Shown: positions 1 to 64,000 of the stretch, piece by piece
Numbering within the stretch: position 1 is the first letter of the stretch
Layout of the letters: each line of letters opens with the position of its first letter
DNA from: Saprospiraceae bacterium
GTDB taxonomy: Bacteria; Bacteroidota; Bacteroidia; Chitinophagales; Saprospiraceae
Direction of reading: 5' to 3'
NCBI GenBank assembly: GCA_020631355.1
Contig: JAHDHL010000009.1
Location: 1 to 64,000, forward strand
Length of the DNA: 64,000 nt
The notes under the pieces: model-generated
The model's database searches: none
Told to the model about the DNA's origin: nothing
The model's input: the letters and a program-made list of their open reading frames with translations, nothing else
Made by a program: the position numbers and the translations under genes

Positions 1-6
1 AGAGCA

Positions 7-121
7 TTGTCCACTACTGGTAGGATGAGCGAGTGATTTCTGCGATAGCAGAATAGATGTCTGGTAGACATCTAAGGGAGTGAACCGCGGAGCGGCGTAG
101 GTGAAGATTGATTAAGGTGCA
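7..121. repeat. 115-bp triple-hairpin repeat, copy 1
   Basis: This unit starts at the head motif TTGTCCACTA, which recurs exactly 115 bp later at 122. It contains three hairpins in a row: arms 38-43/48-53 with loop GATA, arms 54-62/66-74 (nine perfect pairs, loop GGT), and arms 85-88/92-95 (loop GGA). The same order and spacing recur in the copies at 2271 and 2386. No ORF fits the unit. It could be a non-autonomous mobile repeat, a structured RNA or a recombination site; the sequence does not decide. Confidence 0.85.
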
Positions 122-186
122 TTGTCCACTAAACGATTTAGTGTGCAGATGGGAGGAGATTAAACTGAAAGTATTGTCCACAACAG
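122..186. repeat. Truncated heads of the 115-bp repeat
   Basis: TTGTCCACTA at 122-131 begins a further unit that loses similarity at once. A second head, TTGTCCACAACAG, lies at 174-186 and matches a 13-mer at 2574-2586 with one mismatch. These look like degraded repeat remnants at the left edge of the AT-rich patch. Confidence 0.55.
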
Positions 187-275
187 GTAAGAATAAAACT
201 TAATATAAAAATGGTTACATAATTTTTATACCATGTCTTTTACACTATTGTCAAGACCAATAAAAAATCAATGCA

Positions 276-1592
276 ATGTTTAAGAAATTCATTTTTCCAA
301 TTTTCACAATAGTAATTATTTTAGTATACTATTCCTGTATTGAAGAAAATACATTTATCGATAAAGAAATTAATTCTGAATTTATTATTAGTGATATAAA
401 GATTAAAATAAATCTATATAATAAATCAATTGGATCTCCACATTCCTCAGTAATTAGTTTTGAATAATCCTTTGGTTATCCAGACTATAGTAAAATTGGT
501 ACATTCCAAAAAGATAATGGACAAACTACGGTGGTGATTCCACTTAAGGAAAGTTATGAATCTAGTCAATTAAAAAATATACTCATTGGAATTAATAATG
601 GCAATACAGTTTTCTACGGAATTCCTAACAAGCATGATGATTCTATTTTACACAGCCTTTTAGAAAATAGTCTAAATCAAAATACAAATCCAGATATACA
701 AGCATCTACCCCAGGTAATTGTCCACCCTTTTATATAGAATATTATGGATTAGACTCCCCATGTTTTCCCTGTTGTGTTCATATTGATAATTATTTTAAT
801 TATTATTCTCCAGCACCAATATCAAGTGATAATCAAGTTGGTGGTGGATCAAGTTCAGGTAGTAACGATATAGAATTGGGTTACTATTTTCCAAATAGTC
901 CATGTCCATTTAATATGCCTGAAAGCAAATCAAGGATGTATAAATATTGATTCTCTAATATATGGTGAACTATCTCCATACCCATGTGCATATAATATAT
1001 GGTGTCCAATTTTGTTGGATTGAATGATACTCTAACAGCTATTGTAAACAGTTTGTTTGGCATGGATAAGAATATAAATGTATTCTTTCATATTGACAGT
1101 AGTCTTCCATCTCACAAAGCAGGAAATGCTTCATACGATGTTGCAAGTTCCAACTTTATTGGTCATATTTATTTAAACCCCATATACCTTTCTCCTAGTA
1201 ATGAAGAATCTATACTTGGTACTATAATCCATGAACTATTGCATGTTACGATGAGCTATTACATTGACCTAAACAATAATAATTTAATAAGCGATTCAGA
1301 ACTTTCTTCAATACTTCCTGTCTATTTTGCATGTAACTCTCCTACATCTAATTTTGAAACTTGTAGTCATGAAGAAATGGCTGCTAATTATGTTGAATTA
1401 ATGGCTGAAACATTACAAAATTTCAATCAAGATCTGACAAATCATGAAGCATTAGGTATAGCGTGGGTTGGTTTACAAGAAACTGAATATTGGCAAAACA
1501 ACATACCTAATGATGATAAAAACTTAATATTAGTTGCCCAAGGTAACATTTCTATTTTTCCTGAAAGTACAAATGTAACACCATGCGAATAA
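276..1592 (+). pseudogene. Broken lipoprotein with a metalloprotease-like C-terminal domain
   Basis: Three ORF pieces (276-467, 468-950 and 999-1592) lie in one frame and read as one former gene. The first piece has a lipoprotein signal ending VYYSC. An in-frame TAA at 465-467 interrupts it. Around 935-950 the frame shifts: from 934 the +1 frame reads a Cys/Pro-containing segment up to about 1000, where the original frame resumes. The last piece carries IIHELLHV, an HExxH zinc-protease motif, followed by a D-rich stretch (DLNNNN) and a Cys pair. Many Bacteroidota lipoproteins end in such a metal-binding domain. A nonsense codon plus two compensating frameshifts argue for decay, though sequencing error is possible. 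The region is much more AT-rich than the rest of the window. Confidence 0.6.
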
Positions 1593-2083
1593 TATTCATT
1601 TTTCTTTTTAGCATTTCTACAATTACATGCGCTACTTCCAAATATCACTGTAATTGTTTTAGGAAGAATATCGTACAATCTGATAGAATATATCTTAATG
1701 AATATGATAGTATTTTCCAAAACAACTATCATGTCCTTAATTTCAGTAAGTCGATAAATGATGGCTCTGAGTCTCAGACGCTATTTCTAGAAATAAATTT
1801 CAGAACTAAAGATGTAGTTATACATTCTGAAAAAAAAATAACTAATCAATCACTTCTTTTCAAAAAGTATGCTATAAATCTTCTCAAGGGTTTAGATACT
1901 AAATCAGGTAGCGATGATAAAATGATAATCCCTATTATTATTCATAAAATTAATCGGAGACTAGAGAAAGTACTTGATGGAAAAGATTGTAAATTCTACC
2001 ACAGGAGGTTGAAAAAATTTAAAAAAATGAATATACCAATTAGTAGCGAAATTTGTTTCGCATCATCTGGTATGTTAAGTTGA
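1583..2083 (+). CDS. Small putative lipoprotein, unknown function
   Basis: A 166-residue ORF overlapping the end of the broken gene by 10 nt, which suggests translational coupling in the original operon. The N-terminus (MRIIFIFLFSISTITCATS) is a lipoprotein signal with the lipid-modified Cys at about residue 16. The remainder is Lys-rich and without a domain I recognise; conserved-looking Cys residues occur near residues 23-25 and near the C-terminus. Base composition is as AT-rich as its neighbour, so both probably arrived together. It may be a partner or immunity-type protein of the upstream product, but that is a guess from position only. Confidence 0.5.
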   Translation: MRIIFIFLFSISTITCATSKYHCNCFRKNIVQSDRIYLNEYDSIFQNNYHVLNFSKSINDGSESQTLFLEINFRTKDVVIHSEKKITNQSLLFKKYAINLLKGLDTKSGSDDKMIIPIIIHKINRRLEKVLDGKDCKFYHRRLKKFKKMNIPISSEICFASSGMLS

Positions 2084-2270
2084 GGATGAACTGGTCCTAA
2101 CAACATACATATGTCCATACACAACTTGCTCCGGAGCGGATTTGATACAACAGTATGTCCGTCTCGGTACGCCATTTTATTCACTACAACTGTTCAATAA
2201 GTTCTTACTGTTCAATAAGAAGACTTTTGTATATTTACCCCGTATCCGTTTGGTACAGGCATATGTTCAA
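2084..2270. other. Intergenic stretch before the tandem repeats
   Basis: No gene seen. It holds an 8-bp palindrome CTCCGGAG (2129-2136) and a 13-nt direct repeat, ACTGTTCAATAAG, at about 2189-2201 and again at 2207-2219. Composition starts to return to that of the flanking chromosome. Confidence 0.4.
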
Positions 2271-2385
2271 ACATCCACTACAGATAGGATGACCGAACTA
2301 TTTCTGCGATAGCAGAATAGATGTCTGATAGACATCTAAGTGAGGGAACCGCAAAGCGGCGTAGGTGAAGATTAATTAAAGTGCC
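2271..2385. repeat. 115-bp triple-hairpin repeat, copy 2
   Basis: Same unit as copy 1. Hairpin arms are 2302-2307/2312-2317 (loop GATA), 2318-2326/2330-2338 (loop GAT) and 2349-2352/2356-2359 (loop AAA). Stems are unchanged from copy 1 while two of the three loops differ, so the hairpins appear to be what is conserved. Its head (ACATCCACTA) is the most diverged. Confidence 0.85.
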
Positions 2386-2500
2386 TTGTCTACTACTGAT
2401 AGGATGAGCGAATGATTTCTGCGAAAGCGGAATAGATGTCTGGTAGACATCTAAGGGAGTGAACCGCGAAGCGGCATAGGTGAAGATTGATTAAGTTGCC
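2386..2500. repeat. 115-bp triple-hairpin repeat, copy 3
   Basis: Directly tandem to copy 2 with an exact 115-bp period. Hairpin arms are 2417-2422/2427-2432 (loop GAAA, one G-U pair replacing A-U), 2433-2441/2445-2453 (loop GGT) and 2464-2467/2471-2474 (loop GAA). The substitution in the first right arm keeps pairing as a wobble if transcribed. Confidence 0.85.
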
Positions 2501-2586
2501 TTGTCCACTATTGATAGGATTGAAACACATGATGTATTCTATTAAAAAAGTTCTTCCTTATTCTTTTACACCATCGTCCACAACAG
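2501..2586. repeat. Truncated fourth unit and outer head motif
   Basis: TTGTCCACTATTGATAGGAT at 2501-2520 starts a fourth tandem unit that ends after about 21 bp. A further head-like 13-mer, TCGTCCACAACAG (2574-2586), matches the one at 174-186 with one mismatch. The rest up to the gene at 2696 shows no convincing coding sequence. Confidence 0.6.
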
Positions 2587-2695
2587 CGAGGAAACCCAAC
2601 ACTCAAAAGTCCGACTCCTTTCCATTATTATATTGGACTTCCTATCCCATTTCCACAGGGAATATTATATTGTCATCCTAATTCAGCATTTCTAA

Positions 2696-3448
2696 ATGGA
2701 TAGGATAATGATACTGCGGTACCCAGTCATATTTATGATGGTAATTTTCATTTCTGCCTGTGGCAATCATCAGGAGAGGCAATCGGGTGATGTGCCATCG
2801 TATCAGGTGGAATATGCAGGGGCATTGAGGAATATGATGCACAAGGGGGATATTTCCGCCAAGGCATCATTGAGTGATTTGAGTGGCATGGAGCATCTCT
2901 ATGCCTTGGGGGCATTGGAGGATTTGAAAGGAGAGATACAGGTATTCAATGGAGAAGCTCATCATTCGATAGTTGATGGTGATTCCTTGGTTTTTGATGA
3001 TACGTTCGATAAGAAAGCGACATTGTTGGTTTATGCATCCGTGCCTCGATGGAAATCCTTTGGAATACCTAGTACGGTACGGACGTATGAACAATTGGAG
3101 CATCATATCGCCCGCGTTGCCAAGGAAAATGGAATGGATATCCATGCACCTTTTCCATTCCTCTTGGAGGGGAATCCTACCTCATTCGATTGGCATGTCA
3201 TCAATTGGAAAGCAGGGGATATGGATCATTCCCATGAAAAGCATATTCGTTCGGGGCTTTATGGCACCATTCAGAATCGGGCGGTTGAAATGCTGGGCTT
3301 CTATTCCGATGCACATCATGCCATTTTTACCCATCATACCACCAATATGCACATCCATGTAAGGACACTGGATGGCCTGATAGCCGGACATGTGGATGAT
3401 ATGACAATAGGGGAGGGCATGGTATTGAAATTACCCGATACGGAATGA
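2696..3448 (+). CDS. Acetolactate decarboxylase-like lipoprotein
   Basis: A 250-residue protein with a lipoprotein signal (ISAC, Cys about residue 22), so probably anchored in the envelope. The body resembles the alpha-acetolactate decarboxylase family (BudA/AlsD, PF03306): early segment GALRNMMHKGD, then LYALGALEDLKGEIQVFNGE, and near the C-terminus MHIHVRT...GLIAGHVDDM, which lines up with the H-x-H and GGH-x-(L/D)D zinc ligands of the family. Those enzymes turn acetolactate into acetoin in the cytoplasm; a lipidated export form suggests a different substrate or a cell-surface role. Met 5 (2708) is an alternative start with the same signal. The gene stands alone between the repeat patch and a convergent gene. 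Confidence 0.7.
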   Translation: MDRIMILRYPVIFMMVIFISACGNHQERQSGDVPSYQVEYAGALRNMMHKGDISAKASLSDLSGMEHLYALGALEDLKGEIQVFNGEAHHSIVDGDSLVFDDTFDKKATLLVYASVPRWKSFGIPSTVRTYEQLEHHIARVAKENGMDIHAPFPFLLEGNPTSFDWHVINWKAGDMDHSHEKHIRSGLYGTIQNRAVEMLGFYSDAHHAIFTHHTTNMHIHVRTLDGLIAGHVDDMTIGEGMVLKLPDTE

Positions 3449-3512
3449 TAATGGCTTCAGTATTCTACTCCTCGTTATAATCGCTCCGCCTAAGTCCTGT
3501 TTAAGATTGGGG

Positions 3513-4433
3513 CTATTCCCATTGGATTTCCACCCTCCGGTTTTCCTGCCTGCCGGCTTCTGTTTCATTACTGGCAATGGGTTGGTTTTCTCCTTGTCCA
3601 CTCACTGAAAATGGTATGCCTGGAGTTTGCATTTTTTTCATCATATAGTTCCTTATGGCTTCGGCCCTTTTGAGCGAAAGGGATTGGTTGTGTTGGTCTG
3701 AACCGACATGGTCTGTATGTCCCGTGATGCGAATGATACGGGGTGTCTTGGATTTCAGATGTTCACAGAGGCTATCCAATTCGGGAATGTTTTCTTGCCG
3801 AATGTTATATTCATTGGTGGCGAATAATATGGAACTACTGAGTACGATGCTTTCGGCAGGTGCCGTTTTCGGATCATTGTCAGCAATCTTGGGTTTCTTT
3901 TTGGTGAAGACTTCCGCCTCGCAATCATAACCCGCATGTTCGGCACTGAATGTAAAACCCATCCTGTTGGGGTAGGCTTGGAAATACCATATTTTGATGG
4001 GGTATTGGCCCTTGTTCAATCTGACCGTATCCGTTTTTTCAATATATCTGTGGTCGCCTCCATTATCAATGATGGACTGATCATCTATCCAGAATTGTGA
4101 ACCATCATCCGAACCGAGCTTAAAGAGGTAGCAAGCATCATCCTCGATGGTCATTTCCGCATGTAGTACGATACCGAAAAGGGTTGTTTTTCTGATGCCC
4201 GGATAACCTTCGAGATAATCCCTATCCTCGAATTGTATCTTTTCCCAACTCACTTCACCGATTTGGGTATAGTCATATACATGTTCACCATATCCCAGTT
4301 TGACTTTCTTATTGGGAATGTGGTAGATGTTACCCTCGAATCGAGTGAATTCAGGATCTGTGGGTAGTGTGGTTTGGGCTGTGATGTATATGAATGGGAA
4401 TAAGAGAAGAACAATGATCAGTTGGAGTTTCAT
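3513..4433 (-). CDS. PA14-like and OmpA domain outer-membrane protein
   Basis: 306 residues. A signal peptide ends near ITAQ. Residues about 30-170 resemble a PA14-type sugar-binding beta-barrel, with the hallmark FKLGSDDGSQFWIDD and the following GG-D-H-R. Residues about 200-306 form an OmpA-like peptidoglycan-binding domain: SSILFATNEYNIR, RIIRITGHTDHVGSD, LSLKRAEAIRNYM and a terminal NRRVEI. It probably tethers a surface or periplasmic carbohydrate-binding module to the cell wall. It converges with the acetolactate-decarboxylase-like gene, and the PKD lipoprotein gene lies 82 nt upstream in the same direction, so the two may share a transcript. Confidence 0.75.
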   Translation of the reverse strand: MKLQLIIVLLLFPFIYITAQTTLPTDPEFTRFEGNIYHIPNKKVKLGYGEHVYDYTQIGEVSWEKIQFEDRDYLEGYPGIRKTTLFGIVLHAEMTIEDDACYLFKLGSDDGSQFWIDDQSIIDNGGDHRYIEKTDTVRLNKGQYPIKIWYFQAYPNRMGFTFSAEHAGYDCEAEVFTKKKPKIADNDPKTAPAESIVLSSSILFATNEYNIRQENIPELDSLCEHLKSKTPRIIRITGHTDHVGSDQHNQSLSLKRAEAIRNYMMKKMQTPGIPFSVSGQGENQPIASNETEAGRQENRRVEIQWE

Positions 4434-4515
4434 CTTATGGGTATTTAGGTTTCATTCTCATAATGGCCTAATTCCATTTGGTAACATTGTTCAACCCTGA
4501 TTTTCGATTCCTGGA

Positions 4516-5472
4516 TTAGTCCTCATGCCAACAGAATTCGATGTCCACACCTATTCCGTTTCCGTAGAGTGCGTGGTCTTTGCAGTTATCCACAAGAGGA
4601 AAATCCGGTGGAAAAAGTTGCGGAGTGAATTCGAATGAAGCAGATTGGCCGGTTAGGAAATGATATATGTGCAATGTATGCGGTTTGTCTATCCTATCGG
4701 ATTGATATCCTGTGGTTAAAGCCGGATGGGGCAGTTGGTCGAGGGAGAAAATCTGGAAACTACCGCTTTCTATGGTTTGTCCCAAGTCATTGCTAATGGT
4801 ATATTGGAATACATGCAAATTATTAGGTGCCAGCGTGAAAGGAAGTTGTGTGAAGTTCAAACCTCCGAATGATACCTTATCAAGACTGGCTTCGAGAATG
4901 AATATTTCCTTGGTCAGTTCACTGGTTCCACTATCGTTTTCTGCGGTGAGCTTGACATTATAGACGCCCGGTGAGCTGAAAAAATGAGAGGTGGAGTTGA
5001 CGTTTCCTGCGGTACTGCCATCACCAAAATCCCAATTCAAAGAAATATCCTCACCTGTGGAAATACTACTGAAGGTAACGGAACATGGAGCTACACAGTA
5101 ATTGTTTACTACGGTAAATGCAGCTTGGGGCGGAGCAACCTGAATCGTGACCTGTTTTGTGATTTCATCGGTACCGATAGCGTTCTGTACGGTGAGTTTA
5201 ACATCATAGACACCCGATTGGGTGAATGTATTGGAGGTGTAACTTTGGTTTCCTGCCGAATTACCATTACCGAAATCCCAGCTAAGGGTCAATTCCCCAC
5301 CTGTGGACGTACTCGTGAAGCTGGTAATACAAGGCGCAGTACAATAATCTCCACCGATATCGAAGTCGGCAACAGGAAATTGGATGGTAGGCCCCGTATC
5401 AGCGCTGTCTTCCTTACAGGAGGCAATGAAAAAGATGAGGATGAGTAGTGGAATGGAATGGATTCCTTTCAT
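4516..5472 (-). CDS. Lipoprotein with two PKD domains
   Basis: 318 residues with a lipoprotein signal (IASC, Cys about residue 19). Two tandem PKD domains follow, at about 32-110 and 115-192. Each begins with a YC-x-x-PC-x-x-x-F pattern and contains WDFGNG or WDFGDG and the closing G-V-Y-(D/N)-V-K-L-T. The last 120 residues are unrecognised. PKD domains are extracellular protein- or sugar-contacting modules, so a surface role is likely. The intergenic gap to the downstream PA14-OmpA gene is 82 nt. Confidence 0.75.
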   Translation of the reverse strand: MKGIHSIPLLILIFFIASCKEDSADTGPTIQFPVADFDIGGDYCTAPCITSFTSTSTGGELTLSWDFGNGNSAGNQSYTSNTFTQSGVYDVKLTVQNAIGTDEITKQVTIQVAPPQAAFTVVNNYCVAPCSVTFSSISTGEDISLNWDFGDGSTAGNVNSTSHFFSSPGVYNVKLTAENDSGTSELTKEIFILEASLDKVSFGGLNFTQLPFTLAPNNLHVFQYTISNDLGQTIESGSFQIFSLDQLPHPALTTGYQSDRIDKPHTLHIYHFLTGQSASFEFTPQLFPPDFPLVDNCKDHALYGNGIGVDIEFCWHED

Positions 5473-5576
5473 GGTTGTCGCTTTGGATAGGGTAAATGAA
5501 TATAATAACGAATATAGGTTGTTTTCGGTATTGAATCAATAGGTGAGGTGAGGGGTTCTGTTTGTGGGATAAAAAA

Positions 5577-5607
5577 ATCCCTCCAGGGAAAGAATCCGTG
5601 GAGGGAT
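5577..5607 (-). terminator. Rho-independent terminator of the RRM gene
   Basis: Nine-bp perfect stem ATCCCTCCA/TGGAGGGAT (arms 5577-5585 and 5599-5607). On the minus strand the stem is followed by a run of seven T, 15-45 nt after the RRM stop codon. Confidence 0.85.
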
Positions 5608-5622
5608 GAGATGTTGACCAGA

Positions 5623-5928
5623 CTAGTATCTTCTTCTATTGAAGCCTCCTCTGTCGCGGTTGTTGAAGCGGTTGTTGTCCCTTCTTTCTCTGGGTTCAGC
5701 CTTCTTCACCACGATGTCTCTACCGTCAAGTGATGCACCGTTCAAGTCGTTGATGGCATTCATTCCAGCATCCTCATCAGCCATTTCAACAAATCCGTAC
5801 CCTTTTGATCTTTGGGTAAACTTGTCGAAGATGATTTTTACGGAATCAACTTCACCGTACTCTTCAAATGCGTCACGCAAATCGCTTTCAGTAGTATCGA
5901 AGCTCAATTTTGCAACAAAAATATTCAT
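5623..5928 (-). CDS. RRM-domain RNA-binding protein
   Basis: 101 residues with one RNA-recognition motif at about 1-80: RNP2 (IFVAKL) at 3-8 and RNP1 (KGYGFVEM) at about 42-49, followed by a short Arg/Asn/Gly-rich tail. This is the small single-RRM protein widespread in Bacteroidota and cyanobacteria, thought to bind RNA in the cytoplasm and often cold- or growth-regulated in characterised relatives. A strong terminator follows the gene. The next gene upstream ends about 455 nt away, leaving room for a long leader. Confidence 0.9.
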   Translation of the reverse strand: MNIFVAKLSFDTTESDLRDAFEEYGEVDSVKIIFDKFTQRSKGYGFVEMADEDAGMNAINDLNGASLDGRDIVVKKAEPRERRDNNRFNNRDRGGFNRRRY

Positions 5929-6279
5929 ATCAAATAGTTTGGAAAGTAGCTAAACATACATGAAAAATCCATTGAGTCCTATCTTAAGGTAAAGGCGGCT
6001 AAAAAACCGAATCCGACTAACTTTATTTTATAAGGAATGGAGTAACCAGTTTATAGAATATCATCAGGAGAATATCTGAATTTTAATCTCTTTACAAGTA
6101 ACTGATTACCAAATGGAAAAATGTTAAGTAGCTACAAAATAAAAAAATTACAAGTTAGCTTGCTAACTGTGCACAAAGTTAGTTGAAATATCGGAGATAA
6201 ACAGGAAAAGATGACTTTGATATTCAAAATATATTGATGTTCCTACACATTTGGGGTGAAATTTCGTCCTGAAGGTAAA
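5929..6279. other. Long non-coding stretch upstream of the RRM gene
   Basis: About 350 bp with no convincing ORF, AT-rich. It must hold the RRM promoter, reading leftward. It contains a short inverted repeat GTTAGC-TT-GCTAAC (6154-6167) followed on the minus strand by an AT-rich run with seven T. A regulatory leader is possible but no known riboswitch is recognisable. Confidence 0.4.
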
Positions 6280-6306
6280 AGCCAAGGAGCAAATTGCCCC
6301 TTGGCT
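6280..6306 (-). terminator. Terminator of the MORN-caspase gene
   Basis: Eight-bp stem AGCCAAGG/CCTTGGCT (arms 6280-6287 and 6299-6306). The loop can itself pair through GCAA/TTGC. On the minus strand it is followed by TTTTA, about 78 nt after the caspase stop codon. Confidence 0.6.
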
Positions 6307-6383
6307 AACCAAAAACCATTACAAAATCACATATTTACAATCGTCCGCCCTCAAAGCCTGGCGGAACTTGACTTTCGAATATC

Positions 6384-8093
6384 TTATCGGATAATGGCGA
6401 CCGGCATGTTGCGGTCATAGTTACCCGATAGGTTGGGGGTCTGGGCATTGACGGTATATTCCGTTACCTTTTTGTGTACGAACTCATAGAGTTCCTTGAT
6501 GGTAACCACCTTGTTCTTATTCTTATCAGCCTCGCCCTTGAGTCCTCTCATCAGGAAGTGACTGAATACACCCTGTCTGAGACCACTGTCCTCCAGTGAG
6601 GTTTCCTCTGATTTTGAGGATAGCAATAAGGCCGTACCTCCCTTGATCTTGGTGAATGCCCCATAATACTTATCTATCGTTTCTTGTACCTGGGATGTGT
6701 TACGCATAGCGAGCATGGAACCTGAGTGGCAGGCGTCTGCAAAGACAATCTTATGCTTGGCCTTGGTCTGTTTGAAAATCTCAGTTACCTCGGTATGCTT
6801 GACCAGATTATTGAATCCGTTGTAATCCGACGGAACGAATGATCCCTCAAGTCCGTGTCCGGAATAGTAGAGCATGACCACATCATTCTCGTCCGCCTGT
6901 AGGAAAATCTTCTTCATGGTTCGCAACATCTTGGAGCGTGTGGCATCCTCATCAATCAGGACAGCAATCTGCTTGTCAGGAATGGCTCCACCTTCGGGAC
7001 TCTTGAGGAAAGCATACATCCTATAAGCATCATCGTCCGTATATTTCAGGGTTTGCATGTGTTGGTATCTACCTACACCCACGATGACAGCCCATACCTT
7101 GACCTTACTGTTCTTATCCACTTCGATGTGTTCATCCCTGATGCCCTCATCCGAATCCAATGCCCTCACAGGACGGCCATAATTCCATTCTGCTGCCAGG
7201 GTTCGTCCGTCCTTGTAGGTCATGAAACCCTTTCCGTGTGGTGCATGCTTTTTCCATCCACCCGTATATTTGTCACCATTGATATAATAAATGGTCCCTT
7301 GGCCGTAAGGCTTACCATTCTTATGCTCGCCAATGTACTTGGAACCATCAGAATAGAGATAAATGCCCTCGATATTATTACAATAGGTTGAATTACAATT
7401 GGGAAGATTCTTGCTTTCGAAAGTACTTTCCGACGTTTCAGTAGCAACAGGCGTACTGAATTCCTCTGGTGAATTATTCTCTGTTACCGGATTTTCCTGT
7501 GGAGTGCTTTCCTGTGCACCATCAACGAGGAACTCACCGTTCTTCCACTTGCCATCATATACATAACCGTTTTCATCCGTATAGATGCCCTTGCCATTCT
7601 TACTATCATTGGACCAATCGCCCTCGTAGATGGCACCGCCCTTGTAGGTCATGGTTCCGAACCCATGCCTAAGGTCCCTGGAGAAATTACCACGGTATTG
7701 GTCACCATTATGGTAGGCATATACTCCGAATCCATCTTTCATGTCATTCTTGAACTGGCCCTTGTAATTGTCGCCATTACTGAACCTCATCGAACCTTCA
7801 CCGTGCAACTTATTGCGCTTGAAGTCACCCTTGTATTGGTCACCATTCTTGAAATTCATCTTACCCTTACCTTCCCTGATGTTCTGTTTCCATTGTCCTG
7901 TGTAGGAACTTCCATCACTGTAGGTTACCTTTCCATCACCATGGATTTGACCATCCTTGAACTGTCCTGTATAAACAGCACCACTCTTATATCTTTTTTT
8001 TCCGTAACCGTATCTGCAATCACCGGTTAAACATTGTGCGTGAAGCTGGAAAGCCATAGCAACCACACCTAGAACTGACACCCATTTTCTCAT
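6384..8093 (-). CDS. Secreted MORN-repeat caspase-family peptidase
   Basis: 569 residues from the chosen ATG at 8093, which gives a clean signal peptide (MRKWVSVLGVVAMAFQLHAQ); the frame stays open 46 codons further upstream but without a signal there. After the signal come about nine MORN repeats (Y-x-G-x-F/W-x-x-G, for example VYTGQFKDG, SYTGQWKQN, QYKGDFKRN), split by a low-complexity linker. The last roughly 200 residues form a peptidase C14 caspase domain with the catalytic His in YYSGHG and catalytic Cys in DACHSG. A caspase-like protease should cut after Arg/Lys or Asp. Export means it probably acts in the periplasm or outside. No obvious partner gene is adjacent; a terminator follows. 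Confidence 0.85.
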   Translation of the reverse strand: MRKWVSVLGVVAMAFQLHAQCLTGDCRYGYGKKRYKSGAVYTGQFKDGQIHGDGKVTYSDGSSYTGQWKQNIREGKGKMNFKNGDQYKGDFKRNKLHGEGSMRFSNGDNYKGQFKNDMKDGFGVYAYHNGDQYRGNFSRDLRHGFGTMTYKGGAIYEGDWSNDSKNGKGIYTDENGYVYDGKWKNGEFLVDGAQESTPQENPVTENNSPEEFSTPVATETSESTFESKNLPNCNSTYCNNIEGIYLYSDGSKYIGEHKNGKPYGQGTIYYINGDKYTGGWKKHAPHGKGFMTYKDGRTLAAEWNYGRPVRALDSDEGIRDEHIEVDKNSKVKVWAVIVGVGRYQHMQTLKYTDDDAYRMYAFLKSPEGGAIPDKQIAVLIDEDATRSKMLRTMKKIFLQADENDVVMLYYSGHGLEGSFVPSDYNGFNNLVKHTEVTEIFKQTKAKHKIVFADACHSGSMLAMRNTSQVQETIDKYYGAFTKIKGGTALLLSSKSEETSLEDSGLRQGVFSHFLMRGLKGEADKNKNKVVTIKELYEFVHKKVTEYTVNAQTPNLSGNYDRNMPVAIIR

Positions 8094-8673
8094 AATTCCT
8101 TGATTTGCTAAAGTAAATAAACAGATTTTCAAACAGGTGTATTGGTGTATTCTATAGGCTAAGTAAGGTTTATTAATTGAAGAATATGTTGGGGGAAATA
8201 TATTTTTAATTCTTGTGCAAATAAAACTCAATTTGATTCCTTTTATTTTGGAATTATTCCCGAAGCAATCTTAAAATTTTGTTAATCATTGTTATAGGGT
8301 TTATTTATGGTTGTTGTTAGAGTGATTGGCCAATCAATTTTTCGGGAATGAATCCGTATGTAAATACCTTGGATTGCATGAATAACTTCCATGAATAAAC
8401 TGTTTGTCATCGCTTTCATCCTCATCTCTTTCATTGATATGGCCAGAATTGCGATGATGCAGAAATGGATGTGAGGATTATTGATAGGAATTACTGGGCT
8501 GGGATTGTAACAAGCGCTTTTTTATTTGCGTAAACGTACTATGTAAGGTTGAAAACGCTTTTCATCCATTACAAAATTCGGCATATGTGTTCAATTATGT
8601 CATAATCACTTACCTTTATGAGGTAGAATCGGGCTTCGTACCCAAGCAAATCTAAAATATAGGCAATCAACCT
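8094..8673. other. Divergent intergenic region with one tiny ORF
   Basis: About 580 bp between the divergent caspase and zinc-ribbon/LysM genes, so it should hold both promoters. One 27-codon ORF at 8391-8474 (+) encodes a hydrophobic peptide (MNKLFVIAFILISF then charged residues). It has no clear ribosome-binding site and support is weak. Nothing else was recognised. Confidence 0.35.
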
Positions 8674-9258
8674 ATGGAGTGTCCTGTTTGTGGAAATAAA
8701 GATATTACACCATTTGCAACCCAATGTTCCAGTTGTGGGACGGATGTCGTTGCATTCCCCATGTTGGATGACTTGGAGGAACAGTGTGTGATTACCCTCA
8801 AGGAGAATGTAGCGCTTGAGGGAGAACTCACGGCGTTACAGCAATTAAGAAAAGAGGACAAGAAGCGGCATCAGAAACGGATGAATAGGATGCTTTGGTT
8901 CTTATTGCTCTTTCCGTTGATGTTTTTCTGGTGTGGTAGGAAAGCAATTCCGAATACCAAGGTCATCGAACTGGAAAAGGCGAATGCCACACTTACGGAA
9001 CAGGTAGACCGCTTGGAAAAGGAGAAGCTGGAAATTATGAATAATCTGAGCCAAGAACAGGAAGTCAAAAAGGATGAGGATGAAATTCCTGACTCAGTCG
9101 TACATGTAGTGAAAAGAGGGGATTCCCTTTCCAAATTGGCTTATCAATATTTTGGGGATTATTCAAAATGGAAACAGATACACGAGCTCAATCCTCAGAT
9201 TACGAATTCTAGGTTACTCAGGCCGGGAGATACATTGGTGATACAACTCAAGAAATAG
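8674..9258 (+). CDS. Zinc-ribbon, transmembrane, LysM-domain protein
   Basis: 194 residues with an unusual order: an N-terminal zinc ribbon (CPVCG at 3-7 and CSSCG at about 18-22), a charged coiled coil, one membrane helix (MLWFLLLFPLMFFWCG, about 73-88), a second coiled coil (about 95-130), and a C-terminal LysM domain (VKRGDSLSKLAYQYFGDY...RPGDTLVI, about 146-192). The zinc ribbon should face the cytoplasm and the LysM domain the periplasm, where it can bind peptidoglycan. It is followed after one nucleotide by the GrpE-like gene (TAG-G-ATG), so the two are almost certainly co-transcribed. Function unknown; it may link cell-wall state to a cytoplasmic partner. Confidence 0.75.
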   Translation: MECPVCGNKDITPFATQCSSCGTDVVAFPMLDDLEEQCVITLKENVALEGELTALQQLRKEDKKRHQKRMNRMLWFLLLFPLMFFWCGRKAIPNTKVIELEKANATLTEQVDRLEKEKLEIMNNLSQEQEVKKDEDEIPDSVVHVVKRGDSLSKLAYQYFGDYSKWKQIHELNPQITNSRLLRPGDTLVIQLKK

Positions 9259-9259
9259 G

Positions 9260-9673
9260 ATGGTAGAAACCATAGAGAAAATAAGGCTAAAGATTTCCAA
9301 ATTATTGGTAAGAATTGCAACATTGGAAAAGGAAGCTCAGGAAACCGAGCGTTCACACGAAGCATTCAAGGAATCCCTTGCGATGAAGATTATCCATCAG
9401 AAAGATGCCATCATCGAGACTTATGGAGAAGGAGGTACGAATCCTTGGGTAGTGGAGCAACTGACGAGGATGGATAGCCTACTGATGGAACTGGAGGTCG
9501 AACCACTTTCTGCCCCATTGGACCAGATGGCTGATTTCATTGAGGTCAAAGGATATGAAAAAGCAGATAAGAAAAGGAATGGTACCGTAAGCAAGGTACT
9601 CAAGAAAGGTTACTTGTTCCGAGAGGAATTATTGAGACCAACCCATGTGATGATTGTCAGGAATGACGATTGA
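9260..9673 (+). CDS. GrpE-like protein
   Basis: 137 residues. The first half is a coiled coil (about 1-50). The second half ends with GTVSKVLKKGYLFREELLRPTHVMIV, which matches the beta-domain of GrpE, the nucleotide exchange factor of DnaK/Hsp70 (typical form: G-T-V-x-x-V-x-x-K-G-Y-x-x-x-x-x-V-L-R-P-A-x-V-x-V). It is shorter than housekeeping GrpE (about 180-200 residues), and no dnaJ or dnaK lies nearby, so it is probably a specialised paralogue. Its start lies one nucleotide after the zinc-ribbon/LysM stop codon. The fold call rests on this C-terminal match alone. Confidence 0.6.
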   Translation: MVETIEKIRLKISKLLVRIATLEKEAQETERSHEAFKESLAMKIIHQKDAIIETYGEGGTNPWVVEQLTRMDSLLMELEVEPLSAPLDQMADFIEVKGYEKADKKRNGTVSKVLKKGYLFREELLRPTHVMIVRNDD

Positions 9674-9728
9674 TTCGGATAAGTATTGTAGTTTTGTGTC
9701 CTAATCATTCGATTTTGTATCAAAAGAA

Positions 9729-10232
9729 ATGGAGAAAAAGAACATCAAGAAGCCCACATTCGACCAATTCCTACTCAAATTCCCGGAAGTGGAATTACCC
9801 ATTACACTCACGGATGAGAGCCACCATGAGTTCAGTAGACGAAATACCCCACTGAGCGAAGCGATGATTGTGGAATATATCCATACGATTGAATCCTTTG
9901 ATTTTGATGAGTTTACTGAGTTTATACCTTGTGTCAAGATTCCCAAAACGGATGGATTCCACGCCATTATATACTGGAGGGCCGGATTGATGGATTACGA
10001 ATATACCTTGGCAACATTTACAGAAAAGGGACAATTCATCGATAAAAAGGTCATTGCGGGAACCAAAGTAAGGGATGGGATGTTAATAAGATCAGTTGCC
10101 ACTATAGAAGATGATTGGCTCATCTATATCGTAATTGGTAATTCCAATCCGGATGATGAACAATTCGTAGCCATTAATAGCCGATCATTCAACATGGAGC
10201 TCCTCGCCACTGGGGAAATCATCACAGTATGA
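9729..10232 (+). CDS. Conserved-looking protein of unknown function
   Basis: 167 residues, soluble, no signal peptide. It has alternating hydrophobic and charged segments that look like a mixed alpha/beta fold (for example FHAIIYWRAGLMDYEYTL and DDWLIYIVIGNSN). No domain recognised. It lies 55 nt downstream of the GrpE-like gene in the same direction, so it may be the third gene of that operon. Confidence 0.6.
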   Translation: MEKKNIKKPTFDQFLLKFPEVELPITLTDESHHEFSRRNTPLSEAMIVEYIHTIESFDFDEFTEFIPCVKIPKTDGFHAIIYWRAGLMDYEYTLATFTEKGQFIDKKVIAGTKVRDGMLIRSVATIEDDWLIYIVIGNSNPDDEQFVAINSRSFNMELLATGEIITV

Positions 10233-10272
10233 TATTTTTTCCCTCCTCTTCCACCTGTAGTCTCAGTTTTGT

Positions 10273-10298
10273 CCTGACTCATCCGCATGGATGTCAGG
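10273..10298 (+). promoter_or_regulatory. Hairpin in the leader of the RNase R gene
   Basis: Arms CCTGAC + ATCC (10273-10278, 10281-10284) pair with GGAT + GTCAGG (10289-10298), with a 2-nt bulge and a GCAT loop. It ends 42 nt before the rnr start. No T-run follows, so it is more likely a leader structure than a terminator for the gene ending at 10232. Confidence 0.4.
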
Positions 10299-10340
10299 TA
10301 TGGAATGAATTATTAACCAAATCAAAAACAACATATTATT

Positions 10341-12509
10341 ATGTCTAGAAAAAAGAAAACCAAGAAAAATATAAAAGGGAAGAAACTCGCACCAAAGGAT
10401 TTGAAATATCATTTGATGCTTCTTTTCAAAAGAAATCCCAAGAAACGTTTCCACGCGAAACAAATCATTAAGAAACTCAAGATTGATAACAATGCTCCAA
10501 TGGTGAACACTGCCCTGGCCGAATTGGCCAAGGAGAATAAGGTCATCGAAATGGAGGGTTTCAAGTATCGTATCAACAAATATGCTGTGGATACCACCAA
10601 TGTGGAATCCTACGAGGGAATCGTGGATATTACCCGTTCAGGGTCCGCATATATCATTTCTGAAGAATTGACGAATGATGTATTTGTTACCCCAAGGAAT
10701 CTTAACTCGGCACAGGATGGTGACAAGGTGAAAATAGTCATTACCCATGCCGGACGAGGAAGAAAACCTGAGGGCGTCGTAACCGAGGTGTTGGAAAGAG
10801 CAACGGATTCGTTCATCGGAACGATACACATCTCATCCAAGTTCGCATTCGTATTACCTGATATCAATAGTATGTCATCCGATATTTTTGTACCACTCAA
10901 GGATATCAAGGATGCCAAGCATGGTGATAAGGTCGTCGTGAAGATTGTGGATTGGTCCGAGGGGGCAAAGAAAAGTCCGGTAGGAAAGGTGAATGCCGTA
11001 TTATCCGGTAAGAACCATTCCGACCTGACAATGAAGACCATTCTTGTAAACAATGGTTTTGATTTGGTATTCCCTGATGCGGTCATCAAGGAATCCGAAG
11101 CCTTGGATACGACCATGTCTGAGGAGGAAATTGCGAAGCGTAGGGACATGCGTTCCGTTACTACCTTTACGATAGATCCGGATACGGCCAAGGATTTTGA
11201 TGATGCATTATCCATACAATGGCTGGAAAACGGCCACTGTGAGATAGGTGTCCATATTGCGGATGTAGCCCATTATGTAAAACCGAATACAGCCCTGGAC
11301 AAGGAAGCCTATTTCCGTTCCACTTCGGTATATCTGGTGGATAGGGTAGCACCGATGTTACCCGAATCCTTATCCAATGGATTGTGTTCCCTAAGACCCA
11401 ATGAGGATAAGTTTACCTTTTCAGCAGTCTTTGAATTCGATAAGAATGATAAGATTGTCAAGCGTTGGTTCGGTAGGACGGTGACCCATTCTGATAGGAG
11501 ATTCACTTATGAGGAAGCACAGGAAGTACTGGAAACCGGAAAAGGGGACTATGCTGATGAATTGAAGGTCATCAATCGCTTAGCCAAGAAATTGAGGGTT
11601 GATAAGTTCAAGCAGGGAGCTATTGCATTCGAAGCGGCTGAAGTGAAGTTCAAACTCGATGAGGATGGCAATCCATTGTATGTCTACACCAAGGAACGCA
11701 AGGATGCCCATATGTTGATTGAGGATTTCATGTTGTTGGCCAATAAGGAAGTAGCCCGATTCATGTTTGAAAAAGGGAAGAATGATGGCAAGGAAATTCC
11801 ATTCGTATATCGTGTGCACGATTCTCCGGACCCGGGCAAGTTGGCTGATTTTGCCTTATTTGCCAAGAGTTTCGGTTATACGATGGATATCTCATCGCCC
11901 AAGGCGATTTCCAAATCCCTGAACCAATTGGCCAAGGATGCGAAAGCCAAGGATGAGTTAAAGATGTTGGAACCGATGGCTATCCGTACAATGGCCAAGG
12001 CAATTTATACATCGAACAACATAGGCCACTACGGTTTGGCATTCGATTATTATACCCACTTCACCTCACCCATCCGTAGATATTCGGATGTGTTGGTCCA
12101 TAGGATATTGGCTAAGAATCTGGAAGATATAGACCGAATGAAAAAGGATGTATTGGAAGAACAATGCCAACATATATCCAAGCAGGAACGAAAGGCAATG
12201 TCCGCTGAAAGGGAATCGGTGAAGTACAAGCAAGTGGAATTCCTGAAGCATCAAGTAGGTAATACATTCAAAGGAATCGTTTCCGGTATGATAGACCGGG
12301 GATTCTTCGTGGAGTTGATTGAGAATAAGTGTGAGGGAATGGTCGTATTCAGCTCCTTGGATGAACGATATGTACTGCAGGAGGGAAGAATGATGGCCAA
12401 GAGTGTTCCATCCGGAGATATCATCAAAATCGGAGACGTACTGACTGTTGAGGTCCTAAGTGCCGATTTGGATAAACGTCAGATAGAATTGAAATGGATC
12501 GAGGAATAG
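10341..12509 (+). CDS. rnr: Ribonuclease R
   Basis: 722 residues, the usual size for RNase R, a processive 3'-to-5' exoribonuclease that degrades structured RNA. In order: Lys-rich start, a winged-helix segment (about 20-80), cold-shock-like OB domains (about 85-230), the RNB catalytic domain (about 265-590) with TIDPDTAKDFDDALS supplying the metal-binding Asp residues and HYGLAFDYYTHFTSPIRRYSD near its end, and a C-terminal S1 domain (about 640-720, FKGIVSGMIDRGFFVEL). The protein lacks a signal peptide and acts in the cytoplasm. A bidirectional terminator follows. Confidence 0.95.
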   Translation: MSRKKKTKKNIKGKKLAPKDLKYHLMLLFKRNPKKRFHAKQIIKKLKIDNNAPMVNTALAELAKENKVIEMEGFKYRINKYAVDTTNVESYEGIVDITRSGSAYIISEELTNDVFVTPRNLNSAQDGDKVKIVITHAGRGRKPEGVVTEVLERATDSFIGTIHISSKFAFVLPDINSMSSDIFVPLKDIKDAKHGDKVVVKIVDWSEGAKKSPVGKVNAVLSGKNHSDLTMKTILVNNGFDLVFPDAVIKESEALDTTMSEEEIAKRRDMRSVTTFTIDPDTAKDFDDALSIQWLENGHCEIGVHIADVAHYVKPNTALDKEAYFRSTSVYLVDRVAPMLPESLSNGLCSLRPNEDKFTFSAVFEFDKNDKIVKRWFGRTVTHSDRRFTYEEAQEVLETGKGDYADELKVINRLAKKLRVDKFKQGAIAFEAAEVKFKLDEDGNPLYVYTKERKDAHMLIEDFMLLANKEVARFMFEKGKNDGKEIPFVYRVHDSPDPGKLADFALFAKSFGYTMDISSPKAISKSLNQLAKDAKAKDELKMLEPMAIRTMAKAIYTSNNIGHYGLAFDYYTHFTSPIRRYSDVLVHRILAKNLEDIDRMKKDVLEEQCQHISKQERKAMSAERESVKYKQVEFLKHQVGNTFKGIVSGMIDRGFFVELIENKCEGMVVFSSLDERYVLQEGRMMAKSVPSGDIIKIGDVLTVEVLSADLDKRQIELKWIEE

Positions 12510-12535
12510 GAGAATTCCCATTCATTACTGAATAA

Positions 12536-12569
12536 AAAGGTAGTGGCATCATGTGATGCTACTACCTTT
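12536..12569. terminator. Bidirectional terminator between rnr and the histidine kinase
   Basis: Sixteen-position stem with one G-T pair: AAAGGTAGTGGCATCA (12536-12551) against TGATGCTACTACCTTT (12554-12569), loop TG. A run of A precedes it and TTTC...TT follows, so it should stop transcription from both convergent genes. Confidence 0.85.
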
Positions 12570-12574
12570 CTTTA

Positions 12575-14302
12575 TTATTTACTGATTGTAAAAAAGAAAG
12601 TACTGCCTTCATCCACTCTGGAGTCCACCCAGATATTGCCACCATAGGCTCCTACGATTTTCTTACAAATGGAAAGTCCGATACCCGTCCCCGAATACTT
12701 TTCCTTATCCAATCGTTTGAATATCTGGAATATGGATTGATGGTACTTCGAATCAATACCGCAACCATTATCAGAGACGCTGAAAGTGATATCCTCATGG
12801 GTCTCGAATGCCTTGATACTTATTTTGAGCGGACGACCCTCGACTCGGAATTTGATGGCATTCTTCAATAAATTCTCCACGAGTATGCTGAAATGAATCG
12901 GACGAATGGCCGTGGGAGGAAGTTGTTCATCCACTTGTACGATGGCATCCGTTTCCTCGATCTTATCCTTGAGTCGGTACATGATATCCTTGATGACTGT
13001 ATTCGGCTCTATGGGGTCGAGGCTTTGTGTATCCGTTTTGAGTGTAACATACTGTAGTAGGTCATCCAACATGGAATACATATGTTCCGCACTATTCAGG
13101 ATGAAATGGAGGAATTCCCCACCTTGTACATCCAATTTGTCATTGTACCGCCTTTTGATAAGGTTGCTGTAACTACCGATGATTCGCACCGGTTCCTTGA
13201 GGTCGTGTGCTACGATGTAGGCGAATTGTTCGAGTTCTTCCTTTTGTCTGGAAATGAGCCTGTTCTTATTTTCCAGTACCATGATTTCAGATTCCCTTTT
13301 TTCGAGTAATTCCACTACGGAATTATTCTCACGGGTCTGTTCTATGGTCGTATTGGCATTGATGATTTGGTCTGCGACGATACATGCCTTTTGGAAATCA
13401 TCCTGTTTCCAATAATAATCCTTGAGGAGTTTCAGACAGTCGATATGTGGTAGACTGAGGGTTTCCTCACGGGTGTAGGTAATGGCCTCATTGATTGTCT
13501 GAATGAAAAGTTCGTCATCCTTGATTTTGAGTGCATAATTACTCTTATTCTTCAGGGATTCGATATAAACGGAAGTATGTTTCCTTTGCTTGGCTCTTTC
13601 TATCGAAGATTCGATGAGTCGGATGGCTTCTTCTTCCCTGTTGGTTTTCAGATAGAGGACTGCAAGTGAATTGTCAATGTATCCTGCGATGTAATCGAAT
13701 TCATTACTCGTATGGGTAATCGCCTTGGCGTCCATCAGGGTCTTTTCGGCCTTGTCGAAGGCATCTATGGAAATATAGATGGAACCAATGTTTTCCAAGA
13801 GGTAACAATGAATGACCTCATCCCCTTTCTTCACCATCTTACAGCCCATCAGAAGGTAACTCAACGATTCCTCGTATTTACCCATATCCCTGTAAATACT
13901 TCCGATGTTATTATGGAAATTGACATTCAATGAGGAAATATTGCATTTCAATCCCTTGAAGAAGTAGTTCAGTGCAATACTGCTCTTATTGAATCCATCG
14001 GCATAGATGGCTCCTAATTCCTTATAGGTAGCTGCTAATCTGAATGTATCATTGGGGATATGGAGGTTGATGAGTTGGAGTGCCGTACCGGCCTGATGCA
14101 AGGCCTTGTAATAGGCCCCGTGGCGTTTGTTGATTCTGGATGAACGGATAAGACAGTCAATCTGGATGTCAAAATGTTCCGAATCCTGAGCCCGGGAAAT
14201 CAAATCCGAATAAACCACTAATGCTTCCTCTGTACTGGATTCTTCCAGACTGAGTACTTTTTGATAATCCTCTTTGAGTCTGATGGATTGCGTACTAATC
14301 AT
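12575..14302 (-). CDS. Cytoplasmic TPR sensor histidine kinase
   Basis: 575 residues, no signal peptide or membrane helix. Residues about 1-310 are TPR-like helices (for example ALNYFFKGLK, YEESLSYLLMGCKM). A coiled coil leads into the kinase: H-box with the phospho-accepting His in VAHDLKEPVR (about 364), N-box LVENLLKNAIKF, G1 SDNGCGID, F-box and G2 GTGIGLSICKKI. The HDLKEPxR H-box is that of phytochrome-type/HisKA kinases. No response regulator gene is adjacent, so it is an orphan. It ends 6 nt from the shared terminator. Confidence 0.88.
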   Translation of the reverse strand: MISTQSIRLKEDYQKVLSLEESSTEEALVVYSDLISRAQDSEHFDIQIDCLIRSSRINKRHGAYYKALHQAGTALQLINLHIPNDTFRLAATYKELGAIYADGFNKSSIALNYFFKGLKCNISSLNVNFHNNIGSIYRDMGKYEESLSYLLMGCKMVKKGDEVIHCYLLENIGSIYISIDAFDKAEKTLMDAKAITHTSNEFDYIAGYIDNSLAVLYLKTNREEEAIRLIESSIERAKQRKHTSVYIESLKNKSNYALKIKDDELFIQTINEAITYTREETLSLPHIDCLKLLKDYYWKQDDFQKACIVADQIINANTTIEQTRENNSVVELLEKRESEIMVLENKNRLISRQKEELEQFAYIVAHDLKEPVRIIGSYSNLIKRRYNDKLDVQGGEFLHFILNSAEHMYSMLDDLLQYVTLKTDTQSLDPIEPNTVIKDIMYRLKDKIEETDAIVQVDEQLPPTAIRPIHFSILVENLLKNAIKFRVEGRPLKISIKAFETHEDITFSVSDNGCGIDSKYHQSIFQIFKRLDKEKYSGTGIGLSICKKIVGAYGGNIWVDSRVDEGSTFFFTISK

Positions 14303-14657
14303 ACTTTTCTTTTGGATGGATTCTGGATCTAGACTTGTTGTATGGTAAATAATTCAAAATTCCATACCCTAATGACAAAGCGGGGATTACTTCTAGGTAA
14401 ACAGTGGGCTAATCCAACTAACTTATATACTCAATTTATTGAATTTATAATTCAAATGAAATGCCAACCATTAAGTATTACTCCTCCAATCAAGTATTTT
14501 TCATCATTATGATGGAGTTTATGAGAATTCATAGTGCATCTTCTTATCTTTCATTGTATAATTCGGGAATAATGGACGGGCAGACAAACTGGAATCGTCA
14601 GTATACAAGCCATTCCGAATTACTTTCATTATCATTTCTTTCATCTATATCCTATAA
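14303..14657. other. Divergent intergenic region
   Basis: About 355 bp, AT-rich, between the histidine kinase and the small membrane protein cluster. It should hold both promoters. It contains an AT-rich inverted repeat, TTGAATT-TAT-AATTCAA (14439-14455). An overlapping ORF at 14461-14733 does not look like a real gene. Confidence 0.4.
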
Positions 14658-15092
14658 ATGGAGAATCATAACATCATTGACACTGGTTTGGATTCAGGAT
14701 TCAAAATCAGCAATAGGGCTATCGCAATATTGAAGATAGGAGGTTTGTTTGCACTGATATTGTGCATACTCTATATCATCGAAATCATTACATCAGGCAT
14801 CAACCTGTATAACCAGTTCAGTACCTTTACGAGTATTTCGGATGATTATTCCATTTACATCATAGCCAACATAGGTAATAGTGCCATAAGTACGATTTTG
14901 AATGTATTCCTGATTATCTATCTTTTCCGATTCTGGAATCGGGTACAACCCCATAATTTGGGCACCATAATGGAATTGGAATGGGCAGCCATATTCAGGA
15001 ATATTAAGATGATTTTCCTGCTCATGCTTTTCAATATCCTAAATATTGTGATGTTCAATTTTGTTTATATAATTATCGGATTCATAATATAA
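14658..15092 (+). CDS. Small membrane protein, first of three paralogues
   Basis: 144 residues with three or four membrane helices after a polar N-terminus that ends KISNRAIAILKIGGLFALIL. The same layout (polar start, lysine, GG/GI helix) recurs in the third gene, and the three genes are 4-8 nt apart, so they form one operon of related proteins. They resemble the DUF5362-like membrane proteins of Bacteroidota, by layout only. Function unknown. Confidence 0.7.
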   Translation: MENHNIIDTGLDSGFKISNRAIAILKIGGLFALILCILYIIEIITSGINLYNQFSTFTSISDDYSIYIIANIGNSAISTILNVFLIIYLFRFWNRVQPHNLGTIMELEWAAIFRNIKMIFLLMLFNILNIVMFNFVYIIIGFII

Positions 15093-15096
15093 GATT

Positions 15097-15492
15097 ATGG
15101 AAATATCTAATGAAAAATCTTTCTCGAGAGAGACATTAGGACATATACAGACAGCTTCCTACATCGCATTATTCATTGCAATATTGGTATTTGTCCGAAT
15201 GTGTTTTACATTGTATAATGTAATTTCCTATTACTTCGTGTTTTCAGATTCATTTTCGGATGGAACCTATCTGAGGTATTTGGGGAGTAGTTTATTGGGA
15301 ACCCTATTTTCATCCATTTCCTTGTTTTTCCTCATTATGTTCTACAATTATGGGACGCAATTGGTAAGGAACGAGACAGCCCGTAATTGGGAAAAGATCT
15401 TCTCATATCTCAGGAACTACCTCATCATCTCCGCCATCATATCATTCAATTGGCTTGTATTCTATGTATTCAGTCTGTTGGGTAATTTTTAA
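15097..15492 (+). CDS. Small membrane protein, second of three paralogues
   Basis: 131 residues, four predicted helices, starting 4 nt after the previous stop. A polar start (FSRETLGHIQTASYIALFIAI) leads into the first helix, and a cytoplasmic loop reads RNETARNWEKIFSYLRNY; the other two carry comparable T-(L/M)-E or E-K segments at that place. No domain recognised beyond the shared layout. Confidence 0.7.
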   Translation: MEISNEKSFSRETLGHIQTASYIALFIAILVFVRMCFTLYNVISYYFVFSDSFSDGTYLRYLGSSLLGTLFSSISLFFLIMFYNYGTQLVRNETARNWEKIFSYLRNYLIISAIISFNWLVFYVFSLLGNF

Positions 15493-15500
15493 ATAGCATT

Positions 15501-15962
15501 ATGGAAAATCCTATTATCATAGATGACCATTTGGACGAGAATGGTACAAGATTATCGAGTAAAGCCCAGAGTATGCTGAAATTGGCTGGTATCTGGGGAA
15601 TCGGCCTTGTGATTCTTTTTACGATATTCAGTATTAGTACACTCTTTGGAGGTATAGGCATCATCATGGCTTCCTATACATTCCCCACAGCCAATTCTAC
15701 GGACGAAGCAACAAATATGATGTTGGGAATGGGATTCGTATTATTGGTTTTTGGTGTCGCCTTTTTTATTCCTCTGTTTTTTATGGCTCGATTCTGTATC
15801 CAGGCCGTCACTACAAAGGAACATATGGGAACCGAAACATTGGAAAAAACCTTAAGGTTCCTCTATCTTACCATAATGGCAACGGTCATACTTCTGATAT
15901 TATTTGGCATATCCTACATCGGTTGGGCAGTGTATATCGGAACGATGGCCAGTAGGATGTAG
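15501..15962 (+). CDS. Small membrane protein, third of three paralogues
   Basis: 153 residues, four helices. It begins MENPIIIDDHLDENGTRLSS, clearly related to the first gene's MENHNIIDTGLDSGFKISN, then KAQSMLKLAGIWGIGLVIL. The loop GTETLEKTLRFLYLT corresponds to the loops of the two preceding genes. It is the last gene of the three-gene operon. Confidence 0.7.
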   Translation: MENPIIIDDHLDENGTRLSSKAQSMLKLAGIWGIGLVILFTIFSISTLFGGIGIIMASYTFPTANSTDEATNMMLGMGFVLLVFGVAFFIPLFFMARFCIQAVTTKEHMGTETLEKTLRFLYLTIMATVILLILFGISYIGWAVYIGTMASRM

Positions 15963-16085
15963 GAGACATGAATACCATTCCATCAATTTAGGTATTTTCG
16001 TTCATTCGTGATGCCTTTTGATTACGGTATCCATGTAGAAATTACTAATTTTGAGTTTCAAGAATTATACGATCAAACATAGAAA

Positions 16086-16580
16086 ATGAAGAATTTACTG
16101 CACTATTTGACCATTGCCCTCAGTTGTTCACTGCTCTTATTCGCATGTCAGGGAGAATCATTGCCCAAGCTGCAACCCCTGAACCTCATGTCATACGGAT
16201 TCCCGATTACCATCATGGCACCCGATAGTGCCTCAGTGGACAAGTCACTCGGTGGAATCATTGAGGAATTGACCGTTAAGGGAAAGGGTAATTTCGGACT
16301 ATTGGTCCAGTCATCAATGGCAACCGAAACGGATGCCAAGGTCATCAAATCCGAAGAATTGGAATTGGTTAAGGAAAGGGATTATTTCTCCAAACTGATT
16401 CAGGATGATGAGAATGGCTTCTTGTATGAAACCGTCATTGATAGTGTGAATATCAGCTATGAATTCTTCAAGGTCAAGGTCCAGGGTGATAAGGAATATC
16501 GTTTCAGGACTCCTTATACGGGTTCATACACCGAAAAGGAAGCCAAGCGTATCTATGGTAGTTTAGCTGATATGAAGTAA
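16086..16580 (+). CDS. Putative lipoprotein, unknown function
   Basis: 164 residues with a lipoprotein signal (LLFAC, Cys about residue 21). The mature part is about 140 residues, mixed alpha/beta, with no recognised domain. A TAATTTTG sequence at 16046-16053 fits the Bacteroidota -7 element and lies 33 nt before the start codon, so the gene probably has its own promoter. No recognised partner nearby. Confidence 0.65.
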   Translation: MKNLLHYLTIALSCSLLLFACQGESLPKLQPLNLMSYGFPITIMAPDSASVDKSLGGIIEELTVKGKGNFGLLVQSSMATETDAKVIKSEELELVKERDYFSKLIQDDENGFLYETVIDSVNISYEFFKVKVQGDKEYRFRTPYTGSYTEKEAKRIYGSLADMK

Positions 16581-16765
16581 GTCTGACCTCACCTTATATC
16601 CCGATTTATCCTAACTTTAGCACCTTTTTCATGTTTATATCCTGTAGGGATACGAATATGATGTTACCCTTAATAAAGAATAGATTTACTTCGTAGTCTA
16701 TGAATGAAATGGAAGAATTATTGGTTCTATTTCATCAGAAAGTAGAAAATCAAAATGTGTTTGGT

Positions 16766-17545
16766 ATGAAAAGAGTATTGTATTTTTTTAGCTTATTGCT
16801 TTTCATGGGATTGTTTTCCTGTGATAATATTACAGAGGAGATACACATCAATAAGGATGGGTCCGGAGAATACCGTATTTATTCCGATATGATTCCTGCA
16901 ATGGTCCAGATGGGGGTGATGTTTGCCGAAATGGATACGACGCTCAAGGATTTGGATCCTGCAGCCTTAGAAATTGTCGTGAAATCCAAGGTGATGGAGG
17001 ATTTTCCGGAAGAAGTGGATTCCGTATTGGTTGTTAAGGAAGAACAAATCGAAAAATTCAAGGATGACCCATTGAAATATAGATTGGCCCAGCAGATGGT
17101 GAGCTATATGGAGGGTGGAAAATCCAAGGGATATATGAATATGGGAGTCCGAACACCTTTCAGGAACACATCGGAACTCAATACACTGAACCAAATGATA
17201 CAGGACGAATCCGAGGAGAGTCCGCAAGCCGGAGGCCCTGGTTCTAGTTCTTTGCTGGATAATTATGATTCCGATATTACCTATTCTTATAAGAAGAATA
17301 CGTTTAGTCGGTCTACTATTTTCAAAACGAAAGGCGAAGTGGATGAGAAAGAAATCGCAACTGCCAGTCAGATGTTAGGTGAAGCCAAGCTGAGGACCAT
17401 TGTTTATTTGCCACCTAGGGTCAAATCCATTAAGGGAGATCATTTGGTAAGCAAGGACAAGGAAAAAGCCGTTTTTGAATATAATCTGATAGATCTGCTT
17501 CAAGGAAAAGTGAATACGGACTTTAAGATTAAATGGAAGAAATAA
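16766..17545 (+). CDS. Putative lipoprotein, unknown function
   Basis: 259 residues from the ATG at 16766. This start gives a proper lipoprotein signal (MKRVLYFFSLLLFMGLFSC); the frame is open 22 codons further upstream but that part is polar. The mature protein begins EEIHINKDGSGEYRIYSDM, a pattern common in Bacteroidota lipoproteins that I cannot assign to a characterised function. A Gly/Ser-rich patch lies near residue 155. A terminator follows at 17565. Confidence 0.65.
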   Translation: MKRVLYFFSLLLFMGLFSCDNITEEIHINKDGSGEYRIYSDMIPAMVQMGVMFAEMDTTLKDLDPAALEIVVKSKVMEDFPEEVDSVLVVKEEQIEKFKDDPLKYRLAQQMVSYMEGGKSKGYMNMGVRTPFRNTSELNTLNQMIQDESEESPQAGGPGSSSLLDNYDSDITYSYKKNTFSRSTIFKTKGEVDEKEIATASQMLGEAKLRTIVYLPPRVKSIKGDHLVSKDKEKAVFEYNLIDLLQGKVNTDFKIKWKK

Positions 17546-17564
17546 GGAGAATCCTTAGAAATGT

Positions 17565-17598
17565 AAAAGCCACTTGATTGAGATATCAAGTGGCTTTT
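17565..17598. terminator. Bidirectional terminator
   Basis: Stem AAAAGCCACTTGAT (17565-17578) against ATCAAGTGGCTTTT (17585-17598), fourteen pairs, followed by further T on the plus strand. The A-rich left arm gives a T-rich tail on the minus strand, so it serves the convergent lipoprotein and response-regulator genes. Confidence 0.85.
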
Positions 17599-17621
17599 TT
17601 ATGGAGAATGGTAGGGTTTTA

Positions 17622-18899
17622 CTAACCCACTTCCTTTCCTTTGTATCTATTGTATTCCTTTTCGATAAAGGATTGCAGCTCATCCATATCCTTGAACCTA
17701 TCAAAGAATTCCCTGAATCTGGATTCGGGAGCCGAGGATGGCATAACATAACTATATACATCCTCCTCTGTGATTTCCTTATCACTCAGAATGATGAGAC
17801 GTTCCACCACATTCCTTAACTCACGGATATTACCAGTCCAATTCACATTTTGTAATGCAATAATAGCTTTCTTAGCCACTTTTTTAGGAGGCATTCCATA
17901 ATCATCACAAATCTTAGCCACGAAATGCTCCACCAATAGAGGAATATCCTCCCTACGGTCATTCAGTTTAGGAACATGTATGATGATGACAGCTAATCTA
18001 TGGTATAAATCCTCACGGAAATTCCCCTTGATGATTTCCTGTCGCAAATCCTTATTCGTTGCAGCAACTACCCTTACATTCACGGAAATTTCCTTATCAC
18101 CACCTACACGGGTAATCTTATTTTCCTGAAGGGCCCTTAAAACTTTTGCTTGGGCGGAAAGGGACATGTCCCCAATCTCATCCAAAAAGAGTGTACCGCC
18201 ATTGGCTTGTTCGAACTTACCAATCCTCTGCTTGTGGGCCGAGGTAAAGGCTCCTTTCTCATGACCGAACAATTCACTCTCAATCAATTCAGCAGGAATA
18301 GCCGCACAATTCACCTCAATGATGGATTGCTTGTTCCGATTACTGTATTCATGAATCCAGCGGGCCACGAGTTCCTTTCCCGTTCCATTACTACCCGTTA
18401 CCAAAACCCTGGCTTCGGTAGGAGCCACACGTTGGATGGTTTCCTTGATTTTGCTGATGGAATCCGTTTCGCCGATGATTTCCTGTGTCTTGAACTTATC
18501 CACCCTACGCTTCAATACCTTGGTCTCCGTAATAAGACTGGACTTATCCATGGCATTACGGATGGTAATCAAAAGCCTGTTCAAATCCGGTGGTTTCGAA
18601 ATATAATCGAACGCACCTTTTTTCACAGCTTCTACGGCTGTTTCTATGTTACCGTGCCCGGAAATCATGATTACGGGTGTATCCGGTGAAAGGATTTGGA
18701 TTCTATCCAAAGCTTCCAATCCGTCCATCTTGGGCATCTTGATGTCCATGATGACCACATCATACTTATTCCTTTTGATTTTGGCAAGGCCGTCCAATCC
18801 GTCGCCGGATTCGTCTACAGTGTGTTTTTCAAATTCAAGGATATCCCTTAGCGTTCTTCTGATCGCTTCTTCATCATCAACAATTAGGATCTTAGCCAT
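17622..18899 (-). CDS. Sigma-54-type response regulator without DNA-binding domain
   Basis: 425 residues of the NtrC layout. Receiver at 1-120 with acidic pocket DDEE and phospho-accepting Asp in VVIMDIKMPKMDG. AAA+ domain at about 140-370 with Walker A (VTGSNGTGKE) and Walker B (LFLDEIGD); the sigma-54 contact loop reads GAFTSA instead of the usual GAFTGA. The protein ends about 40 residues after the AAA+ lid (MDELQSFIEKEYNRYKG) with no Fis-type helix-turn-helix, so it probably cannot bind DNA site-specifically. NtrC-like regulators of this short form are, from memory, seen elsewhere in Bacteroidota. It may act from solution, or on sigma-54 through protein contacts only. No partner kinase is adjacent. 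Confidence 0.9.
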   Translation of the reverse strand: MAKILIVDDEEAIRRTLRDILEFEKHTVDESGDGLDGLAKIKRNKYDVVIMDIKMPKMDGLEALDRIQILSPDTPVIMISGHGNIETAVEAVKKGAFDYISKPPDLNRLLITIRNAMDKSSLITETKVLKRRVDKFKTQEIIGETDSISKIKETIQRVAPTEARVLVTGSNGTGKELVARWIHEYSNRNKQSIIEVNCAAIPAELIESELFGHEKGAFTSAHKQRIGKFEQANGGTLFLDEIGDMSLSAQAKVLRALQENKITRVGGDKEISVNVRVVAATNKDLRQEIIKGNFREDLYHRLAVIIIHVPKLNDRREDIPLLVEHFVAKICDDYGMPPKKVAKKAIIALQNVNWTGNIRELRNVVERLIILSDKEITEEDVYSYVMPSSAPESRFREFFDRFKDMDELQSFIEKEYNRYKGKEVG

Positions 18900-19015
18900 T
18901 CTATTGTAGAATATTAATTTTTGAATCGGTTAGTTACTCGTAAAGAGGTACAGGGTAATTAACGGATGATTAAAGAGTGTTGTTACAAGTCAACACAAAT
19001 ATAAATAATAATAAA

Positions 19016-20554
19016 TTATAATGTGTCATATGGATTATCCACAATATCCACGCCAAGAAAGCCTTTTTCAGCTTCCTCTCCATCATAAAATGAAATAAAG
19101 AAGAGTCCTACGAATGTAAGGAGGCCATTGAGTAACAATAGCTCGAAGCTCATATTGTAACCCAGATAAGTAGCGAATACCCATCTCAAAAGGAATGTTA
19201 GGATTGGAGCCAATAGGCATACGACCCATACCCACTTATCCTGAACGCTCTGCTTCGTGAAGAACCCGAAGAAGTATAAGCCCAGTAAAGGACCGTAGGT
19301 ATACCCGGCTACTGTAAAGATTTGCTTGATGACAGCCTCATCATTAATGAACCAGAAGACCATGATGACAAGGAACAACAAAATGGAGAATCCAATATGC
19401 ACCAATGTACGGGTTCGTTTCATGGATTGGATGTCAGTTTGCTCGCCACTTTTATTTTTCTTTTCAAAACCCAGGATATCCACACAGAACGATGTGGTAA
19501 GCGAAGTCAATGCAGAGTCAGCACTGGAATATGCCGCAGCAACCAATCCGATAATGAATACGATACCGGCGATAGGAGGGAGGTGGTTCAACGCAATCGT
19601 AGGATAGAGTAAATCCGTCTTTTCAGGAATGGTGAGCCCTACATTGGCAGCATAGATATACAGAAGTGCTCCCATGGCAAGGAAAAGAAGATTCACGAAA
19701 ATAAGAACGATACTGAACGTAATCATATTCTTTTGTGCATCCTTGAGAGTCCTACAACTTAGATTCTTCTGCATCATATCCTGGTCGAGTCCGGTCATTA
19801 CGATTGCAATGAATACACCCGAAATAAACATTTTGACGAAATGCTTACTATCACCCAGAAAATCACTGAAAAAGAAGATTTGTGAATTCTCGGATTGGGC
19901 TACCATACTGAACATGTCTCCCAAACCAGCATCCATTTTGTTTCCGATGAATATGATGGTCAATACCACAGCAACCAACATGGCGAGTGTTTGCAGGGTA
20001 TCTGTCCAGATGATGGTTTTGATTCCTCCTCTGAATGTATAAATCCAAATCAATACGATGGTACCCAATACGGTAAGCGGGAATGGGACACCGAAATGAT
20101 TCATGACGAATTCCTGAAGGACGAGCGCAACAAGGTACAGCCTGAATGAAGCCCCGATAGTTCGGGATAAGAGGAAGAATATGGAACCTGTTTTGTAGGA
20201 TACGACCCCGAATCGTTTCTCCAGATAGGTATAGATTGAAGTCAGCTGCAATCGGTAATACATCGGCATCAATACGAATGCAATGAACATATAACCGAAG
20301 AAATAACCGAAGACCATCACCATATAGGAGAACTTGTTACCTTCGACCCAGCCGGGCACCGATATGAAAGTAACTCCTGATAAGGAGGCACCAATCATAC
20401 CGAAAGCTACCACATACCAGGGGGATTTCCTTCCTGCAAGAAAGAAATTCTCATTATCAGAATCCTTTCCTGTAAAGTAGGATATGACAATGAGTGTTGC
20501 GAAATAGGCAACAATTATAAGTAAGATCAATAACGGGTTGAGTTGATCAAGCAT
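19016..20554 (-). CDS. Sodium:solute symporter (SSS family)
   Basis: 512 residues with about 13 membrane helices. It has the family features: TGKDSDNENFFLAGRKSPWYVVAFGMIGASLSGVTFISVPG near the N-terminus (position 30-70, the signature of the SSS/SLC5 fold with its Na+-binding residues) and later SSADSALTSLTTSF (about 345-358). It should move a sugar, amino acid or organic acid inward with Na+. The substrate cannot be read from sequence. It stands alone between the response regulator and a divergent gene. Confidence 0.88.
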   Translation of the reverse strand: MLDQLNPLLILLIIVAYFATLIVISYFTGKDSDNENFFLAGRKSPWYVVAFGMIGASLSGVTFISVPGWVEGNKFSYMVMVFGYFFGYMFIAFVLMPMYYRLQLTSIYTYLEKRFGVVSYKTGSIFFLLSRTIGASFRLYLVALVLQEFVMNHFGVPFPLTVLGTIVLIWIYTFRGGIKTIIWTDTLQTLAMLVAVVLTIIFIGNKMDAGLGDMFSMVAQSENSQIFFFSDFLGDSKHFVKMFISGVFIAIVMTGLDQDMMQKNLSCRTLKDAQKNMITFSIVLIFVNLLFLAMGALLYIYAANVGLTIPEKTDLLYPTIALNHLPPIAGIVFIIGLVAAAYSSADSALTSLTTSFCVDILGFEKKNKSGEQTDIQSMKRTRTLVHIGFSILLFLVIMVFWFINDEAVIKQIFTVAGYTYGPLLGLYFFGFFTKQSVQDKWVWVVCLLAPILTFLLRWVFATYLGYNMSFELLLLNGLLTFVGLFFISFYDGEEAEKGFLGVDIVDNPYDTL

Positions 20555-20673
20555 AGATTCGGTTTTCCTAATAGGTATGTTAGTTCTCCAGCATGCAGCG
20601 TTTTAGGGGTGGTTTTCGATTTGAATAAAGATAACCAACACCAAACGAAATCTTTGGCTTTTGCGTTCTTCAA

Positions 20674-20704
20674 TTGGTGAATCGGCAAATTTAATATAAT
20701 TTTG
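20674..20704 (+). promoter_or_regulatory. Probable Bacteroidota sigma-A promoter
   Basis: TTG at 20674-20676 and TAATTTTG at 20697-20704 (fits TAnnTTTG) are separated by 20 nt, the spacing known for the -33/-7 promoter of the phylum. It puts transcription start near 20711 and supports the ATG at 20726, since an upstream ATG at 20702 would fall inside the -7 box. Confidence 0.6.
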
Positions 20705-20725
20705 AAAATCTTATTAACAATTCAT

Positions 20726-21514
20726 ATGAAGTCGACATATTATTTATTTCTTACATGTCTTTTCCTTGGTTTCCAATTCAATACGAATGCCCAGGAGGAC
20801 GCAGTGATGAAAGTGGCAGAAGAAATGCCACTTTATGGTGATTGTTCAGCATCTGTAGACAAGTCCGAAAACAAGGCTTGTTCCGATAAGGCGGTATACG
20901 AATTCATTGCCTCTCAGGTGGTCTATCCGGAAACCGCCCAATTGAATGGTACGGAGGGGACCGTCGTTATCCGTTTCGTAGTGGATAAGGAGGGAAAGGT
21001 TAAGGATGTGACCGTAGTCAAGGATATCGGTGATGGCTGTGGGGATGAGGCAGTCCGAGTGGTTTCCTTGATGGAAAACTGGAAGCCTGCAACCCACAAG
21101 GGAAAGAACGTGGATGTGCAAATGCATCTTCCTGTAAAGTTCAAAACTATTCCGGTCAAGATAAGAACAGAAAAATTTGAGGTGCTCAGTGATTTGTTCT
21201 GCACCAACTATCTAACCGATTTCGTAAAGTTGGATGCTATTCATGCGATGGCCGATGATGAGTTGGTTCCAGAGGATTTGTGTAGCGTTCCGGGTGTTAC
21301 GAACGGCCTTTCCAAATTGAAGATGACACTGGTACATGATGATATGCCAAAATCAGTGGAAAGTGAGGATGGTTCCATCAGTCCTACCATGAGAAAATTC
21401 ATGGAGGAAGCCGTAGTTGGTGATGTCATCGAGCTGGAATACGAATTGCGCATCAATATGGATGGCGAAAATAATTTGTACAAGGAAGTTTATAAGAGTG
21501 TCATCATAGAATGA
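20726..21514 (+). CDS. Exported TonB C-terminal domain protein
   Basis: 262 residues from 20726, chosen for the signal peptide (MKSTYYLFLTCLFLGFQF...NAQ) and the promoter just upstream. Residues about 60-140 form a TonB C-terminal domain: VVYPETAQLNGTEGTVVIRFVVDKEGKVKDV, with the family's YP-x-x-A and G-x-V-x-V pattern. There is no N-terminal membrane anchor or Pro-rich linker typical of energy-transducing TonB, so this is a free periplasmic or surface form. The remaining C-terminus is unrecognised. Its stop overlaps the ATG of the ABC exporter (ATGA, 21511-21514), which implies translational coupling and a shared task. Confidence 0.7.
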   Translation: MKSTYYLFLTCLFLGFQFNTNAQEDAVMKVAEEMPLYGDCSASVDKSENKACSDKAVYEFIASQVVYPETAQLNGTEGTVVIRFVVDKEGKVKDVTVVKDIGDGCGDEAVRVVSLMENWKPATHKGKNVDVQMHLPVKFKTIPVKIRTEKFEVLSDLFCTNYLTDFVKLDAIHAMADDELVPEDLCSVPGVTNGLSKLKMTLVHDDMPKSVESEDGSISPTMRKFMEEAVVGDVIELEYELRINMDGENNLYKEVYKSVIIE

Positions 21515-23331
21515 AAACACTCTTAGGTTTACTGGATTACATCAAGAACTATAAGGGTTATGTAGGAATGAACATCATAAGCAATCTGCTTATGGTGTTG
21601 TTCTCTGTGGTCAGTATACCATCCCTGATACCTTTTCTTACGCTACTGTTCAATAGGGAAGTAGAAGCAGTCCCTCCACCGGATTGGTCATCCGAGGGAT
21701 TTTCGAAATACATTGATTTTATGGAATATGAGTTTTATATGCTCATATTGGAAGTAGGTAGGGAGAATGCCTTACTTTACATTTGTGCAGGAATACTACT
21801 GATTTTTTTCCTGAAGAATCTTTTCCGTTTTTTATCCCTTTATTTCATGGCTCCCGTACGGACCGGGATTATCAGGGATATTCGTTCGCGGTTATATGAT
21901 AAGTTCAATGACCTTCCTTTATCCTATTATTCCGAAAAGAAAAAAGGAGATCTCATTTCTAGAATGACATCGGATGTGATTGAGATAGAATTCTCGATTC
22001 TCAATGTTATTGAGGCCATCGTTAGGGAGCCCTTGATGATTGTAGGATGCCTGACCTACATGATATACATCAGTCCGTCCCTCACACTCTATGTCTTTCT
22101 CATGGTTTTGATTACAGGAGGAATCATAGGAGTGATTGGTAACAAACTAAAAAAGGGTTCTGCAAAGGCACAGGGTATCATGGGAGAAATGGTAGCAGTG
22201 ATAGAAGAAACCTTATCAGGAATCCGAATCATCAAGGGATTCAATGCACAGGATTACAGGAAAAAAGAATTCGGAACATTCAATGATGCTTTTAGGAATA
22301 GCCTGATTCCCGTATTCAGGAGACGGGACTTATCTTCTCCCTTGTCTGAATTCCTAGGGATAGGGGTAGTGGCCATCCTCTTGATTATAGGTTCCAAATA
22401 TGTATTCAGTGGAGAAATTTCACCAGAGATTTTCCTGACATTCCTATTTGCATTCTACAGTGTCATCAACCCTGCCAAATCATTTTCCAAAGCATATTAT
22501 AATGTCCAAAAAGGCAGTGCTGCCTCCGATAGGATTCGGGCCATTCTCAATGAGACCAATCCCATCTTGGACGAAGATGGCGAAAGGCATATCACAACTT
22601 TGAGTGATAATATCCTTTTCAAGGATGTAAGTTTTGAATATGAGAAAGGAGTGGAAGTGCTGAAATCCATTGATCTGAGGATTCAGGAGGGAGAAATTTT
22701 GGCTTTGGTAGGGCCGTCCGGAAGCGGAAAAACCACCATTACCGATTTGCTACCACGATTTTATGATGTCAATAAGGGAGCCATCCTTGTGGATGGTATC
22801 AATATCAAGGATTTGAAATTACATTCACTCAGACAATTGTTCGGAATCGTATCCCAACAACCCATTCTATTCCATGATACCATTTATGACAACATCGTTT
22901 TCGGGAGAGAGGATATCACTAGGGAACAAGTAGAGAAAGCTGCCAAGGTAGCCAATGCACACGAATTCATCATGGAATGTGAGCAAGGGTACGATACCGT
23001 CATCGGAGATGGGGGTAACAAACTCAGTGGTGGTCAAAAGCAACGATTGACCATAGCTCGGGCCATTCTTGATGATCCGCCAATACTGATACTCGACGAG
23101 GCAACCTCGTCACTGGATTCTGCTTCAGAAAAAGCAGTACAGGAAGCACTGAGGGAAGTAATGAAAAACCGAACAGTCATTGTGGTGGCTCACAGGTTGT
23201 CCACTATTTCTCATGCCGACCAGATTGTCGTGATGAAAGAGGGCCGTATTGTGGAAAAGGGCAAGCACGATGAACTCATTGGATTGGGAGGTGTTTACTC
23301 AAAGTTGGTACGGATGCAATCCATCAACTAA
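21511..23331 (+). CDS. ABC exporter, fused permease-ATPase (MsbA-like)
   Basis: 606 residues: an exporter-type membrane domain at about 1-330 (six helices) and an ATPase domain at about 350-606 with Walker A (GPSGSGKTT), Q-loop (SQQP), signature (LSGGQKQR), Walker B (ILILDEATSSLD) and H-loop (VAHRLSTI). The half-transporter works as a homodimer in the inner membrane and most resembles MsbA/lipid or peptide exporters; the substrate is not evident. It is coupled by ATGA overlap to the TonB-domain gene upstream. Confidence 0.92.
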   Translation: MKTLLGLLDYIKNYKGYVGMNIISNLLMVLFSVVSIPSLIPFLTLLFNREVEAVPPPDWSSEGFSKYIDFMEYEFYMLILEVGRENALLYICAGILLIFFLKNLFRFLSLYFMAPVRTGIIRDIRSRLYDKFNDLPLSYYSEKKKGDLISRMTSDVIEIEFSILNVIEAIVREPLMIVGCLTYMIYISPSLTLYVFLMVLITGGIIGVIGNKLKKGSAKAQGIMGEMVAVIEETLSGIRIIKGFNAQDYRKKEFGTFNDAFRNSLIPVFRRRDLSSPLSEFLGIGVVAILLIIGSKYVFSGEISPEIFLTFLFAFYSVINPAKSFSKAYYNVQKGSAASDRIRAILNETNPILDEDGERHITTLSDNILFKDVSFEYEKGVEVLKSIDLRIQEGEILALVGPSGSGKTTITDLLPRFYDVNKGAILVDGINIKDLKLHSLRQLFGIVSQQPILFHDTIYDNIVFGREDITREQVEKAAKVANAHEFIMECEQGYDTVIGDGGNKLSGGQKQRLTIARAILDDPPILILDEATSSLDSASEKAVQEALREVMKNRTVIVVAHRLSTISHADQIVVMKEGRIVEKGKHDELIGLGGVYSKLVRMQSIN

Positions 23332-23396
23332 TGTCTGGTGCCTGATATCATCCCATATTCAACTGTTAAGTCCCATCAACCATCACATAAATTGTA

Positions 23397-23404
23397 TAAC
23401 TTTG
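23397..23404 (+). promoter_or_regulatory. Possible -7 element
   Basis: TAACTTTG fits TAnnTTTG exactly and lies 24 nt before the chosen start of the T9SS cargo gene. No clear -33 TTG at the expected distance, so support is partial. Confidence 0.4.
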
Positions 23405-23427
23405 GCGATTGTGATAAATCTATTATA

Positions 23428-24558
23428 ATGAAACACACACTAACACTCTTATTCCTTTCATTGTCTGTGGGCTTCATTTCTGCTCAGACGACCATTACCA
23501 ATACATCATTCTTCCAAATGAATGATATCCTATACACATCGAATGATGACATTCCTAATGTGGATTTAGGAACGACAGGTGGTAACCAGACATGGGATTA
23601 TTCTTCCCTGAGTTCTACACAAGTTGATGCTACGGAAGTATTTCCTGCCACTTCAGGTATGGGAGGAGCTGCTTTTCCTCAAGCTGATGTCTACATCAAT
23701 TTCCTAGGAGGTGAATTGTACCTACAAATTAATACCAACGAAATCAAACAGATAGGTTTCGTAGGCGCTATGGCCGGATTCGATGTGAATACAGCTTTTA
23801 ATCCGCAAGGTAATTTCCGCAGGGCTCCTATTAATTATCAGGATTCATTTACAGATGAAAATGGAATCGCATTCACGATTGCTGCAGAGGATATCCCTTT
23901 CTTGGATTCCTTGGAATTACCCGTTAATCCCGATTCTATTCGTGTGACTCAGATATTCACTACGGAATATGAAGCGGATGCGTGGGGAACCATGACCATT
24001 CCAATGGGAACATTTGATGTATTGAGAATGAGAAGATTACAAACAACCACAACTCAAATTGAGGCTTTTGTTCCTTTCTTGAATTGGATTGATGTAACGG
24101 ACTTGCTCGGAGGTTTGGGAGGTGGTGGTATACCCGGCGGTTTTGGTGATGGAGCTGTGGAGAGCTACGAATTCTTGGCAGACGGTGTCAAGGAAGCCAT
24201 TGCAACAGTTCAGTTGGATACCGTTGGTGGAGATATCGTAAGGGTGACATATAAGGCCCAGGAAACAGGCACTCCGATTGCTGAGGTAGGTGATGATTCC
24301 AATCTATTTGCCGCACACCCCAATCCTGCATACGGTGATGTTAGGATTGATATCAGAGGATTCGATAATGGGAATTATGAACTGAACCTCTATAACATCG
24401 CAGGAAAGAGAGTGCTGACACAAAATGTGGAAGTCAATAGGGATACCGCAGTCATTATCAATGTCGCAAATCTGGATAAGGGAACCTATTTGTATGCACT
24501 GCATGATTCGGCAGGTAAGGTCATCAGAGCCAGAAGACTGATGGTGATTAAGCCTTAA
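23428..24558 (+). CDS. T9SS type A sorting domain protein
   Basis: 376 residues. The ATG at 23428 gives a signal peptide (MKHTLTLLFLSLSVGFISAQ); the ORF extends 30 codons upstream but that part is not signal-like. The middle is an unrecognised beta-rich domain. The last 80 residues are a type A sorting domain for the type IX secretion system: AHPNPAYGDVRIDI, NYELNLYNIAGKRVL and ending KVIRARRLMVIKP. It should be exported across the outer membrane and attached to the surface. Its stop and the next gene's start share one base (TAATG). Confidence 0.85.
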   Translation: MKHTLTLLFLSLSVGFISAQTTITNTSFFQMNDILYTSNDDIPNVDLGTTGGNQTWDYSSLSSTQVDATEVFPATSGMGGAAFPQADVYINFLGGELYLQINTNEIKQIGFVGAMAGFDVNTAFNPQGNFRRAPINYQDSFTDENGIAFTIAAEDIPFLDSLELPVNPDSIRVTQIFTTEYEADAWGTMTIPMGTFDVLRMRRLQTTTTQIEAFVPFLNWIDVTDLLGGLGGGGIPGGFGDGAVESYEFLADGVKEAIATVQLDTVGGDIVRVTYKAQETGTPIAEVGDDSNLFAAHPNPAYGDVRIDIRGFDNGNYELNLYNIAGKRVLTQNVEVNRDTAVIINVANLDKGTYLYALHDSAGKVIRARRLMVIKP

Positions 24559-25613
24559 TGAGAACATTTGACTATATCATAGTAGGCCAGGGTCTGGCAG
24601 GTACGCTTCTCGGATATTTTCTTGAAAAATCCGGGAAGCGTATTCTTTTTGTGGACAATGGCTACAAGACCGCAGCTTCCACAGTGGCTGCCGGGATTTT
24701 CAATCCTATCACAGGAAGACGTTTCGTTAAGAGTTGGATGATAGATACCTTGTTTCCTTTTGCTAAGGAAACCTATGCAGAAATAGAAAGGGAAATCAAC
24801 CAACAAATTTTTTATCCCAACCATATCATCAGGGCCTTATTCAATCATGTGGAGGAAAACCATTGGCTCATGCGCAGTGACCTACCCGAAAATCTTCCCT
24901 ATGTCGAACCCAAGGAGGATTATGGCCGCTATAAAGGAAGGATACAGGAGCCGTATTCCTATATGGAGCTTAGGAATGCAGGGCGTGCGGATATTCTCGG
25001 ACTGATTCAGGCATTCAGGAAGAAATGGTTGTCTTTGGGTAGATTAGTTGAGGAGCAATTGAATTACGAGTTGTTGGATATTCGTAAGGAGGGTGTTTTC
25101 TACAAGGATCTCATGGCCCCAACAATGATATTTTGTGAGGGATATATGGCAAGGGAAAATCCCCATTTTTCATACCTCAATTACAATCCGACCAAAGGAG
25201 AATTATTGTTAGTGAAAATTCCCAATGTGGATTTCCGTAAAATGCTGAAACACAAGCTCTACATCGTACCTTTCGGAGATGACATATATTGGGTGGGAGC
25301 AACCAATGATTGGAATAATATTGATGATATTCCAACTGCAGAAAACAGGAAGTATCTGGAAGATAGACTCCAATCATTCCTTAAGGTACCTTTTGAAGTA
25401 TTGGAACATAAGGCAGCTGTCAGACCAACAGTCAAGGATAGACGTCCCTATCTGGGATTACACCCCAAGTACCCTCAACTGGCTATATTCAATGGTTTGG
25501 GAACGAAAGGTGCATCCTTAGGCCCATATTGGGCACAACATTTTTCTGATTTCTTATGTGGCCATTCCGAAATTGACTCGCAGGTGGATATACAGCGTAT
25601 CAAAAGCAAATGA
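24558..25613 (+). CDS. FAD-dependent oxidoreductase (DAO family)
   Basis: 351 residues with an N-terminal FAD-binding motif (YIIVGQGLAGTLLGYFLEKSG, GxGxxG with the following acidic or polar residue), a middle substrate domain, and LGPYWAQHFSDFLCG near the C-terminus. The family (D-amino-acid oxidase/glycine oxidase-like, PF01266) includes amine oxidases; the substrate is not evident. Starts on the last base of the T9SS cargo stop codon, so the two are translated from one mRNA, although their tasks differ. Confidence 0.8.
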   Translation: MRTFDYIIVGQGLAGTLLGYFLEKSGKRILFVDNGYKTAASTVAAGIFNPITGRRFVKSWMIDTLFPFAKETYAEIEREINQQIFYPNHIIRALFNHVEENHWLMRSDLPENLPYVEPKEDYGRYKGRIQEPYSYMELRNAGRADILGLIQAFRKKWLSLGRLVEEQLNYELLDIRKEGVFYKDLMAPTMIFCEGYMARENPHFSYLNYNPTKGELLLVKIPNVDFRKMLKHKLYIVPFGDDIYWVGATNDWNNIDDIPTAENRKYLEDRLQSFLKVPFEVLEHKAAVRPTVKDRRPYLGLHPKYPQLAIFNGLGTKGASLGPYWAQHFSDFLCGHSEIDSQVDIQRIKSK

Positions 25614-25896
25614 TGATGAGCCACTCATCGTAAAGCAGGTATGAATAAAAAAACCGCTTACCTTTCGATAAGCGGCTACATTCTCGCTGAGAGAATATGA
25701 GAGAGTGATTAATTAACTCCTTGACAATTTTGTCATATTATCTTTATTCCAGTATTGGATTTACACCCATTTGTAACGGGTCACAAAGTACTTTTTTTTG
25801 GAAATGTAATATGTTAAGATTCGTTTTTTTACCCTAAAAAAGTGTTAATAATCGCCAAAATAAATAAAATGATTCCTTGTTAGCAAATCTATAACA
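25614..25896. other. Intergenic region between convergent genes
   Basis: 283 bp. It holds the hairpin at 25654-25675; the remainder, including a GAGAGAATATGAGAGAG stretch near 25686, shows nothing recognisable. Confidence 0.5.
25647..25675 (-). terminator. Terminator for the B12-uptake genes
   Basis: Stem CCGCTTA/TAAGCGG (25654-25660 and 25669-25675), preceded on the plus strand by a run of seven A, so on the minus strand it is a stem followed by T7. It lies about 220 nt downstream of the BtuG-like gene. Confidence 0.7.
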
Positions 25897-26952
25897 CTAA
25901 TTTTCCGTAAAAATGTGACCAGGGATGACTCCCGCATCGAATGATCCGATATTTTCACCTGATTCATTGAAAATCATAATCTCACCTTCCGAAACGAAAT
26001 CACCTGCATTGGATGCATATAGTTTTTGTTCTTCAGAGTCATATCCTAATGCATAGAAGTTATTACCATTCGTCAGGTTTGTCAAGTCCAATGTAGTGGA
26101 ACTGGTATTCATACTAACAATTTGTGAGTTGAAAATGAAGAAAAGCGTATTTCCATCCGAATTTATCTGAAGGTCAGTAGGATAATTGCCCGGAAGTTCG
26201 AATTCCTTAACGACATCCATCGTATTCGGATTATACATCGTTAACATGGCTGGAAATGATTCATATGTGATAAAATCAAAGTATCCGATAGAAAGTACCC
26301 AAATATTTCCCTCACCATCCACGACAATCTCATTGGGATTGTAGCTGGTATTGATGGTGTTGATTACCTCGTCTGTGTCAGGATTGATAATGGTGAATAA
26401 TTGGTCACTACCGTAACCTCCGCTATGTCCTACATAAACCATGTTATTGATGAACTTCATTTTGTCCGGTCCGACTCCACCGGTATTGATACTGTCTATT
26501 ACGGCATAAGTATTCAAATCAATAATTTTGATCTGACCTGAAGTCCCATTACCCCATTCGGATACATAACCCTTAGTGGAGTTGATACCCAAGAATTCCC
26601 TAGGAAGTGAAAGACCTTGGCTTATAGTTGCCATTTCCTGAAAGGTAACTGCATCCACAACTTCTACCTTATTGGAATTATTCACAACAATGAATGCCTT
26701 GTTCTGAAAGAAATCAATGGACTGCGCCACATCACCCAATGGACGACCATTGACTGTTTGGAAAATATCCTGTTCAGCCATTCCCGTGCTTGGGTCATAA
26801 TGCGAAATGGAACTATTTCCCACTTGGAATGTACCCTCATTGACCACAATGATACCATCGCTGTAACCTTGGTTTGCAGTTTCCTTATCATCCTTACAAC
26901 CGGAAACAATCAGTACGGCTAAGAATAGAATACCTAATAAATGCTTTTTCAT
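25897..26952 (-). CDS. btuG: BtuG-like beta-propeller lipoprotein
   Basis: 351 residues with a lipoprotein signal (IVSGC, Cys about residue 19). The rest is a YncE-like seven-bladed propeller, including the family opening SDGIIVVNEGTFQVGNSSIS, then VNNSNKVEVVDAVTF and later blades ending in beta-strand pairs (for example EIVVDGEGNIWVLS). DUF5074/BtuG proteins of Bacteroides sit on the cell surface, bind cobalamin very tightly and pass it to BtuB. The gene lies 40 nt downstream of a BtuB-like receptor that is preceded by a cobalamin riboswitch, which strongly supports this role. The symbol is assigned by that context. Confidence 0.75.
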   Translation of the reverse strand: MKKHLLGILFLAVLIVSGCKDDKETANQGYSDGIIVVNEGTFQVGNSSISHYDPSTGMAEQDIFQTVNGRPLGDVAQSIDFFQNKAFIVVNNSNKVEVVDAVTFQEMATISQGLSLPREFLGINSTKGYVSEWGNGTSGQIKIIDLNTYAVIDSINTGGVGPDKMKFINNMVYVGHSGGYGSDQLFTIINPDTDEVINTINTSYNPNEIVVDGEGNIWVLSIGYFDFITYESFPAMLTMYNPNTMDVVKEFELPGNYPTDLQINSDGNTLFFIFNSQIVSMNTSSTTLDLTNLTNGNNFYALGYDSEEQKLYASNAGDFVSEGEIMIFNESGENIGSFDAGVIPGHIFTEN

Positions 26953-26992
26953 GATTAAGATTTAAGAATCTTGATGTAATTAAATAAATATC

Positions 26993-29008
26993 TTATCGAG
27001 TGAACCTAAAATAGATGGTTCCTTGAAAATGTATGCCGGGCATGGGTCTGTTCGCTACGGATTGGTATTCCGTATTAAACAGATTACGAATCTCAAAAAC
27101 AGGTTCTATCTCGAATTCCTTGATTTGATAGGTGTATGATGCCATGAAATTGGCCATGGTATATGCTTCCAATGACTGGGAATTATCAGTAGTGATGAAG
27201 CGTTCGCCATTAATGACCTGTTGGTATCTGAATTGGAATGCATCCACACTCCAATGTATCCCGAAATTCCCCGAATGTCTCGGAATGTAAATGAGTTGCT
27301 TGTTGAGCAATTGTGGGAATATCTCGATTTCCGTATTGGTGGTATGTGTGAAATTATATCGGACATTCAATTCCAATTCCCAATTGTATTGTTTGTAATA
27401 GCGATAAGAAATGGAGTTTTCCAAACCCTTGGAGGTAACTTCCTTGATATTATCAGGTGTCCATTGGCCAGTGGAATTAGGTGCCCATTGTATCCAATTC
27501 CTGATATTGGAATGGAATAAGTTGAGGCTATAACTGAAATTACTTCCCACCTTAGAATTCTGATATCTTAAGGATAACTCCTCTTTCCAACCCTGTTCTG
27601 GTAGTAAGTCGGGATTCCCTGCCGAGAAAGCCGATACAGCCCAGTATAAATCATTGAAAGTCGGACGCCTATAATTGTGGGATACCTTGGCTTCTACTCG
27701 AATATCATGGTCGTTCCAATCCTTATTCATCCCCACTTGTCCGGCCAATAAAACCGGAGAGAATTCTTGCTCCACAATTTCTTCCTTAACCTGGAATCCT
27801 ATCGCAATGGGTTTCCTGTCGTATTGATAGGCCAACTGGAGGTACGTCCGTTGTTGGGATGGATTATCCTGTTCGTAATCATCCACATCCGCAGAGGAAT
27901 ATTCATGTCCGATGAAAGAGGAAAGTTGGTGATGCTTGGTGATATCATATGTGAATTGGGTCCTGAATTCACCTTTTCTGGCTTTACTGTCCGTAATGAC
28001 CAGAGGACTGTCATAGTAAATGTGTTCGTACATGTAACGTCCATGAATGTCCAGATTGAATTGATTATTCCATGATTTTTTCCAACTGACTATGGTATTC
28101 AAAAGTTCATCATCCTGAAAAGCCAAACTACTCGATTGTGTTTGCGTAGGTGGGATTTCCCTGTGATTATTCACATACCAAACCTTGGTACTGAGTATGC
28201 TGCTATCCCCAAGCATGATATGGTTGTTCTGTTGCAGACCATACTGTCTGAATGCCCCATTTTCCAAACGGATGGTTGGTGTTCCAATCTGATTCAGGTT
28301 TTTGTAGCGGAAATCATTATCAGAAGACCTAAAAAACATCTTGATATTGCTAAAGGAATATTTGTTCTTTTTCCACCTCCAATTGTGATTGCCATACCAC
28401 CCAGAGTCACCAAAGCTACCGATAGAACGAATAAGTTCGGATTGGATATTCCTTCGATAGGGCATGTAATCCGAGGTTTCGATGCGCATGGCTCCACCAA
28501 TGGAACCGACAGGGTCGGTACTGTTCGCATCATTGTCAATAACTGCACGATTCAAGAAGAATGATGGAATCAATGTCATGTCATAAACCCCATTCATATT
28601 ACTACTGATACTGAATCCATCCAAGCTTACGTCTGTCTGTGATGCGGAATGACCTCTGAGGGAAATGGTACTCAGACTCCCAGGGCCATAATTGCGAATG
28701 GATAGATAACTCGATTCATTCAGGATTTCTGAAAGAGAACTGAGTTGGATGCGTTGGGTTCTCATTTTGCGGGGCGCCGAATCGGGGCGAGCTACATTCG
28801 GGGATTGTTTTTCAAGGACATTGATTTCTGGTAACGTGATGGTCGTATCAATATCAAGAGAATCGATTTGGCCAAAAAGCAGGATGGGTATAAAGACAAC
28901 GAAACTGATTAGGACTACTCTCAAATCTTGAAGCTTTATTTCGAAAACCGGGTATAAGAGTAGCTTGCATGGCGCACAATATAGCACGATGCAGGGAAGA
29001 TGTATCAT
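26993..29008 (-). CDS. btuB: TonB-dependent cobalamin receptor (BtuB-like)
   Basis: Up to 671 residues. Plug domain at about 60-170 (for example GPGSLSTISLRGHSASQTDV with the LDGFSI strand, TLIPSFFLNRAVID), then a 22-strand barrel ending in YFRFTR with a terminal aromatic. The transported ligand is inferred from the cobalamin riboswitch just upstream. The start given is the outermost ATG (29008). A TTG at 28924 would give a much better signal peptide (LRVVLISFVVFIPILLFGQ) and is the likelier start; the reading frame and stop are unaffected. Confidence 0.82.
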   Translation of the reverse strand: MIHLPCIVLYCAPCKLLLYPVFEIKLQDLRVVLISFVVFIPILLFGQIDSLDIDTTITLPEINVLEKQSPNVARPDSAPRKMRTQRIQLSSLSEILNESSYLSIRNYGPGSLSTISLRGHSASQTDVSLDGFSISSNMNGVYDMTLIPSFFLNRAVIDNDANSTDPVGSIGGAMRIETSDYMPYRRNIQSELIRSIGSFGDSGWYGNHNWRWKKNKYSFSNIKMFFRSSDNDFRYKNLNQIGTPTIRLENGAFRQYGLQQNNHIMLGDSSILSTKVWYVNNHREIPPTQTQSSSLAFQDDELLNTIVSWKKSWNNQFNLDIHGRYMYEHIYYDSPLVITDSKARKGEFRTQFTYDITKHHQLSSFIGHEYSSADVDDYEQDNPSQQRTYLQLAYQYDRKPIAIGFQVKEEIVEQEFSPVLLAGQVGMNKDWNDHDIRVEAKVSHNYRRPTFNDLYWAVSAFSAGNPDLLPEQGWKEELSLRYQNSKVGSNFSYSLNLFHSNIRNWIQWAPNSTGQWTPDNIKEVTSKGLENSISYRYYKQYNWELELNVRYNFTHTTNTEIEIFPQLLNKQLIYIPRHSGNFGIHWSVDAFQFRYQQVINGERFITTDNSQSLEAYTMANFMASYTYQIKEFEIEPVFEIRNLFNTEYQSVANRPMPGIHFQGTIYFRFTR

Positions 29009-29051
29009 TCCATTACTCCTTACCTTTCCTCCGAAGGTTTAGTAAATATTC

Positions 29052-29200
29052 TAGGCAGGTATTCTGACTTACTTCGCTCTATTCCACCTTCCCGTCTTGT
29101 AGGACAGTGGTTTGTCGGAATAAGCATTACTGAAGCTTACAGCAGCGGGGACTGTTCCGGATTCACACCGGATTCCCTTTTAAGTTGGATAATCGGTAAA
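29052..29200 (-). ncRNA. Cobalamin (B12) riboswitch
   Basis: Read on the minus strand, the element starts with GGGAATCCGGTGTGAATCC, continues GGAACAGTCCCCGCTGCTGT and ends with the B12-box-like AGTCAGAATACCTGCC (plus-strand 29054-29069). These are the conserved core and B12 box of the adenosylcobalamin riboswitch. It lies 44 nt before the outermost start codon of the BtuB-like gene, so B12 should repress expression of receptor and lipoprotein together. Confidence 0.95.
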
Positions 29201-29294
29201 AGATAATGTCATGTATCTTAACCATACAAACAGGTCCAACACCTAAAACGCTGCAAAGATATACACTAATGTGGATTGCTAATGTTGAAGTAAT

Positions 29295-29302
29295 TACATT
29301 TG
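29295..29302 (+). promoter_or_regulatory. Possible -7 element of purU
   Basis: TACATTTG fits TAnnTTTG and lies 30 nt before the purU start codon. No -33 TTG was found at 19-21 nt; a TTG at 29276-29278 is 16 nt away. Confidence 0.35.
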
Positions 29303-29331
29303 TTTATATTCAATTGTTAAAATTCATGACC

Positions 29332-30195
29332 ATGAGTAATGCAGTCCTATTGATTCATTGCCCGGACCAATCAGGTTTGGTGGCTGAGATTACCCGATTC
29401 CTACATGAGAGAGGTGGTAATATCCTACGTTTGGATGAACATGTTGACCAGGCTATCGGGCGGTTCTTTATGAGGGTAGAATGGCAATTGGATAATTTTG
29501 AAATCGAGGATAAGGATAAGATCAGGAAGATTTTCTATGATCGGATAGGGCATAAGTACAATATGGAATATGAGGTCCATTTCCTTGAGGAAACACCAAA
29601 GATGGCTGTTTTTTGTACAAGGGCATCCCATTGTATGTACGAGATACTGTATCGTAGCCAATCCAAGTCAGAAAACTGGAATGTGGAAATTCCCTTGGTC
29701 ATCAGTAACAGGGAATCCCTTAGGGATAATGTGGAACCGTTCAATATCCCTTTCTATCATGTACCCGTGGAAAAGGACAACAAGAAAAAGGCGGAAGCAG
29801 AGCATTCCAGACTACTCAAGGAGCATGATATCGATTTCATTGTCTTTGCAAGGTACATGCAGATTGTTACGGACGATTTCATCGAACAGTATCCCAATAA
29901 AATCATCAATATCCACCATTCATTTCTTCCTGCATTCATTGGTCCCAAGCCATATCATTCTGCTTACGAAAGGGGAGTGAAAATCATTGGCGCAACAGCG
30001 CATTATGTAACGAATGAATTGGATGCGGGCCCAATCATTGTCCAGGATGTACAGCGCATCAGCCATAAGGATAGTGTACAGGAAATGATTCGAAAAGGAA
30101 GACAGGTTGAAAAAATGGTGCTTTCAGAGGGAATCAGATTACATCTGGAACGAAAGGTTCTGGTCAGCAACAACAAGACCGTAGTCTTTGATTAG
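29332..30195 (+). CDS. purU: Formyltetrahydrofolate deformylase
   Basis: 287 residues from 29332 (ATG at 29326 is equally possible; the ORF is open further upstream but that part overlaps the riboswitch-side region). An ACT domain at 1-80 (LLIHCPDQSGLVAEITRFL) is followed by a formyltransferase-like domain with INIHHSFLPAF (catalytic Asn and His) and GATAHYVTNELDAGPIIVQ (catalytic Asp). PurU hydrolyses 10-formyl-THF to formate and THF in the cytoplasm and balances the one-carbon pool for purine synthesis. Size fits E. coli PurU (280). Confidence 0.92.
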   Translation: MSNAVLLIHCPDQSGLVAEITRFLHERGGNILRLDEHVDQAIGRFFMRVEWQLDNFEIEDKDKIRKIFYDRIGHKYNMEYEVHFLEETPKMAVFCTRASHCMYEILYRSQSKSENWNVEIPLVISNRESLRDNVEPFNIPFYHVPVEKDNKKKAEAEHSRLLKEHDIDFIVFARYMQIVTDDFIEQYPNKIINIHHSFLPAFIGPKPYHSAYERGVKIIGATAHYVTNELDAGPIIVQDVQRISHKDSVQEMIRKGRQVEKMVLSEGIRLHLERKVLVSNNKTVVFD

Positions 30196-30405
30196 GAATT
30201 CAATCCTAAACCATTCAATGAAACATATTGGGAATGGGGTGTACTCCTCATTCTGAATGCAAACGATACCAATCACTCGTGATGTAATATTCGGCATTGG
30301 CCATTTGCATATTTCAAGACATAATTTGATATGTAGATAGGGGATGTCTTATTATCCATTGTCCTAGATGCGGACAAACCATTAATCAATCACAAAATTA
30401 TCACA

Positions 30406-32727
30406 ATGAAAAAATCGATTCTATGGATGCTGATGATCTGTAGTTTCTCTTTGTTGGCCCAACAGGAAAAATTTACCATTAGTGGCTACATTGAGGATGC
30501 AGGCAGTGGCGAGAAACTCATCGAAGCCAATGTATTTGATGATGTTTCCGTCTCTGGAACCGTAAGTAATTTGTACGGTTTTTACAGCATCACATTACCT
30601 AAGGATAGTGTGAAATTATCATTCTCCTACATCGGTTATGCAACGCAGAGTTACGAGATATACCTCGACCAGGATATTACACTGGATATCAGGCTGGGCG
30701 CAGAGTCAGCCCTGGAAACCGTAACGGTTACCGCAGAAAAAATTACCGAAAAAATAGAGGAACAAACCCAGATGTCGAAAGTGGATGTTCCAATAGAACA
30801 AATCAAGCAGATTCCAGCCCTTTTGGGTGAAGTGGATGTGATGAAGGCCCTCCAGTTGTTGCCGGGAGTACAATCCGGAGGAGAGGGAACCAGTGGTTTG
30901 TATGTCCGTGGCGGTAGTCCGGACCAGAATCTGGTATTACTGGATGGGGTTCCGGTATACAATGTCAGTCACTTATTCGGTTTCTTTTCCGTATTCAATG
31001 CGGATGCTATTCGTAATGTAACCCTGACCAAGGGCGGTTTTCCTGCCCGTTATGGAGGCCGATTGTCATCGGTTTTGGATATCAATATGAAAGAGGGAAA
31101 TGATAATTCATTCCACGGAGAGGGAAGTATCGGTCTGATTGCTTCGAAACTAACGCTGGAGGGTCCCATCGTCAAGGACAAGACTTCGTTTATCATCTCT
31201 GGTAGAAGAACCTATGCGGATTTGATAGCTAGGCCTTTCATCAAACGGAATGCCGATGGAAATCTCGGAGGATATTATTTCTATGACTTGAATGCCAAGA
31301 TTAATCATAAATTCAATAATAAGCATCGCCTATACCTGAGTTCCTATATGGGACAGGATGTATTCTATCTGGATGTGACGGAGGATGACTTCAAGCTAGA
31401 GAGTGGATTCGATTGGGGGAATGTGACTTCCGCCCTGAGATGGAATTACATGATTAATAATAAACTCTTTGCCAATACGACCTTGACATTCAGCCGCTAT
31501 CAATTTGATTTGAATACCAAATCCACGGATATATTTGATGATGAGGAAGAATCATTCGCAGCCAAGTACGTTTCCAATATCAGGGATTATGCTGCTAAGA
31601 TTGACTTCGATTACATGCCCAATCCTAATCATTATATAAGATTCGGGGTGAATGCCATTAACCACCAATTCAAACCGGGCGCCTTACAGTACAATATTTC
31701 AGATGGGAATGAATTCAATATTGATACAGTGATTGGTACCCAGAATACGAATGCTTGGGAATACTTCGCTTATGTGGAGGATGATATGAAAATCGGTCAG
31801 GATTTTAGTGCGAATATAGGTTTTCACATGTCAGGATTTTCAGTGGATGGCAAGACTTACTTTGCACCACAAGCCAGATTGGGTATGAGATATTTACTAC
31901 CTAAGGATATTGCACTAAAGGCATCCTATTCCATGATGACGCAGTATGTCCATCTATTGACCAATGAGGGCGTAGGCCTTCCAACGGATCTTTGGGTTCC
32001 ATCTACGAGTCGGATTAAACCACAGAATTCATGGCAGGCAGCCCTCGGTATTGCCAAGACGATTGGAGCGGATTATGAATTCAGTCTGGAGGGATATTAC
32101 AAACAAATGAATAATCTTTTATCCTACAAGGAAGGGGCAAGTTTCCTATCCTTTGATGATTGGCAGGACAAAGTGGAACAGGGTCAGGGAAAGAGTTATG
32201 GCGCGGAAGTATTGGTGCAGAAGAAAAAGGGAAATACCACAGGATGGATTGGATATACCCTTTCATGGAACCTGAGACAGTTCGATAATATCAATAGCGG
32301 AGAAGAATATCCTTTCAAGTATGATAGAAGACATGATATCAGTGTCGTTGTTTCCCATAAGTTCAATGATCGGATTTCCGTAGCAGGAACGTGGGTATAC
32401 GGTACAGGAAATGCCATTACCCTCAATGAAGCCCGTTACATTGCCTATAACCCAACCACAGAGGGGTTCGGCTTTACGGAAACAAGTGTCGTGGGAGTTC
32501 CCGGGTCCAAGAACAATTATAGAATGGATTCTTACCATAGACTGGATTTAGGTGTGAATTTTACCCGTCAAAAACGAAGATACCAACGAACATTCTCCAT
32601 TGGCACCTACAATACCTACAGTAGGCGAAACCCATTCTTCATTTATTACAATGAAAGCCAAAGGAGCTTCAAGCAAGTCAGTATTTTCCCACTAATTCCA
32701 TATTTCTCATGGAGTTTCAAATTCTAG
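30406..32727 (+). CDS. TonB-dependent receptor with CarboxypepD-like domain
   Basis: 773 residues: a signal peptide ending LLAQQ, a carboxypeptidase regulatory-like domain at about 22-100, a plug domain with GLYVRGGSPDQNLVLLDGVP and GGFPARYGGRLSSVLDI, and a barrel ending FSWSFKF. The extra N-terminal domain is typical of SusC/RagA-like receptors of Bacteroidota. Three DUF4249 lipoprotein genes follow downstream and are probably its partners. The ligand cannot be told. Confidence 0.92.
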   Translation: MKKSILWMLMICSFSLLAQQEKFTISGYIEDAGSGEKLIEANVFDDVSVSGTVSNLYGFYSITLPKDSVKLSFSYIGYATQSYEIYLDQDITLDIRLGAESALETVTVTAEKITEKIEEQTQMSKVDVPIEQIKQIPALLGEVDVMKALQLLPGVQSGGEGTSGLYVRGGSPDQNLVLLDGVPVYNVSHLFGFFSVFNADAIRNVTLTKGGFPARYGGRLSSVLDINMKEGNDNSFHGEGSIGLIASKLTLEGPIVKDKTSFIISGRRTYADLIARPFIKRNADGNLGGYYFYDLNAKINHKFNNKHRLYLSSYMGQDVFYLDVTEDDFKLESGFDWGNVTSALRWNYMINNKLFANTTLTFSRYQFDLNTKSTDIFDDEEESFAAKYVSNIRDYAAKIDFDYMPNPNHYIRFGVNAINHQFKPGALQYNISDGNEFNIDTVIGTQNTNAWEYFAYVEDDMKIGQDFSANIGFHMSGFSVDGKTYFAPQARLGMRYLLPKDIALKASYSMMTQYVHLLTNEGVGLPTDLWVPSTSRIKPQNSWQAALGIAKTIGADYEFSLEGYYKQMNNLLSYKEGASFLSFDDWQDKVEQGQGKSYGAEVLVQKKKGNTTGWIGYTLSWNLRQFDNINSGEEYPFKYDRRHDISVVVSHKFNDRISVAGTWVYGTGNAITLNEARYIAYNPTTEGFGFTETSVVGVPGSKNNYRMDSYHRLDLGVNFTRQKRRYQRTFSIGTYNTYSRRNPFFIYYNESQRSFKQVSIFPLIPYFSWSFKF

Positions 32728-32732
32728 GAATC

Positions 32733-33608
32733 ATGAAAATCAAACATATATTTTTCGCCATATTCGCTACCGTATTACTTACGGGATGCGAGGACTTTTT
32801 CGACAGTGTGACAGATGTGGATATAGAACCTCATACTTCAAGATTGGCTGTATTTGCATACTTTGACCAAGAGGCTGACAATTTTACCGTAAGGGTAGGG
32901 GATAGCCAAGGGTATATTACCAATCAATCACCTAATCTGATTAGTGATGCCACAGTGGTATTATCCCAGAATGGTACCGCTGTAGGTACATTCAATTATG
33001 CAGGAGATGGTGAGTATACCATGCCCAATACCCTCACATATTCACCGAATGATGTATTTAGACTGGATGTTACGGCACCCGGATACGAGTCCGTTTTTTC
33101 CACAGCTACCCTTCCTCCGGAATTCACCGTCACCGAAATCAATAACTCAGGTATGACTTTCAGTCAGGAATACGGAGAAACATTGCCAGAGTATGAGGTC
33201 GTTATTGATGATAATTCAAATGACGAAAATTTCTATGCCATTGAAGTATATCGTGGGGATATCGTGAATGAGGCATTGTATCATATGTATCTTACGACCA
33301 ATGATGTCAATATAGAAGAATGGTGGGGTGGTCTATTGATTATGAATGATAGGGCATTCAATGGTAATACCTACAAGGCCAAGATTCTACTGGATACCTA
33401 CGACGAATTACAGGAGGACGAGGGGTATCTGTTCATCGTAAAATCCATTACGAATGATATGTACCAATATGCCAAATCCTATACGAATTATCAGTATAGT
33501 GTGGATAATCCTTTTGCTGAACCGGTGACTGTCACTTCGAATATGGAAGATAATGGTTTTGGTATCTTTACTTTCATAAGGAACCAAGATTACTTTGTAA
33601 CCGAATAA
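32733..33608 (+). CDS. DUF4249 lipoprotein, first of three
   Basis: 291 residues; the ATG at 32733 gives the lipoprotein signal (MKIKHIFFAIFATVLLTGC) while the ORF opens eight codons earlier inside the receptor gene. After Cys comes the family opening EDFFDSVTDVDIEPHTSRL, then NGTAVGTFNYAGDGEYTM and an end reading NPFAEPVTVTSNMEDNGFGIF. Very similar ends close the two following paralogues. DUF4249 proteins are partners of TonB receptors in Bacteroidota; role unknown. Confidence 0.85.
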   Translation: MKIKHIFFAIFATVLLTGCEDFFDSVTDVDIEPHTSRLAVFAYFDQEADNFTVRVGDSQGYITNQSPNLISDATVVLSQNGTAVGTFNYAGDGEYTMPNTLTYSPNDVFRLDVTAPGYESVFSTATLPPEFTVTEINNSGMTFSQEYGETLPEYEVVIDDNSNDENFYAIEVYRGDIVNEALYHMYLTTNDVNIEEWWGGLLIMNDRAFNGNTYKAKILLDTYDELQEDEGYLFIVKSITNDMYQYAKSYTNYQYSVDNPFAEPVTVTSNMEDNGFGIFTFIRNQDYFVTE

Positions 33609-33613
33609 TTCCA

Positions 33614-34507
33614 ATGTTGGAAATTTTGCATGTGAGTACATCCCGGCTGGTTCTACTGGTCGGGATGTCGTTAATTTTAGGAGGCTGTGAACAAGTAGTG
33701 GATGTTCGCCTGCCTGAGCATGAACCTCGACTGGTTTTGTTTGCTTATCTCAATACCCAAGGAGCCATACCTAAATTTACGGTCGGTCATTCTGCTGGGT
33801 TCATTGCCGATGATGTACCTGAGAGCATTCCTACTGCCGATTTGGTATTGAGCCAGAATGGCACATCACTAGGAGAAATAAATTATGCTGATGATTTAAA
33901 CAGTCCGGCTGAATATGAAGCTGCCTTTTCCTTGGATATTCCTCCAAATGAAATGCTTCGTATCGAAGTATCCGAAGCCGATTATCCAACCATCACAGCA
34001 GAACAGACCGTTCCACAAGACGTATGGATTCAGGAAGTGAACTACACGGGGGAGGATGCCGACCCTGAGAATGGAGAAATTCGCGAATCCTTTGATATCA
34101 CGATTCCGGATGATGGTAATGTCACCAATTATTACAGCATCCAAGTCTTGACCTTGGATACCATTACAGGGGATTATAATCAGAAAAAAGCCACATCACC
34201 GAATACTTTCCTGCAACGAGGTATCAAAAAAGAACTCCTTTTTAATGATGCTGCCTTTAATGGCAATGAATACACGGTCAGGGTATTGGCTGATGTCCGC
34301 CATACGGATCTGCCGGAACACCGCATACTTGTCTTTAGATTGAATAGCATCAGTGAGGAACGCTATCGTTATGCCCGTACTTTTAGGCAATACAAGGAAA
34401 GCCAAGGGAATCCATTTGCTGAACCGGTGACGATATTTACCAACATTCAAGGCGGTTATGGCGTTTTCTCCTTGGAAAAGCGACACGAATTTATCTTTGG
34501 ATTATGA
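33614..34507 (+). CDS. DUF4249 lipoprotein, second of three
   Basis: 297 residues with lipoprotein signal (LILGGC), starting 5 nt after its paralogue. It has the same opening (EQVVDVRLPEHEPRLVLFAY), a SAGF segment shared with the third paralogue, and the same close (NPFAEPVTIFTNIQGGYGVF). The last four bases overlap the start of the third gene. Confidence 0.85.
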   Translation: MLEILHVSTSRLVLLVGMSLILGGCEQVVDVRLPEHEPRLVLFAYLNTQGAIPKFTVGHSAGFIADDVPESIPTADLVLSQNGTSLGEINYADDLNSPAEYEAAFSLDIPPNEMLRIEVSEADYPTITAEQTVPQDVWIQEVNYTGEDADPENGEIRESFDITIPDDGNVTNYYSIQVLTLDTITGDYNQKKATSPNTFLQRGIKKELLFNDAAFNGNEYTVRVLADVRHTDLPEHRILVFRLNSISEERYRYARTFRQYKESQGNPFAEPVTIFTNIQGGYGVFSLEKRHEFIFGL

Positions 34508-35376
34508 AAAGATTACTCTTACTCTATACCATCTTATGTATATGTTCATGTGAGACGGTCATAGACCTCGATGTGGAAGCCCATGAGTCCATCATGGTCA
34601 TCCATTGTCTGGCAGACAATACACTGGAATCACCCGAGGTTTGTGTGGGTTATTCTGCAGGATATCTGGATGATGACCAACCGGGGATTTTGATGGAAAA
34701 TGTGGATATCCTTATTCGAAAAAACGGTCAGGAAGTCGAGACATTCTTTTCCAGTTTGGTGCCTGATGGTTGTCATGATGAGGATACGGGATTTAAATTT
34801 GATGAAATTGGAGCCTTGTACGAACTGGAAGTGACACATCCTGATTATCAATCCATTTATGCTCGCCAAATCATGCCCTCCATTCCTGGGATATCGGCTG
34901 CGACCTACGAACAGGCTGGTACTTATGACCCTTTCAAGGATACCAGATATGATAAGTTGAAGGTGACTTTTGAGGATGATGCAGCAACTGAGGATTATTA
35001 TTGGATACAAGGTTTTATTAGGAATAGGTGTTGTGAGGAAGATTTTTACTCTCTTTGGACTTGGTCAGACAACTTTCTACTAGAAGAAACCGTAGCCAGC
35101 CAAGGACTGGTATTCAATGACGGAACCTTTAATGGAGAGGAAGTCGTTTTGGATCTCAAACTGGATGATACTTACATCGAATTGGACAATCATCTGATTT
35201 ACGTTCGTTTCAGTAAAATAACGAGGGATGCATACCTGAATTTCAAGACAAGAAAAGCTTATCAGGATGCAGAGAATAATCCTTTTGCAGAACCGGTGAC
35301 CATTCATTCCAATATCGAGAATGGTTTTGGTATTTTTGGCCTTGAGGCAGTCAATCTGTATCAGGTCACAAACTGA
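34504..35376 (+). CDS. DUF4249 lipoprotein, third of three
   Basis: 290 residues with lipoprotein signal (CICSC), starting by ATGA overlap with the second paralogue. Opening ETVIDLDVEAHESIMVIHC, SAGYLDDDQP, and the close NPFAEPVTIHSNIENGFGIFG. It is the most diverged of the three and has extra Cys residues (RNRCCEED) in the middle. Likely the last gene of the receptor operon; the MOSC gene follows 15 nt later and could also be included. Confidence 0.85.
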   Translation: MKRLLLLYTILCICSCETVIDLDVEAHESIMVIHCLADNTLESPEVCVGYSAGYLDDDQPGILMENVDILIRKNGQEVETFFSSLVPDGCHDEDTGFKFDEIGALYELEVTHPDYQSIYARQIMPSIPGISAATYEQAGTYDPFKDTRYDKLKVTFEDDAATEDYYWIQGFIRNRCCEEDFYSLWTWSDNFLLEETVASQGLVFNDGTFNGEEVVLDLKLDDTYIELDNHLIYVRFSKITRDAYLNFKTRKAYQDAENNPFAEPVTIHSNIENGFGIFGLEAVNLYQVTN

Positions 35377-35391
35377 TGAATCATTTTGAAT

Positions 35392-35934
35392 ATGAACGGA
35401 AAAGTCATTGCAGTCTGTAAGAATCCCAAGTTCACTTTTGGGAAATTCCAAGAAGAAACCATTCATTTGCTGGAGGGTTTGGGAGTGGAGGGAGATGTGC
35501 ATTGTGGTGCGAAAGTCAGGCATCAATACGATATGAAAAAGAACCCCGACAAACCCAATCTTCGCCAGGTACACCTGATGCATCAGGAATTATTCGAAGA
35601 ATTATCCGCATCCGGATTTAATGTCGGACCTGGACAAATGGGGGAAAACATCACGACATCAGGCATTGATTTATTATCCTTACCCGAAGACACATTATTA
35701 AGGATAGGTAATGACGCAGAAATCCGAATCACAGGTCTGAGGACTCCCTGTTATAAGTTGAATGCCATTCAGGATGGATTGATGAATGCCCTGATATTCA
35801 AGAATGATGAGGGGAATATCGTTCGGAAATCAGGTATAATGTCCGTTGTTACCCAAGCAGGAACGATTCGGGTAGGGGATAATATTGAAGTGGTATTACC
35901 CGAAATGCCCCACCGTGAACTTGGCCCCGTATAA
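35392..35934 (+). CDS. MOSC-domain protein
   Basis: 180 residues from the ATG at 35392; an in-frame TTG at 35386 was not used. MOSC fold with the family's conserved Cys in RTPCYKLN (position about 122) and opening VIAVCKNPKFTF. MOSC proteins carry sulfur for molybdenum cofactor sulfuration or act as Moco/pyridoxal-binding enzymes; which applies here is unknown. The stop codon is directly followed by the glycosyltransferase start (0 nt), so they are co-transcribed. Confidence 0.85.
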   Translation: MNGKVIAVCKNPKFTFGKFQEETIHLLEGLGVEGDVHCGAKVRHQYDMKKNPDKPNLRQVHLMHQELFEELSASGFNVGPGQMGENITTSGIDLLSLPEDTLLRIGNDAEIRITGLRTPCYKLNAIQDGLMNALIFKNDEGNIVRKSGIMSVVTQAGTIRVGDNIEVVLPEMPHRELGPV

Positions 35935-37065
35935 ATGGCAATAAGACAGATGAAGCCCAAGGCATCCATTGTTTGTACCGTTATCAATGATTTGAATTAT
36001 GACCAGCGCATGATTCGGATTTGTTCTGCTTTGACGGAAGCGGGATATGATGTTACCCTTGTGGGTAGGGTCAAGAGGCGGACAGTTCCCTTGGTTGAAC
36101 GGAAATTCAAACAGCATCGCATTCGGTGTTGGTTTTATGAGGGGAAGTTATTCTATTTGGAATACAATATCAGGCTCTTTTTCTTCCTCCTATTTTCCAA
36201 TTTCAATATCATCAACTCTGTGGATTTGGATACCATCCTCCCAGGGTATTTTGTTTCCGGACTCAGAGGAATGCCACAGGTATATGATGCCCATGAGTAT
36301 TTTACGGAACAACCCGAAATCGTTACACGCCCCAAAGTGCAAAAAGTATGGAAATGGGTAGAACGATACACAGTTCCTAAGATAAGGTATGCCTATACGG
36401 TTTGCCATAGCTTGGCTGATTTATTCAAAAAGGAGTACGGTATCGAATGCAAGGTGGTGAGGAATGTGCCATTCAGGATACCGGATGATTTCTCAGGCAT
36501 AAAAAAAGAAGAAAGAATCATCCTTTATCAGGGCTCGTTGAATGACGGACGGGGGCTGGAGGAAGTCATCGATGCAATGCAAGGAATTGATGGAGCCGTA
36601 TTGTGGTTGGCCGGAGAGGGCGAACTATCCGATGAACTCAGAAAACGGGTAACAGACAAGGGATTGGAAGCCAAGATCCGATTTCTGGGGTATCTTCAAC
36701 CCGAAGTACTCAATGCCCTGACTCCTAAGGTATATATAGGATTGAACCTCCTTCAGAATAAGGGACTGAATTATTATTATTCATTAGCCAATAAATCCTT
36801 TGATTATATCCAGTCCCTTGTGCCATCCATCAATATGGATTTTCCGGAATACAGAAAAATAAGGGAAGAATTCGAAGTGGCCTTGCTCATTCCTGACCTA
36901 CAACCAGCAACCATCAAGGCAGCCATTTCCGAATTATTGGATAATGATAACCTATATCAGCAACTCAAGGAGAATTGTAAAAAGGCTAGGGAAGTCTATA
37001 TCTGGGAAAAGGAAGTAGATATTCTCCTAGGGGTTTATGAGGAAGTCATCAAGGATTTGAAATGA
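35935..37065 (+). CDS. Glycosyltransferase family 4-like protein
   Basis: 376 residues. N-terminal Rossmann fold opening SIVCTVINDLNYDQRMIRIC; C-terminal GT-B donor domain with ILYQGSLNDGRGLEEVI, LWLAGEG and the ending EFEVALLIPD. Members move a sugar from a nucleotide-sugar to glycans or lipids, often in capsule or lipopolysaccharide synthesis. No other glycan genes are nearby. Starts directly after the MOSC stop. Confidence 0.85.
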   Translation: MAIRQMKPKASIVCTVINDLNYDQRMIRICSALTEAGYDVTLVGRVKRRTVPLVERKFKQHRIRCWFYEGKLFYLEYNIRLFFFLLFSNFNIINSVDLDTILPGYFVSGLRGMPQVYDAHEYFTEQPEIVTRPKVQKVWKWVERYTVPKIRYAYTVCHSLADLFKKEYGIECKVVRNVPFRIPDDFSGIKKEERIILYQGSLNDGRGLEEVIDAMQGIDGAVLWLAGEGELSDELRKRVTDKGLEAKIRFLGYLQPEVLNALTPKVYIGLNLLQNKGLNYYYSLANKSFDYIQSLVPSINMDFPEYRKIREEFEVALLIPDLQPATIKAAISELLDNDNLYQQLKENCKKAREVYIWEKEVDILLGVYEEVIKDLK

Positions 37066-37072
37066 GAATAGC

Positions 37073-37399
37073 ATGGAAACATTCAATGTGAATTTGAATA
37101 TTTGGCAAAATTTACCTGATACGGTATGGGATAAGATACCTCTCATTTGTGCTAGAATGGATGGTTGGAATGGAAAGGAATCCAAGGCAGCTTACTATTG
37201 GTATGATGAGGATATGTCAAAGAAACACATATCGGCCTCAGCCGAACCCTCAGGCCTACATTTTTTTGCACACATGGAACAGGAGGAATGGGAAAGATGG
37301 CTAGCTGATTTCAAATCCATCGCAACAGAAATACTGGGATTCAAGGTAGGCGAAATAGAAAATGGCGAAGTGGATTATGATGTGGAATGGTCGGAATAA
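37073..37399 (+). CDS. Small protein of unknown function
   Basis: 108 residues, acidic, Trp-rich (eight Trp), no signal peptide. Contains HFFAHMEQEEWERWLADF. No domain recognised. It lies 7 nt after the glycosyltransferase gene, so it is co-transcribed, and converges with the small membrane protein gene. Confidence 0.6.
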   Translation: METFNVNLNIWQNLPDTVWDKIPLICARMDGWNGKESKAAYYWYDEDMSKKHISASAEPSGLHFFAHMEQEEWERWLADFKSIATEILGFKVGEIENGEVDYDVEWSE

Positions 37400-37421
37400 G
37401 AATCATTGCCGATTCCATTAA

Positions 37422-37646
37422 TCAATCCTCACCCATATAATTACCCCTTGCAGCCACTACCATGACCAACCCGATGATGACCATCATGATATGAATCAGG
37501 AACGCACCTCCTCTACCGGCTAATTCGGTAATCCAATTCATGAAAGTAATTCTCAAATCCATCATACTCAGGACCAGGGCCATCATACCGAAAAAGAAAA
37601 GGAAAAAACCGATAATATTGAGAATGGTGGAAGTCTTGGAACTCAT
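37422..37646 (-). CDS. Small membrane protein
   Basis: 74 residues with two predicted helices (ILNIIGFFLFFFGMMALVLS and GAFLIHIMMVIIGLVMVVAA). No domain recognised. It converges with the Trp-rich protein gene (22 nt gap) and diverges from the HMG-CoA lyase gene about 200 nt away. Confidence 0.6.
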   Translation of the reverse strand: MSSKTSTILNIIGFFLFFFGMMALVLSMMDLRITFMNWITELAGRGGAFLIHIMMVIIGLVMVVAARGNYMGED

Positions 37647-37854
37647 GAAATACTGTTTTAATAACTCAAAGTTAATCGACCAATTTGTTCAGATGCCGCA
37701 AAGATACATATCCGCTTCCTTTCGGTAGGAATACTTCGCTGAATCAATTTTATGTAAAACCGATTTAACGGACAAAAGTTCGTGAACTCCATCCATAGGA
37801 AAAGCGTATATTTGCTGGTGTCCAATACCAAAGACTAAACCTAACCATTTCCAA

Positions 37855-38718
37855 ATGATTCGATTAATCGAATGTCCAAGGGATGCGATGCAAGGCATCA
37901 AGGAGTTCATTCCAACGGAAAAAAAGGCGAGATACATCAATCAGTTATTGAAAGCAGGATTCGATACGATTGATTTCGGGAGTTTCGTGTCTCCCAAGGC
38001 CATTCCTCAGATGAGGGATACGGCTGACGTATTATCCCGCTTGGATTTGTCCTCCACAGATAGTAAGCTTCTGGCCATCGTAGCCAATAAACGTGGAGCC
38101 AATGATGCCTCCCAGTTCGAGGAAATCGATTATCTGGGATATCCTTTTTCCATATCGGAAACATTCCAACTCAGAAATACCAATGCGACGATTGCTGAAT
38201 CACTGGATCGGGTGAAGATGATGCAGGATATTTGCCTTGCGGCGAATAAGGAAATGGTCGTTTATATATCCATGGGCTTCGGAAATCCTTATGGTGACCC
38301 TTGGAATGCGGAAGTCGTACAGAAATGGACTGAGGAACTGGCACGGATTGGAATTGGTATCATTTCACTTTCGGATACCATCGGTGTATCCAATCCTGAA
38401 TCCATCAGTTATCTTTTCGGTAATCTGATACCCGAATTCCCCGATGTGACATTCGGTGCACACCTGCATACCGAACCACATAATTGGAAAGAAAAAATCG
38501 AGGCTGCATACAATAACGGATGCAATCGATTCGATGGAGCCATCAAGGGCTTCGGAGGTTGCCCGATGGCCAAGGATGATCTGACAGGCAATATGCCTAC
38601 TGAAAACGTCATCATGTATTTCAATGATTTGGGAGTGGACAATGGCATTGACATGGATGAATTCCTTACGGGAATGAGCCTGGCTTACGAAACATTCCCC
38701 GAAAACCATCATGCCTAG
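37855..38718 (+). CDS. Hydroxymethylglutaryl-CoA lyase
   Basis: 287 residues, a TIM-barrel of the HMGL/DRE-TIM family: IECPRDAMQG near the start (the E-x-x-PRD-x-x-Q motif binding the metal and catalytic Arg), SFVSPKAIPQM, GAHLHTEPHNW (His ligands) and GGCPMAKDDLTGNMPTE, which corresponds to the Cys-containing active-site loop (GGCPYA-x-x-x-x-GN). HMG-CoA lyase splits HMG-CoA to acetyl-CoA and acetoacetate in leucine breakdown. Length fits bacterial members (about 300). The position is alone in its pathway here. Confidence 0.85.
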   Translation: MIRLIECPRDAMQGIKEFIPTEKKARYINQLLKAGFDTIDFGSFVSPKAIPQMRDTADVLSRLDLSSTDSKLLAIVANKRGANDASQFEEIDYLGYPFSISETFQLRNTNATIAESLDRVKMMQDICLAANKEMVVYISMGFGNPYGDPWNAEVVQKWTEELARIGIGIISLSDTIGVSNPESISYLFGNLIPEFPDVTFGAHLHTEPHNWKEKIEAAYNNGCNRFDGAIKGFGGCPMAKDDLTGNMPTENVIMYFNDLGVDNGIDMDEFLTGMSLAYETFPENHHA

Positions 38719-38736
38719 GCTCATAAGCTTACTGAT

Positions 38737-39177
38737 ATGAAACTGACATTCCTAGAGATACCATTCGCAAGTCCATTATTCGATGAATCCATCCGACTGA
38801 GATACGATGTACTCAGGGAGCCTCTTGATTTGGAATTCTCCGTCAATGATATCCTCGCCGAGCAGACCCAGATTCACCTGGGAGGTTATGACGAGCAAAT
38901 GAAACTCAGGGCCTGTCTGGTTCTTTTTCCACAAGAAGAAGGAGTAGTGAAGATGAGACAGGTCGCCGTGGACCCTGATTGTCAGAAAATGGGATTGGGT
39001 ACACAGTTGGTCATCGAATCCGAAAAATGGTCAAAGCGGAACGGATACAAGCATATGATGATGCATGCGCGTGAATCCGCCATTCCTTTCTATGCCCGCT
39101 TGGGATACGAAAAGTATGGCAGGAAATTCACGGAGGTAAAGGTTCCGCATTATCGCTTGAGAAAGGATCTCAAATAA
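38737..39177 (+). CDS. GNAT-family acetyltransferase
   Basis: 146 residues with the acetyl-CoA-binding motif (VAVDPDCQKMGLGTQLVIE, Q-x-x-G-x-G/A pattern) and the family's C-terminal RESAIPFYARLGYEKYG. The target is unknown; ElaA/YitI-like members acetylate small molecules or protein N-termini. Starts 18 nt after the HMG-CoA lyase stop and converges with the paralogue array 7 nt away. Confidence 0.85.
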   Translation: MKLTFLEIPFASPLFDESIRLRYDVLREPLDLEFSVNDILAEQTQIHLGGYDEQMKLRACLVLFPQEEGVVKMRQVAVDPDCQKMGLGTQLVIESEKWSKRNGYKHMMMHARESAIPFYARLGYEKYGRKFTEVKVPHYRLRKDLK

Positions 39178-39184
39178 CCGTCCT

Positions 39185-40375
39185 TTAGAAAATTACATTT
39201 TCCTTTTCTACCTCTTCGATGCGTTTCGTAAGATGTATCATACTATCCAAGTTCCTGATGGCATGGTCAATGATGCCCATGGTGAAGTTCCCATAGTGCT
39301 TGAACTCCTCATTCTTATAACTCAGGATACTGATATGATGATGATGCTCGTTCTTGTCCTCGATTTGTAGAATCAACTGGTCATCCAATAACTCCTCGGA
39401 TTCTTTTTGGGGCTTCGGTACGGGCTTTTTAGGCAAATCCTCCCCAAAGGAGATATGGCCCTTCAACTTACCATGGTTATGGATGCTGTTGATGGTGCGC
39501 TCATCCAGTAAGGTTTTGATATAGGATTCATTATTGGATTGTACGATATACAATTTATCAAAAGCATCATTACCTACAACGATATCCTGCATCCCCAGCT
39601 TTTTCTTAATGGAACTTTTCCCCTTTTCGGGATATATCTTGAAATTGAAAAGGTGTGGATTCCTACAACGGGCATTGAAACGCAAGGTATGGAACTGGTA
39701 CATACTCGAAAATCTGAAGTCAATTTCGGTATTGCCGACCTTACCCATCACAATAATGTCCTTGTTGGCCAAGGGATGAAAGGGAACAAGTTTCAAACCC
39801 TCATGCTTCTCCACATACTGTTGGAACTTATTGATGATTTGCTGGTGCTTGGAACCAGCCAACCATGTATTGATGATTAGTTCATAATCATCGTCCGTAA
39901 TGGAAACGCCCTTGAATTCATTCAATTCCCTAAGATTCCCCTCTCCATCCAACAATGTCCTCGATTTGAATGAAATGTTTTTCTGATTCAAATTCCAAAA
40001 ATTGGTTGTTTTCTCAATCTTCCAGATATCCTGATGTGTATAGGTATTCGTGAACCTCGATCCATCATTACCCGCAAAATAAAAGGCATCATGAGTGACA
40101 ATATACCGATGGCTCATGGATGAAAGCATGTCCTTAATTATCATGAATAAAAACATTAATGGTATTAGGACATGTAGATTGAACTCGAAATGCATCCAAT
40201 GGGTGGGAAGATCCGTTCTGATAAAAACTAAATAGACATACGCACAAACAAATAATATGATGACAATCAACTCAAGGAAAGCTTTCTTAGAGCTGACATA
40301 TTGGGTCCAAACGACATCCTTTTCCGTTATGTCGAAATGGTCAAGTACTTTCTGTGGAATGGGCTTGTCTTTCAT
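39185..40375 (-). CDS. Two-helix PH-like membrane protein, sixth of six paralogues
   Basis: 396 residues from the ATG at 40375; the ORF runs 20 codons further up, but that opens on GTG and lacks the family start. Two helices (FLELIVIILFVCAYVYLVFI and VLIPLMFLFMIIKDM), a PH-like segment (YIVTHDAFYFAGN...YTHQDIWKIEK), then the shared domain with KLGMQDIVVGNDAFDKLYIVQS. A basic linker (KKPVPKPQKESEELLDDQ) and a C-terminal helix follow. It lies at the 3' end of the array, 95 nt after its neighbour. Function unknown. Confidence 0.75.
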   Translation of the reverse strand: MKDKPIPQKVLDHFDITEKDVVWTQYVSSKKAFLELIVIILFVCAYVYLVFIRTDLPTHWMHFEFNLHVLIPLMFLFMIIKDMLSSMSHRYIVTHDAFYFAGNDGSRFTNTYTHQDIWKIEKTTNFWNLNQKNISFKSRTLLDGEGNLRELNEFKGVSITDDDYELIINTWLAGSKHQQIINKFQQYVEKHEGLKLVPFHPLANKDIIVMGKVGNTEIDFRFSSMYQFHTLRFNARCRNPHLFNFKIYPEKGKSSIKKKLGMQDIVVGNDAFDKLYIVQSNNESYIKTLLDERTINSIHNHGKLKGHISFGEDLPKKPVPKPQKESEELLDDQLILQIEDKNEHHHHISILSYKNEEFKHYGNFTMGIIDHAIRNLDSMIHLTKRIEEVEKENVIF

Positions 40376-40470
40376 GGCTGAAAATTGTTGGATGAAGTGT
40401 ATGATGAATATATGTCTTAACTCAGAAACTTGCACCTATTCTCGAATAATCCAAGAAGATATTCGACCAA

Positions 40471-41574
40471 TCAATCCCCTGCTGTGGAACGATTATAAGA
40501 TTCGATGCTTTGGGCAAGAGCAGACAATCCCTGGATGAGGTCAATCATGTCATCCACTGCTTTCATAAGGTCACTTGAATAATTGATGTGCTTGGAGGAA
40601 AATTTGAGAACGGATACCTTTCCTGCATCTAGGGTAGGGGTGTGGGATGGAATCAGATGGTCATCCAAGAGGTCATTTTCCGTGGGCTGGTTTAATGCTT
40701 TTTCCCTTAGTTCTTGTGGCGTTCCCATGGAGATGGTTCCTTTTGATTTTTTCAATACGGGCAATAAATCCATTAAGATTTCTGTATTGAGCACTTGTTC
40801 CAAAAAAGGAATATGATTTCCCTTTAGGATAAGTGCCTTATCCAATTCCTTTTGGCCCATTTGGTAATCTTGCATCCCAAAAGCCTTACTGATGGAGTCA
40901 CTGGTTTTTTCGGGCCGGATGTGGAGGTAATTATTTTCTTCATTTGATACATGGAATGTGATGTCCAAACGAATGAATTGGTGCATGCCATAGAGATAAA
41001 AGCCGAATCTGGAATCGTTGAGGAAACCATCCATAAAAATATTGAGTCTGGCAGCCCAGTCGTATGTATGTAATTGTAAATCATGCAGAGTACTGAAATC
41101 TGAAAATCGCTGATTTATTTTTTTAAATATGGATGTGGCAAACCAATTTTCTTTGATATCATAAAAGGTTTCGTTAGGGATACTGATATTTTTTAATTCG
41201 AGGTTGTCCATGAAGTTGCCAGGGTAACGATGGATAGAAAGTGTTTTTTCGTGATTGAAATAATCTATTCTTTTAATATCAGAATAGGCAATGACGAATT
41301 TTCGGGTATACAATTTTTTATCTGTGAAAATAAAATCGTATTCGTAATTTTTGATTTGTTCCTTGTATACGGTAAATGCAAAAAATGCAAAACCAAATGT
41401 ACAGAGCAGCATGATATCAATGTCCTGAAAAATGAAAATCAAACTGGTGATAAATCCTACGCTGAAAATCGTTAGGGGAATAGTCTTAGGGCTAAATCTG
41501 TTTTCCAATTTAGATAAAATTATTTTTTCATCATTAGGAATCAGATCCGTTAATTGAGTCGGATGATAGAACAT
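40471..41574 (-). CDS. Two-helix PH-like membrane protein, fifth of six
   Basis: 367 residues from ATG 41574; the ORF's first codon is TTG at 41601. Two helices (TIPLTIFSVGFITSLIFIF, IMLLCTFGFAFFAFTVY), then the clearest PH-like segment (YDFIFTDKKLYTRKF, then IAYSDIKRIDYF) and the shared domain with AFGMQDYQMGQKELDKALIL. It ends in a helix (KAVDDMIDLIQGLSALAQSI). Starts 4 nt after the fourth paralogue. The gene and its neighbour are more AT-rich than the rest of the array. Confidence 0.75.
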   Translation of the reverse strand: MFYHPTQLTDLIPNDEKIILSKLENRFSPKTIPLTIFSVGFITSLIFIFQDIDIMLLCTFGFAFFAFTVYKEQIKNYEYDFIFTDKKLYTRKFVIAYSDIKRIDYFNHEKTLSIHRYPGNFMDNLELKNISIPNETFYDIKENWFATSIFKKINQRFSDFSTLHDLQLHTYDWAARLNIFMDGFLNDSRFGFYLYGMHQFIRLDITFHVSNEENNYLHIRPEKTSDSISKAFGMQDYQMGQKELDKALILKGNHIPFLEQVLNTEILMDLLPVLKKSKGTISMGTPQELREKALNQPTENDLLDDHLIPSHTPTLDAGKVSVLKFSSKHINYSSDLMKAVDDMIDLIQGLSALAQSIESYNRSTAGD

Positions 41575-41578
41575 GAGT

Positions 41579-42715
41579 CTATTTCTTGCTGGTTTTTTCA
41601 ATGTTCTTGGCTATTTTTAACATCATCTCCATAATGGCGATGATGTCATGTGCTAATTGAGAATAATCCTGTGTGTGATTGAAGCTTCTGCATTGTAATG
41701 TCAGGGAATCTTTTTTCCCTATTTCCCTTTCCTTAGTGTATGGTGTTACGGTAAGGTGTTCGTCCAATGTCCCTTGTTCTCTAATGGATTTGCCTTTGGT
41801 TTCTTCTTCTTTCTGGTACTCGCCGAATTCTATGGTGCCGTCAGTGAGTGGGATGTATTGTTGTATCTGGGCCATCAATGTTTCATCGAGTATGTCCATG
41901 ATGTCTTCCTTGTCATTCCCTTGTAATAAGATGGCTTCATCGAAAATGGAATGACCTATTTCTATATCCTGAACCCCAAGTAATTTTCCGATAGTATGAA
42001 TATCCTTTTCTGCTTTCATCCTGAAATATAAATGATGTTCATTGCTGCACTTCATTTGAACTTTCAAGTAATTAATATTATTCACTTCCTTGATGACTGC
42101 ATGAAATTGCAAGGGATTTTTTTTCTTCGATTTGATTTCTAGTGGTGTTTTTTCGAAATGCTTGAAAATGCGAGTGCTGAATTTATGTTTCTTTGCAAAT
42201 GATAATATGATAATATTGAAAAGATGATAGGGGGATTTATCTTTCCAGATAGCTTGTATCTTAGATTGGATTTGTGAGGCTGGTAAATCCGTAGGAATAT
42301 GTACGGTTGATTTTTTGAAATTTTCTTTTCGTCTGATCTTGATTTTTATTGTATCTATGCCATCCTTGATGTTCCTGACATCTATGCTGAAAATTTCATC
42401 ATAAGGATAAATTTCTGCTTTTCGTTTATTATTAAGGATAATTATTTTTCTACTTGTAATAACAAACCCCTTGTTAAAAATAAAATAAAAAAATATTTCA
42501 AGAAAAAGTAATACTGCTACCGCCATAAGGAAGAAGCCGAAAATGGACATGGTAGTTTCTGTGATAATTAATAATATACCACTGATGGAAAGTGCCAATA
42601 AAATACTGAATTGACTGAGTAAGTTTAGCTTTTTCTCATATTCCACATGTGTGACAACTTCCCCCTTTTCAAGCCATTTGCTAAAATGCTTTATTTTTTC
42701 GCTTCTTTTACTCAA
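41579..42715 (-). CDS. Two-helix PH-like membrane protein, fourth of six
   Basis: 378 residues; the start is TTG at 42715, 11 nt after the third paralogue; no ATG lies at a suitable place and the next Met is at residue 56. Two or three helices (LSQFSILLALSISGILLIIT, GFFLMAVAVLLFLEIFFYFI), PH-like FVITSRKIIILNNKRK...YPYDEIFSID, and the shared domain with LLGVQDIEIGHSIFDEAILL. C-terminal TLDEHL motif and helix. AT-rich like the fifth paralogue. Confidence 0.72.
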   Translation of the reverse strand: MSKRSEKIKHFSKWLEKGEVVTHVEYEKKLNLLSQFSILLALSISGILLIITETTMSIFGFFLMAVAVLLFLEIFFYFIFNKGFVITSRKIIILNNKRKAEIYPYDEIFSIDVRNIKDGIDTIKIKIRRKENFKKSTVHIPTDLPASQIQSKIQAIWKDKSPYHLFNIIILSFAKKHKFSTRIFKHFEKTPLEIKSKKKNPLQFHAVIKEVNNINYLKVQMKCSNEHHLYFRMKAEKDIHTIGKLLGVQDIEIGHSIFDEAILLQGNDKEDIMDILDETLMAQIQQYIPLTDGTIEFGEYQKEEETKGKSIREQGTLDEHLTVTPYTKEREIGKKDSLTLQCRSFNHTQDYSQLAHDIIAIMEMMLKIAKNIEKTSKK

Positions 42716-42726
42716 AATTAGAATGA

Positions 42727-43743
42727 TTAATCGAGGTAATAATCCTGTATTCGTCCTGCGATGGAATACATGACTTCAAAATTCTTAATACAATGATTCA
42801 ATATGATTTGAACATTGAATAAGCTACCACCTACATCAGGACAGTGATAGGTCAATGGAATTAATTCTTCCGTATAATTCGCAGTATCAGGAAAGAATTC
42901 ATGTAATAATCCCTCATCCAAAATATCAAATTCAGGTACATCCTTATCCTTGGATGTTTTCTTTTTGGTTACGGGTAAATCCCCCCAGGTAATCTGACTG
43001 TCAAAATACCGCCATGCATCCATCATCAGTTGCTGTACGGGATAGGTCAGTGCATAGCGAATCAACTTTTGGTCACTACTCTTAATGAAGAAGAAGTTAT
43101 CGAATTCTTTTCTGTTGACTTGAATGTCCTGTCCCCCTGCACCGAATAGTTTTTCCAGTCCATTCCCTAATTTCTCTTTCTTGATTCGAATGAAGGTATT
43201 CTTAGGATTAGGCAGGAAAAACCGAATGGTCAATTGCTTCATCTTGTAGATGTTATCCAGGAAGAAAATACACTTCATACCGTCTAGCTCTCCGGAAATT
43301 TTGAGGAATGTTCTGGTATTGGTTTTGGGTAGGCTCAGGGCCAATCCATATTGGTCGGCCAATCTTCGCATGTATTTGACCCTTTGCGCATAGGGCGATT
43401 CCTTGTTCCACAAGGAAACAATCAGATTCCTCACCTCACTGGTATCCCGAAGATTCTCTACGGCGAAACCCAGATGCTGGTTTTCTTGTCCCAATGGAAG
43501 TTTTACATTGGGTTGGGTGATGAGTAGAATCCGTTTCTGATTCATTCTCGTTCCGATTGCAACCTGATATACCTGCGAAAAATAACAGGAACGAAGATGA
43601 TTGGGCTTGATACAATTGATGACTCGAAGATTGGTAATCACATAATGAATGATATTCACCCGATTCTTCAGTACCATATGTACCGTTTCCTCGGGGCGTA
43701 ATAAGTCTCTGATGACGCGGGGAAGATTTGACTTGGGTATCAT
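42727..43743 (-). CDS. PH-like protein without helices, third of six
   Basis: 338 residues from ATG 43743; the ORF's first codon 43788 is TTG and overlaps the second paralogue. It differs from the others by lacking the two membrane helices: the PH-like segment (HYVITNLRVINCIKPNHLRS...YFSQVYQVAIG) starts about residue 33. The shared domain has the variant FGAGGQDIQVNRKEFDNFFFI. The C-terminus has ILDEGLLHEF and a closing helix. Starts 4 nt after the second paralogue. Likely a soluble subunit of whatever the others form. Confidence 0.75.
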   Translation of the reverse strand: MIPKSNLPRVIRDLLRPEETVHMVLKNRVNIIHYVITNLRVINCIKPNHLRSCYFSQVYQVAIGTRMNQKRILLITQPNVKLPLGQENQHLGFAVENLRDTSEVRNLIVSLWNKESPYAQRVKYMRRLADQYGLALSLPKTNTRTFLKISGELDGMKCIFFLDNIYKMKQLTIRFFLPNPKNTFIRIKKEKLGNGLEKLFGAGGQDIQVNRKEFDNFFFIKSSDQKLIRYALTYPVQQLMMDAWRYFDSQITWGDLPVTKKKTSKDKDVPEFDILDEGLLHEFFPDTANYTEELIPLTYHCPDVGGSLFNVQIILNHCIKNFEVMYSIAGRIQDYYLD

Positions 43744-43747
43744 GTAT

Positions 43748-44911
43748 TTATCTGTCGTTGTATGCTTTGATTTCCAATGCCAGTGCAATCATCATTTCTA
43801 GGGATTTGGCGAATTGCTTGGCGATGACCTTATAGTTGGTAGTGTGTTTGTGAACATAGTCACAGGAAAGTATCAACGGACTAACGAATGATTCATCCCT
43901 TTTGATAGTTGTCCCAATCTCACTGAGTAGGTGGGCATCCAGCACTGAAGCATCATCCTGCGTTGTTTTCTTTTTCTTACTAGAAGTGGGTTCTATTCCC
44001 ATAGTGATTTCCCAATCCATATTCAGAATGGCTCTCTTGACCATTTCCCGCATATTCGGATGCATAATGGTTTCAAAGAAATGCTCATGGTCGCTTTGCA
44101 ATAGGAACAAGTCGTCAAATTGCTTATTTCCTGTTTTCAAGTCCTGTAATCCAACAATTTTTCCCAATTGGGTCCCAACATTTTCTCTCTTGATTCTCAG
44201 ATAATTCCTCTCTGCATTGGGACAATTGATTCTTACCTTGAACATCTGCAAGTGGTTCAGGTAGCCGATTTGGCAGGATACTTCCATGCCTTTCACAGTC
44301 CCATGCACAATCATTTTCTGCTTTACATCATTAGGATTGAAGTCCTCTATTTCCAAATCATACTTCCTTGTGATGGGCTCGAAATGCTCATTGAATATTC
44401 TATAAGGATATTTCTTGACCCAAGCATTCCGTATGATAGCAAGGGTTTCTTTCATCTGACTCGGCTTTCGAATGACAGGAGTGTGATTCTCATTTTTTGC
44501 ATTCGCAAAATAGACAGGGTTCAAGTGCAGCGCTATACCGGGCTCTGAAGTTCCATAATTCCCACTGATTTTATAAATATTCCTATAATAGTAAGAGGTA
44601 TGTTGGAATTTGGAATGGGGAGTCCGGTCAAAAATAATCCTATCAGTGGTTGCAAGGTAATAGAGATTATTACTGTTGTAATTATATCGGATAATAGCAA
44701 TGACTGCAATAAGGAAAATTGCATAGGGTATCACCTGTGTAGATTCCTTCAACAGACCAATGGTGATTAGCACTACCAGAATGGTAGTAATGATGGTTGT
44801 GGAGATGATATAAGTCATCTTGCTCATCAAGAGTTTACCTTTTTCATGCCAAATGACTTCCTCGTCATTTTTCAGTAGTCGCTTATATTTTTCAGGATAA
44901 TCCAAAATCAT
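43748..44911 (-). CDS. Two-helix PH-like membrane protein, second of six
   Basis: 387 residues starting MILDYPEKYKRLLKNDEEVIW (similar to the first paralogue). Two helices (YIISTTIITTILVVLITIGL, IPYAIFLIAVIAIIRY), PH-like LYYLATTDRIIFDRTPHSK...YYYRNIYKISG, W-x-x-K-x-P segment, and the shared domain with IVGLQDLKTGNKQFDDLFLL. C-terminal VLDAHLLSEIG and closing helix. Overlaps the first paralogue by ATGA (44908-44911). Confidence 0.75.
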   Translation of the reverse strand: MILDYPEKYKRLLKNDEEVIWHEKGKLLMSKMTYIISTTIITTILVVLITIGLLKESTQVIPYAIFLIAVIAIIRYNYNSNNLYYLATTDRIIFDRTPHSKFQHTSYYYRNIYKISGNYGTSEPGIALHLNPVYFANAKNENHTPVIRKPSQMKETLAIIRNAWVKKYPYRIFNEHFEPITRKYDLEIEDFNPNDVKQKMIVHGTVKGMEVSCQIGYLNHLQMFKVRINCPNAERNYLRIKRENVGTQLGKIVGLQDLKTGNKQFDDLFLLQSDHEHFFETIMHPNMREMVKRAILNMDWEITMGIEPTSSKKKKTTQDDASVLDAHLLSEIGTTIKRDESFVSPLILSCDYVHKHTTNYKVIAKQFAKSLEMMIALALEIKAYNDR

Positions 44912-46035
44912 GGTTGGAATGATTGAATGTTCTTTGCAATGTTAATCATAGTAGGAATGATTTCCAAAATATGTTGGATGGCGCCATCGGTTTTGTATCC
45001 ACCCAAGTCATCCACCTGATATTTCATTTGGGATACATTACCTCTGGATTGTTGTTTCCTTTCCTTTTGGAAGACTCCTGCATCCAAGATGTCTGTGTCA
45101 TATGATGGATGTTTCTTCTTGGAATTAGAGAATCCTTCTCCCATGGAAAAGGAACCGGGTATCTTATATTTCATTTGGGACAAGGACTGAATGACATCAT
45201 CGTCTATGATGTTATAAAAGAATCGACTATCATCACTCCTACAGAAATAGGCCTTGTCGAATGCCTCATTTCCTACTTCTATATCATGTGTGCCCAGTCG
45301 CTTGATCCATCTCGCTGCCCGGTTTTCCGGCCCCAAATAAAAATGATGCTTCCACTCGTTGGGGCAAGTCATTGCTAATTTGAACTGATTGATTTCCAAT
45401 AATGAATCAATGTGGCACTCCAAGGGCATTCCGTTGACATTGCCTCTGATACTGATGATATTTTTCTTTTGATAAAGATGCTCATCCATATGGAAGCCAT
45501 ATCGGTTGACCAAGGCTTGGAACTGCTCGTAATGTGCTACGAATGGCGATTTTTTCTTCCAAGCCGGACGGATTACTTCCACAGCCGATTCGAATGCTCT
45601 TATATTCCTGATTACGGGATAATCTTTTTCTTCCTCAGAAAAATAAAGACGGGATGTCTGCAATACCAGGTCATTGTTGCGTCCCCATAACTTATAAATC
45701 TTTCGATAGGAATAGGCATTATAGGATTTATAATCCTCACCTCCCTTGTAAAAGAAAATGATACGGCTATCCGTAGCAATGTAGGTGGTGGTTTTCTTTT
45801 GCGATTCCTTGAATATCCCTAAGGCAATTAGGGGGAAGATTAGAATGATTATCCACATGAAACTATGCTCCACTTCCAATAAGGCCAATGAGATGACCAA
45901 TATCGAAAGGGCAATCAATGAAATGATGATGGATAAGATAGGGTTGACGGCTTCTGTCTCTCCCTCTTGGACCCATATGATTTTCTCATTCGAGCCCAAT
46001 AAATTACGGAATTGGTCCTCGTATTTTTGAAACAT
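44908..46035 (-). CDS. Two-helix PH-like membrane protein, first of six
   Basis: 375 residues, first gene of the array as transcribed. N-terminal MFQKYEDQFRNLLGSNEKIIW, two helices (PILSIIISLIALSILVISLA, FMWIIILIFPLIALGIF), PH-like YIATDSRIIFFYKGGED...YSYRKIYKLWG, then IRPAWKKKSPF, and the shared domain with RLGTHDIEVGNEAFDKAYFC followed by SFSMGEG. C-terminal ILDAGVF and closing helix (about 350-370). The whole array shares E-x-V/I-I-W, PH-like, W-x-x-K-S-P and G-x-x-D-I-x-x-G-x-x-x-F-D features. I know of no characterised member. Confidence 0.75.
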   Translation of the reverse strand: MFQKYEDQFRNLLGSNEKIIWVQEGETEAVNPILSIIISLIALSILVISLALLEVEHSFMWIIILIFPLIALGIFKESQKKTTTYIATDSRIIFFYKGGEDYKSYNAYSYRKIYKLWGRNNDLVLQTSRLYFSEEEKDYPVIRNIRAFESAVEVIRPAWKKKSPFVAHYEQFQALVNRYGFHMDEHLYQKKNIISIRGNVNGMPLECHIDSLLEINQFKLAMTCPNEWKHHFYLGPENRAARWIKRLGTHDIEVGNEAFDKAYFCRSDDSRFFYNIIDDDVIQSLSQMKYKIPGSFSMGEGFSNSKKKHPSYDTDILDAGVFQKERKQQSRGNVSQMKYQVDDLGGYKTDGAIQHILEIIPTMINIAKNIQSFQP

Positions 46036-46160
46036 GATAGAAGTTGTTTTGATGGATGATAATTATAAGCAATTATCATGGTATTCACCAAAAAATCAGA
46101 CCAATCCAAGGAGAAAGTCGCTGCATGTTATAGTCAGGTTGTATCTGACAATTCTAATTT

Positions 46161-46703
46161 TTAAAGATTAAATCCTTTAGGATTACTCTTTATATATTGA
46201 GCAACTTTCCCGATTATATAGTTTTCTTTATCGATAGAGTAATACTCTTTGTCTAGCTCTGAGAGTCTTTTTGATTGGTCTGTTGTAAAGGTTGGTTCAT
46301 TATTTACATATGATGTATTTTCAAGTATCTGTAATGCCTCAACTAGAATATTTTGAATTCTGATGATATCCATTATTTCAGCTGCTTTCAGGGCTTCATT
46401 TAGAGTTTCACCTTTTGTATTATTTAGATATTGCAGGAACCCGCCATTCTTAACATTCATGTCAAGTAACCAGAAACAGTATAGATTCTTTTCGAATTTG
46501 GATATACGTTGTATGAATTCTTTTTTACTTTCTTGCGGTATATGTTGTTTCTTAGCAATATCTATAAAAACATCACTAATAAGTTTGATATCACTTGTTT
46601 TGTTAGTGGGGATGATATTGCTACTTCGGTGCTCTGCACTAGAATTTTTCTTGCATGCTGTAAGCAGCAGTAATACAAAGAAATAGATGTGAGCATGTCT
46701 CAT
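46161..46703 (-). CDS. DUF4375-like lipoprotein
   Basis: 180 residues with a lipoprotein signal (LLTAC, Cys about residue 17). Residues about 55-125 resemble DUF4375/DMP19-like domains, seen in FWLLDMNVKNGGFLQYLNN (the N-G-G-F-x-Q-Y motif) followed by ALKAAEIMDI. The family is of unknown role and is often associated with polymorphic-toxin immunity loci, but that is association, not function. AT-rich compared with the array, 125 nt upstream of it and in the same direction. Confidence 0.6.
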   Translation of the reverse strand: MRHAHIYFFVLLLLTACKKNSSAEHRSSNIIPTNKTSDIKLISDVFIDIAKKQHIPQESKKEFIQRISKFEKNLYCFWLLDMNVKNGGFLQYLNNTKGETLNEALKAAEIMDIIRIQNILVEALQILENTSYVNNEPTFTTDQSKRLSELDKEYYSIDKENYIIGKVAQYIKSNPKGFNL

Positions 46704-46750
46704 AAGTGGAAAGAATAAATAATGCTTAACAATGAAATGAATATTTAAGA

Positions 46751-47092
46751 CTATTTCGTAGTATACTTATCAAGTATTTCATCATATAATTCATCAATAT
46801 GTTTAGGAATACCATGCTGATAAATTTTCAACTCCTTTCCCTTGATATGTGTGAAAAATATTTTATCCAAATTAATTTCTAATTTCCCTTTTGAATATTC
46901 TGCTTGCCACCATTCATGAAATTCTTCTTCATCAAAAGTAAATGCATCGTATACAGGATACTTGAATTCAGAAGTCTAATAAAACCCCTTATTTACGTTA
47001 TTTATAATCGTCTCCATTAAGTTTTCCACATCCTCATAGTCCTCATGTTTTTCTTCATCAACATTTTTATCAAGTTCTTTTTTGGATATTTT
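46751..47092 (-). pseudogene. Decayed ORF with internal TAG
   Basis: On the minus strand one frame reads on both sides of a TAG (plus-strand 46976-46978), with a TAA bounding it upstream (47093-47095). The part after TAG has FDEEEFHEWWQAEYSKGKLE and ends KHIDELYDEILDKYTTK; the part before is Lys/Glu-rich. There is no good start codon. Composition is AT-rich. It looks like a relic of a small gene; family not recognised. Confidence 0.5.
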
Positions 47093-47129
47093 TTACTTTT
47101 TCATTTTTTCTTTGCTAACAATAGAAAAA

Positions 47130-47167
47130 AACATCCCTTTCAAACCATATAGGATGAAAGGGATGTT
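47130..47167 (-). terminator. Terminator of the fructose-bisphosphatase gene
   Basis: Stem AACATCCCTTTCA (47130-47142) against TGAAAGGGATGTT (47155-47167), thirteen pairs. On the minus strand it is followed by a run of T, 8 nt after the fbp stop codon. Confidence 0.85.
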
Positions 47168-47174
47168 AATGTGC

Positions 47175-48188
47175 CTAGCTCAAAACAGGCGAGGCACTAT
47201 ATCTTTCGACAAAGGCTTTCATCTCATCCACCATTTGTGGAGAACCAATCACAATGGAAGCCCTTTGGTGCAATTCAGTCGGTTTGATGTCCATGATGCG
47301 CTGTAAACGGGTATTGATGGATTTTCCGCCGGCTTGCTCCATAATGAATGACATTGGATTACATTCATATAATAATCTCAATTTCCCATCAGGATACTTT
47401 CTTGTACTTGGATAAAGGAAAATACCTCCTTGGAATAGGATTCTGTGGATATCCGCTACCATCGTACCGATATAACGAAGCCTTAGATTCTCGTCACTGC
47501 AGTTATCCACATAACGACGCATCTCAAGGTCGAACTTGCTGTAATATCCTTGATTGATGGAATAATACTGTCCCGTTTTAGGAATCTGTATATTTCTGTG
47601 CGATAGGCAGAACTCTCCGATACTAGGGTCTAGTGTGAAACCATTCACACCATGTCCGGTCGTGTAGACCAAGATGGTGGAAGTACCATAAATGACATAA
47701 CCTGCGGCAATCTGCTCCACACCTTTTTGTAGGAAGTCCTCCAACTTACAGGGCCCATCATCCGGACTGATTCTCCTGTAAATACTGAAGATGGTACCTA
47801 CCGATACATTCACATCAATATTGGAAGAACCATCCAATGGATCAAATAATACCACATACTTGGCATTCTTGGATTCGATGGCCTTGAGTGGAACGAAGTC
47901 CTCGTTTTCCTCTGATGCAATACCACAACACTCACCGCTGCCACTCAGGCATTCTATGAGTTTGTCATTGGCATACATATCCAGTTTCTGAACGGATTCT
48001 CCGGAGGAATTCTCCGCACCATGAACTCCAAGGATGTTCACGAGTCCTGCTCGGTTGACTTCCCTGTTCACGATTTTGGCCGCAACACCGATATCCCGCA
48101 ACAATGCGGTCAATTCTCCTGTTGCAAAATGGAAATCCTTTTGGCTTTTGATGATGAATTCATCTAGGGTAACAATTCTATTTGGCAT
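47175..48188 (-). CDS. fbp: Class I fructose-1,6-bisphosphatase
   Basis: 337 residues, the usual size. Signature [19 protein letters not shown] (about 122-140) holds the metal ligands; [12 protein letters not shown] near residue 275 is the C-terminal family signature. It removes phosphate from fructose-1,6-bisphosphate in gluconeogenesis, in the cytoplasm. Start [12 protein letters not shown] is preceded by a spacious intergenic region shared with the adhesin operon. A strong terminator follows. Confidence 0.95.
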
Positions 48189-48580
48189 GAGCTAAGTTTT
48201 ATTTGGTGATGCAATTGTAATTAGGCTTAGAAATTAATGGATTCCTATTGGAGTCCGACATCACTACAGTTAGGATTGCAAAAATAATACTAAAAAAATC
48301 AAGGAGTGGTGTAAAAATCATCTGTTTGTTGAAAACATTATTTTGTTAACGGCGTATAACGCTTGAAAGATGCTTGTTATTGTCACAATTTTTGTGTCAC
48401 GAACAAGCATAATGGACACTAATGCACTCTTACCATCAATAGTTTACATCTAAATCCTTGATTTAATGTGAATTATTCTAGAAATTAGAAATTCATACAT
48501 TCATAAGACCTTTTGACAATTATTCAAGGCTCTCGGGTTAGTATGATAACCTGTAGCTCAGGTATGAGAATCCAATTCGA
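48189..48580. other. Divergent promoter region of fbp and the adhesin operon
   Basis: About 390 bp, AT-rich, no gene. It must serve both directions. It holds the hairpin at 48370-48410; no clear TAnnTTTG box was seen. Confidence 0.5.
48370..48410. promoter_or_regulatory. Long interrupted palindrome (operator or leader hairpin)
   Basis: Outer arms ATGCTTGTT (48370-48378) and AACAAGCAT (48402-48410) pair perfectly over nine positions; inner CACAA/TTGTG (48384-48388, 48392-48396) pair with loop TTT. TGTCAC also repeats at 48381-48386 and 48395-48400. A nearly two-fold-symmetric site between divergent genes suggests a regulator-binding operator or an mRNA hairpin. No T-run follows, so it is not a terminator. 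Confidence 0.5.
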
Positions 48581-51500
48581 ATGAGAATAAAAATCAACTC
48601 CCTTCTTCTACAAGCAACCGTTGTTTGCAGCCTTATCCTATTATCATTTTCCTCTGTACAAGCTACCCACATTGTTGGTGGAGAGCTGAATTATGAGTGT
48701 TTGGGTAATGATGAGTATGAAATTTCCCTTACGGTATTCAGGGATTGTTTCAATGGTAACCCACAGGCTTATTTCGATGACCCTGCCTCGATAGGTATCT
48801 TTGATGTGAACAATAATCTGGTGACGAATCTGGGGCAGAATGGTCAGTTACTCATACCTCTGATGAATGACGATACCCTCGACCCCACATTATTTGATAG
48901 TTGTTTGGTCGTACCTCCCAATGTTTGTGTGCATCGGACCACATACAGGGATACCATTACGCTTCCGTTCACTCTTGGAGGATACCAGCTTTCCTATCAA
49001 AGGTGTTGTAGGAACCAAACCATACAAAATATCGTGAATCCCTTGGCTACGGGAGCCACGTACTATAATTTCATCTCCGAACAATCCTTGGCTGAATGTA
49101 ATTCGAGTGCAGTCTTCAAGGAATGGCCCCCCAATTATATATGTGTCAATGAACCCATTGTATTTGACCATTCGGCCTTAGATATTGACGGCGATTCTTT
49201 GGTCTACATACTATGTACCCCCTTTGATGGGGCTGACCAACAAAATCCTCAACCACAGCCACCTAATCCTCCACCTTATGATAATGTGACTTGGTTGGAC
49301 CCACCATATGATTTGAATAATGTAATGGGTGGTGTGCCGCTAGCGATTGACTCGGAAACAGGACTACTGACAGGAACACCAAATACCATCGGGCAGTTTG
49401 TTGTGGGTATATGTGTGGAAGAATATAGGAATGGAGTGCTGATTTCAACATCCCGTAGGGATTTCCAATATAATGTAGGACTATGTGGAGAGGCTATTTC
49501 CTCTTTCTTCGCTCCGGCAGTGGATTGCGATGGCTTCACGGTGAATTTTACTAACCAAAGCCAGGATGCCCCTTCATACTTGTGGGATTTTGGAGATCCT
49601 AACACAACCTTGGATGTTTCCACAGCGACCAATCCATCCTATACGTACCCGGATACGGGTTTGTATACCATTACCTTGATTGCCGGCCCGAATGAATTGT
49701 GTGCAGATACCTCATTCAGTACGGTTTCGGTACAGATTCCATCCTTATTTGTGGATTTTGATTTGAGTATCATTGATGGTTGCGTCTTTCCTGCACAGGT
49801 ATCCTTTGATGATTTATCATTCGATACGATTAGTACCATCGTGGAATGGGATTGGCAATTCAGTAATGGAGATAGTTCCGATGAACAGGACCCCATTTGG
49901 TATCTCACGGAGTCCGGGGTGTATTCGGCAACCCTTACTGCTACTGCAGCAAATGGTTGTCAGGTATCCCATACGGATTTCATTTCCATAGACGTATTAG
50001 AATTAGGATTGCAGGATACAGCCGAAATATGTGTGGATGGTTCCGTTGTACTGAATCCGGGCACAGACCCGAATCTGACGTATACTTGGTCTCCCGGAGA
50101 GACATTGAGTAGTACGACCTCTCCAAGCCCGACAGCCAATCCGTTGGGTACTACAACGTACTACCTGACAGTCGAGGATAATCAGGGTTGTATCTATAAT
50201 GATAGTGTTCAGGTCAATGTCAATGAACTCATCATTGATTTTGATGACCAAATTGATTATTGTGAGGGAGATACGGTACAACTTCATGATGGTGCTGAAC
50301 CGAATCTGAATTATATCTGGCTACCAGATGAGAATTTGATTGATGGTAACACAGGTACACCTTCTGTTTATCCAGATGGGCCGGCCCAGTATACCGTTAC
50401 GGTATTCGATAGCAATACAGGGTGTTTTTATCAGGATACCATTGATTTGGAACCAATCATTGATGAGGAACTACCTGATGATTTGGAAATATGTGATGGT
50501 GAATCCATTAGTATCAATCCGAATCCTAATTTGAATTATACCTATTCATGGTCCCCGGCAGGAACATTGAATGATCCGAATGACCCGAATCCGATAGCTA
50601 CTCCTAGTAATACTACAACCTATTCCGTAGATATTTTTGATGCAGCGAATAATTGTATCATCACCAGGGAAGTCACGGTAATGGTGAATCCTTTGCCAGA
50701 ATTGAATTCGGATAGCTTATCTATTTGTAGGAATACGACCTCATCTTTGAATCCTGGAGGAAATCCTAATTTCAATTATACTTGGTCTCCCACAGATGGC
50801 CTGGATGATGCCAATGCGCCTAATCCTAGTTTAACAGCAACGGTAAATGGCGAGACCACATATACGGTAACGATAGTGAATCCTACAACCAATTGTGTAT
50901 ATGTGGATTCAATTAAGGTTTTGGTGCCGGAAGATGTTGAAGTTACTGCGAGTGATGATGAAATTGTATGCGAAACCACATTAGAAATATCAGCAACTAC
51001 CAATACTGGTACGACATTCGAATGGTTCTCTGACCAACAATTGACGAATTCGATAGGAAATGGAGCTGATTTGGAAGTTGCTCCCGGAGAAAGTAGCACC
51101 TATTATGTTGTTACGACAGACCAATATGGTTGTTCTTCTACAGATGAGGTGACGGTTGGGAGTCAGGCAACAAATGTGGATGTACCTGCCCAAGTAGCGG
51201 TGTGTGAGGATAATGAGATTGTTATGGAAGCCATTAATAATAAGCCGGATGATATACTGACCTATCAATGGTTGCCAGAGGAATTCATCACAAACGGAGG
51301 AAATACAAGTACACCTACCGTTCTCGTTGGAGATGATGAAGTATTGACATTGATAGTCGAGAACCAATATGGTTGTTCTGACACATTATTTGTACCACTG
51401 GATGTTGTGGAGAATACAATAAATTTGATGGCTACGGCTGATCCTGACTCGATTTATCCCGGAGAGAGTTCGCAATTGGAGGCAACGATGGGTAATTATA

Positions 51501-51937
51501 GCTATCAATGGTCATTGGGGAATCTTCTGGATGATGATATGATTCAGAACCCTGTGGCTACACCTCCCGAGACAACAACATTCGATGTGTTTGTAGAAGA
51601 TGAAGCTGGCTGTAAGGATACAGCTTCCGTGACGGTTTTCCTCAAGGATTTCCAATGCGAAATACCATTCATATTCGTTCCGAATGCCTTTACGCCGGAT
51701 AATGATGGAATGAATGATGTATTCTTCGTCAGAGGTAATGCAATTGATGAAATGTACATGGCTGTATATAACCGTTGGGGAGAGAAATTATTTGAGACAA
51801 GGGATTTGAATACAGGCTGGGATGGTACATACAAGGGTAAGGAATTACCACCGGATGTGTATGGATACTTCTTGGAATTGAGATGCCTGAATGGTGAGGA
51901 ATATTTCACCAAAGGAAATGTAACCTTAATTAGATAA
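48581..51937 (+). CDS. T9SS-exported adhesin-like protein (PKD/Ig repeats, CHU_C)
   Basis: 1118 residues with a signal peptide ending VQA. The N-terminal domain (THIVGGELNYECLGNDEYEI) to about 300 is of a type common in T9SS surface proteins. About two PKD domains follow (SYLWDFGDPN, EWDWQFSNGD), then about six Ig-like repeats of the W-x-P...NP-x-A-x-P...T-T-x-Y type. The C-terminal 85 residues (FVPNAFTPDNDGMNDVFFV, YNRWGEKLFE, GWDGTYKGK, ending YFTKGNVTLIR) are a type B (CHU_C) sorting domain. It should be exported to the surface. It heads an operon with a PorP-like and a PorE-like protein. Confidence 0.9.
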   Translation: MRIKINSLLLQATVVCSLILLSFSSVQATHIVGGELNYECLGNDEYEISLTVFRDCFNGNPQAYFDDPASIGIFDVNNNLVTNLGQNGQLLIPLMNDDTLDPTLFDSCLVVPPNVCVHRTTYRDTITLPFTLGGYQLSYQRCCRNQTIQNIVNPLATGATYYNFISEQSLAECNSSAVFKEWPPNYICVNEPIVFDHSALDIDGDSLVYILCTPFDGADQQNPQPQPPNPPPYDNVTWLDPPYDLNNVMGGVPLAIDSETGLLTGTPNTIGQFVVGICVEEYRNGVLISTSRRDFQYNVGLCGEAISSFFAPAVDCDGFTVNFTNQSQDAPSYLWDFGDPNTTLDVSTATNPSYTYPDTGLYTITLIAGPNELCADTSFSTVSVQIPSLFVDFDLSIIDGCVFPAQVSFDDLSFDTISTIVEWDWQFSNGDSSDEQDPIWYLTESGVYSATLTATAANGCQVSHTDFISIDVLELGLQDTAEICVDGSVVLNPGTDPNLTYTWSPGETLSSTTSPSPTANPLGTTTYYLTVEDNQGCIYNDSVQVNVNELIIDFDDQIDYCEGDTVQLHDGAEPNLNYIWLPDENLIDGNTGTPSVYPDGPAQYTVTVFDSNTGCFYQDTIDLEPIIDEELPDDLEICDGESISINPNPNLNYTYSWSPAGTLNDPNDPNPIATPSNTTTYSVDIFDAANNCIITREVTVMVNPLPELNSDSLSICRNTTSSLNPGGNPNFNYTWSPTDGLDDANAPNPSLTATVNGETTYTVTIVNPTTNCVYVDSIKVLVPEDVEVTASDDEIVCETTLEISATTNTGTTFEWFSDQQLTNSIGNGADLEVAPGESSTYYVVTTDQYGCSSTDEVTVGSQATNVDVPAQVAVCEDNEIVMEAINNKPDDILTYQWLPEEFITNGGNTSTPTVLVGDDEVLTLIVENQYGCSDTLFVPLDVVENTINLMATADPDSIYPGESSQLEATMGNYSYQWSLGNLLDDDMIQNPVATPPETTTFDVFVEDEAGCKDTASVTVFLKDFQCEIPFIFVPNAFTPDNDGMNDVFFVRGNAIDEMYMAVYNRWGEKLFETRDLNTGWDGTYKGKELPPDVYGYFLELRCLNGEEYFTKGNVTLIR

Positions 51938-51969
51938 CCAACCCCAAACAGGGAATACAATCATCAGAA

Positions 51970-52983
51970 ATGAGAAAGTTATTATTACAGGTCATATGTG
52001 TTTTGTGCTTTTTTTGGGGGATGAATACCTCGGTACAAGGGCAAGACATTCATTATGCGCAGTTTCATAATGTACCCTTGTATCAGAGTCCGGCCATGAC
52101 CGGATTGATGAATGGGGATTACAGAATATCAGGAGTATACCGTTCACAATGGGAATCTGTTCCTGTGCAGTATAGGACATTCGGTCTGGGATTCGATATG
52201 AAAGTCTTAGAATCGAAGTCTGGCGTCTTGGGTGCTGGATTATTCATTAGCAGGGACCAGGCGGGCGATTCCAATTTATCATTAACGACCATCAATTTGT
52301 CTGCTGCATATACCCTTAGAATGGGAAAGAAATCCTTGGTTACTTTGGGGTTTAATGTCGGGTCAGGACAAAGGTCATTCGATTTTTTAAGATTGACATT
52401 TGATAATCAATTCAATGGTGACCAATTTATTCCGGATAGTAATACGGGAGAGAATTTCGAGAATACCAACAATTTCTATATTGATTTAGGAACCGGACTC
52501 AATTACCGATTCCAAGCCAGTCGTAGGACAAAGTTGGATATAGGAGTGGGTGCCATGCACCTCAATCAACCGGACCAAGCCTTTGACGACGATGATGAAA
52601 TCAATTTGCCAATGCGACTCACGGCATATCTCAATGGTTCTTTCAGAATGAATGCCAAGTCGGATATGCTCATCAGGGGCTTGTTCCATAACCAATCACC
52701 TTATCAGGAAACCGCATTTGGTTTGGGATGGAGATACCACCTCTCATTCAAGAAAAGCAAGGAGACCGCCCTTTCTTTTTCTACTCATTACAGATTGGGG
52801 GATGCAATCATTCCCATGATAGAAATAGACTACGGTCCTTGGAGAGGAGGCCTGTCCTATGATATCAATATATCGGATTTCAATGTGGCAACCAACAATA
52901 GGGGAGGGCCTGAGATTACACTGATGTATATCATCACGAAAGTAAAACCACTGCCGGAATATAAGGCTTGTCCTATATTCTAA
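51970..52983 (+). CDS. PorP/SprF-like outer-membrane protein, first copy
   Basis: 337 residues with signal peptide ending VQGQ. PorP/SprF family: DIHYAQFHNVPLYQSPAMTG near the start (family opening), NGDYRISGVYRSQW, SGVLGAGLFISRDQAGDSN, and a barrel whose end reads GGPEITLMYI. These proteins form the outer-membrane anchor or translocation partner of T9SS type B cargo such as the adhesin just upstream (32 nt). The second copy at 60903 has the same layout. Confidence 0.9.
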   Translation: MRKLLLQVICVLCFFWGMNTSVQGQDIHYAQFHNVPLYQSPAMTGLMNGDYRISGVYRSQWESVPVQYRTFGLGFDMKVLESKSGVLGAGLFISRDQAGDSNLSLTTINLSAAYTLRMGKKSLVTLGFNVGSGQRSFDFLRLTFDNQFNGDQFIPDSNTGENFENTNNFYIDLGTGLNYRFQASRRTKLDIGVGAMHLNQPDQAFDDDDEINLPMRLTAYLNGSFRMNAKSDMLIRGLFHNQSPYQETAFGLGWRYHLSFKKSKETALSFSTHYRLGDAIIPMIEIDYGPWRGGLSYDINISDFNVATNNRGGPEITLMYIITKVKPLPEYKACPIF

Positions 52984-53008
52984 ACAACTTCAAATAAATA
53001 CATATCAG

Positions 53009-55075
53009 ATGAGAATTATCACCATTCTTCTTCTATCCATCATATCATACTCTGCAATGGGACAGAGTTACAGACAGTATGTCAAGGCTGCTGATAAGTC
53101 CATGGCTGAAAAGGATTATTACTCGGCCATGATGTATTATAAGGATGCTTTGGAAATCAAGGATAAGGATGCACAGGTGCATTATAAATGCGCACAGGCT
53201 GCCAAGGAATTCTTTGCTTATACCATTGCTAGTAGGCACTATGAAAAAGCCTTGGCTAAGGCTTCTGAGGCAGAATTCCCATTGCTGACACTTGAGTTGG
53301 CAGACGTGAAGCAAACCTTGGGAGAATATCAGGAAGCCGAACTGCTTTATGACCGTTATCTTAAGGCTGGAGTAGGGAATGAGATGAATATGGAGAAAGC
53401 CCAAATGGGTAAGGATGCTTGTGCATGGGCAAAGAATGAGGAAAGGGATATGGATATTCAGATTCGATTATTGGATAAGGTCATCAATTCAAAATATTCC
53501 GAATTCGGAGGTTCATGGGCCAATGATGAGTTGGTTTATTCATCCTTGAAATTCAAGGACGAGTCTGTTCCGGAAGAAAGGAAAATTTCCAAGGTTTTAT
53601 CCACTGCCGATGACACGAAAAGAGGAAGAACGGTAAGAATCAAAGGAGCTCCAAAGGAAGTGAATGTGGGAAATGCCACTTTCAGTCCGGATGGTAAAAT
53701 CATGTATTTTACTGTTTGTAGTTATATCAATAATGTGGATGTACATTGTGATATCTATTATGCCATCCAATCAGGAACGAGATGGGATGCTGAAAAAATG
53801 GAGGATCCAATCAATGTTGATGGATATACCCAGACCCAGCCTGCTTGGTCCAATCATCCCGATTGGACTGGATTATTCTTCTCATCGGATAGGCCCGAGG
53901 GTAAGGGTGGATTGGATATCTGGTTTGCCAAACACATCCGAGGGGATGCCTTTGAGACACCGATCAATGTAACTGATATCAATACACCATTCAACGAAAT
54001 CACACCCAGTGTGGATAATGGTGATAAAGAAGATACTGCGTTATATTTCAGCTCTGATGGTTATGTGGGTTTTGGACAATATGATGTCTACACTACATCA
54101 TTTGATGGTCTGAAATGGGGCACACCCCAAAATATGGGTATTCCGGTAAACAGCGGATACAACGATGTTTATTTCTGGAGGAATTCGGAAATGGAAAAGG
54201 CACTGGTGGCTTCCAATCGCCCTGAATCAAGATCCATGCTCAAGGAAGACCCCGCATGTTGTAATGACTTATATGCCCTGACTTTTCCAAAGGATGAGAA
54301 GCCGAAACCAGAACCAGAGCCTGAAGTGGTCGTAGAGAATGAAAAACCCAAACCAGAACCAGAGCCCGTTCCAACACCGGAACCGAAACCAGAACCCAAG
54401 CCGGAACCGAAACCTGTTCCTACACCAAAACCAGAGCCTAAACCTGTTCCAAAACCAGAACCCAAGCCAGTTCCTACACCTGTCCCGACTACAGTGGTGA
54501 CCATGGAAAGCCTGCTTCCATTGAAAGTTTATTTTGACAATGACGAGCCAGATAAAAGAACTTATAAGACTCGCACAATAAAGTCGTATTCCCAATCGTA
54601 TAAAGAGTATATTTTACGGGAATCTGTTTTTTACGACAAGTATGTAGAAGGTATGCCCGCTGAAAAGCTGGCAGAAGCAATGTCCGATTTGGTTCAATTC
54701 TTCAATAATGATGTCAAGAGAGGTTATGATGACTTACAGACGATAAGTCAGATGATTCTTTCAAAACTTCAGTCAGGGAAGAAAATAAGCATTGAAATCA
54801 AAGGATACACCAGCCCCAGAGCTAAATCCACATACAATCAGAATTTGGCGCAACGAAGAACTTCCTCATTGTTGAATCACTTCAATGAATATCTTGGAGG
54901 TTCGTTCATACCTTACATACAATCTGGTCAGCTCAGGTTGATTGAATTGCCATTGGGTGAAACCACTGCGCCTGCTGGTATCAGTGATTCATTATCCGAT
55001 GAGCGGAATTCTATTTATAGTCCGGAGGCATCAAGGGAAAGGAGGGCGGAAATAAAGGCTGTTAAAGTGGAATAA
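53009..55075 (+). CDS. PorE-like TPR/propeller/OmpA protein
   Basis: 688 residues with a signal peptide ending AMGQ. Residues about 25-140 are TPR-like; 160-420 form a WD40/PD40 propeller (TFSPDGKIMYFTVCS, GLFFSSDRPEGKGGLDIW, ALYFSSDGYVGFGQYDVY). A Pro/Lys/Glu-rich linker of about 65 residues follows (PEPKPEPKP), then an OmpA-like domain opening LPLKVYFDNDEPD, with KISIEIKGYTSPRAKSTYN. PorE of Porphyromonas combines TPR, propeller and OmpA domains and anchors T9SS parts to peptidoglycan; this is the same order with a Pro-rich linker in place of its extra domain. It is 25 nt downstream of the PorP-like gene. Confidence 0.82.
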   Translation: MRIITILLLSIISYSAMGQSYRQYVKAADKSMAEKDYYSAMMYYKDALEIKDKDAQVHYKCAQAAKEFFAYTIASRHYEKALAKASEAEFPLLTLELADVKQTLGEYQEAELLYDRYLKAGVGNEMNMEKAQMGKDACAWAKNEERDMDIQIRLLDKVINSKYSEFGGSWANDELVYSSLKFKDESVPEERKISKVLSTADDTKRGRTVRIKGAPKEVNVGNATFSPDGKIMYFTVCSYINNVDVHCDIYYAIQSGTRWDAEKMEDPINVDGYTQTQPAWSNHPDWTGLFFSSDRPEGKGGLDIWFAKHIRGDAFETPINVTDINTPFNEITPSVDNGDKEDTALYFSSDGYVGFGQYDVYTTSFDGLKWGTPQNMGIPVNSGYNDVYFWRNSEMEKALVASNRPESRSMLKEDPACCNDLYALTFPKDEKPKPEPEPEVVVENEKPKPEPEPVPTPEPKPEPKPEPKPVPTPKPEPKPVPKPEPKPVPTPVPTTVVTMESLLPLKVYFDNDEPDKRTYKTRTIKSYSQSYKEYILRESVFYDKYVEGMPAEKLAEAMSDLVQFFNNDVKRGYDDLQTISQMILSKLQSGKKISIEIKGYTSPRAKSTYNQNLAQRRTSSLLNHFNEYLGGSFIPYIQSGQLRLIELPLGETTAPAGISDSLSDERNSIYSPEASRERRAEIKAVKVE

Positions 55076-55251
55076 TTGAATCTAAGGCTGTCACGTTTAA
55101 GGAATAGTTCCCTTTGTTCATCAAAGGAGAGTATGCTTTTTGTCGTCAACATACATTAGAATACCTAGTTAAATAGAGACAAAAACACTCCTTTTGGTAA
55201 TTTTTATTACAACTTTGCCTAATTAGCAAAGACACTTGAAAAATGTAATGC
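55076..55251 (+). promoter_or_regulatory. Intergenic region before the large adhesin
   Basis: 176 bp. A CAACTTTG (55210-55217, one change from TAnnTTTG) lies 35 nt before the start of the large gene. A matching -33 is not evident. Apart from this, no recognised structure. The large gene may use this promoter or read-through from the operon upstream. Confidence 0.35.
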
Positions 55252-58200
55252 ATGGGAATTAGAAGCCTTACACTCACCACTCTATGTTTGTTGTTTTTTA
55301 TTCATGTGAATGCCCAGTTATCCGCTGATTTTGTGGCAAATACACAGACTGGTTGTGATTTCGCACAAATCAATTTCACGAATACTACCACAGACGGAGG
55401 TAACTCCATCAACTGTTCAAGTGGATACACTTATGCCTGGGATTTTAGTCCCGGTAGTTCATCACAATGTTCTCCCGGAAATATTTTCAGTACACCTGGT
55501 GTTTACACCATTTGTCTAACTGTCACAAATAATAACACTGGAGAATCCGATACGGAATGTAAACAGGATTATATTACGATATATACCTTACCTCAACCGA
55601 GTTTTACTTCCTCCCCACAATCAGGATGTGAACCATTGGAAGTATGCTTCCAAAATACATCCACTTTGGACCAAGGAAGTTTTACGAATTGTATCTGGGA
55701 TTTTGGTGATGGACAGGTTACTGATGATTGTACTACAAGCCAAATTTGTCATACCTATGCCCAGAATGGTTCCTACACGGTTACACTTACAGTGATAGAT
55801 GACAATGGTTGTGCACCAGTCACTGCAACAAATACGATTGATGTATTCGCTGCTGCGGAAGTGGATGTAACCTCTGATGTTACCTTCGGTTGTTCTCCTC
55901 CATTGACTGTGAATTTTTTCAATAATACGGTTCCGACCAATGGTGTTGATTTCGAATGGACATTCGAAGGAGCGAATACGACTTCATTCACAGGTGTGAC
56001 ACCACCACCCATAACATGGTCTACTGAAGGTTCCTATGATGTGACCATCATTTCCGAAAGTGCCAATGGTTGTACGGATACCTTATTCTTGGAGGACTAT
56101 ATCGGAGTGGGGAGTTCCATTGATTTTTCGGTAAGTGATTATTCCATATGCCTTGGTGATACGGTATTTTTCAATGACCTTTCAGGAGGTACGCCACTTT
56201 CGTGGCAATGGGATTTCGGTGATGGTTCAGGTAATGCTTCTTTTCTTGAGAATCCATTCTATGTATATCAGAATACGGGCTGTTTCTCAGTTTCACTAAC
56301 AACAGATAACGGCGGTTGCCAATCCACACTTACCGATCCGGTTTGTATACAGGTAAGTGATATTCCTACGGTTTCATTCACGAATGATAATCCTATTGGA
56401 TGTGAATTACCACACACCGTTAATTTCAATGTTGTGGGAACTGATCCTGCTGGTAGTATCTTCTGGATATTCGGTGCGGATACCTTGGGTTCTTCCAACC
56501 AGCCCACACCTACATTCACATTCAATGAATTCGGGAATTTTCCAGTTACATTGGAATACACCTCACCGGATGGTTGTCAAACAAGTTTTACGGATAATAT
56601 CCAAATCGAAGAAATTCAGGTAGACCTTTTGGGCAGTTCTGTTGAGGGTTGTGCTCCCATTACGGTTACATTACAAGATAATGTAACATCCATCTCGCCA
56701 ATCAATGATTGGGTTTGGACAATTCCGGGTATTGGTACATTCAATGAGGAAAACCCTACAATTACAGCAACGGATACAGGTTCTTATGATGTCATTCTTC
56801 AAGTCACGAACAATCTAGGATGTGTTGCATTGGATACCATTGAGGATTATATCCAGACAGGAGCACCACAGATGGTTGAGTTCTCTGCCGATCCGACACT
56901 GGCCTGTATAGATACGACCATCTTCTTTACCGATATGTCAAGTCCATTTGTAGACCAATGGTTCTGGCAATTCGGGGATGGGCCGAATTCGTTCTCATTC
57001 GAACAAAATCCCGGACATGATTATATAGATACAGGATTCTTTGAAGTCTGTCTGACCGTTTTTCAGAATGGTTGCGAAAGCACATTGTGTAAGCCGGATT
57101 ATATCTATACCCTGCCTCCTAGGGCAGCATTATTATTTGAAAATGAATGCGAAGACCCATTCTTCTACGAATTCACGGATAATTCACTAGCGGCAGATTC
57201 CATATTCTGGGATTTTGGTGACCCAACCACCACTTCTGATGTATCCAGTGATTCCCTTACGAGTTATACCTATCCCGGAACAGGTTCGTATCTGGTCACG
57301 CTGGTCTCTTACAATTTTACTACGGGTTGTACGGATACGGCCCGACAACAAATCATTGTGGCAGACCCAATGGCATCATTTACGATACCTGATACACTGG
57401 GCTGTGCCCCCTTTGTGGTGAATCCCATTGATGCTTCCATTGATGCTGTAGCATGGGAATGGACCACACAGAATGGAAATATTACGGATGAGAATACAGC
57501 ATTTCCAACCATAGAATATACCGACGGCGGACTTTACTCCAACGACATCCAATTGGTCGTAACGGACATCAATGGTTGTATGGATACCATGGTATTGTCA
57601 CAGGATATTTATGTGAATGAGGTGGATGTTGATTTCATCATTCCAGAAAGCGTAGGATGTGCGCCATTCTCATTAACCTTGACGGATAATTCCACAAGTT
57701 TGTTCGGAAATCTAACGACTTGGACATGGAATGATTTCCAAGGGAATAATGCAATAGGCCCCGATAGTGAGGTGACATTCGTATTCACACAAGCAGATAC
57801 ATTTGACATCCGACTCATCGTAGAGGATGATTTGGGATGTCAGGGATTAATCAGGCACTTCGATACCATCGTGGTAACGAACCCTGTGGCTTTGTTCAGT
57901 AGTGATACCTTTGCATGTACTGAGCAAGTCATTTCATTCAATAACCTGAGTACAGGAGAGGGATTAAGCTATGCTTGGGATTTCGGAGACCTGACAGTTT
58001 CATCCGACCCGAACCCTACGCACTTCTATACGACAGAAGGAGTATATAATGCCTGTCTTACCATTACGGATGTGAATGGTTGCGATAGTACATTCTGTAA
58101 TACGATTACCGTAGCTGACCCGGTAGCTGATTTCATAGCGGATACGACTTTTGCTTTCTGTCCACCTTTGATTGTCAACTTTACCAATTTGTCCCAGAAT

Positions 58201-60858
58201 GCTGTTCCGGGTGGGAGTACTTGGGATTTTGGTGATGGAACCGGTAGTTCAAGTGCAGACTCTCCATCTCACGTTTATACTCAAGCAGGTGTTTTTGATG
58301 TGACACTTATCGTAACGAATGCATCTGGTTGTCAGGATACCATAGTCTTTGATAATTATATAGAATTACAAGGACCAGTTGGTGATTTTACGTTCACTCC
58401 TGATGAGGGTTGTGCGCCTGTTACAGTTACATTCACCACTACTTCAGTGCTTCCTTCCTTACATATCATGGATTATGGAGATGGAAGTATTGATTCAAGT
58501 GCGACTGCTGTAACGACAGAAACGTTTGTTTATACATATACCCAAGCGGGTGATTACACTCCTGCCCTAATACTTGTGGATGATTTGGGTTGTGATCAGG
58601 TATTTGATGCAGATAGTTCCATCGTGGTGGAAAGCCTCGAAGTGGATTTCATCGCAACGGATACATTACTCTGTGATGGCGGATTGACCAGTTTTACAAG
58701 CCTTGTAGCTTCAAGTGAACCGTTGACTTTCTTGGAATGGACATTCGAGGGACAAACCCCTGCTACTTCAACAGATCTCAATCCTGTCAATGTCATGTAT
58801 AATAATAATGGTCAGTACGATGTACAACTCACCGTGAGTAATGGAGTTTGTACCGATTCATTGATTATTCCTGATTATATTGCTGTGGAACCAACTCCCG
58901 TTGCCAGTTTTACTGCCAACCCAACTACAGGTTGTGAGAATCTGACAGTGGATTTCACGGATGCTTCTACAGTAACATCTGGTGCGATTACTGATTGGAA
59001 CTGGGACTTTGGGGATACGAATGGTTCCGACCAACAGAATCCGACCCATATCTTTGGTGCTGCCGGAACTTATAATGTAGAATTGGAAATATCCACCATT
59101 AATGGTTGTAGGGATACATTCATGTCCTCTATTGATATATTGCCTACTCCAGATGTAGAAACGGGAACAGTAACTTCCATTTGTATCGGAGAGTCGGTTG
59201 CCTTACCTGCACAATTGAATACCGACCCAACAGGTGTGGTCTTTTCTTGGGATAATGCAGGCTCACTTTCCTGTTCGGATTGTATTACACCTATTGCCAG
59301 TCCTGTGGTCACAACAACTTATATGATTACTGCTACAGCACCTAATGGTTGTATAGATACGGCATCGGTTACGGTAACAGTCATACCATTCCCGGTTCCA
59401 GACATCGGATTGGGATTGGATACTACGATTTGTGAGGGGACAACAATACAATTGATTGCGAGTGGAGGAACAAGTGACCCGACATCCTATCAATGGGATC
59501 AAGCGAATGCAGGGTTATCCTGTTATGCTTGTCCTAATCCATTTGCTAATCCTGCAATGGATACGGAGTACACCGTAACAGTGACAGGACCCGGAGGATG
59601 TGTGGCTTCAGATACCATTAATGTATCTGTATTCGATCCTAGTCAAGTCTTTGCAGGACCTGATTTGACCATTTGTGAGGGAGAATCCATAGTGCTTTCT
59701 GATGGAGGAATTGGTACGAACCCTGAATGGAGTCCCGTATCAACATTGAGTTGTGCATTCTGCCCGAATCCTACGGCATCTCCAAATACGACCACAACTT
59801 ATGCGATTACAATAGATGATCCCATCCAAGGATGTAGGATAACGGATTCCGTTACAGTAAATGTGATACCACAAGGAGCGATAGATGCAGGAGTGGGTAG
59901 TCTGATTTGTTCAGGTGACCCTGTTCAGTTGAATGGTTCAGGACCAGGAACATTAGTTTGGTCACCCGGAGCATTTTTGGATGATCCATTCATCGCTGAT
60001 CCTACTGCTGTCATTACACAGAATACCACTTTTATTTTGACTGCGACATCAGGTAATTGTATCCTGACGGATTCGGTTACATTTGAAGTGACGGATTCTG
60101 TTGCGATAGTAGTGAATGATGCATTCATCTGCGAGGGAGATAGTGTTCAGTTGATGGCTAATGGTAATGGACAGAGTTATACATGGTCGCCGGCCACAGG
60201 TTTGGATAATCCGAATATCCAGAATCCTGTTGCAATGGTTTCTGAAACTACAACCTATACCGTATCAGCGACATTTGGTTCTTGTCCATCCAATGTGGCT
60301 GAGGCTACTGTGACTGTGAATCCCTTACCTGAGGCAAGTATACTTCCGATTCATAACTATTATCCTACGGACCCAGTAGAATTATTCGTGGAACAAGACC
60401 CGGGCCTAGTCTATGCTTATGATTGGAGTCCATCGGCTGGATTGAGTTGTGATGATTGCCAGGTGCCGTTAGCAGTTCCTGATACGAATACCGTATATCA
60501 GATTTTGGTGACTGATACCAATACAGGATGCCAGACCTTATTGTTTACGGAATTGAGGGAATTGGGAGTGTGTTCAGAAAGTGTCTTGGGTGTGCCGAAT
60601 GCATTCACACCTAATAATGATGGTAATAATGATGTACTTTATGTCAGAAGTACTGCTGTAAGTGATATTCGTGTTTTCAGAGTCTTTGATAGATGGGGAG
60701 CACTTGTTTTTGAAAGTAATAATATTTCAGTTGGATGGGATGGTACCTATGATGGTAAGCCTGTTAATCCAGGGGTCTATGTCTATTATGTTGAGGCATT
60801 CTGTCCTTTGGATGGGTCAAGAATCCTGAAGAAAGGAAATGTTACAGTCATCAAGTAA
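55252..60858 (+). CDS. Giant T9SS-exported PKD-repeat protein with CHU_C domain
   Basis: 1868 residues with a signal peptide ending VNAQ. About fifteen PKD domains in a row, recognised from the core W-D-F-G-D and its variants (WDFGDGQV, WQWDFGDGSG, WDFGDPTT, STWDFGDGTG, WNWDFGDTNG), each with Cys near its start; then about five Ig-like repeats with L-S-C-x-x-C-x-x-P-x-A-x-P; finally a type B (CHU_C) sorting domain (PNAFTPNNDGNNDVLYV, FDRWGALVFES, ILKKGNVTVIK). Such proteins form long surface fibres for adhesion. Its PorP-like partner follows 45 nt later. The CHU_C end resembles that of the first adhesin. Confidence 0.9.
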   Translation: MGIRSLTLTTLCLLFFIHVNAQLSADFVANTQTGCDFAQINFTNTTTDGGNSINCSSGYTYAWDFSPGSSSQCSPGNIFSTPGVYTICLTVTNNNTGESDTECKQDYITIYTLPQPSFTSSPQSGCEPLEVCFQNTSTLDQGSFTNCIWDFGDGQVTDDCTTSQICHTYAQNGSYTVTLTVIDDNGCAPVTATNTIDVFAAAEVDVTSDVTFGCSPPLTVNFFNNTVPTNGVDFEWTFEGANTTSFTGVTPPPITWSTEGSYDVTIISESANGCTDTLFLEDYIGVGSSIDFSVSDYSICLGDTVFFNDLSGGTPLSWQWDFGDGSGNASFLENPFYVYQNTGCFSVSLTTDNGGCQSTLTDPVCIQVSDIPTVSFTNDNPIGCELPHTVNFNVVGTDPAGSIFWIFGADTLGSSNQPTPTFTFNEFGNFPVTLEYTSPDGCQTSFTDNIQIEEIQVDLLGSSVEGCAPITVTLQDNVTSISPINDWVWTIPGIGTFNEENPTITATDTGSYDVILQVTNNLGCVALDTIEDYIQTGAPQMVEFSADPTLACIDTTIFFTDMSSPFVDQWFWQFGDGPNSFSFEQNPGHDYIDTGFFEVCLTVFQNGCESTLCKPDYIYTLPPRAALLFENECEDPFFYEFTDNSLAADSIFWDFGDPTTTSDVSSDSLTSYTYPGTGSYLVTLVSYNFTTGCTDTARQQIIVADPMASFTIPDTLGCAPFVVNPIDASIDAVAWEWTTQNGNITDENTAFPTIEYTDGGLYSNDIQLVVTDINGCMDTMVLSQDIYVNEVDVDFIIPESVGCAPFSLTLTDNSTSLFGNLTTWTWNDFQGNNAIGPDSEVTFVFTQADTFDIRLIVEDDLGCQGLIRHFDTIVVTNPVALFSSDTFACTEQVISFNNLSTGEGLSYAWDFGDLTVSSDPNPTHFYTTEGVYNACLTITDVNGCDSTFCNTITVADPVADFIADTTFAFCPPLIVNFTNLSQNAVPGGSTWDFGDGTGSSSADSPSHVYTQAGVFDVTLIVTNASGCQDTIVFDNYIELQGPVGDFTFTPDEGCAPVTVTFTTTSVLPSLHIMDYGDGSIDSSATAVTTETFVYTYTQAGDYTPALILVDDLGCDQVFDADSSIVVESLEVDFIATDTLLCDGGLTSFTSLVASSEPLTFLEWTFEGQTPATSTDLNPVNVMYNNNGQYDVQLTVSNGVCTDSLIIPDYIAVEPTPVASFTANPTTGCENLTVDFTDASTVTSGAITDWNWDFGDTNGSDQQNPTHIFGAAGTYNVELEISTINGCRDTFMSSIDILPTPDVETGTVTSICIGESVALPAQLNTDPTGVVFSWDNAGSLSCSDCITPIASPVVTTTYMITATAPNGCIDTASVTVTVIPFPVPDIGLGLDTTICEGTTIQLIASGGTSDPTSYQWDQANAGLSCYACPNPFANPAMDTEYTVTVTGPGGCVASDTINVSVFDPSQVFAGPDLTICEGESIVLSDGGIGTNPEWSPVSTLSCAFCPNPTASPNTTTTYAITIDDPIQGCRITDSVTVNVIPQGAIDAGVGSLICSGDPVQLNGSGPGTLVWSPGAFLDDPFIADPTAVITQNTTFILTATSGNCILTDSVTFEVTDSVAIVVNDAFICEGDSVQLMANGNGQSYTWSPATGLDNPNIQNPVAMVSETTTYTVSATFGSCPSNVAEATVTVNPLPEASILPIHNYYPTDPVELFVEQDPGLVYAYDWSPSAGLSCDDCQVPLAVPDTNTVYQILVTDTNTGCQTLLFTELRELGVCSESVLGVPNAFTPNNDGNNDVLYVRSTAVSDIRVFRVFDRWGALVFESNNISVGWDGTYDGKPVNPGVYVYYVEAFCPLDGSRILKKGNVTVIK

Positions 60859-60902
60859 GCCATTCATCAAAAACATTGACAAAGACTTAAATTCAATTGA
60901 AA

Positions 60903-61922
60903 ATGAGAAGATATCTAATCACAATAATAGTAGTACTGGTTTTTATTTCAACGTCCCAAGGACAGGCGGACCCTCACTTTTCACAATATTACCATACACC
61001 CTTATGGTTGAATCCTGCCAAGGCTGGATTAGTGGATGGAGATATGCGGGTTATTGCCAATTATAGGAATCAATGGAGTAGCGTAACGGTTCCTTTCAAT
61101 ACGGTTTCGGCATCTTATGATACACGTATTCCCAAGTATTTTGGAAAGAGTTGCAGTTATTTCGGAGCCGGCGTTTTCTTACTGAATGACCAAGCGGGTG
61201 ATTCCAACTTCAGGTCAACAACTGGACAATTGGCGTTGAGTTATCACCAGTCCCTGAGCAAGAGAGGAAAATCCACATACATGAGTCTGGGTTTGATGAT
61301 TGGTGCGGGCCAGAAAGCGTTTGATCAGAATCAATTATTCTTTGATAATCAATATAATGGAGATGTATTTGATACGGGATTGTCCAGTGGGGAGAATTTC
61401 GATAGAACATCATTGTTATATTTGGATATTTCAGCGGGATTGAACTTCTCGATTGCATTGGGTGATGTTTCCGGTGTGTCTTTCGGCTTGGGAATGTATC
61501 ACCTGAACCAACCGAACGTTTCATTCTTAGGAGATGAGGATGAAACCCTTTATGCCCGTTTTGTATTCAATGCGGATGCAAGGATTGCAATCGGAAATGA
61601 AGCAAAATTGACCATTCTTCCTACAGTGGTTTACATGGGCCAGGGAAGACATAGTGAGTTTACTGGCGGGGTTATTGCAAGATATAAGACGAGTGAACGA
61701 TTCGCCATCTCCGGTGGCGCGCTTTACAGGACTTCCGATGCACTGATACCCATGTTTAAATTGGAGTTTAACCCTGTGGCGCTAGCATTCAGTTATGATG
61801 TGAATATTTCTGATTTGAATGTTGCCTCCAATTCCAATGGATCAATGGAAGTTTCCTTGATACTTACTCCTAGCGTATTCAATACCCGACAACAATGTGG
61901 TGCAGTATTTTGTCCATTTTAA
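60903..61922 (+). CDS. PorP/SprF-like outer-membrane protein, second copy
   Basis: 339 residues from ATG 60903; the ORF's TTG at 60897 was not used. Signal peptide ends SQGQ. Opening ADPHFSQYYHTPLWLNPAKAG and the following GDMRVIANYRNQW match the first copy (DIHYAQF, NGDYRISGVYRSQW), and SYFGAGVFLLNDQAGDSNF matches SGVLGAGLFISRDQAGDSN. It ends FNTRQQCGAVFCPF with two Cys. Immediately downstream of the giant adhesin, so likely its outer-membrane partner. Confidence 0.9.
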   Translation: MRRYLITIIVVLVFISTSQGQADPHFSQYYHTPLWLNPAKAGLVDGDMRVIANYRNQWSSVTVPFNTVSASYDTRIPKYFGKSCSYFGAGVFLLNDQAGDSNFRSTTGQLALSYHQSLSKRGKSTYMSLGLMIGAGQKAFDQNQLFFDNQYNGDVFDTGLSSGENFDRTSLLYLDISAGLNFSIALGDVSGVSFGLGMYHLNQPNVSFLGDEDETLYARFVFNADARIAIGNEAKLTILPTVVYMGQGRHSEFTGGVIARYKTSERFAISGGALYRTSDALIPMFKLEFNPVALAFSYDVNISDLNVASNSNGSMEVSLILTPSVFNTRQQCGAVFCPF

Positions 61923-62059
61923 TCAAATAGGACAAATGTTAAATATTATTGCATGAATCATGTTAAGTATGAAAGCATGAATCTTTTCATAATTTGAATC
62001 GTAAAGTATAAGCGAACACTCTAACTTTTGCCCTTAAGCCCAAACAAAATATTATAGGC

Positions 62060-63448
62060 ATGGTTAGTCAATTTTATTCATATTTTCTGGATTCATACGA
62101 GTCTTATCCTATCAAGCAGAGGATGAAGGCCAAGTATGGATTTACAGGTATGTTGGCAGGCTTTGTATTTATTACCATAGCCTTGGTATCCCATTTGGTA
62201 TTGGATCCTAAGCCATTCCTGTTGGCTGGTGATTTCATTGCGATTTCTTCATTGATTTTTGGGGCGTTCGTATTGAAAAGGGGACAGTTAGCCAATGCCG
62301 GTCTTCTATTCCTATTCGGTAGTTTCTCCCTGATTTTCGTACAGACTGCTGTAGCTGATGGATACTTCAACGATGATAGCGTCAGTCATATCTTCCATTT
62401 TTTCCAGACTTTGGCCCTTTCTTCTATTACATTGATGATTTTTTCATTGATGGCTACACACAAGTGGCACATATATCTAGGTAGTACCAGTGCGATATTG
62501 TTGGTTATCATGCACATATTTGCTTTTCAGACGAATCCTTATCTACAATTTGGAGGTGGAGGTGTTATCGTAAGTATTGTGGTATTCCTAGAATTGGGTT
62601 TTGCGCTGACCTCAGTCCTGTTATCTTTTGGTCTATCGAATGACTTATTGATGGTCAACGAGCAAAAATCCGATTTCATAGCCAGGCAGGGTAGGGAATT
62701 GGAGAAAAGAGCCAATGAATTGGAAAGAAAGAATAATGACCTTCGAATTTTCGCATACTCCATGTCCCATGACCTGAAAGAACCGCTTCGGATGGTTGGG
62801 AGCTTTTCTTCCTTGCTCAAGCGTGAAATTTCTAAGGAAAAATGGAATGAGGAAGCCATCAAGGAATATGCTCAGTTTGCTGTTGATGGAAGCATCAAGA
62901 TGGAAAAGCAAATCAATAATCTCCTGACCTATATTCAGTTGAATAACCAGCAACAGGATCAGGATTGGGTGAACTTGGATAATATTGTTCTAGGCTTACG
63001 CAGTGTGAATCTCAAGGTACTGATTGAGGAGAATGATGCTGAGGTTATCTTTGAGGGGAATCCTGTTATCTATGGAATGAAACAACAATTGGAACAGATT
63101 CTACAAAACCTGATTTCCAATGCCATCAAATACAAACAGGAAAATGTAAAACCAAGGATCAGCATCATATCCAGGGAGGAGGATAATGGTTATTATATCA
63201 ATATAACGGATAATGGTTCCGGGATACCAATCGGGCTTCAGAATAAGATATTTGAGGTATTCCAACGTGTGGAAAACCAAAACAGTGATTATTCAGGTAC
63301 AGGTATCGGTCTAGCCATTTGTAGACGTGTAATGGAGAACCATAAGGGTTCTATCACCCTCTCATCTGAAGTAGGCAAAGGTTCCACCTTTCACTTGTTT
63401 TTTCCCAAACCCTCCGCTAAGGTCCGCTCAATCAAGGGAGTGGCCTAA
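62060..63448 (+). CDS. Membrane sensor histidine kinase
   Basis: 462 residues: about six helices at 25-205, then a coiled coil, H-box with phospho-accepting His in YSMSHDLKEPLRM (about 238), N-box NLISNAIKY, G1 TDNGSGIP, F-box and G2 GTGIGLAICRR. The H-box is the same type as in the TPR kinase at 12575. No response regulator is adjacent. The 3' end overlaps by 21 nt the convergent gene at 63428. Direct repeats GCATGAATC (61951-61959, 61975-61983) lie upstream and may be regulatory. Confidence 0.88.
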   Translation: MVSQFYSYFLDSYESYPIKQRMKAKYGFTGMLAGFVFITIALVSHLVLDPKPFLLAGDFIAISSLIFGAFVLKRGQLANAGLLFLFGSFSLIFVQTAVADGYFNDDSVSHIFHFFQTLALSSITLMIFSLMATHKWHIYLGSTSAILLVIMHIFAFQTNPYLQFGGGGVIVSIVVFLELGFALTSVLLSFGLSNDLLMVNEQKSDFIARQGRELEKRANELERKNNDLRIFAYSMSHDLKEPLRMVGSFSSLLKREISKEKWNEEAIKEYAQFAVDGSIKMEKQINNLLTYIQLNNQQQDQDWVNLDNIVLGLRSVNLKVLIEENDAEVIFEGNPVIYGMKQQLEQILQNLISNAIKYKQENVKPRISIISREEDNGYYINITDNGSGIPIGLQNKIFEVFQRVENQNSDYSGTGIGLAICRRVMENHKGSITLSSEVGKGSTFHLFFPKPSAKVRSIKGVA

Positions 63449-64000
63449 TTCCTCCGACATTACGGATTCCAACGAATAATCATAGGTTTCAGCATTGAAC
63501 TTGATGATGTATTGCCCTGCATGAGGCAGATAAGTTCTGATGTTCTGAGTATTATTTCCTTGGTCCAATTCAGCTTTGCCTCTGAGCGGGAACCCTGTTA
63601 CATCCTGATTTTGTTCTCCCAGATTGATATTCCAGTTTTTGTTTGCAGTGAATTTGAATTCGAAGACCTGTGGAAATTCAATATCCAATTGGTAGATGTA
63701 ATTGAGGCTATCTTTAGTTTCCATCTCATTGGAAGCGGGATTCCATTCATTATGGGAACCAGGAATATTGATAGATGAAATCGCCGTATCTTCTTCTGTT
63801 TGGGGTATGGGTTTAATGGCATTGGATTCCCAGTAAAGTGCTATTCCCAAAGGAATCAATAATGCAGGAAGTGATATCCATGCATACATTTTATGACCTT
63901 GTTCTAGTTTGTTACTGATGAGATAATCAATGGAGAATGTCCCTGCTCCCGTGAAACCCAATAAGCAGAAAATCCAAAGGAAATGCTGTGTGATATGCAT
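63428..64000 (-). CDS. DoxX-like protein with C-terminal beta-sandwich, partial
   Basis: 190 residues visible; the first codon touches the window edge, so the gene may continue further upstream. Two helices (FLWIFCLLGFTGAGTFSIDYL and YAWISLPALLIPLGIALYW) resemble the end of a DoxX membrane domain (the S-I/L-D pattern). Residues about 70-170 are beta-rich with a Phe/Trp-rich strand pair (FEFKFTANKNWNINLG), similar to E-set/CBM48-like sandwiches. The assignment is tentative. It converges with and overlaps the histidine kinase. Confidence 0.45.
   Translation of the reverse strand: MHITQHFLWIFCLLGFTGAGTFSIDYLISNKLEQGHKMYAWISLPALLIPLGIALYWESNAIKPIPQTEEDTAISSINIPGSHNEWNPASNEMETKDSLNYIYQLDIEFPQVFEFKFTANKNWNINLGEQNQDVTGFPLRGKAELDQGNNTQNIRTYLPHAGQYIIKFNAETYDYSLESVMSEELGHSLD

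Follow-up and report, generated by a model that had tools for sequence, protein, structure and literature searches.

A tandem array of six diverged proteins in a Saprospiraceae bacterium, joining a predicted bacterial PH domain to a DUF3137-like C-terminal half

In a Saprospiraceae bacterium (GCA_020631355.1, contig JAHDHL010000009.1), six co-directional minus-strand ORFs at 39185-46035 of the window, i.e., the whole stretch of 64,000 nucleotides that was analysed, encode homologous proteins of 338-396 aa. Why does one genome carry six such genes side by side, and would their products work as one machine or each on its own? The sequence-only reading of this DNA favoured different subunits of one complex. 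The comparison presented here points instead to inner-membrane adaptors that act independently and belong to a lineage-specific birth-and-death family, each combining a PH module with a DUF3137-like domain, a reading to which we give a probability of roughly 0.45.

The array and its slot beside the FBPase gene

The six genes were named A to F in array order (Table 1). The ORF list reproduces the array of 338-396 codons on the minus strand, together with the intergenic spacings of -4, 4, 11, 4 and 95 nt claimed for it, and these spacings uphold an operon-like run with putative co-transcription. Starting gene F at an alternative GTG (40435) would lengthen its product by 20 aa. Scanned for promoters, the array region returned 32 sites against a mean of 35.7 in shuffled sequences and hence no excess. 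Terminator-like sites in the same region numbered 10, against 6.2 (sd 2.8) in shuffles.

With gene A as query, the other five were recovered from the same genome (E = 4.9e-37, 4.2e-21, 8.0e-14, 2.0e-11 and 6.1e-8) and nothing beyond these paralogues was found up to E 1, and a profile of the six returned the same six genes with no seventh copy up to E 0.001. Pairwise identity among them is 17.1-23.9% (15 pairs, one alignment), while a second alignment gives 18-26% identity to gene A; 14 columns are invariant across the six and all six ORFs are open. The earlier view that the copies are strongly diverged, with no recent amplification within the six, is upheld by these values (17-26% pairwise identity). 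No NCBIfam model scored above its cut-off for the six. Hydropathy places two hydrophobic helices in five of the six proteins and confirms that they are missing from gene C. Behind the helices follow a PH-like segment, a W-x-x-K-S-P-like segment, G-x-x-D-x-x-x-x-x-x-x-x-D, a G strand, LD and a closing helix; this order of the proposed common layout holds in the alignment, although some of the motif letters are lost in some copies.

Table 1. Array genes, parts of the gene B product and slot borders (positions in the window).
Feature	Position	Strand	Description
Gene A (1st)	44908..46035	-	375 aa; PH with TM hairpin + DUF3137-like domain (predicted); C-terminal domain modelled
Gene B (2nd)	43748..44911	-	387 aa; layout as gene A; full-length model
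Gene B, residues 31-79	44675..44821	-	Two-helix hairpin, predicted membrane, behind PH strand 1; model secondary structure and hydropathy
Gene B, residues 82-165	44417..44668	-	Remainder of the predicted PH domain; structure comparison
Gene B, residues 168-387	43751..44410	-	DUF3137-like domain, predicted CCDC47/TtfA-like fold
Gene C (3rd)	42727..43743	-	338 aa; family member without TM hairpin
Gene D (4th)	41579..42715	-	378 aa
Gene E (5th)	40471..41574	-	367 aa counted from ATG at 41574
Gene F (6th)	39185..40375	-	396 aa; 95 nt past gene E
FBPase, slot border	47175..48188	-	Pfam; 88-92% identical in seven closest relatives
GNAT acetyltransferase, other slot border	38737..39177	+	Pfam; a relative borders the slot in G007 and L076
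DMP19-like protein (PF14300), upstream neighbour	46161..46703	-	Pfam E 2.3e-17; lipoprotein-like N-terminus by eye; array membership putative

The slot between FBPase and GNAT was compared in eight loci (the window and L075 to L081). Apart from the six copies in the window, it holds at least two in L075, at least one in each of L077 and L078, two in L080 and at least two in L081. Locus L076 is fully spanned and has no copy, with a subtilase instead, and L079 has none within the 1.4 kb seen. Since L075, L077, L080 and L081 are contigs of G004, G005, G007 and G003, and L078 is contig C278 of G001, these loci add no extra genomes. Concerning the slot neighbours, GNAT is 51% identical between the window and G007, and a flanking lipoprotein-like protein 44%. 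The ORFs of fetched loci were picked by a longest-ORF script and their starts are uncertain; we assigned gene names such as radA, Ung-like, HMG-CoA-lyase-like, glycosyltransferase, SprB-like and PorP-like presumptively. The DMP19-like neighbour matched no gene by BLAST in the loci of the relatives and had no PADLOC match; it was considered as an immunity gene and set aside, the one paper found on it showing no counted occurrence of 'immunity protein'.

Two protein halves with predicted folds

The N-terminal half is predicted to be a bacterial PH domain interrupted behind its first strand by a membrane hairpin, which gene C lacks. In the full-length model of gene B (pLDDT 81.7, pTM 0.76), residues 2-167 match PH structures with Z-scores of 11.6 (5yqr), 11.3 (4tyz) and 11.1 (3dcx, which is PF08000), at an rmsd of 2.9-3.1 Å over 100-102 residues. 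The predicted fold thereby supports the PH-like segment of the sequence-only reading, and the 'E-x-(V/I)-(I/V)' start described there is corrected by the model: it is strand 1 of the PH domain, and the helices are an insertion that follows. None of the window proteins reaches the Pfam bPH_2 or bPH_3 cut-off (gene A scores 22.1 bits with bPH_3 against 23, and the other five have no bPH match). Of nine stand-alone PH/2TM relatives scanned, three pass one of these cut-offs. In a profile comparison, the N-terminal half matched 16 stand-alone PH/2TM proteins at 98.4% (E = 1.1e-14, 166 columns). With bPH_2/bPH_3 proteins of the YdbS type, the array shares the PH fold, an E-x-x-x-W-like start, a two-helix hairpin and a Y-x-x-T-x-x-R-I-like motif, whereas its proteins fall below the cut-offs and have a large second domain fused on. 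YdbS-YdbT and DdE-DdF are likewise neighbouring genes with repeated PH/2TM units; according to excerpts of the source, however, each is a pair and no variable array, and a DUF3137-like domain goes unmentioned there (PMC8657885).

Judged by profiles, the C-terminal half is best described as a remote relative of DUF3137 (PF11335), on a separate branch below the Pfam cut-off. The Pfam model gives a weak match in four of the six window proteins (best 18.2 bits, gene A 13.5, cut-off 26.1) and, when run against 29 family proteins including those six, matches 13 at E ≤1 (best 2.6e-7). Comparison of the C-terminal domain with canonical DUF3137 by hhalign gave 91.6 and 94.1% over 127-128 columns; together with the scores below cut-off, this makes the likeness to DUF3137, proposed in the sequence-only reading, real but remote. 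It had also been asked whether the domain belongs to an ordinary family of single-copy members. That description fits canonical DUF3137, which is present as a single copy in each of the nine genus genomes, in the source genome away from the array, but not the array proteins with their branch of their own. The two groups have in common a homologous C-terminal domain by profile and, by eye, hydrophobic stretches before it; canonical DUF3137 is a separate gene, with LemA beside it in some genomes, whereas the array has the PH domain fused on. LemA adjoins canonical DUF3137 in six loci (six neighbours scanned, picked by eye among 24 loci) and has no match in the source genome. A LemA-DUF3137 module was therefore rejected, the canonical gene of this genome sitting elsewhere than the array and no LemA being found.

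Concerning its fold, the predicted C-terminal domain resembles CCDC47 and TtfA. Residues 168-387 of the gene B model match 7tm3 chain 4 (Z = 13.0, rmsd 6.6 Å), 9i78 chain 4 (10.8, 5.6 Å), 6t84 (10.5, 5.5 Å) and 6w6l chain 7 (9.1, 4.3 Å). Chain 4 of 7tm3 is presumably CCDC47; for 6w6l and 9i78, papers place CCDC47 in the structures and the chain was assigned from residue ranges. When the domain alone was compared with 998 solved chains, Z ≥8 was reached with only four, all CCDC47 or TtfA, at an rmsd of 4.7-5.6 Å, the next match standing at Z = 7.0. The best matches were both CCDC47 and TtfA for the gene A domain alone as well as for the domain within gene B. Matches to T3S chaperones and related folds, at Z 5.6-7.0, were set aside as too weak. 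Foldseek gave no match at E 0.001 for this domain (best 2.6e-3, TM-scores 0.47 and 0.37), and profiles of 6 and 60 sequences run against solved chains matched no CCDC47 or TtfA chain, so that the resemblance is one of fold only and, on the array side, of a predicted fold.

For CCDC47 (PAT complex, multipass translocon), the likeness amounts to Z 9.0-13.0 over 165-188 residues at an rmsd of 4.3-6.6 Å, against 6-10% identity, no sequence-level match and the bacterial PH half that the array adds. For TtfA, the mycobacterial MmpL3 accessory factor, it covers 156-158 of 178 residues (Z 10.5-10.7, rmsd 5.4-5.5 Å), again with no sequence-level match, and the array differs by its fusion and tandem copies. 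Excerpts of the TtfA paper describe one hydrophobic helix ahead of the domain (residues 2-24) and a requirement of TtfA for MmpL3-dependent transport (PMC6593404). Many stand-alone C-half proteins likewise begin, by eye, with one hydrophobic helix ahead of this domain, while several, e.g., L053_7 and L183_7, have no such helix. CCDC47, in the parts of the reports cited, is a component of the multipass translocon (PMC7505659, PMC12572126). Our literature search found no paper naming both CCDC47 and TtfA.

Copy number, orthology and rate of change

The eight other genus genomes searched gave 0, 1, 2, 3, 4 or 5 matches, to be read as lower bounds, as most genomes are fragmented and the whole-genome alignment searches scored the best 4, 15, 10 or 6 candidates per genome; the best-4 search recovered four of the six window genes. 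G006 (100% complete, 870 contigs) has a C-terminal piece only, G013 apparently broken pieces, and G001 a single dispersed hairpin-less copy (C29) besides the one at a contig end in the FBPase slot. Five further genomes of the family carry arrays too, made up either of fused proteins or of a single half: G534 has a tandem run of eight fused copies, G497 nine C-half ORFs (one interrupted), G030 five C-half ORFs, G932 seven N-half ORFs (the first truncated where its contig ends) and G586 five N-half ORFs. In relatives the two halves are encoded by separate genes and in genera g1 and g6 by a fused one, which argues for a partnership between them. The six-gene order itself was found in no other locus read; the phenomenon is nevertheless real, because arrays of other copy number are present in those five genomes.

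On the tree, the six window genes need five changes, and 162 of 500 shuffles were as low. Within g1, a single supported group keeps to one position: it comprises the genes that come first after FBPase in G003, G005 and G007. Gene D clusters with two G003 copies sited elsewhere than the slot (support 99/92), and genes A and B fall with the first copy of G004 in an unsupported group (88/90). Because 14 of the 31 inner branches are open, the tree may conceal some orthology; as far as it goes, the six genes appear to have no matching ortholog sets in relatives.

These data bear directly on the hypothesis of a hetero-oligomeric complex, in which the six products would be subunits of one inner-membrane ring or stack held by their PH domains, with gene C as a soluble member. 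The near-zero spacing in one run and the one paralogue without hairpin agree with it, and relatives of both gene A and gene B may exist in G004. Precedents also exist in the excerpted literature, since PF08000 PH domains form C5 and C12 rings in crystals, which would suit a hetero-oligomer (PMC2817789), and YdbT, with three PH/2TM units, adjoins YdbS (PMC8657885). We nevertheless consider such a complex doubtful: arrays range from one to eight fused copies, one fully spanned slot is empty, single dispersed copies exist (e.g., that of G001, which also has its slot copy) and the same set of ortholog classes is not conserved together on the tree, subject to its open branches and the unsupported group of A and B. 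Variable copy number, the apparent lack of matching ortholog sets and a gene order met in none of the other loci read thus disfavour the subunit claim of the sequence-only reading.

The copies also change quickly. The ortholog in first position after FBPase shows dN of 0.53 and 0.60, against 0.050 and 0.039 for FBPase in the same genome pairs, i.e., it evolves about 10-15 times faster. FBPase is a slow yardstick for such a comparison. The pair G534ung7/8 has a dN/dS of 0.37 (0.52 in the N half and 0.25 in the C half) and is constrained but fast-evolving; no positive selection was demonstrated. Recombination between the halves was considered as well, their nearest relatives sometimes differing, but the comparison is uninformative because identities are 20-30%.

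Candidate roles of the array

Under the birth-and-death reading, the PH/hairpin half, with a YdbS-like layout and the hairpin in the β1-β2 loop, would attach each protein to the inner membrane, and a cytosolic C-terminal domain would bind a membrane client such as a transporter, a translocon or another envelope protein. Each copy would work on its own, adapted to a particular client or threat, and copies that appear, vanish and diverge fast at fixed slots would be accounted for in this way. CCDC47 and TtfA are accessory factors beside membrane-embedded machines; as further functional analogues, PH membrane proteins of the YdbS/YdbT type have a part in exporting bacteriocins (PMC8657885), and ydbST is down in a sigW mutant (PMC3498285). 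As a first guess the adaptors would probably protect the envelope or, alternatively, service membrane clients. The arrays suggest membrane adaptors that behave as a fast-turnover gene repertoire, often a sign of conflict or specialisation. In the loci read, where a minority of neighbours was annotated by search, the copies showed no consistent link to any client, toxin or partner gene. The claim that no system of this form has been described agrees with our limited literature search, which turned up none; for tandem PH paralogues, nothing relevant by title stood among the matches listed.

A bolder extension would make the DUF3137-like domains a bacterial counterpart of CCDC47/TtfA, namely cytosolic adaptors anchored in the membrane that clamp inner-membrane machines. 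In Saprospiraceae they would have been fused to the PH/hairpin half and expanded into variable arrays of client-specific intramembrane chaperones or guards, an envelope system so far undescribed. We regard this as speculative and unlikely. Almost no literature on DUF3137 was found, and the fold relation, if confirmed, would offer a testable mechanism for it and point to a possible bacterial equivalent of one component of the eukaryotic translocon.

Alternatively, the array could confer immunity or resistance, with one copy to neutralise each of several membrane-active toxins, bacteriocins or contact-dependent effectors that competitors use. Such an array would be expected to diverge fast, to vary in copy number and to seem dispensable, as observed here, and YdbS/YdbT-like proteins have been tied to bacteriocin export (PMC8657885, in excerpts) and to sigma-W, ydbST being down in a sigW mutant (PMC3498285, likewise). 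However, beside the copies we recognised neither a toxin nor a secretion gene, few of the neighbours having been searched against families, and no PADLOC model matches the six, for which reason a known defence system was rejected. Searches of 72,556 plasmid and 50,697 phage records with gene B, moreover, gave nothing at E 0.001, and we hold an immunity array to be unlikely. On the same result, and because the C-domain model matched no viral fold at that threshold, a mobile origin was dropped too.

Finally, a largely neutral expansion of an ordinary accessory membrane family, easily duplicated and drifting under weak constraint, could draw on the dN/dS of the closest pair (0.25-0.52 across its halves) and on the lone C-terminal piece in G006, the apparently broken pieces in G013 and the interrupted ORF in G497, but it is improbable given six open window ORFs with their 14 invariant columns and six genomes whose arrays comprise 5 to 9 ORFs, almost all of them open.

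Paralogue array and predicted architecture of its products

The six genes (A to F, in order of transcription) have five matching partners for gene A in their own 6.16 Mb genome, which are the other array members (E-values from 4.9e-37 to 6.1e-8); no further match appeared up to E = 1, and a profile search with all six yielded no seventh copy up to E = 0.001. Pairwise identity is 17.1-23.9% (18-26% against gene A in another alignment), and 14 columns of the six-protein alignment are invariant. Together with the open reading frames and their spacings, these data confirm the sequence-only reading of a minus-strand paralogue array, as well as its two hydrophobic helices, which lie within residues 29-87 in five of the six proteins and are absent from gene C.

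Array features, neighbouring genes and closest solved chains (Z, aligned residues and rmsd against the gene A C-domain model)
Feature	Position	Strand	Z	Residues	Rmsd	Remark
Six-gene array	39185-46035	minus				ORFs; spacings -4, 4, 11, 4, 95 nt
GNAT acetyltransferase	38737-39177
DMP19-like gene	46161-46703
Interrupted frame	46704-47175					~100 codons, one internal stop
FBPase	47175-48188
Lipoprotein-like trio	32709-35376					after 773-aa gene
7tm3_4			11.4	188	5.2
6t84 (TtfA)			10.7	158	5.4
9i78_4			10.5	182	4.7
6w6l_7			9.0	170	5.6

The PH-like segment recognised by the same reading also held. In the full-length AlphaFold2 model of gene B (14 sequences; pLDDT 81.7, pTM 0.76), residues 2-167 are predicted to adopt a PH fold, with Z-scores of 11.6 (5yqr), 11.3 (4tyz) and 11.1 (3dcx) and rmsd of 2.9-3.1 Å. 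The predicted helix hairpin (31-79) is inserted behind the first PH strand (19-25), so the domain would be kept in the hairpin-less copies, namely gene C, one on contig C29 of G001 and one at the second place on contig C25 of G013. Profile-profile comparison of the N half with 16 stand-alone PH/2TM proteins gave 98.4%; Pfam bPH_3 matched gene A only (22.1 bits, cut-off 23), and three of nine stand-alone relatives scanned pass a bPH cut-off. The proposed DUF3137-like C-terminus is likewise supported, though remotely: Pfam DUF3137 matched four of the six proteins below its cut-off (best 18.2 bits against 26.1), and comparison with 19 canonical DUF3137 proteins gave 91.6 and 94.1% over 127-128 columns. 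Given the sub-cut-off Pfam scores and the profile matches of both halves, the array proteins look like fusions of two already known kinds of module, both distant from the core of their families.

The C-terminal domain of gene A was also remodelled alone (pLDDT 77.4, pTM 0.77) and compared with 998 solved chains, four of which reached Z ≥ 8 (table; next best 7.0). The same four were recovered with the C part of the gene B model. Chain 4 of 7tm3 is presumably CCDC47. Entries 6w6l and 9i78 are described as translocon structures containing CCDC47 (PMC7505659, PMC12572126). Foldseek gave a best E-value of 2.6e-3 (TM-scores 0.47 and 0.37). The predicted fold is thus similar to CCDC47 and TtfA, but profile searches of solved chains found no sequence match to these chains and the rmsd is large, making this a fold-level likeness only.

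Slot beside FBPase, copy number and recurrence

A six-gene order conserved in relatives, a check proposed with the sequence-only reading, was not recovered in the loci read: G007, of the same genus, holds two copies between the same flanking genes in the same order, against six here, and 73 more distant FBPase loci have none within available flanks. With FBPase as bait in named genomes, the family occurs at five of 80 loci, all within the seven closest, which are Saprospiraceae MAGs with 88-92% FBPase identity; the five belong to G001, G003, G004, G005 and G007 and add no genomes. Locus L076, the nearest slot that is spanned in full and lacks array genes, carries a subtilase between FBPase and GNAT instead (4947-7166; PF00082, E = 1.9e-37), and L079 has no copy within the 1.4 kb visible. 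Across the genus (completeness 72-100%; counts outside the window's genome are lower bounds), matches number six in this genome, two in G001, five in G002, four in G003, three in G004, one in G005, one in G006 (a C-terminal piece), three in G007 and none in G008. Further copies lie elsewhere, two pairs of them beside a radA-like gene (named by eye). In G007, the region L041:604-8784 has one dispersed copy immediately after the gene of a 1612-aa DUF3686 ATPase, and a Band_7 protein is encoded two genes further upstream; in G006 (L051) a similar-looking ATPase, judged by eye, starts ~7 kb from the C-terminal piece.

The interrupted frame that separates the DMP19-like and FBPase genes resembles the remains of a gene, so genes other than array copies may also be lost from the slot. 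The three consecutive lipoprotein-like paralogues are a second tandem expansion near the array; the one matching gene of G007 (L038_3) shares 44% identity with the third and 28% and 23% with the others.

At family level, 35 of 298 genomes match at E = 1e-6, and matches over most of the fused length are confined to the window's genus and genus g6. The phylum scan matched 17 of 395 genomes (E = 0.001), all partially except the window's own, and the class scan with the C domain matched eight besides it among 295 (E = 1e-6), again all partially. In g6, G534 carries eight fused copies in tandem plus one piece truncated at the end of the contig, with an Ung-like gene (named by eye) nearby. In G013 a similar gene has one fused copy next to it, along with pieces that appear broken. 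For C halves alone (~210 aa), G497 has nine ORFs in a run, one of which is interrupted, and G030 has a run of five; the G497 run (L166:5117-11322) is accompanied by seven copies on other contigs, the largest repertoire seen. Stand-alone N halves (~190 aa) likewise occur in runs, with five in G586 and seven in G932, where the contig end truncates the first; C-half genes are present elsewhere in both genomes. Since the two genes are otherwise separate, their fusion suggests joint action of the products.

Kinship, rate and putative role

In a tree of 34 fused proteins, 14 of 31 inner branches are open and end branches are long, so that it shows kinship only approximately. Copies of the two genera fall on opposite sides of one branch (100/99). 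The six window genes require five changes, a value equally low in 162 of 500 shuffles. Within the window's genus, only one supported group shares a position, uniting the copies that come first after FBPase in G003, G005 and G007. Gene D clusters with two copies from another place in G003 (99/92), and genes A and B join the first copy of G004 in a group below support (88/90). A hetero-oligomeric ring of array products is possible, PF08000 PH domains being reported to form C5 and C12 rings (PMC2817789). However, the sequence-only proposal of different subunits of one complex is disfavoured, the strongest arguments against a machine of six fixed parts being the variable copy number (0-6 per genus genome) and the absence of ortholog sets that are kept together.

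The positional ortholog of G003, G005 and G007 (37-40% identical) has dN of 0.53 (G007/G003) and 0.60 (G007/G005), with dS near or beyond saturation, against 0.050 and 0.039 for FBPase, a slow protein and hence a slow yardstick. As the GNAT of the slot and one flanking lipoprotein-like protein are 51% and 44% identical between the window and G007, the family is fast, yet not beyond comparison. For the closest pair of copies dN/dS is 0.37, the N half (0.52) exceeding the C half (0.25), and positive selection is not claimed.

Homology, recurrent arrays, the slot, differing copy numbers and the rate are observations, while architecture and fold are predictions. From these we infer that the PH/hairpin half would anchor each product at the inner membrane, and that the C domain would bind a membrane client, by analogy with CCDC47 at the translocon and TtfA, which is reported to act with MmpL3 (PMC6593404). 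In E. faecalis, bacteriocin export reportedly ceases when YdbS/YdbT-type proteins are deleted, and the retained peptide poisons the producing cell (PMC8657885); in B. subtilis, down-regulation of ydbST has been described for a sigW mutant (PMC3498285). Turnover of the array and the behaviour of YdbS/YdbT-type proteins suggest, by analogy, a protective role. In the literature searched, which covers few subscription journals, DUF3137 is named in two papers, and we met neither the PH and DUF3137-like fusion and its arrays, nor the fold link among DUF3137-like proteins, CCDC47 and TtfA, nor a paper naming both of the latter.

Unlike the array family, canonical DUF3137 is single in all nine genus genomes at E = 1e-10, including the window's (contig C134). 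LemA adjoins it in six loci (neighbours picked by eye among 24). A search for LemA in the window's genome gave no match. Small arrays can also arise for canonical DUF3137, as in G022, where LemA is followed by three tandem copies (L191:452-3435).
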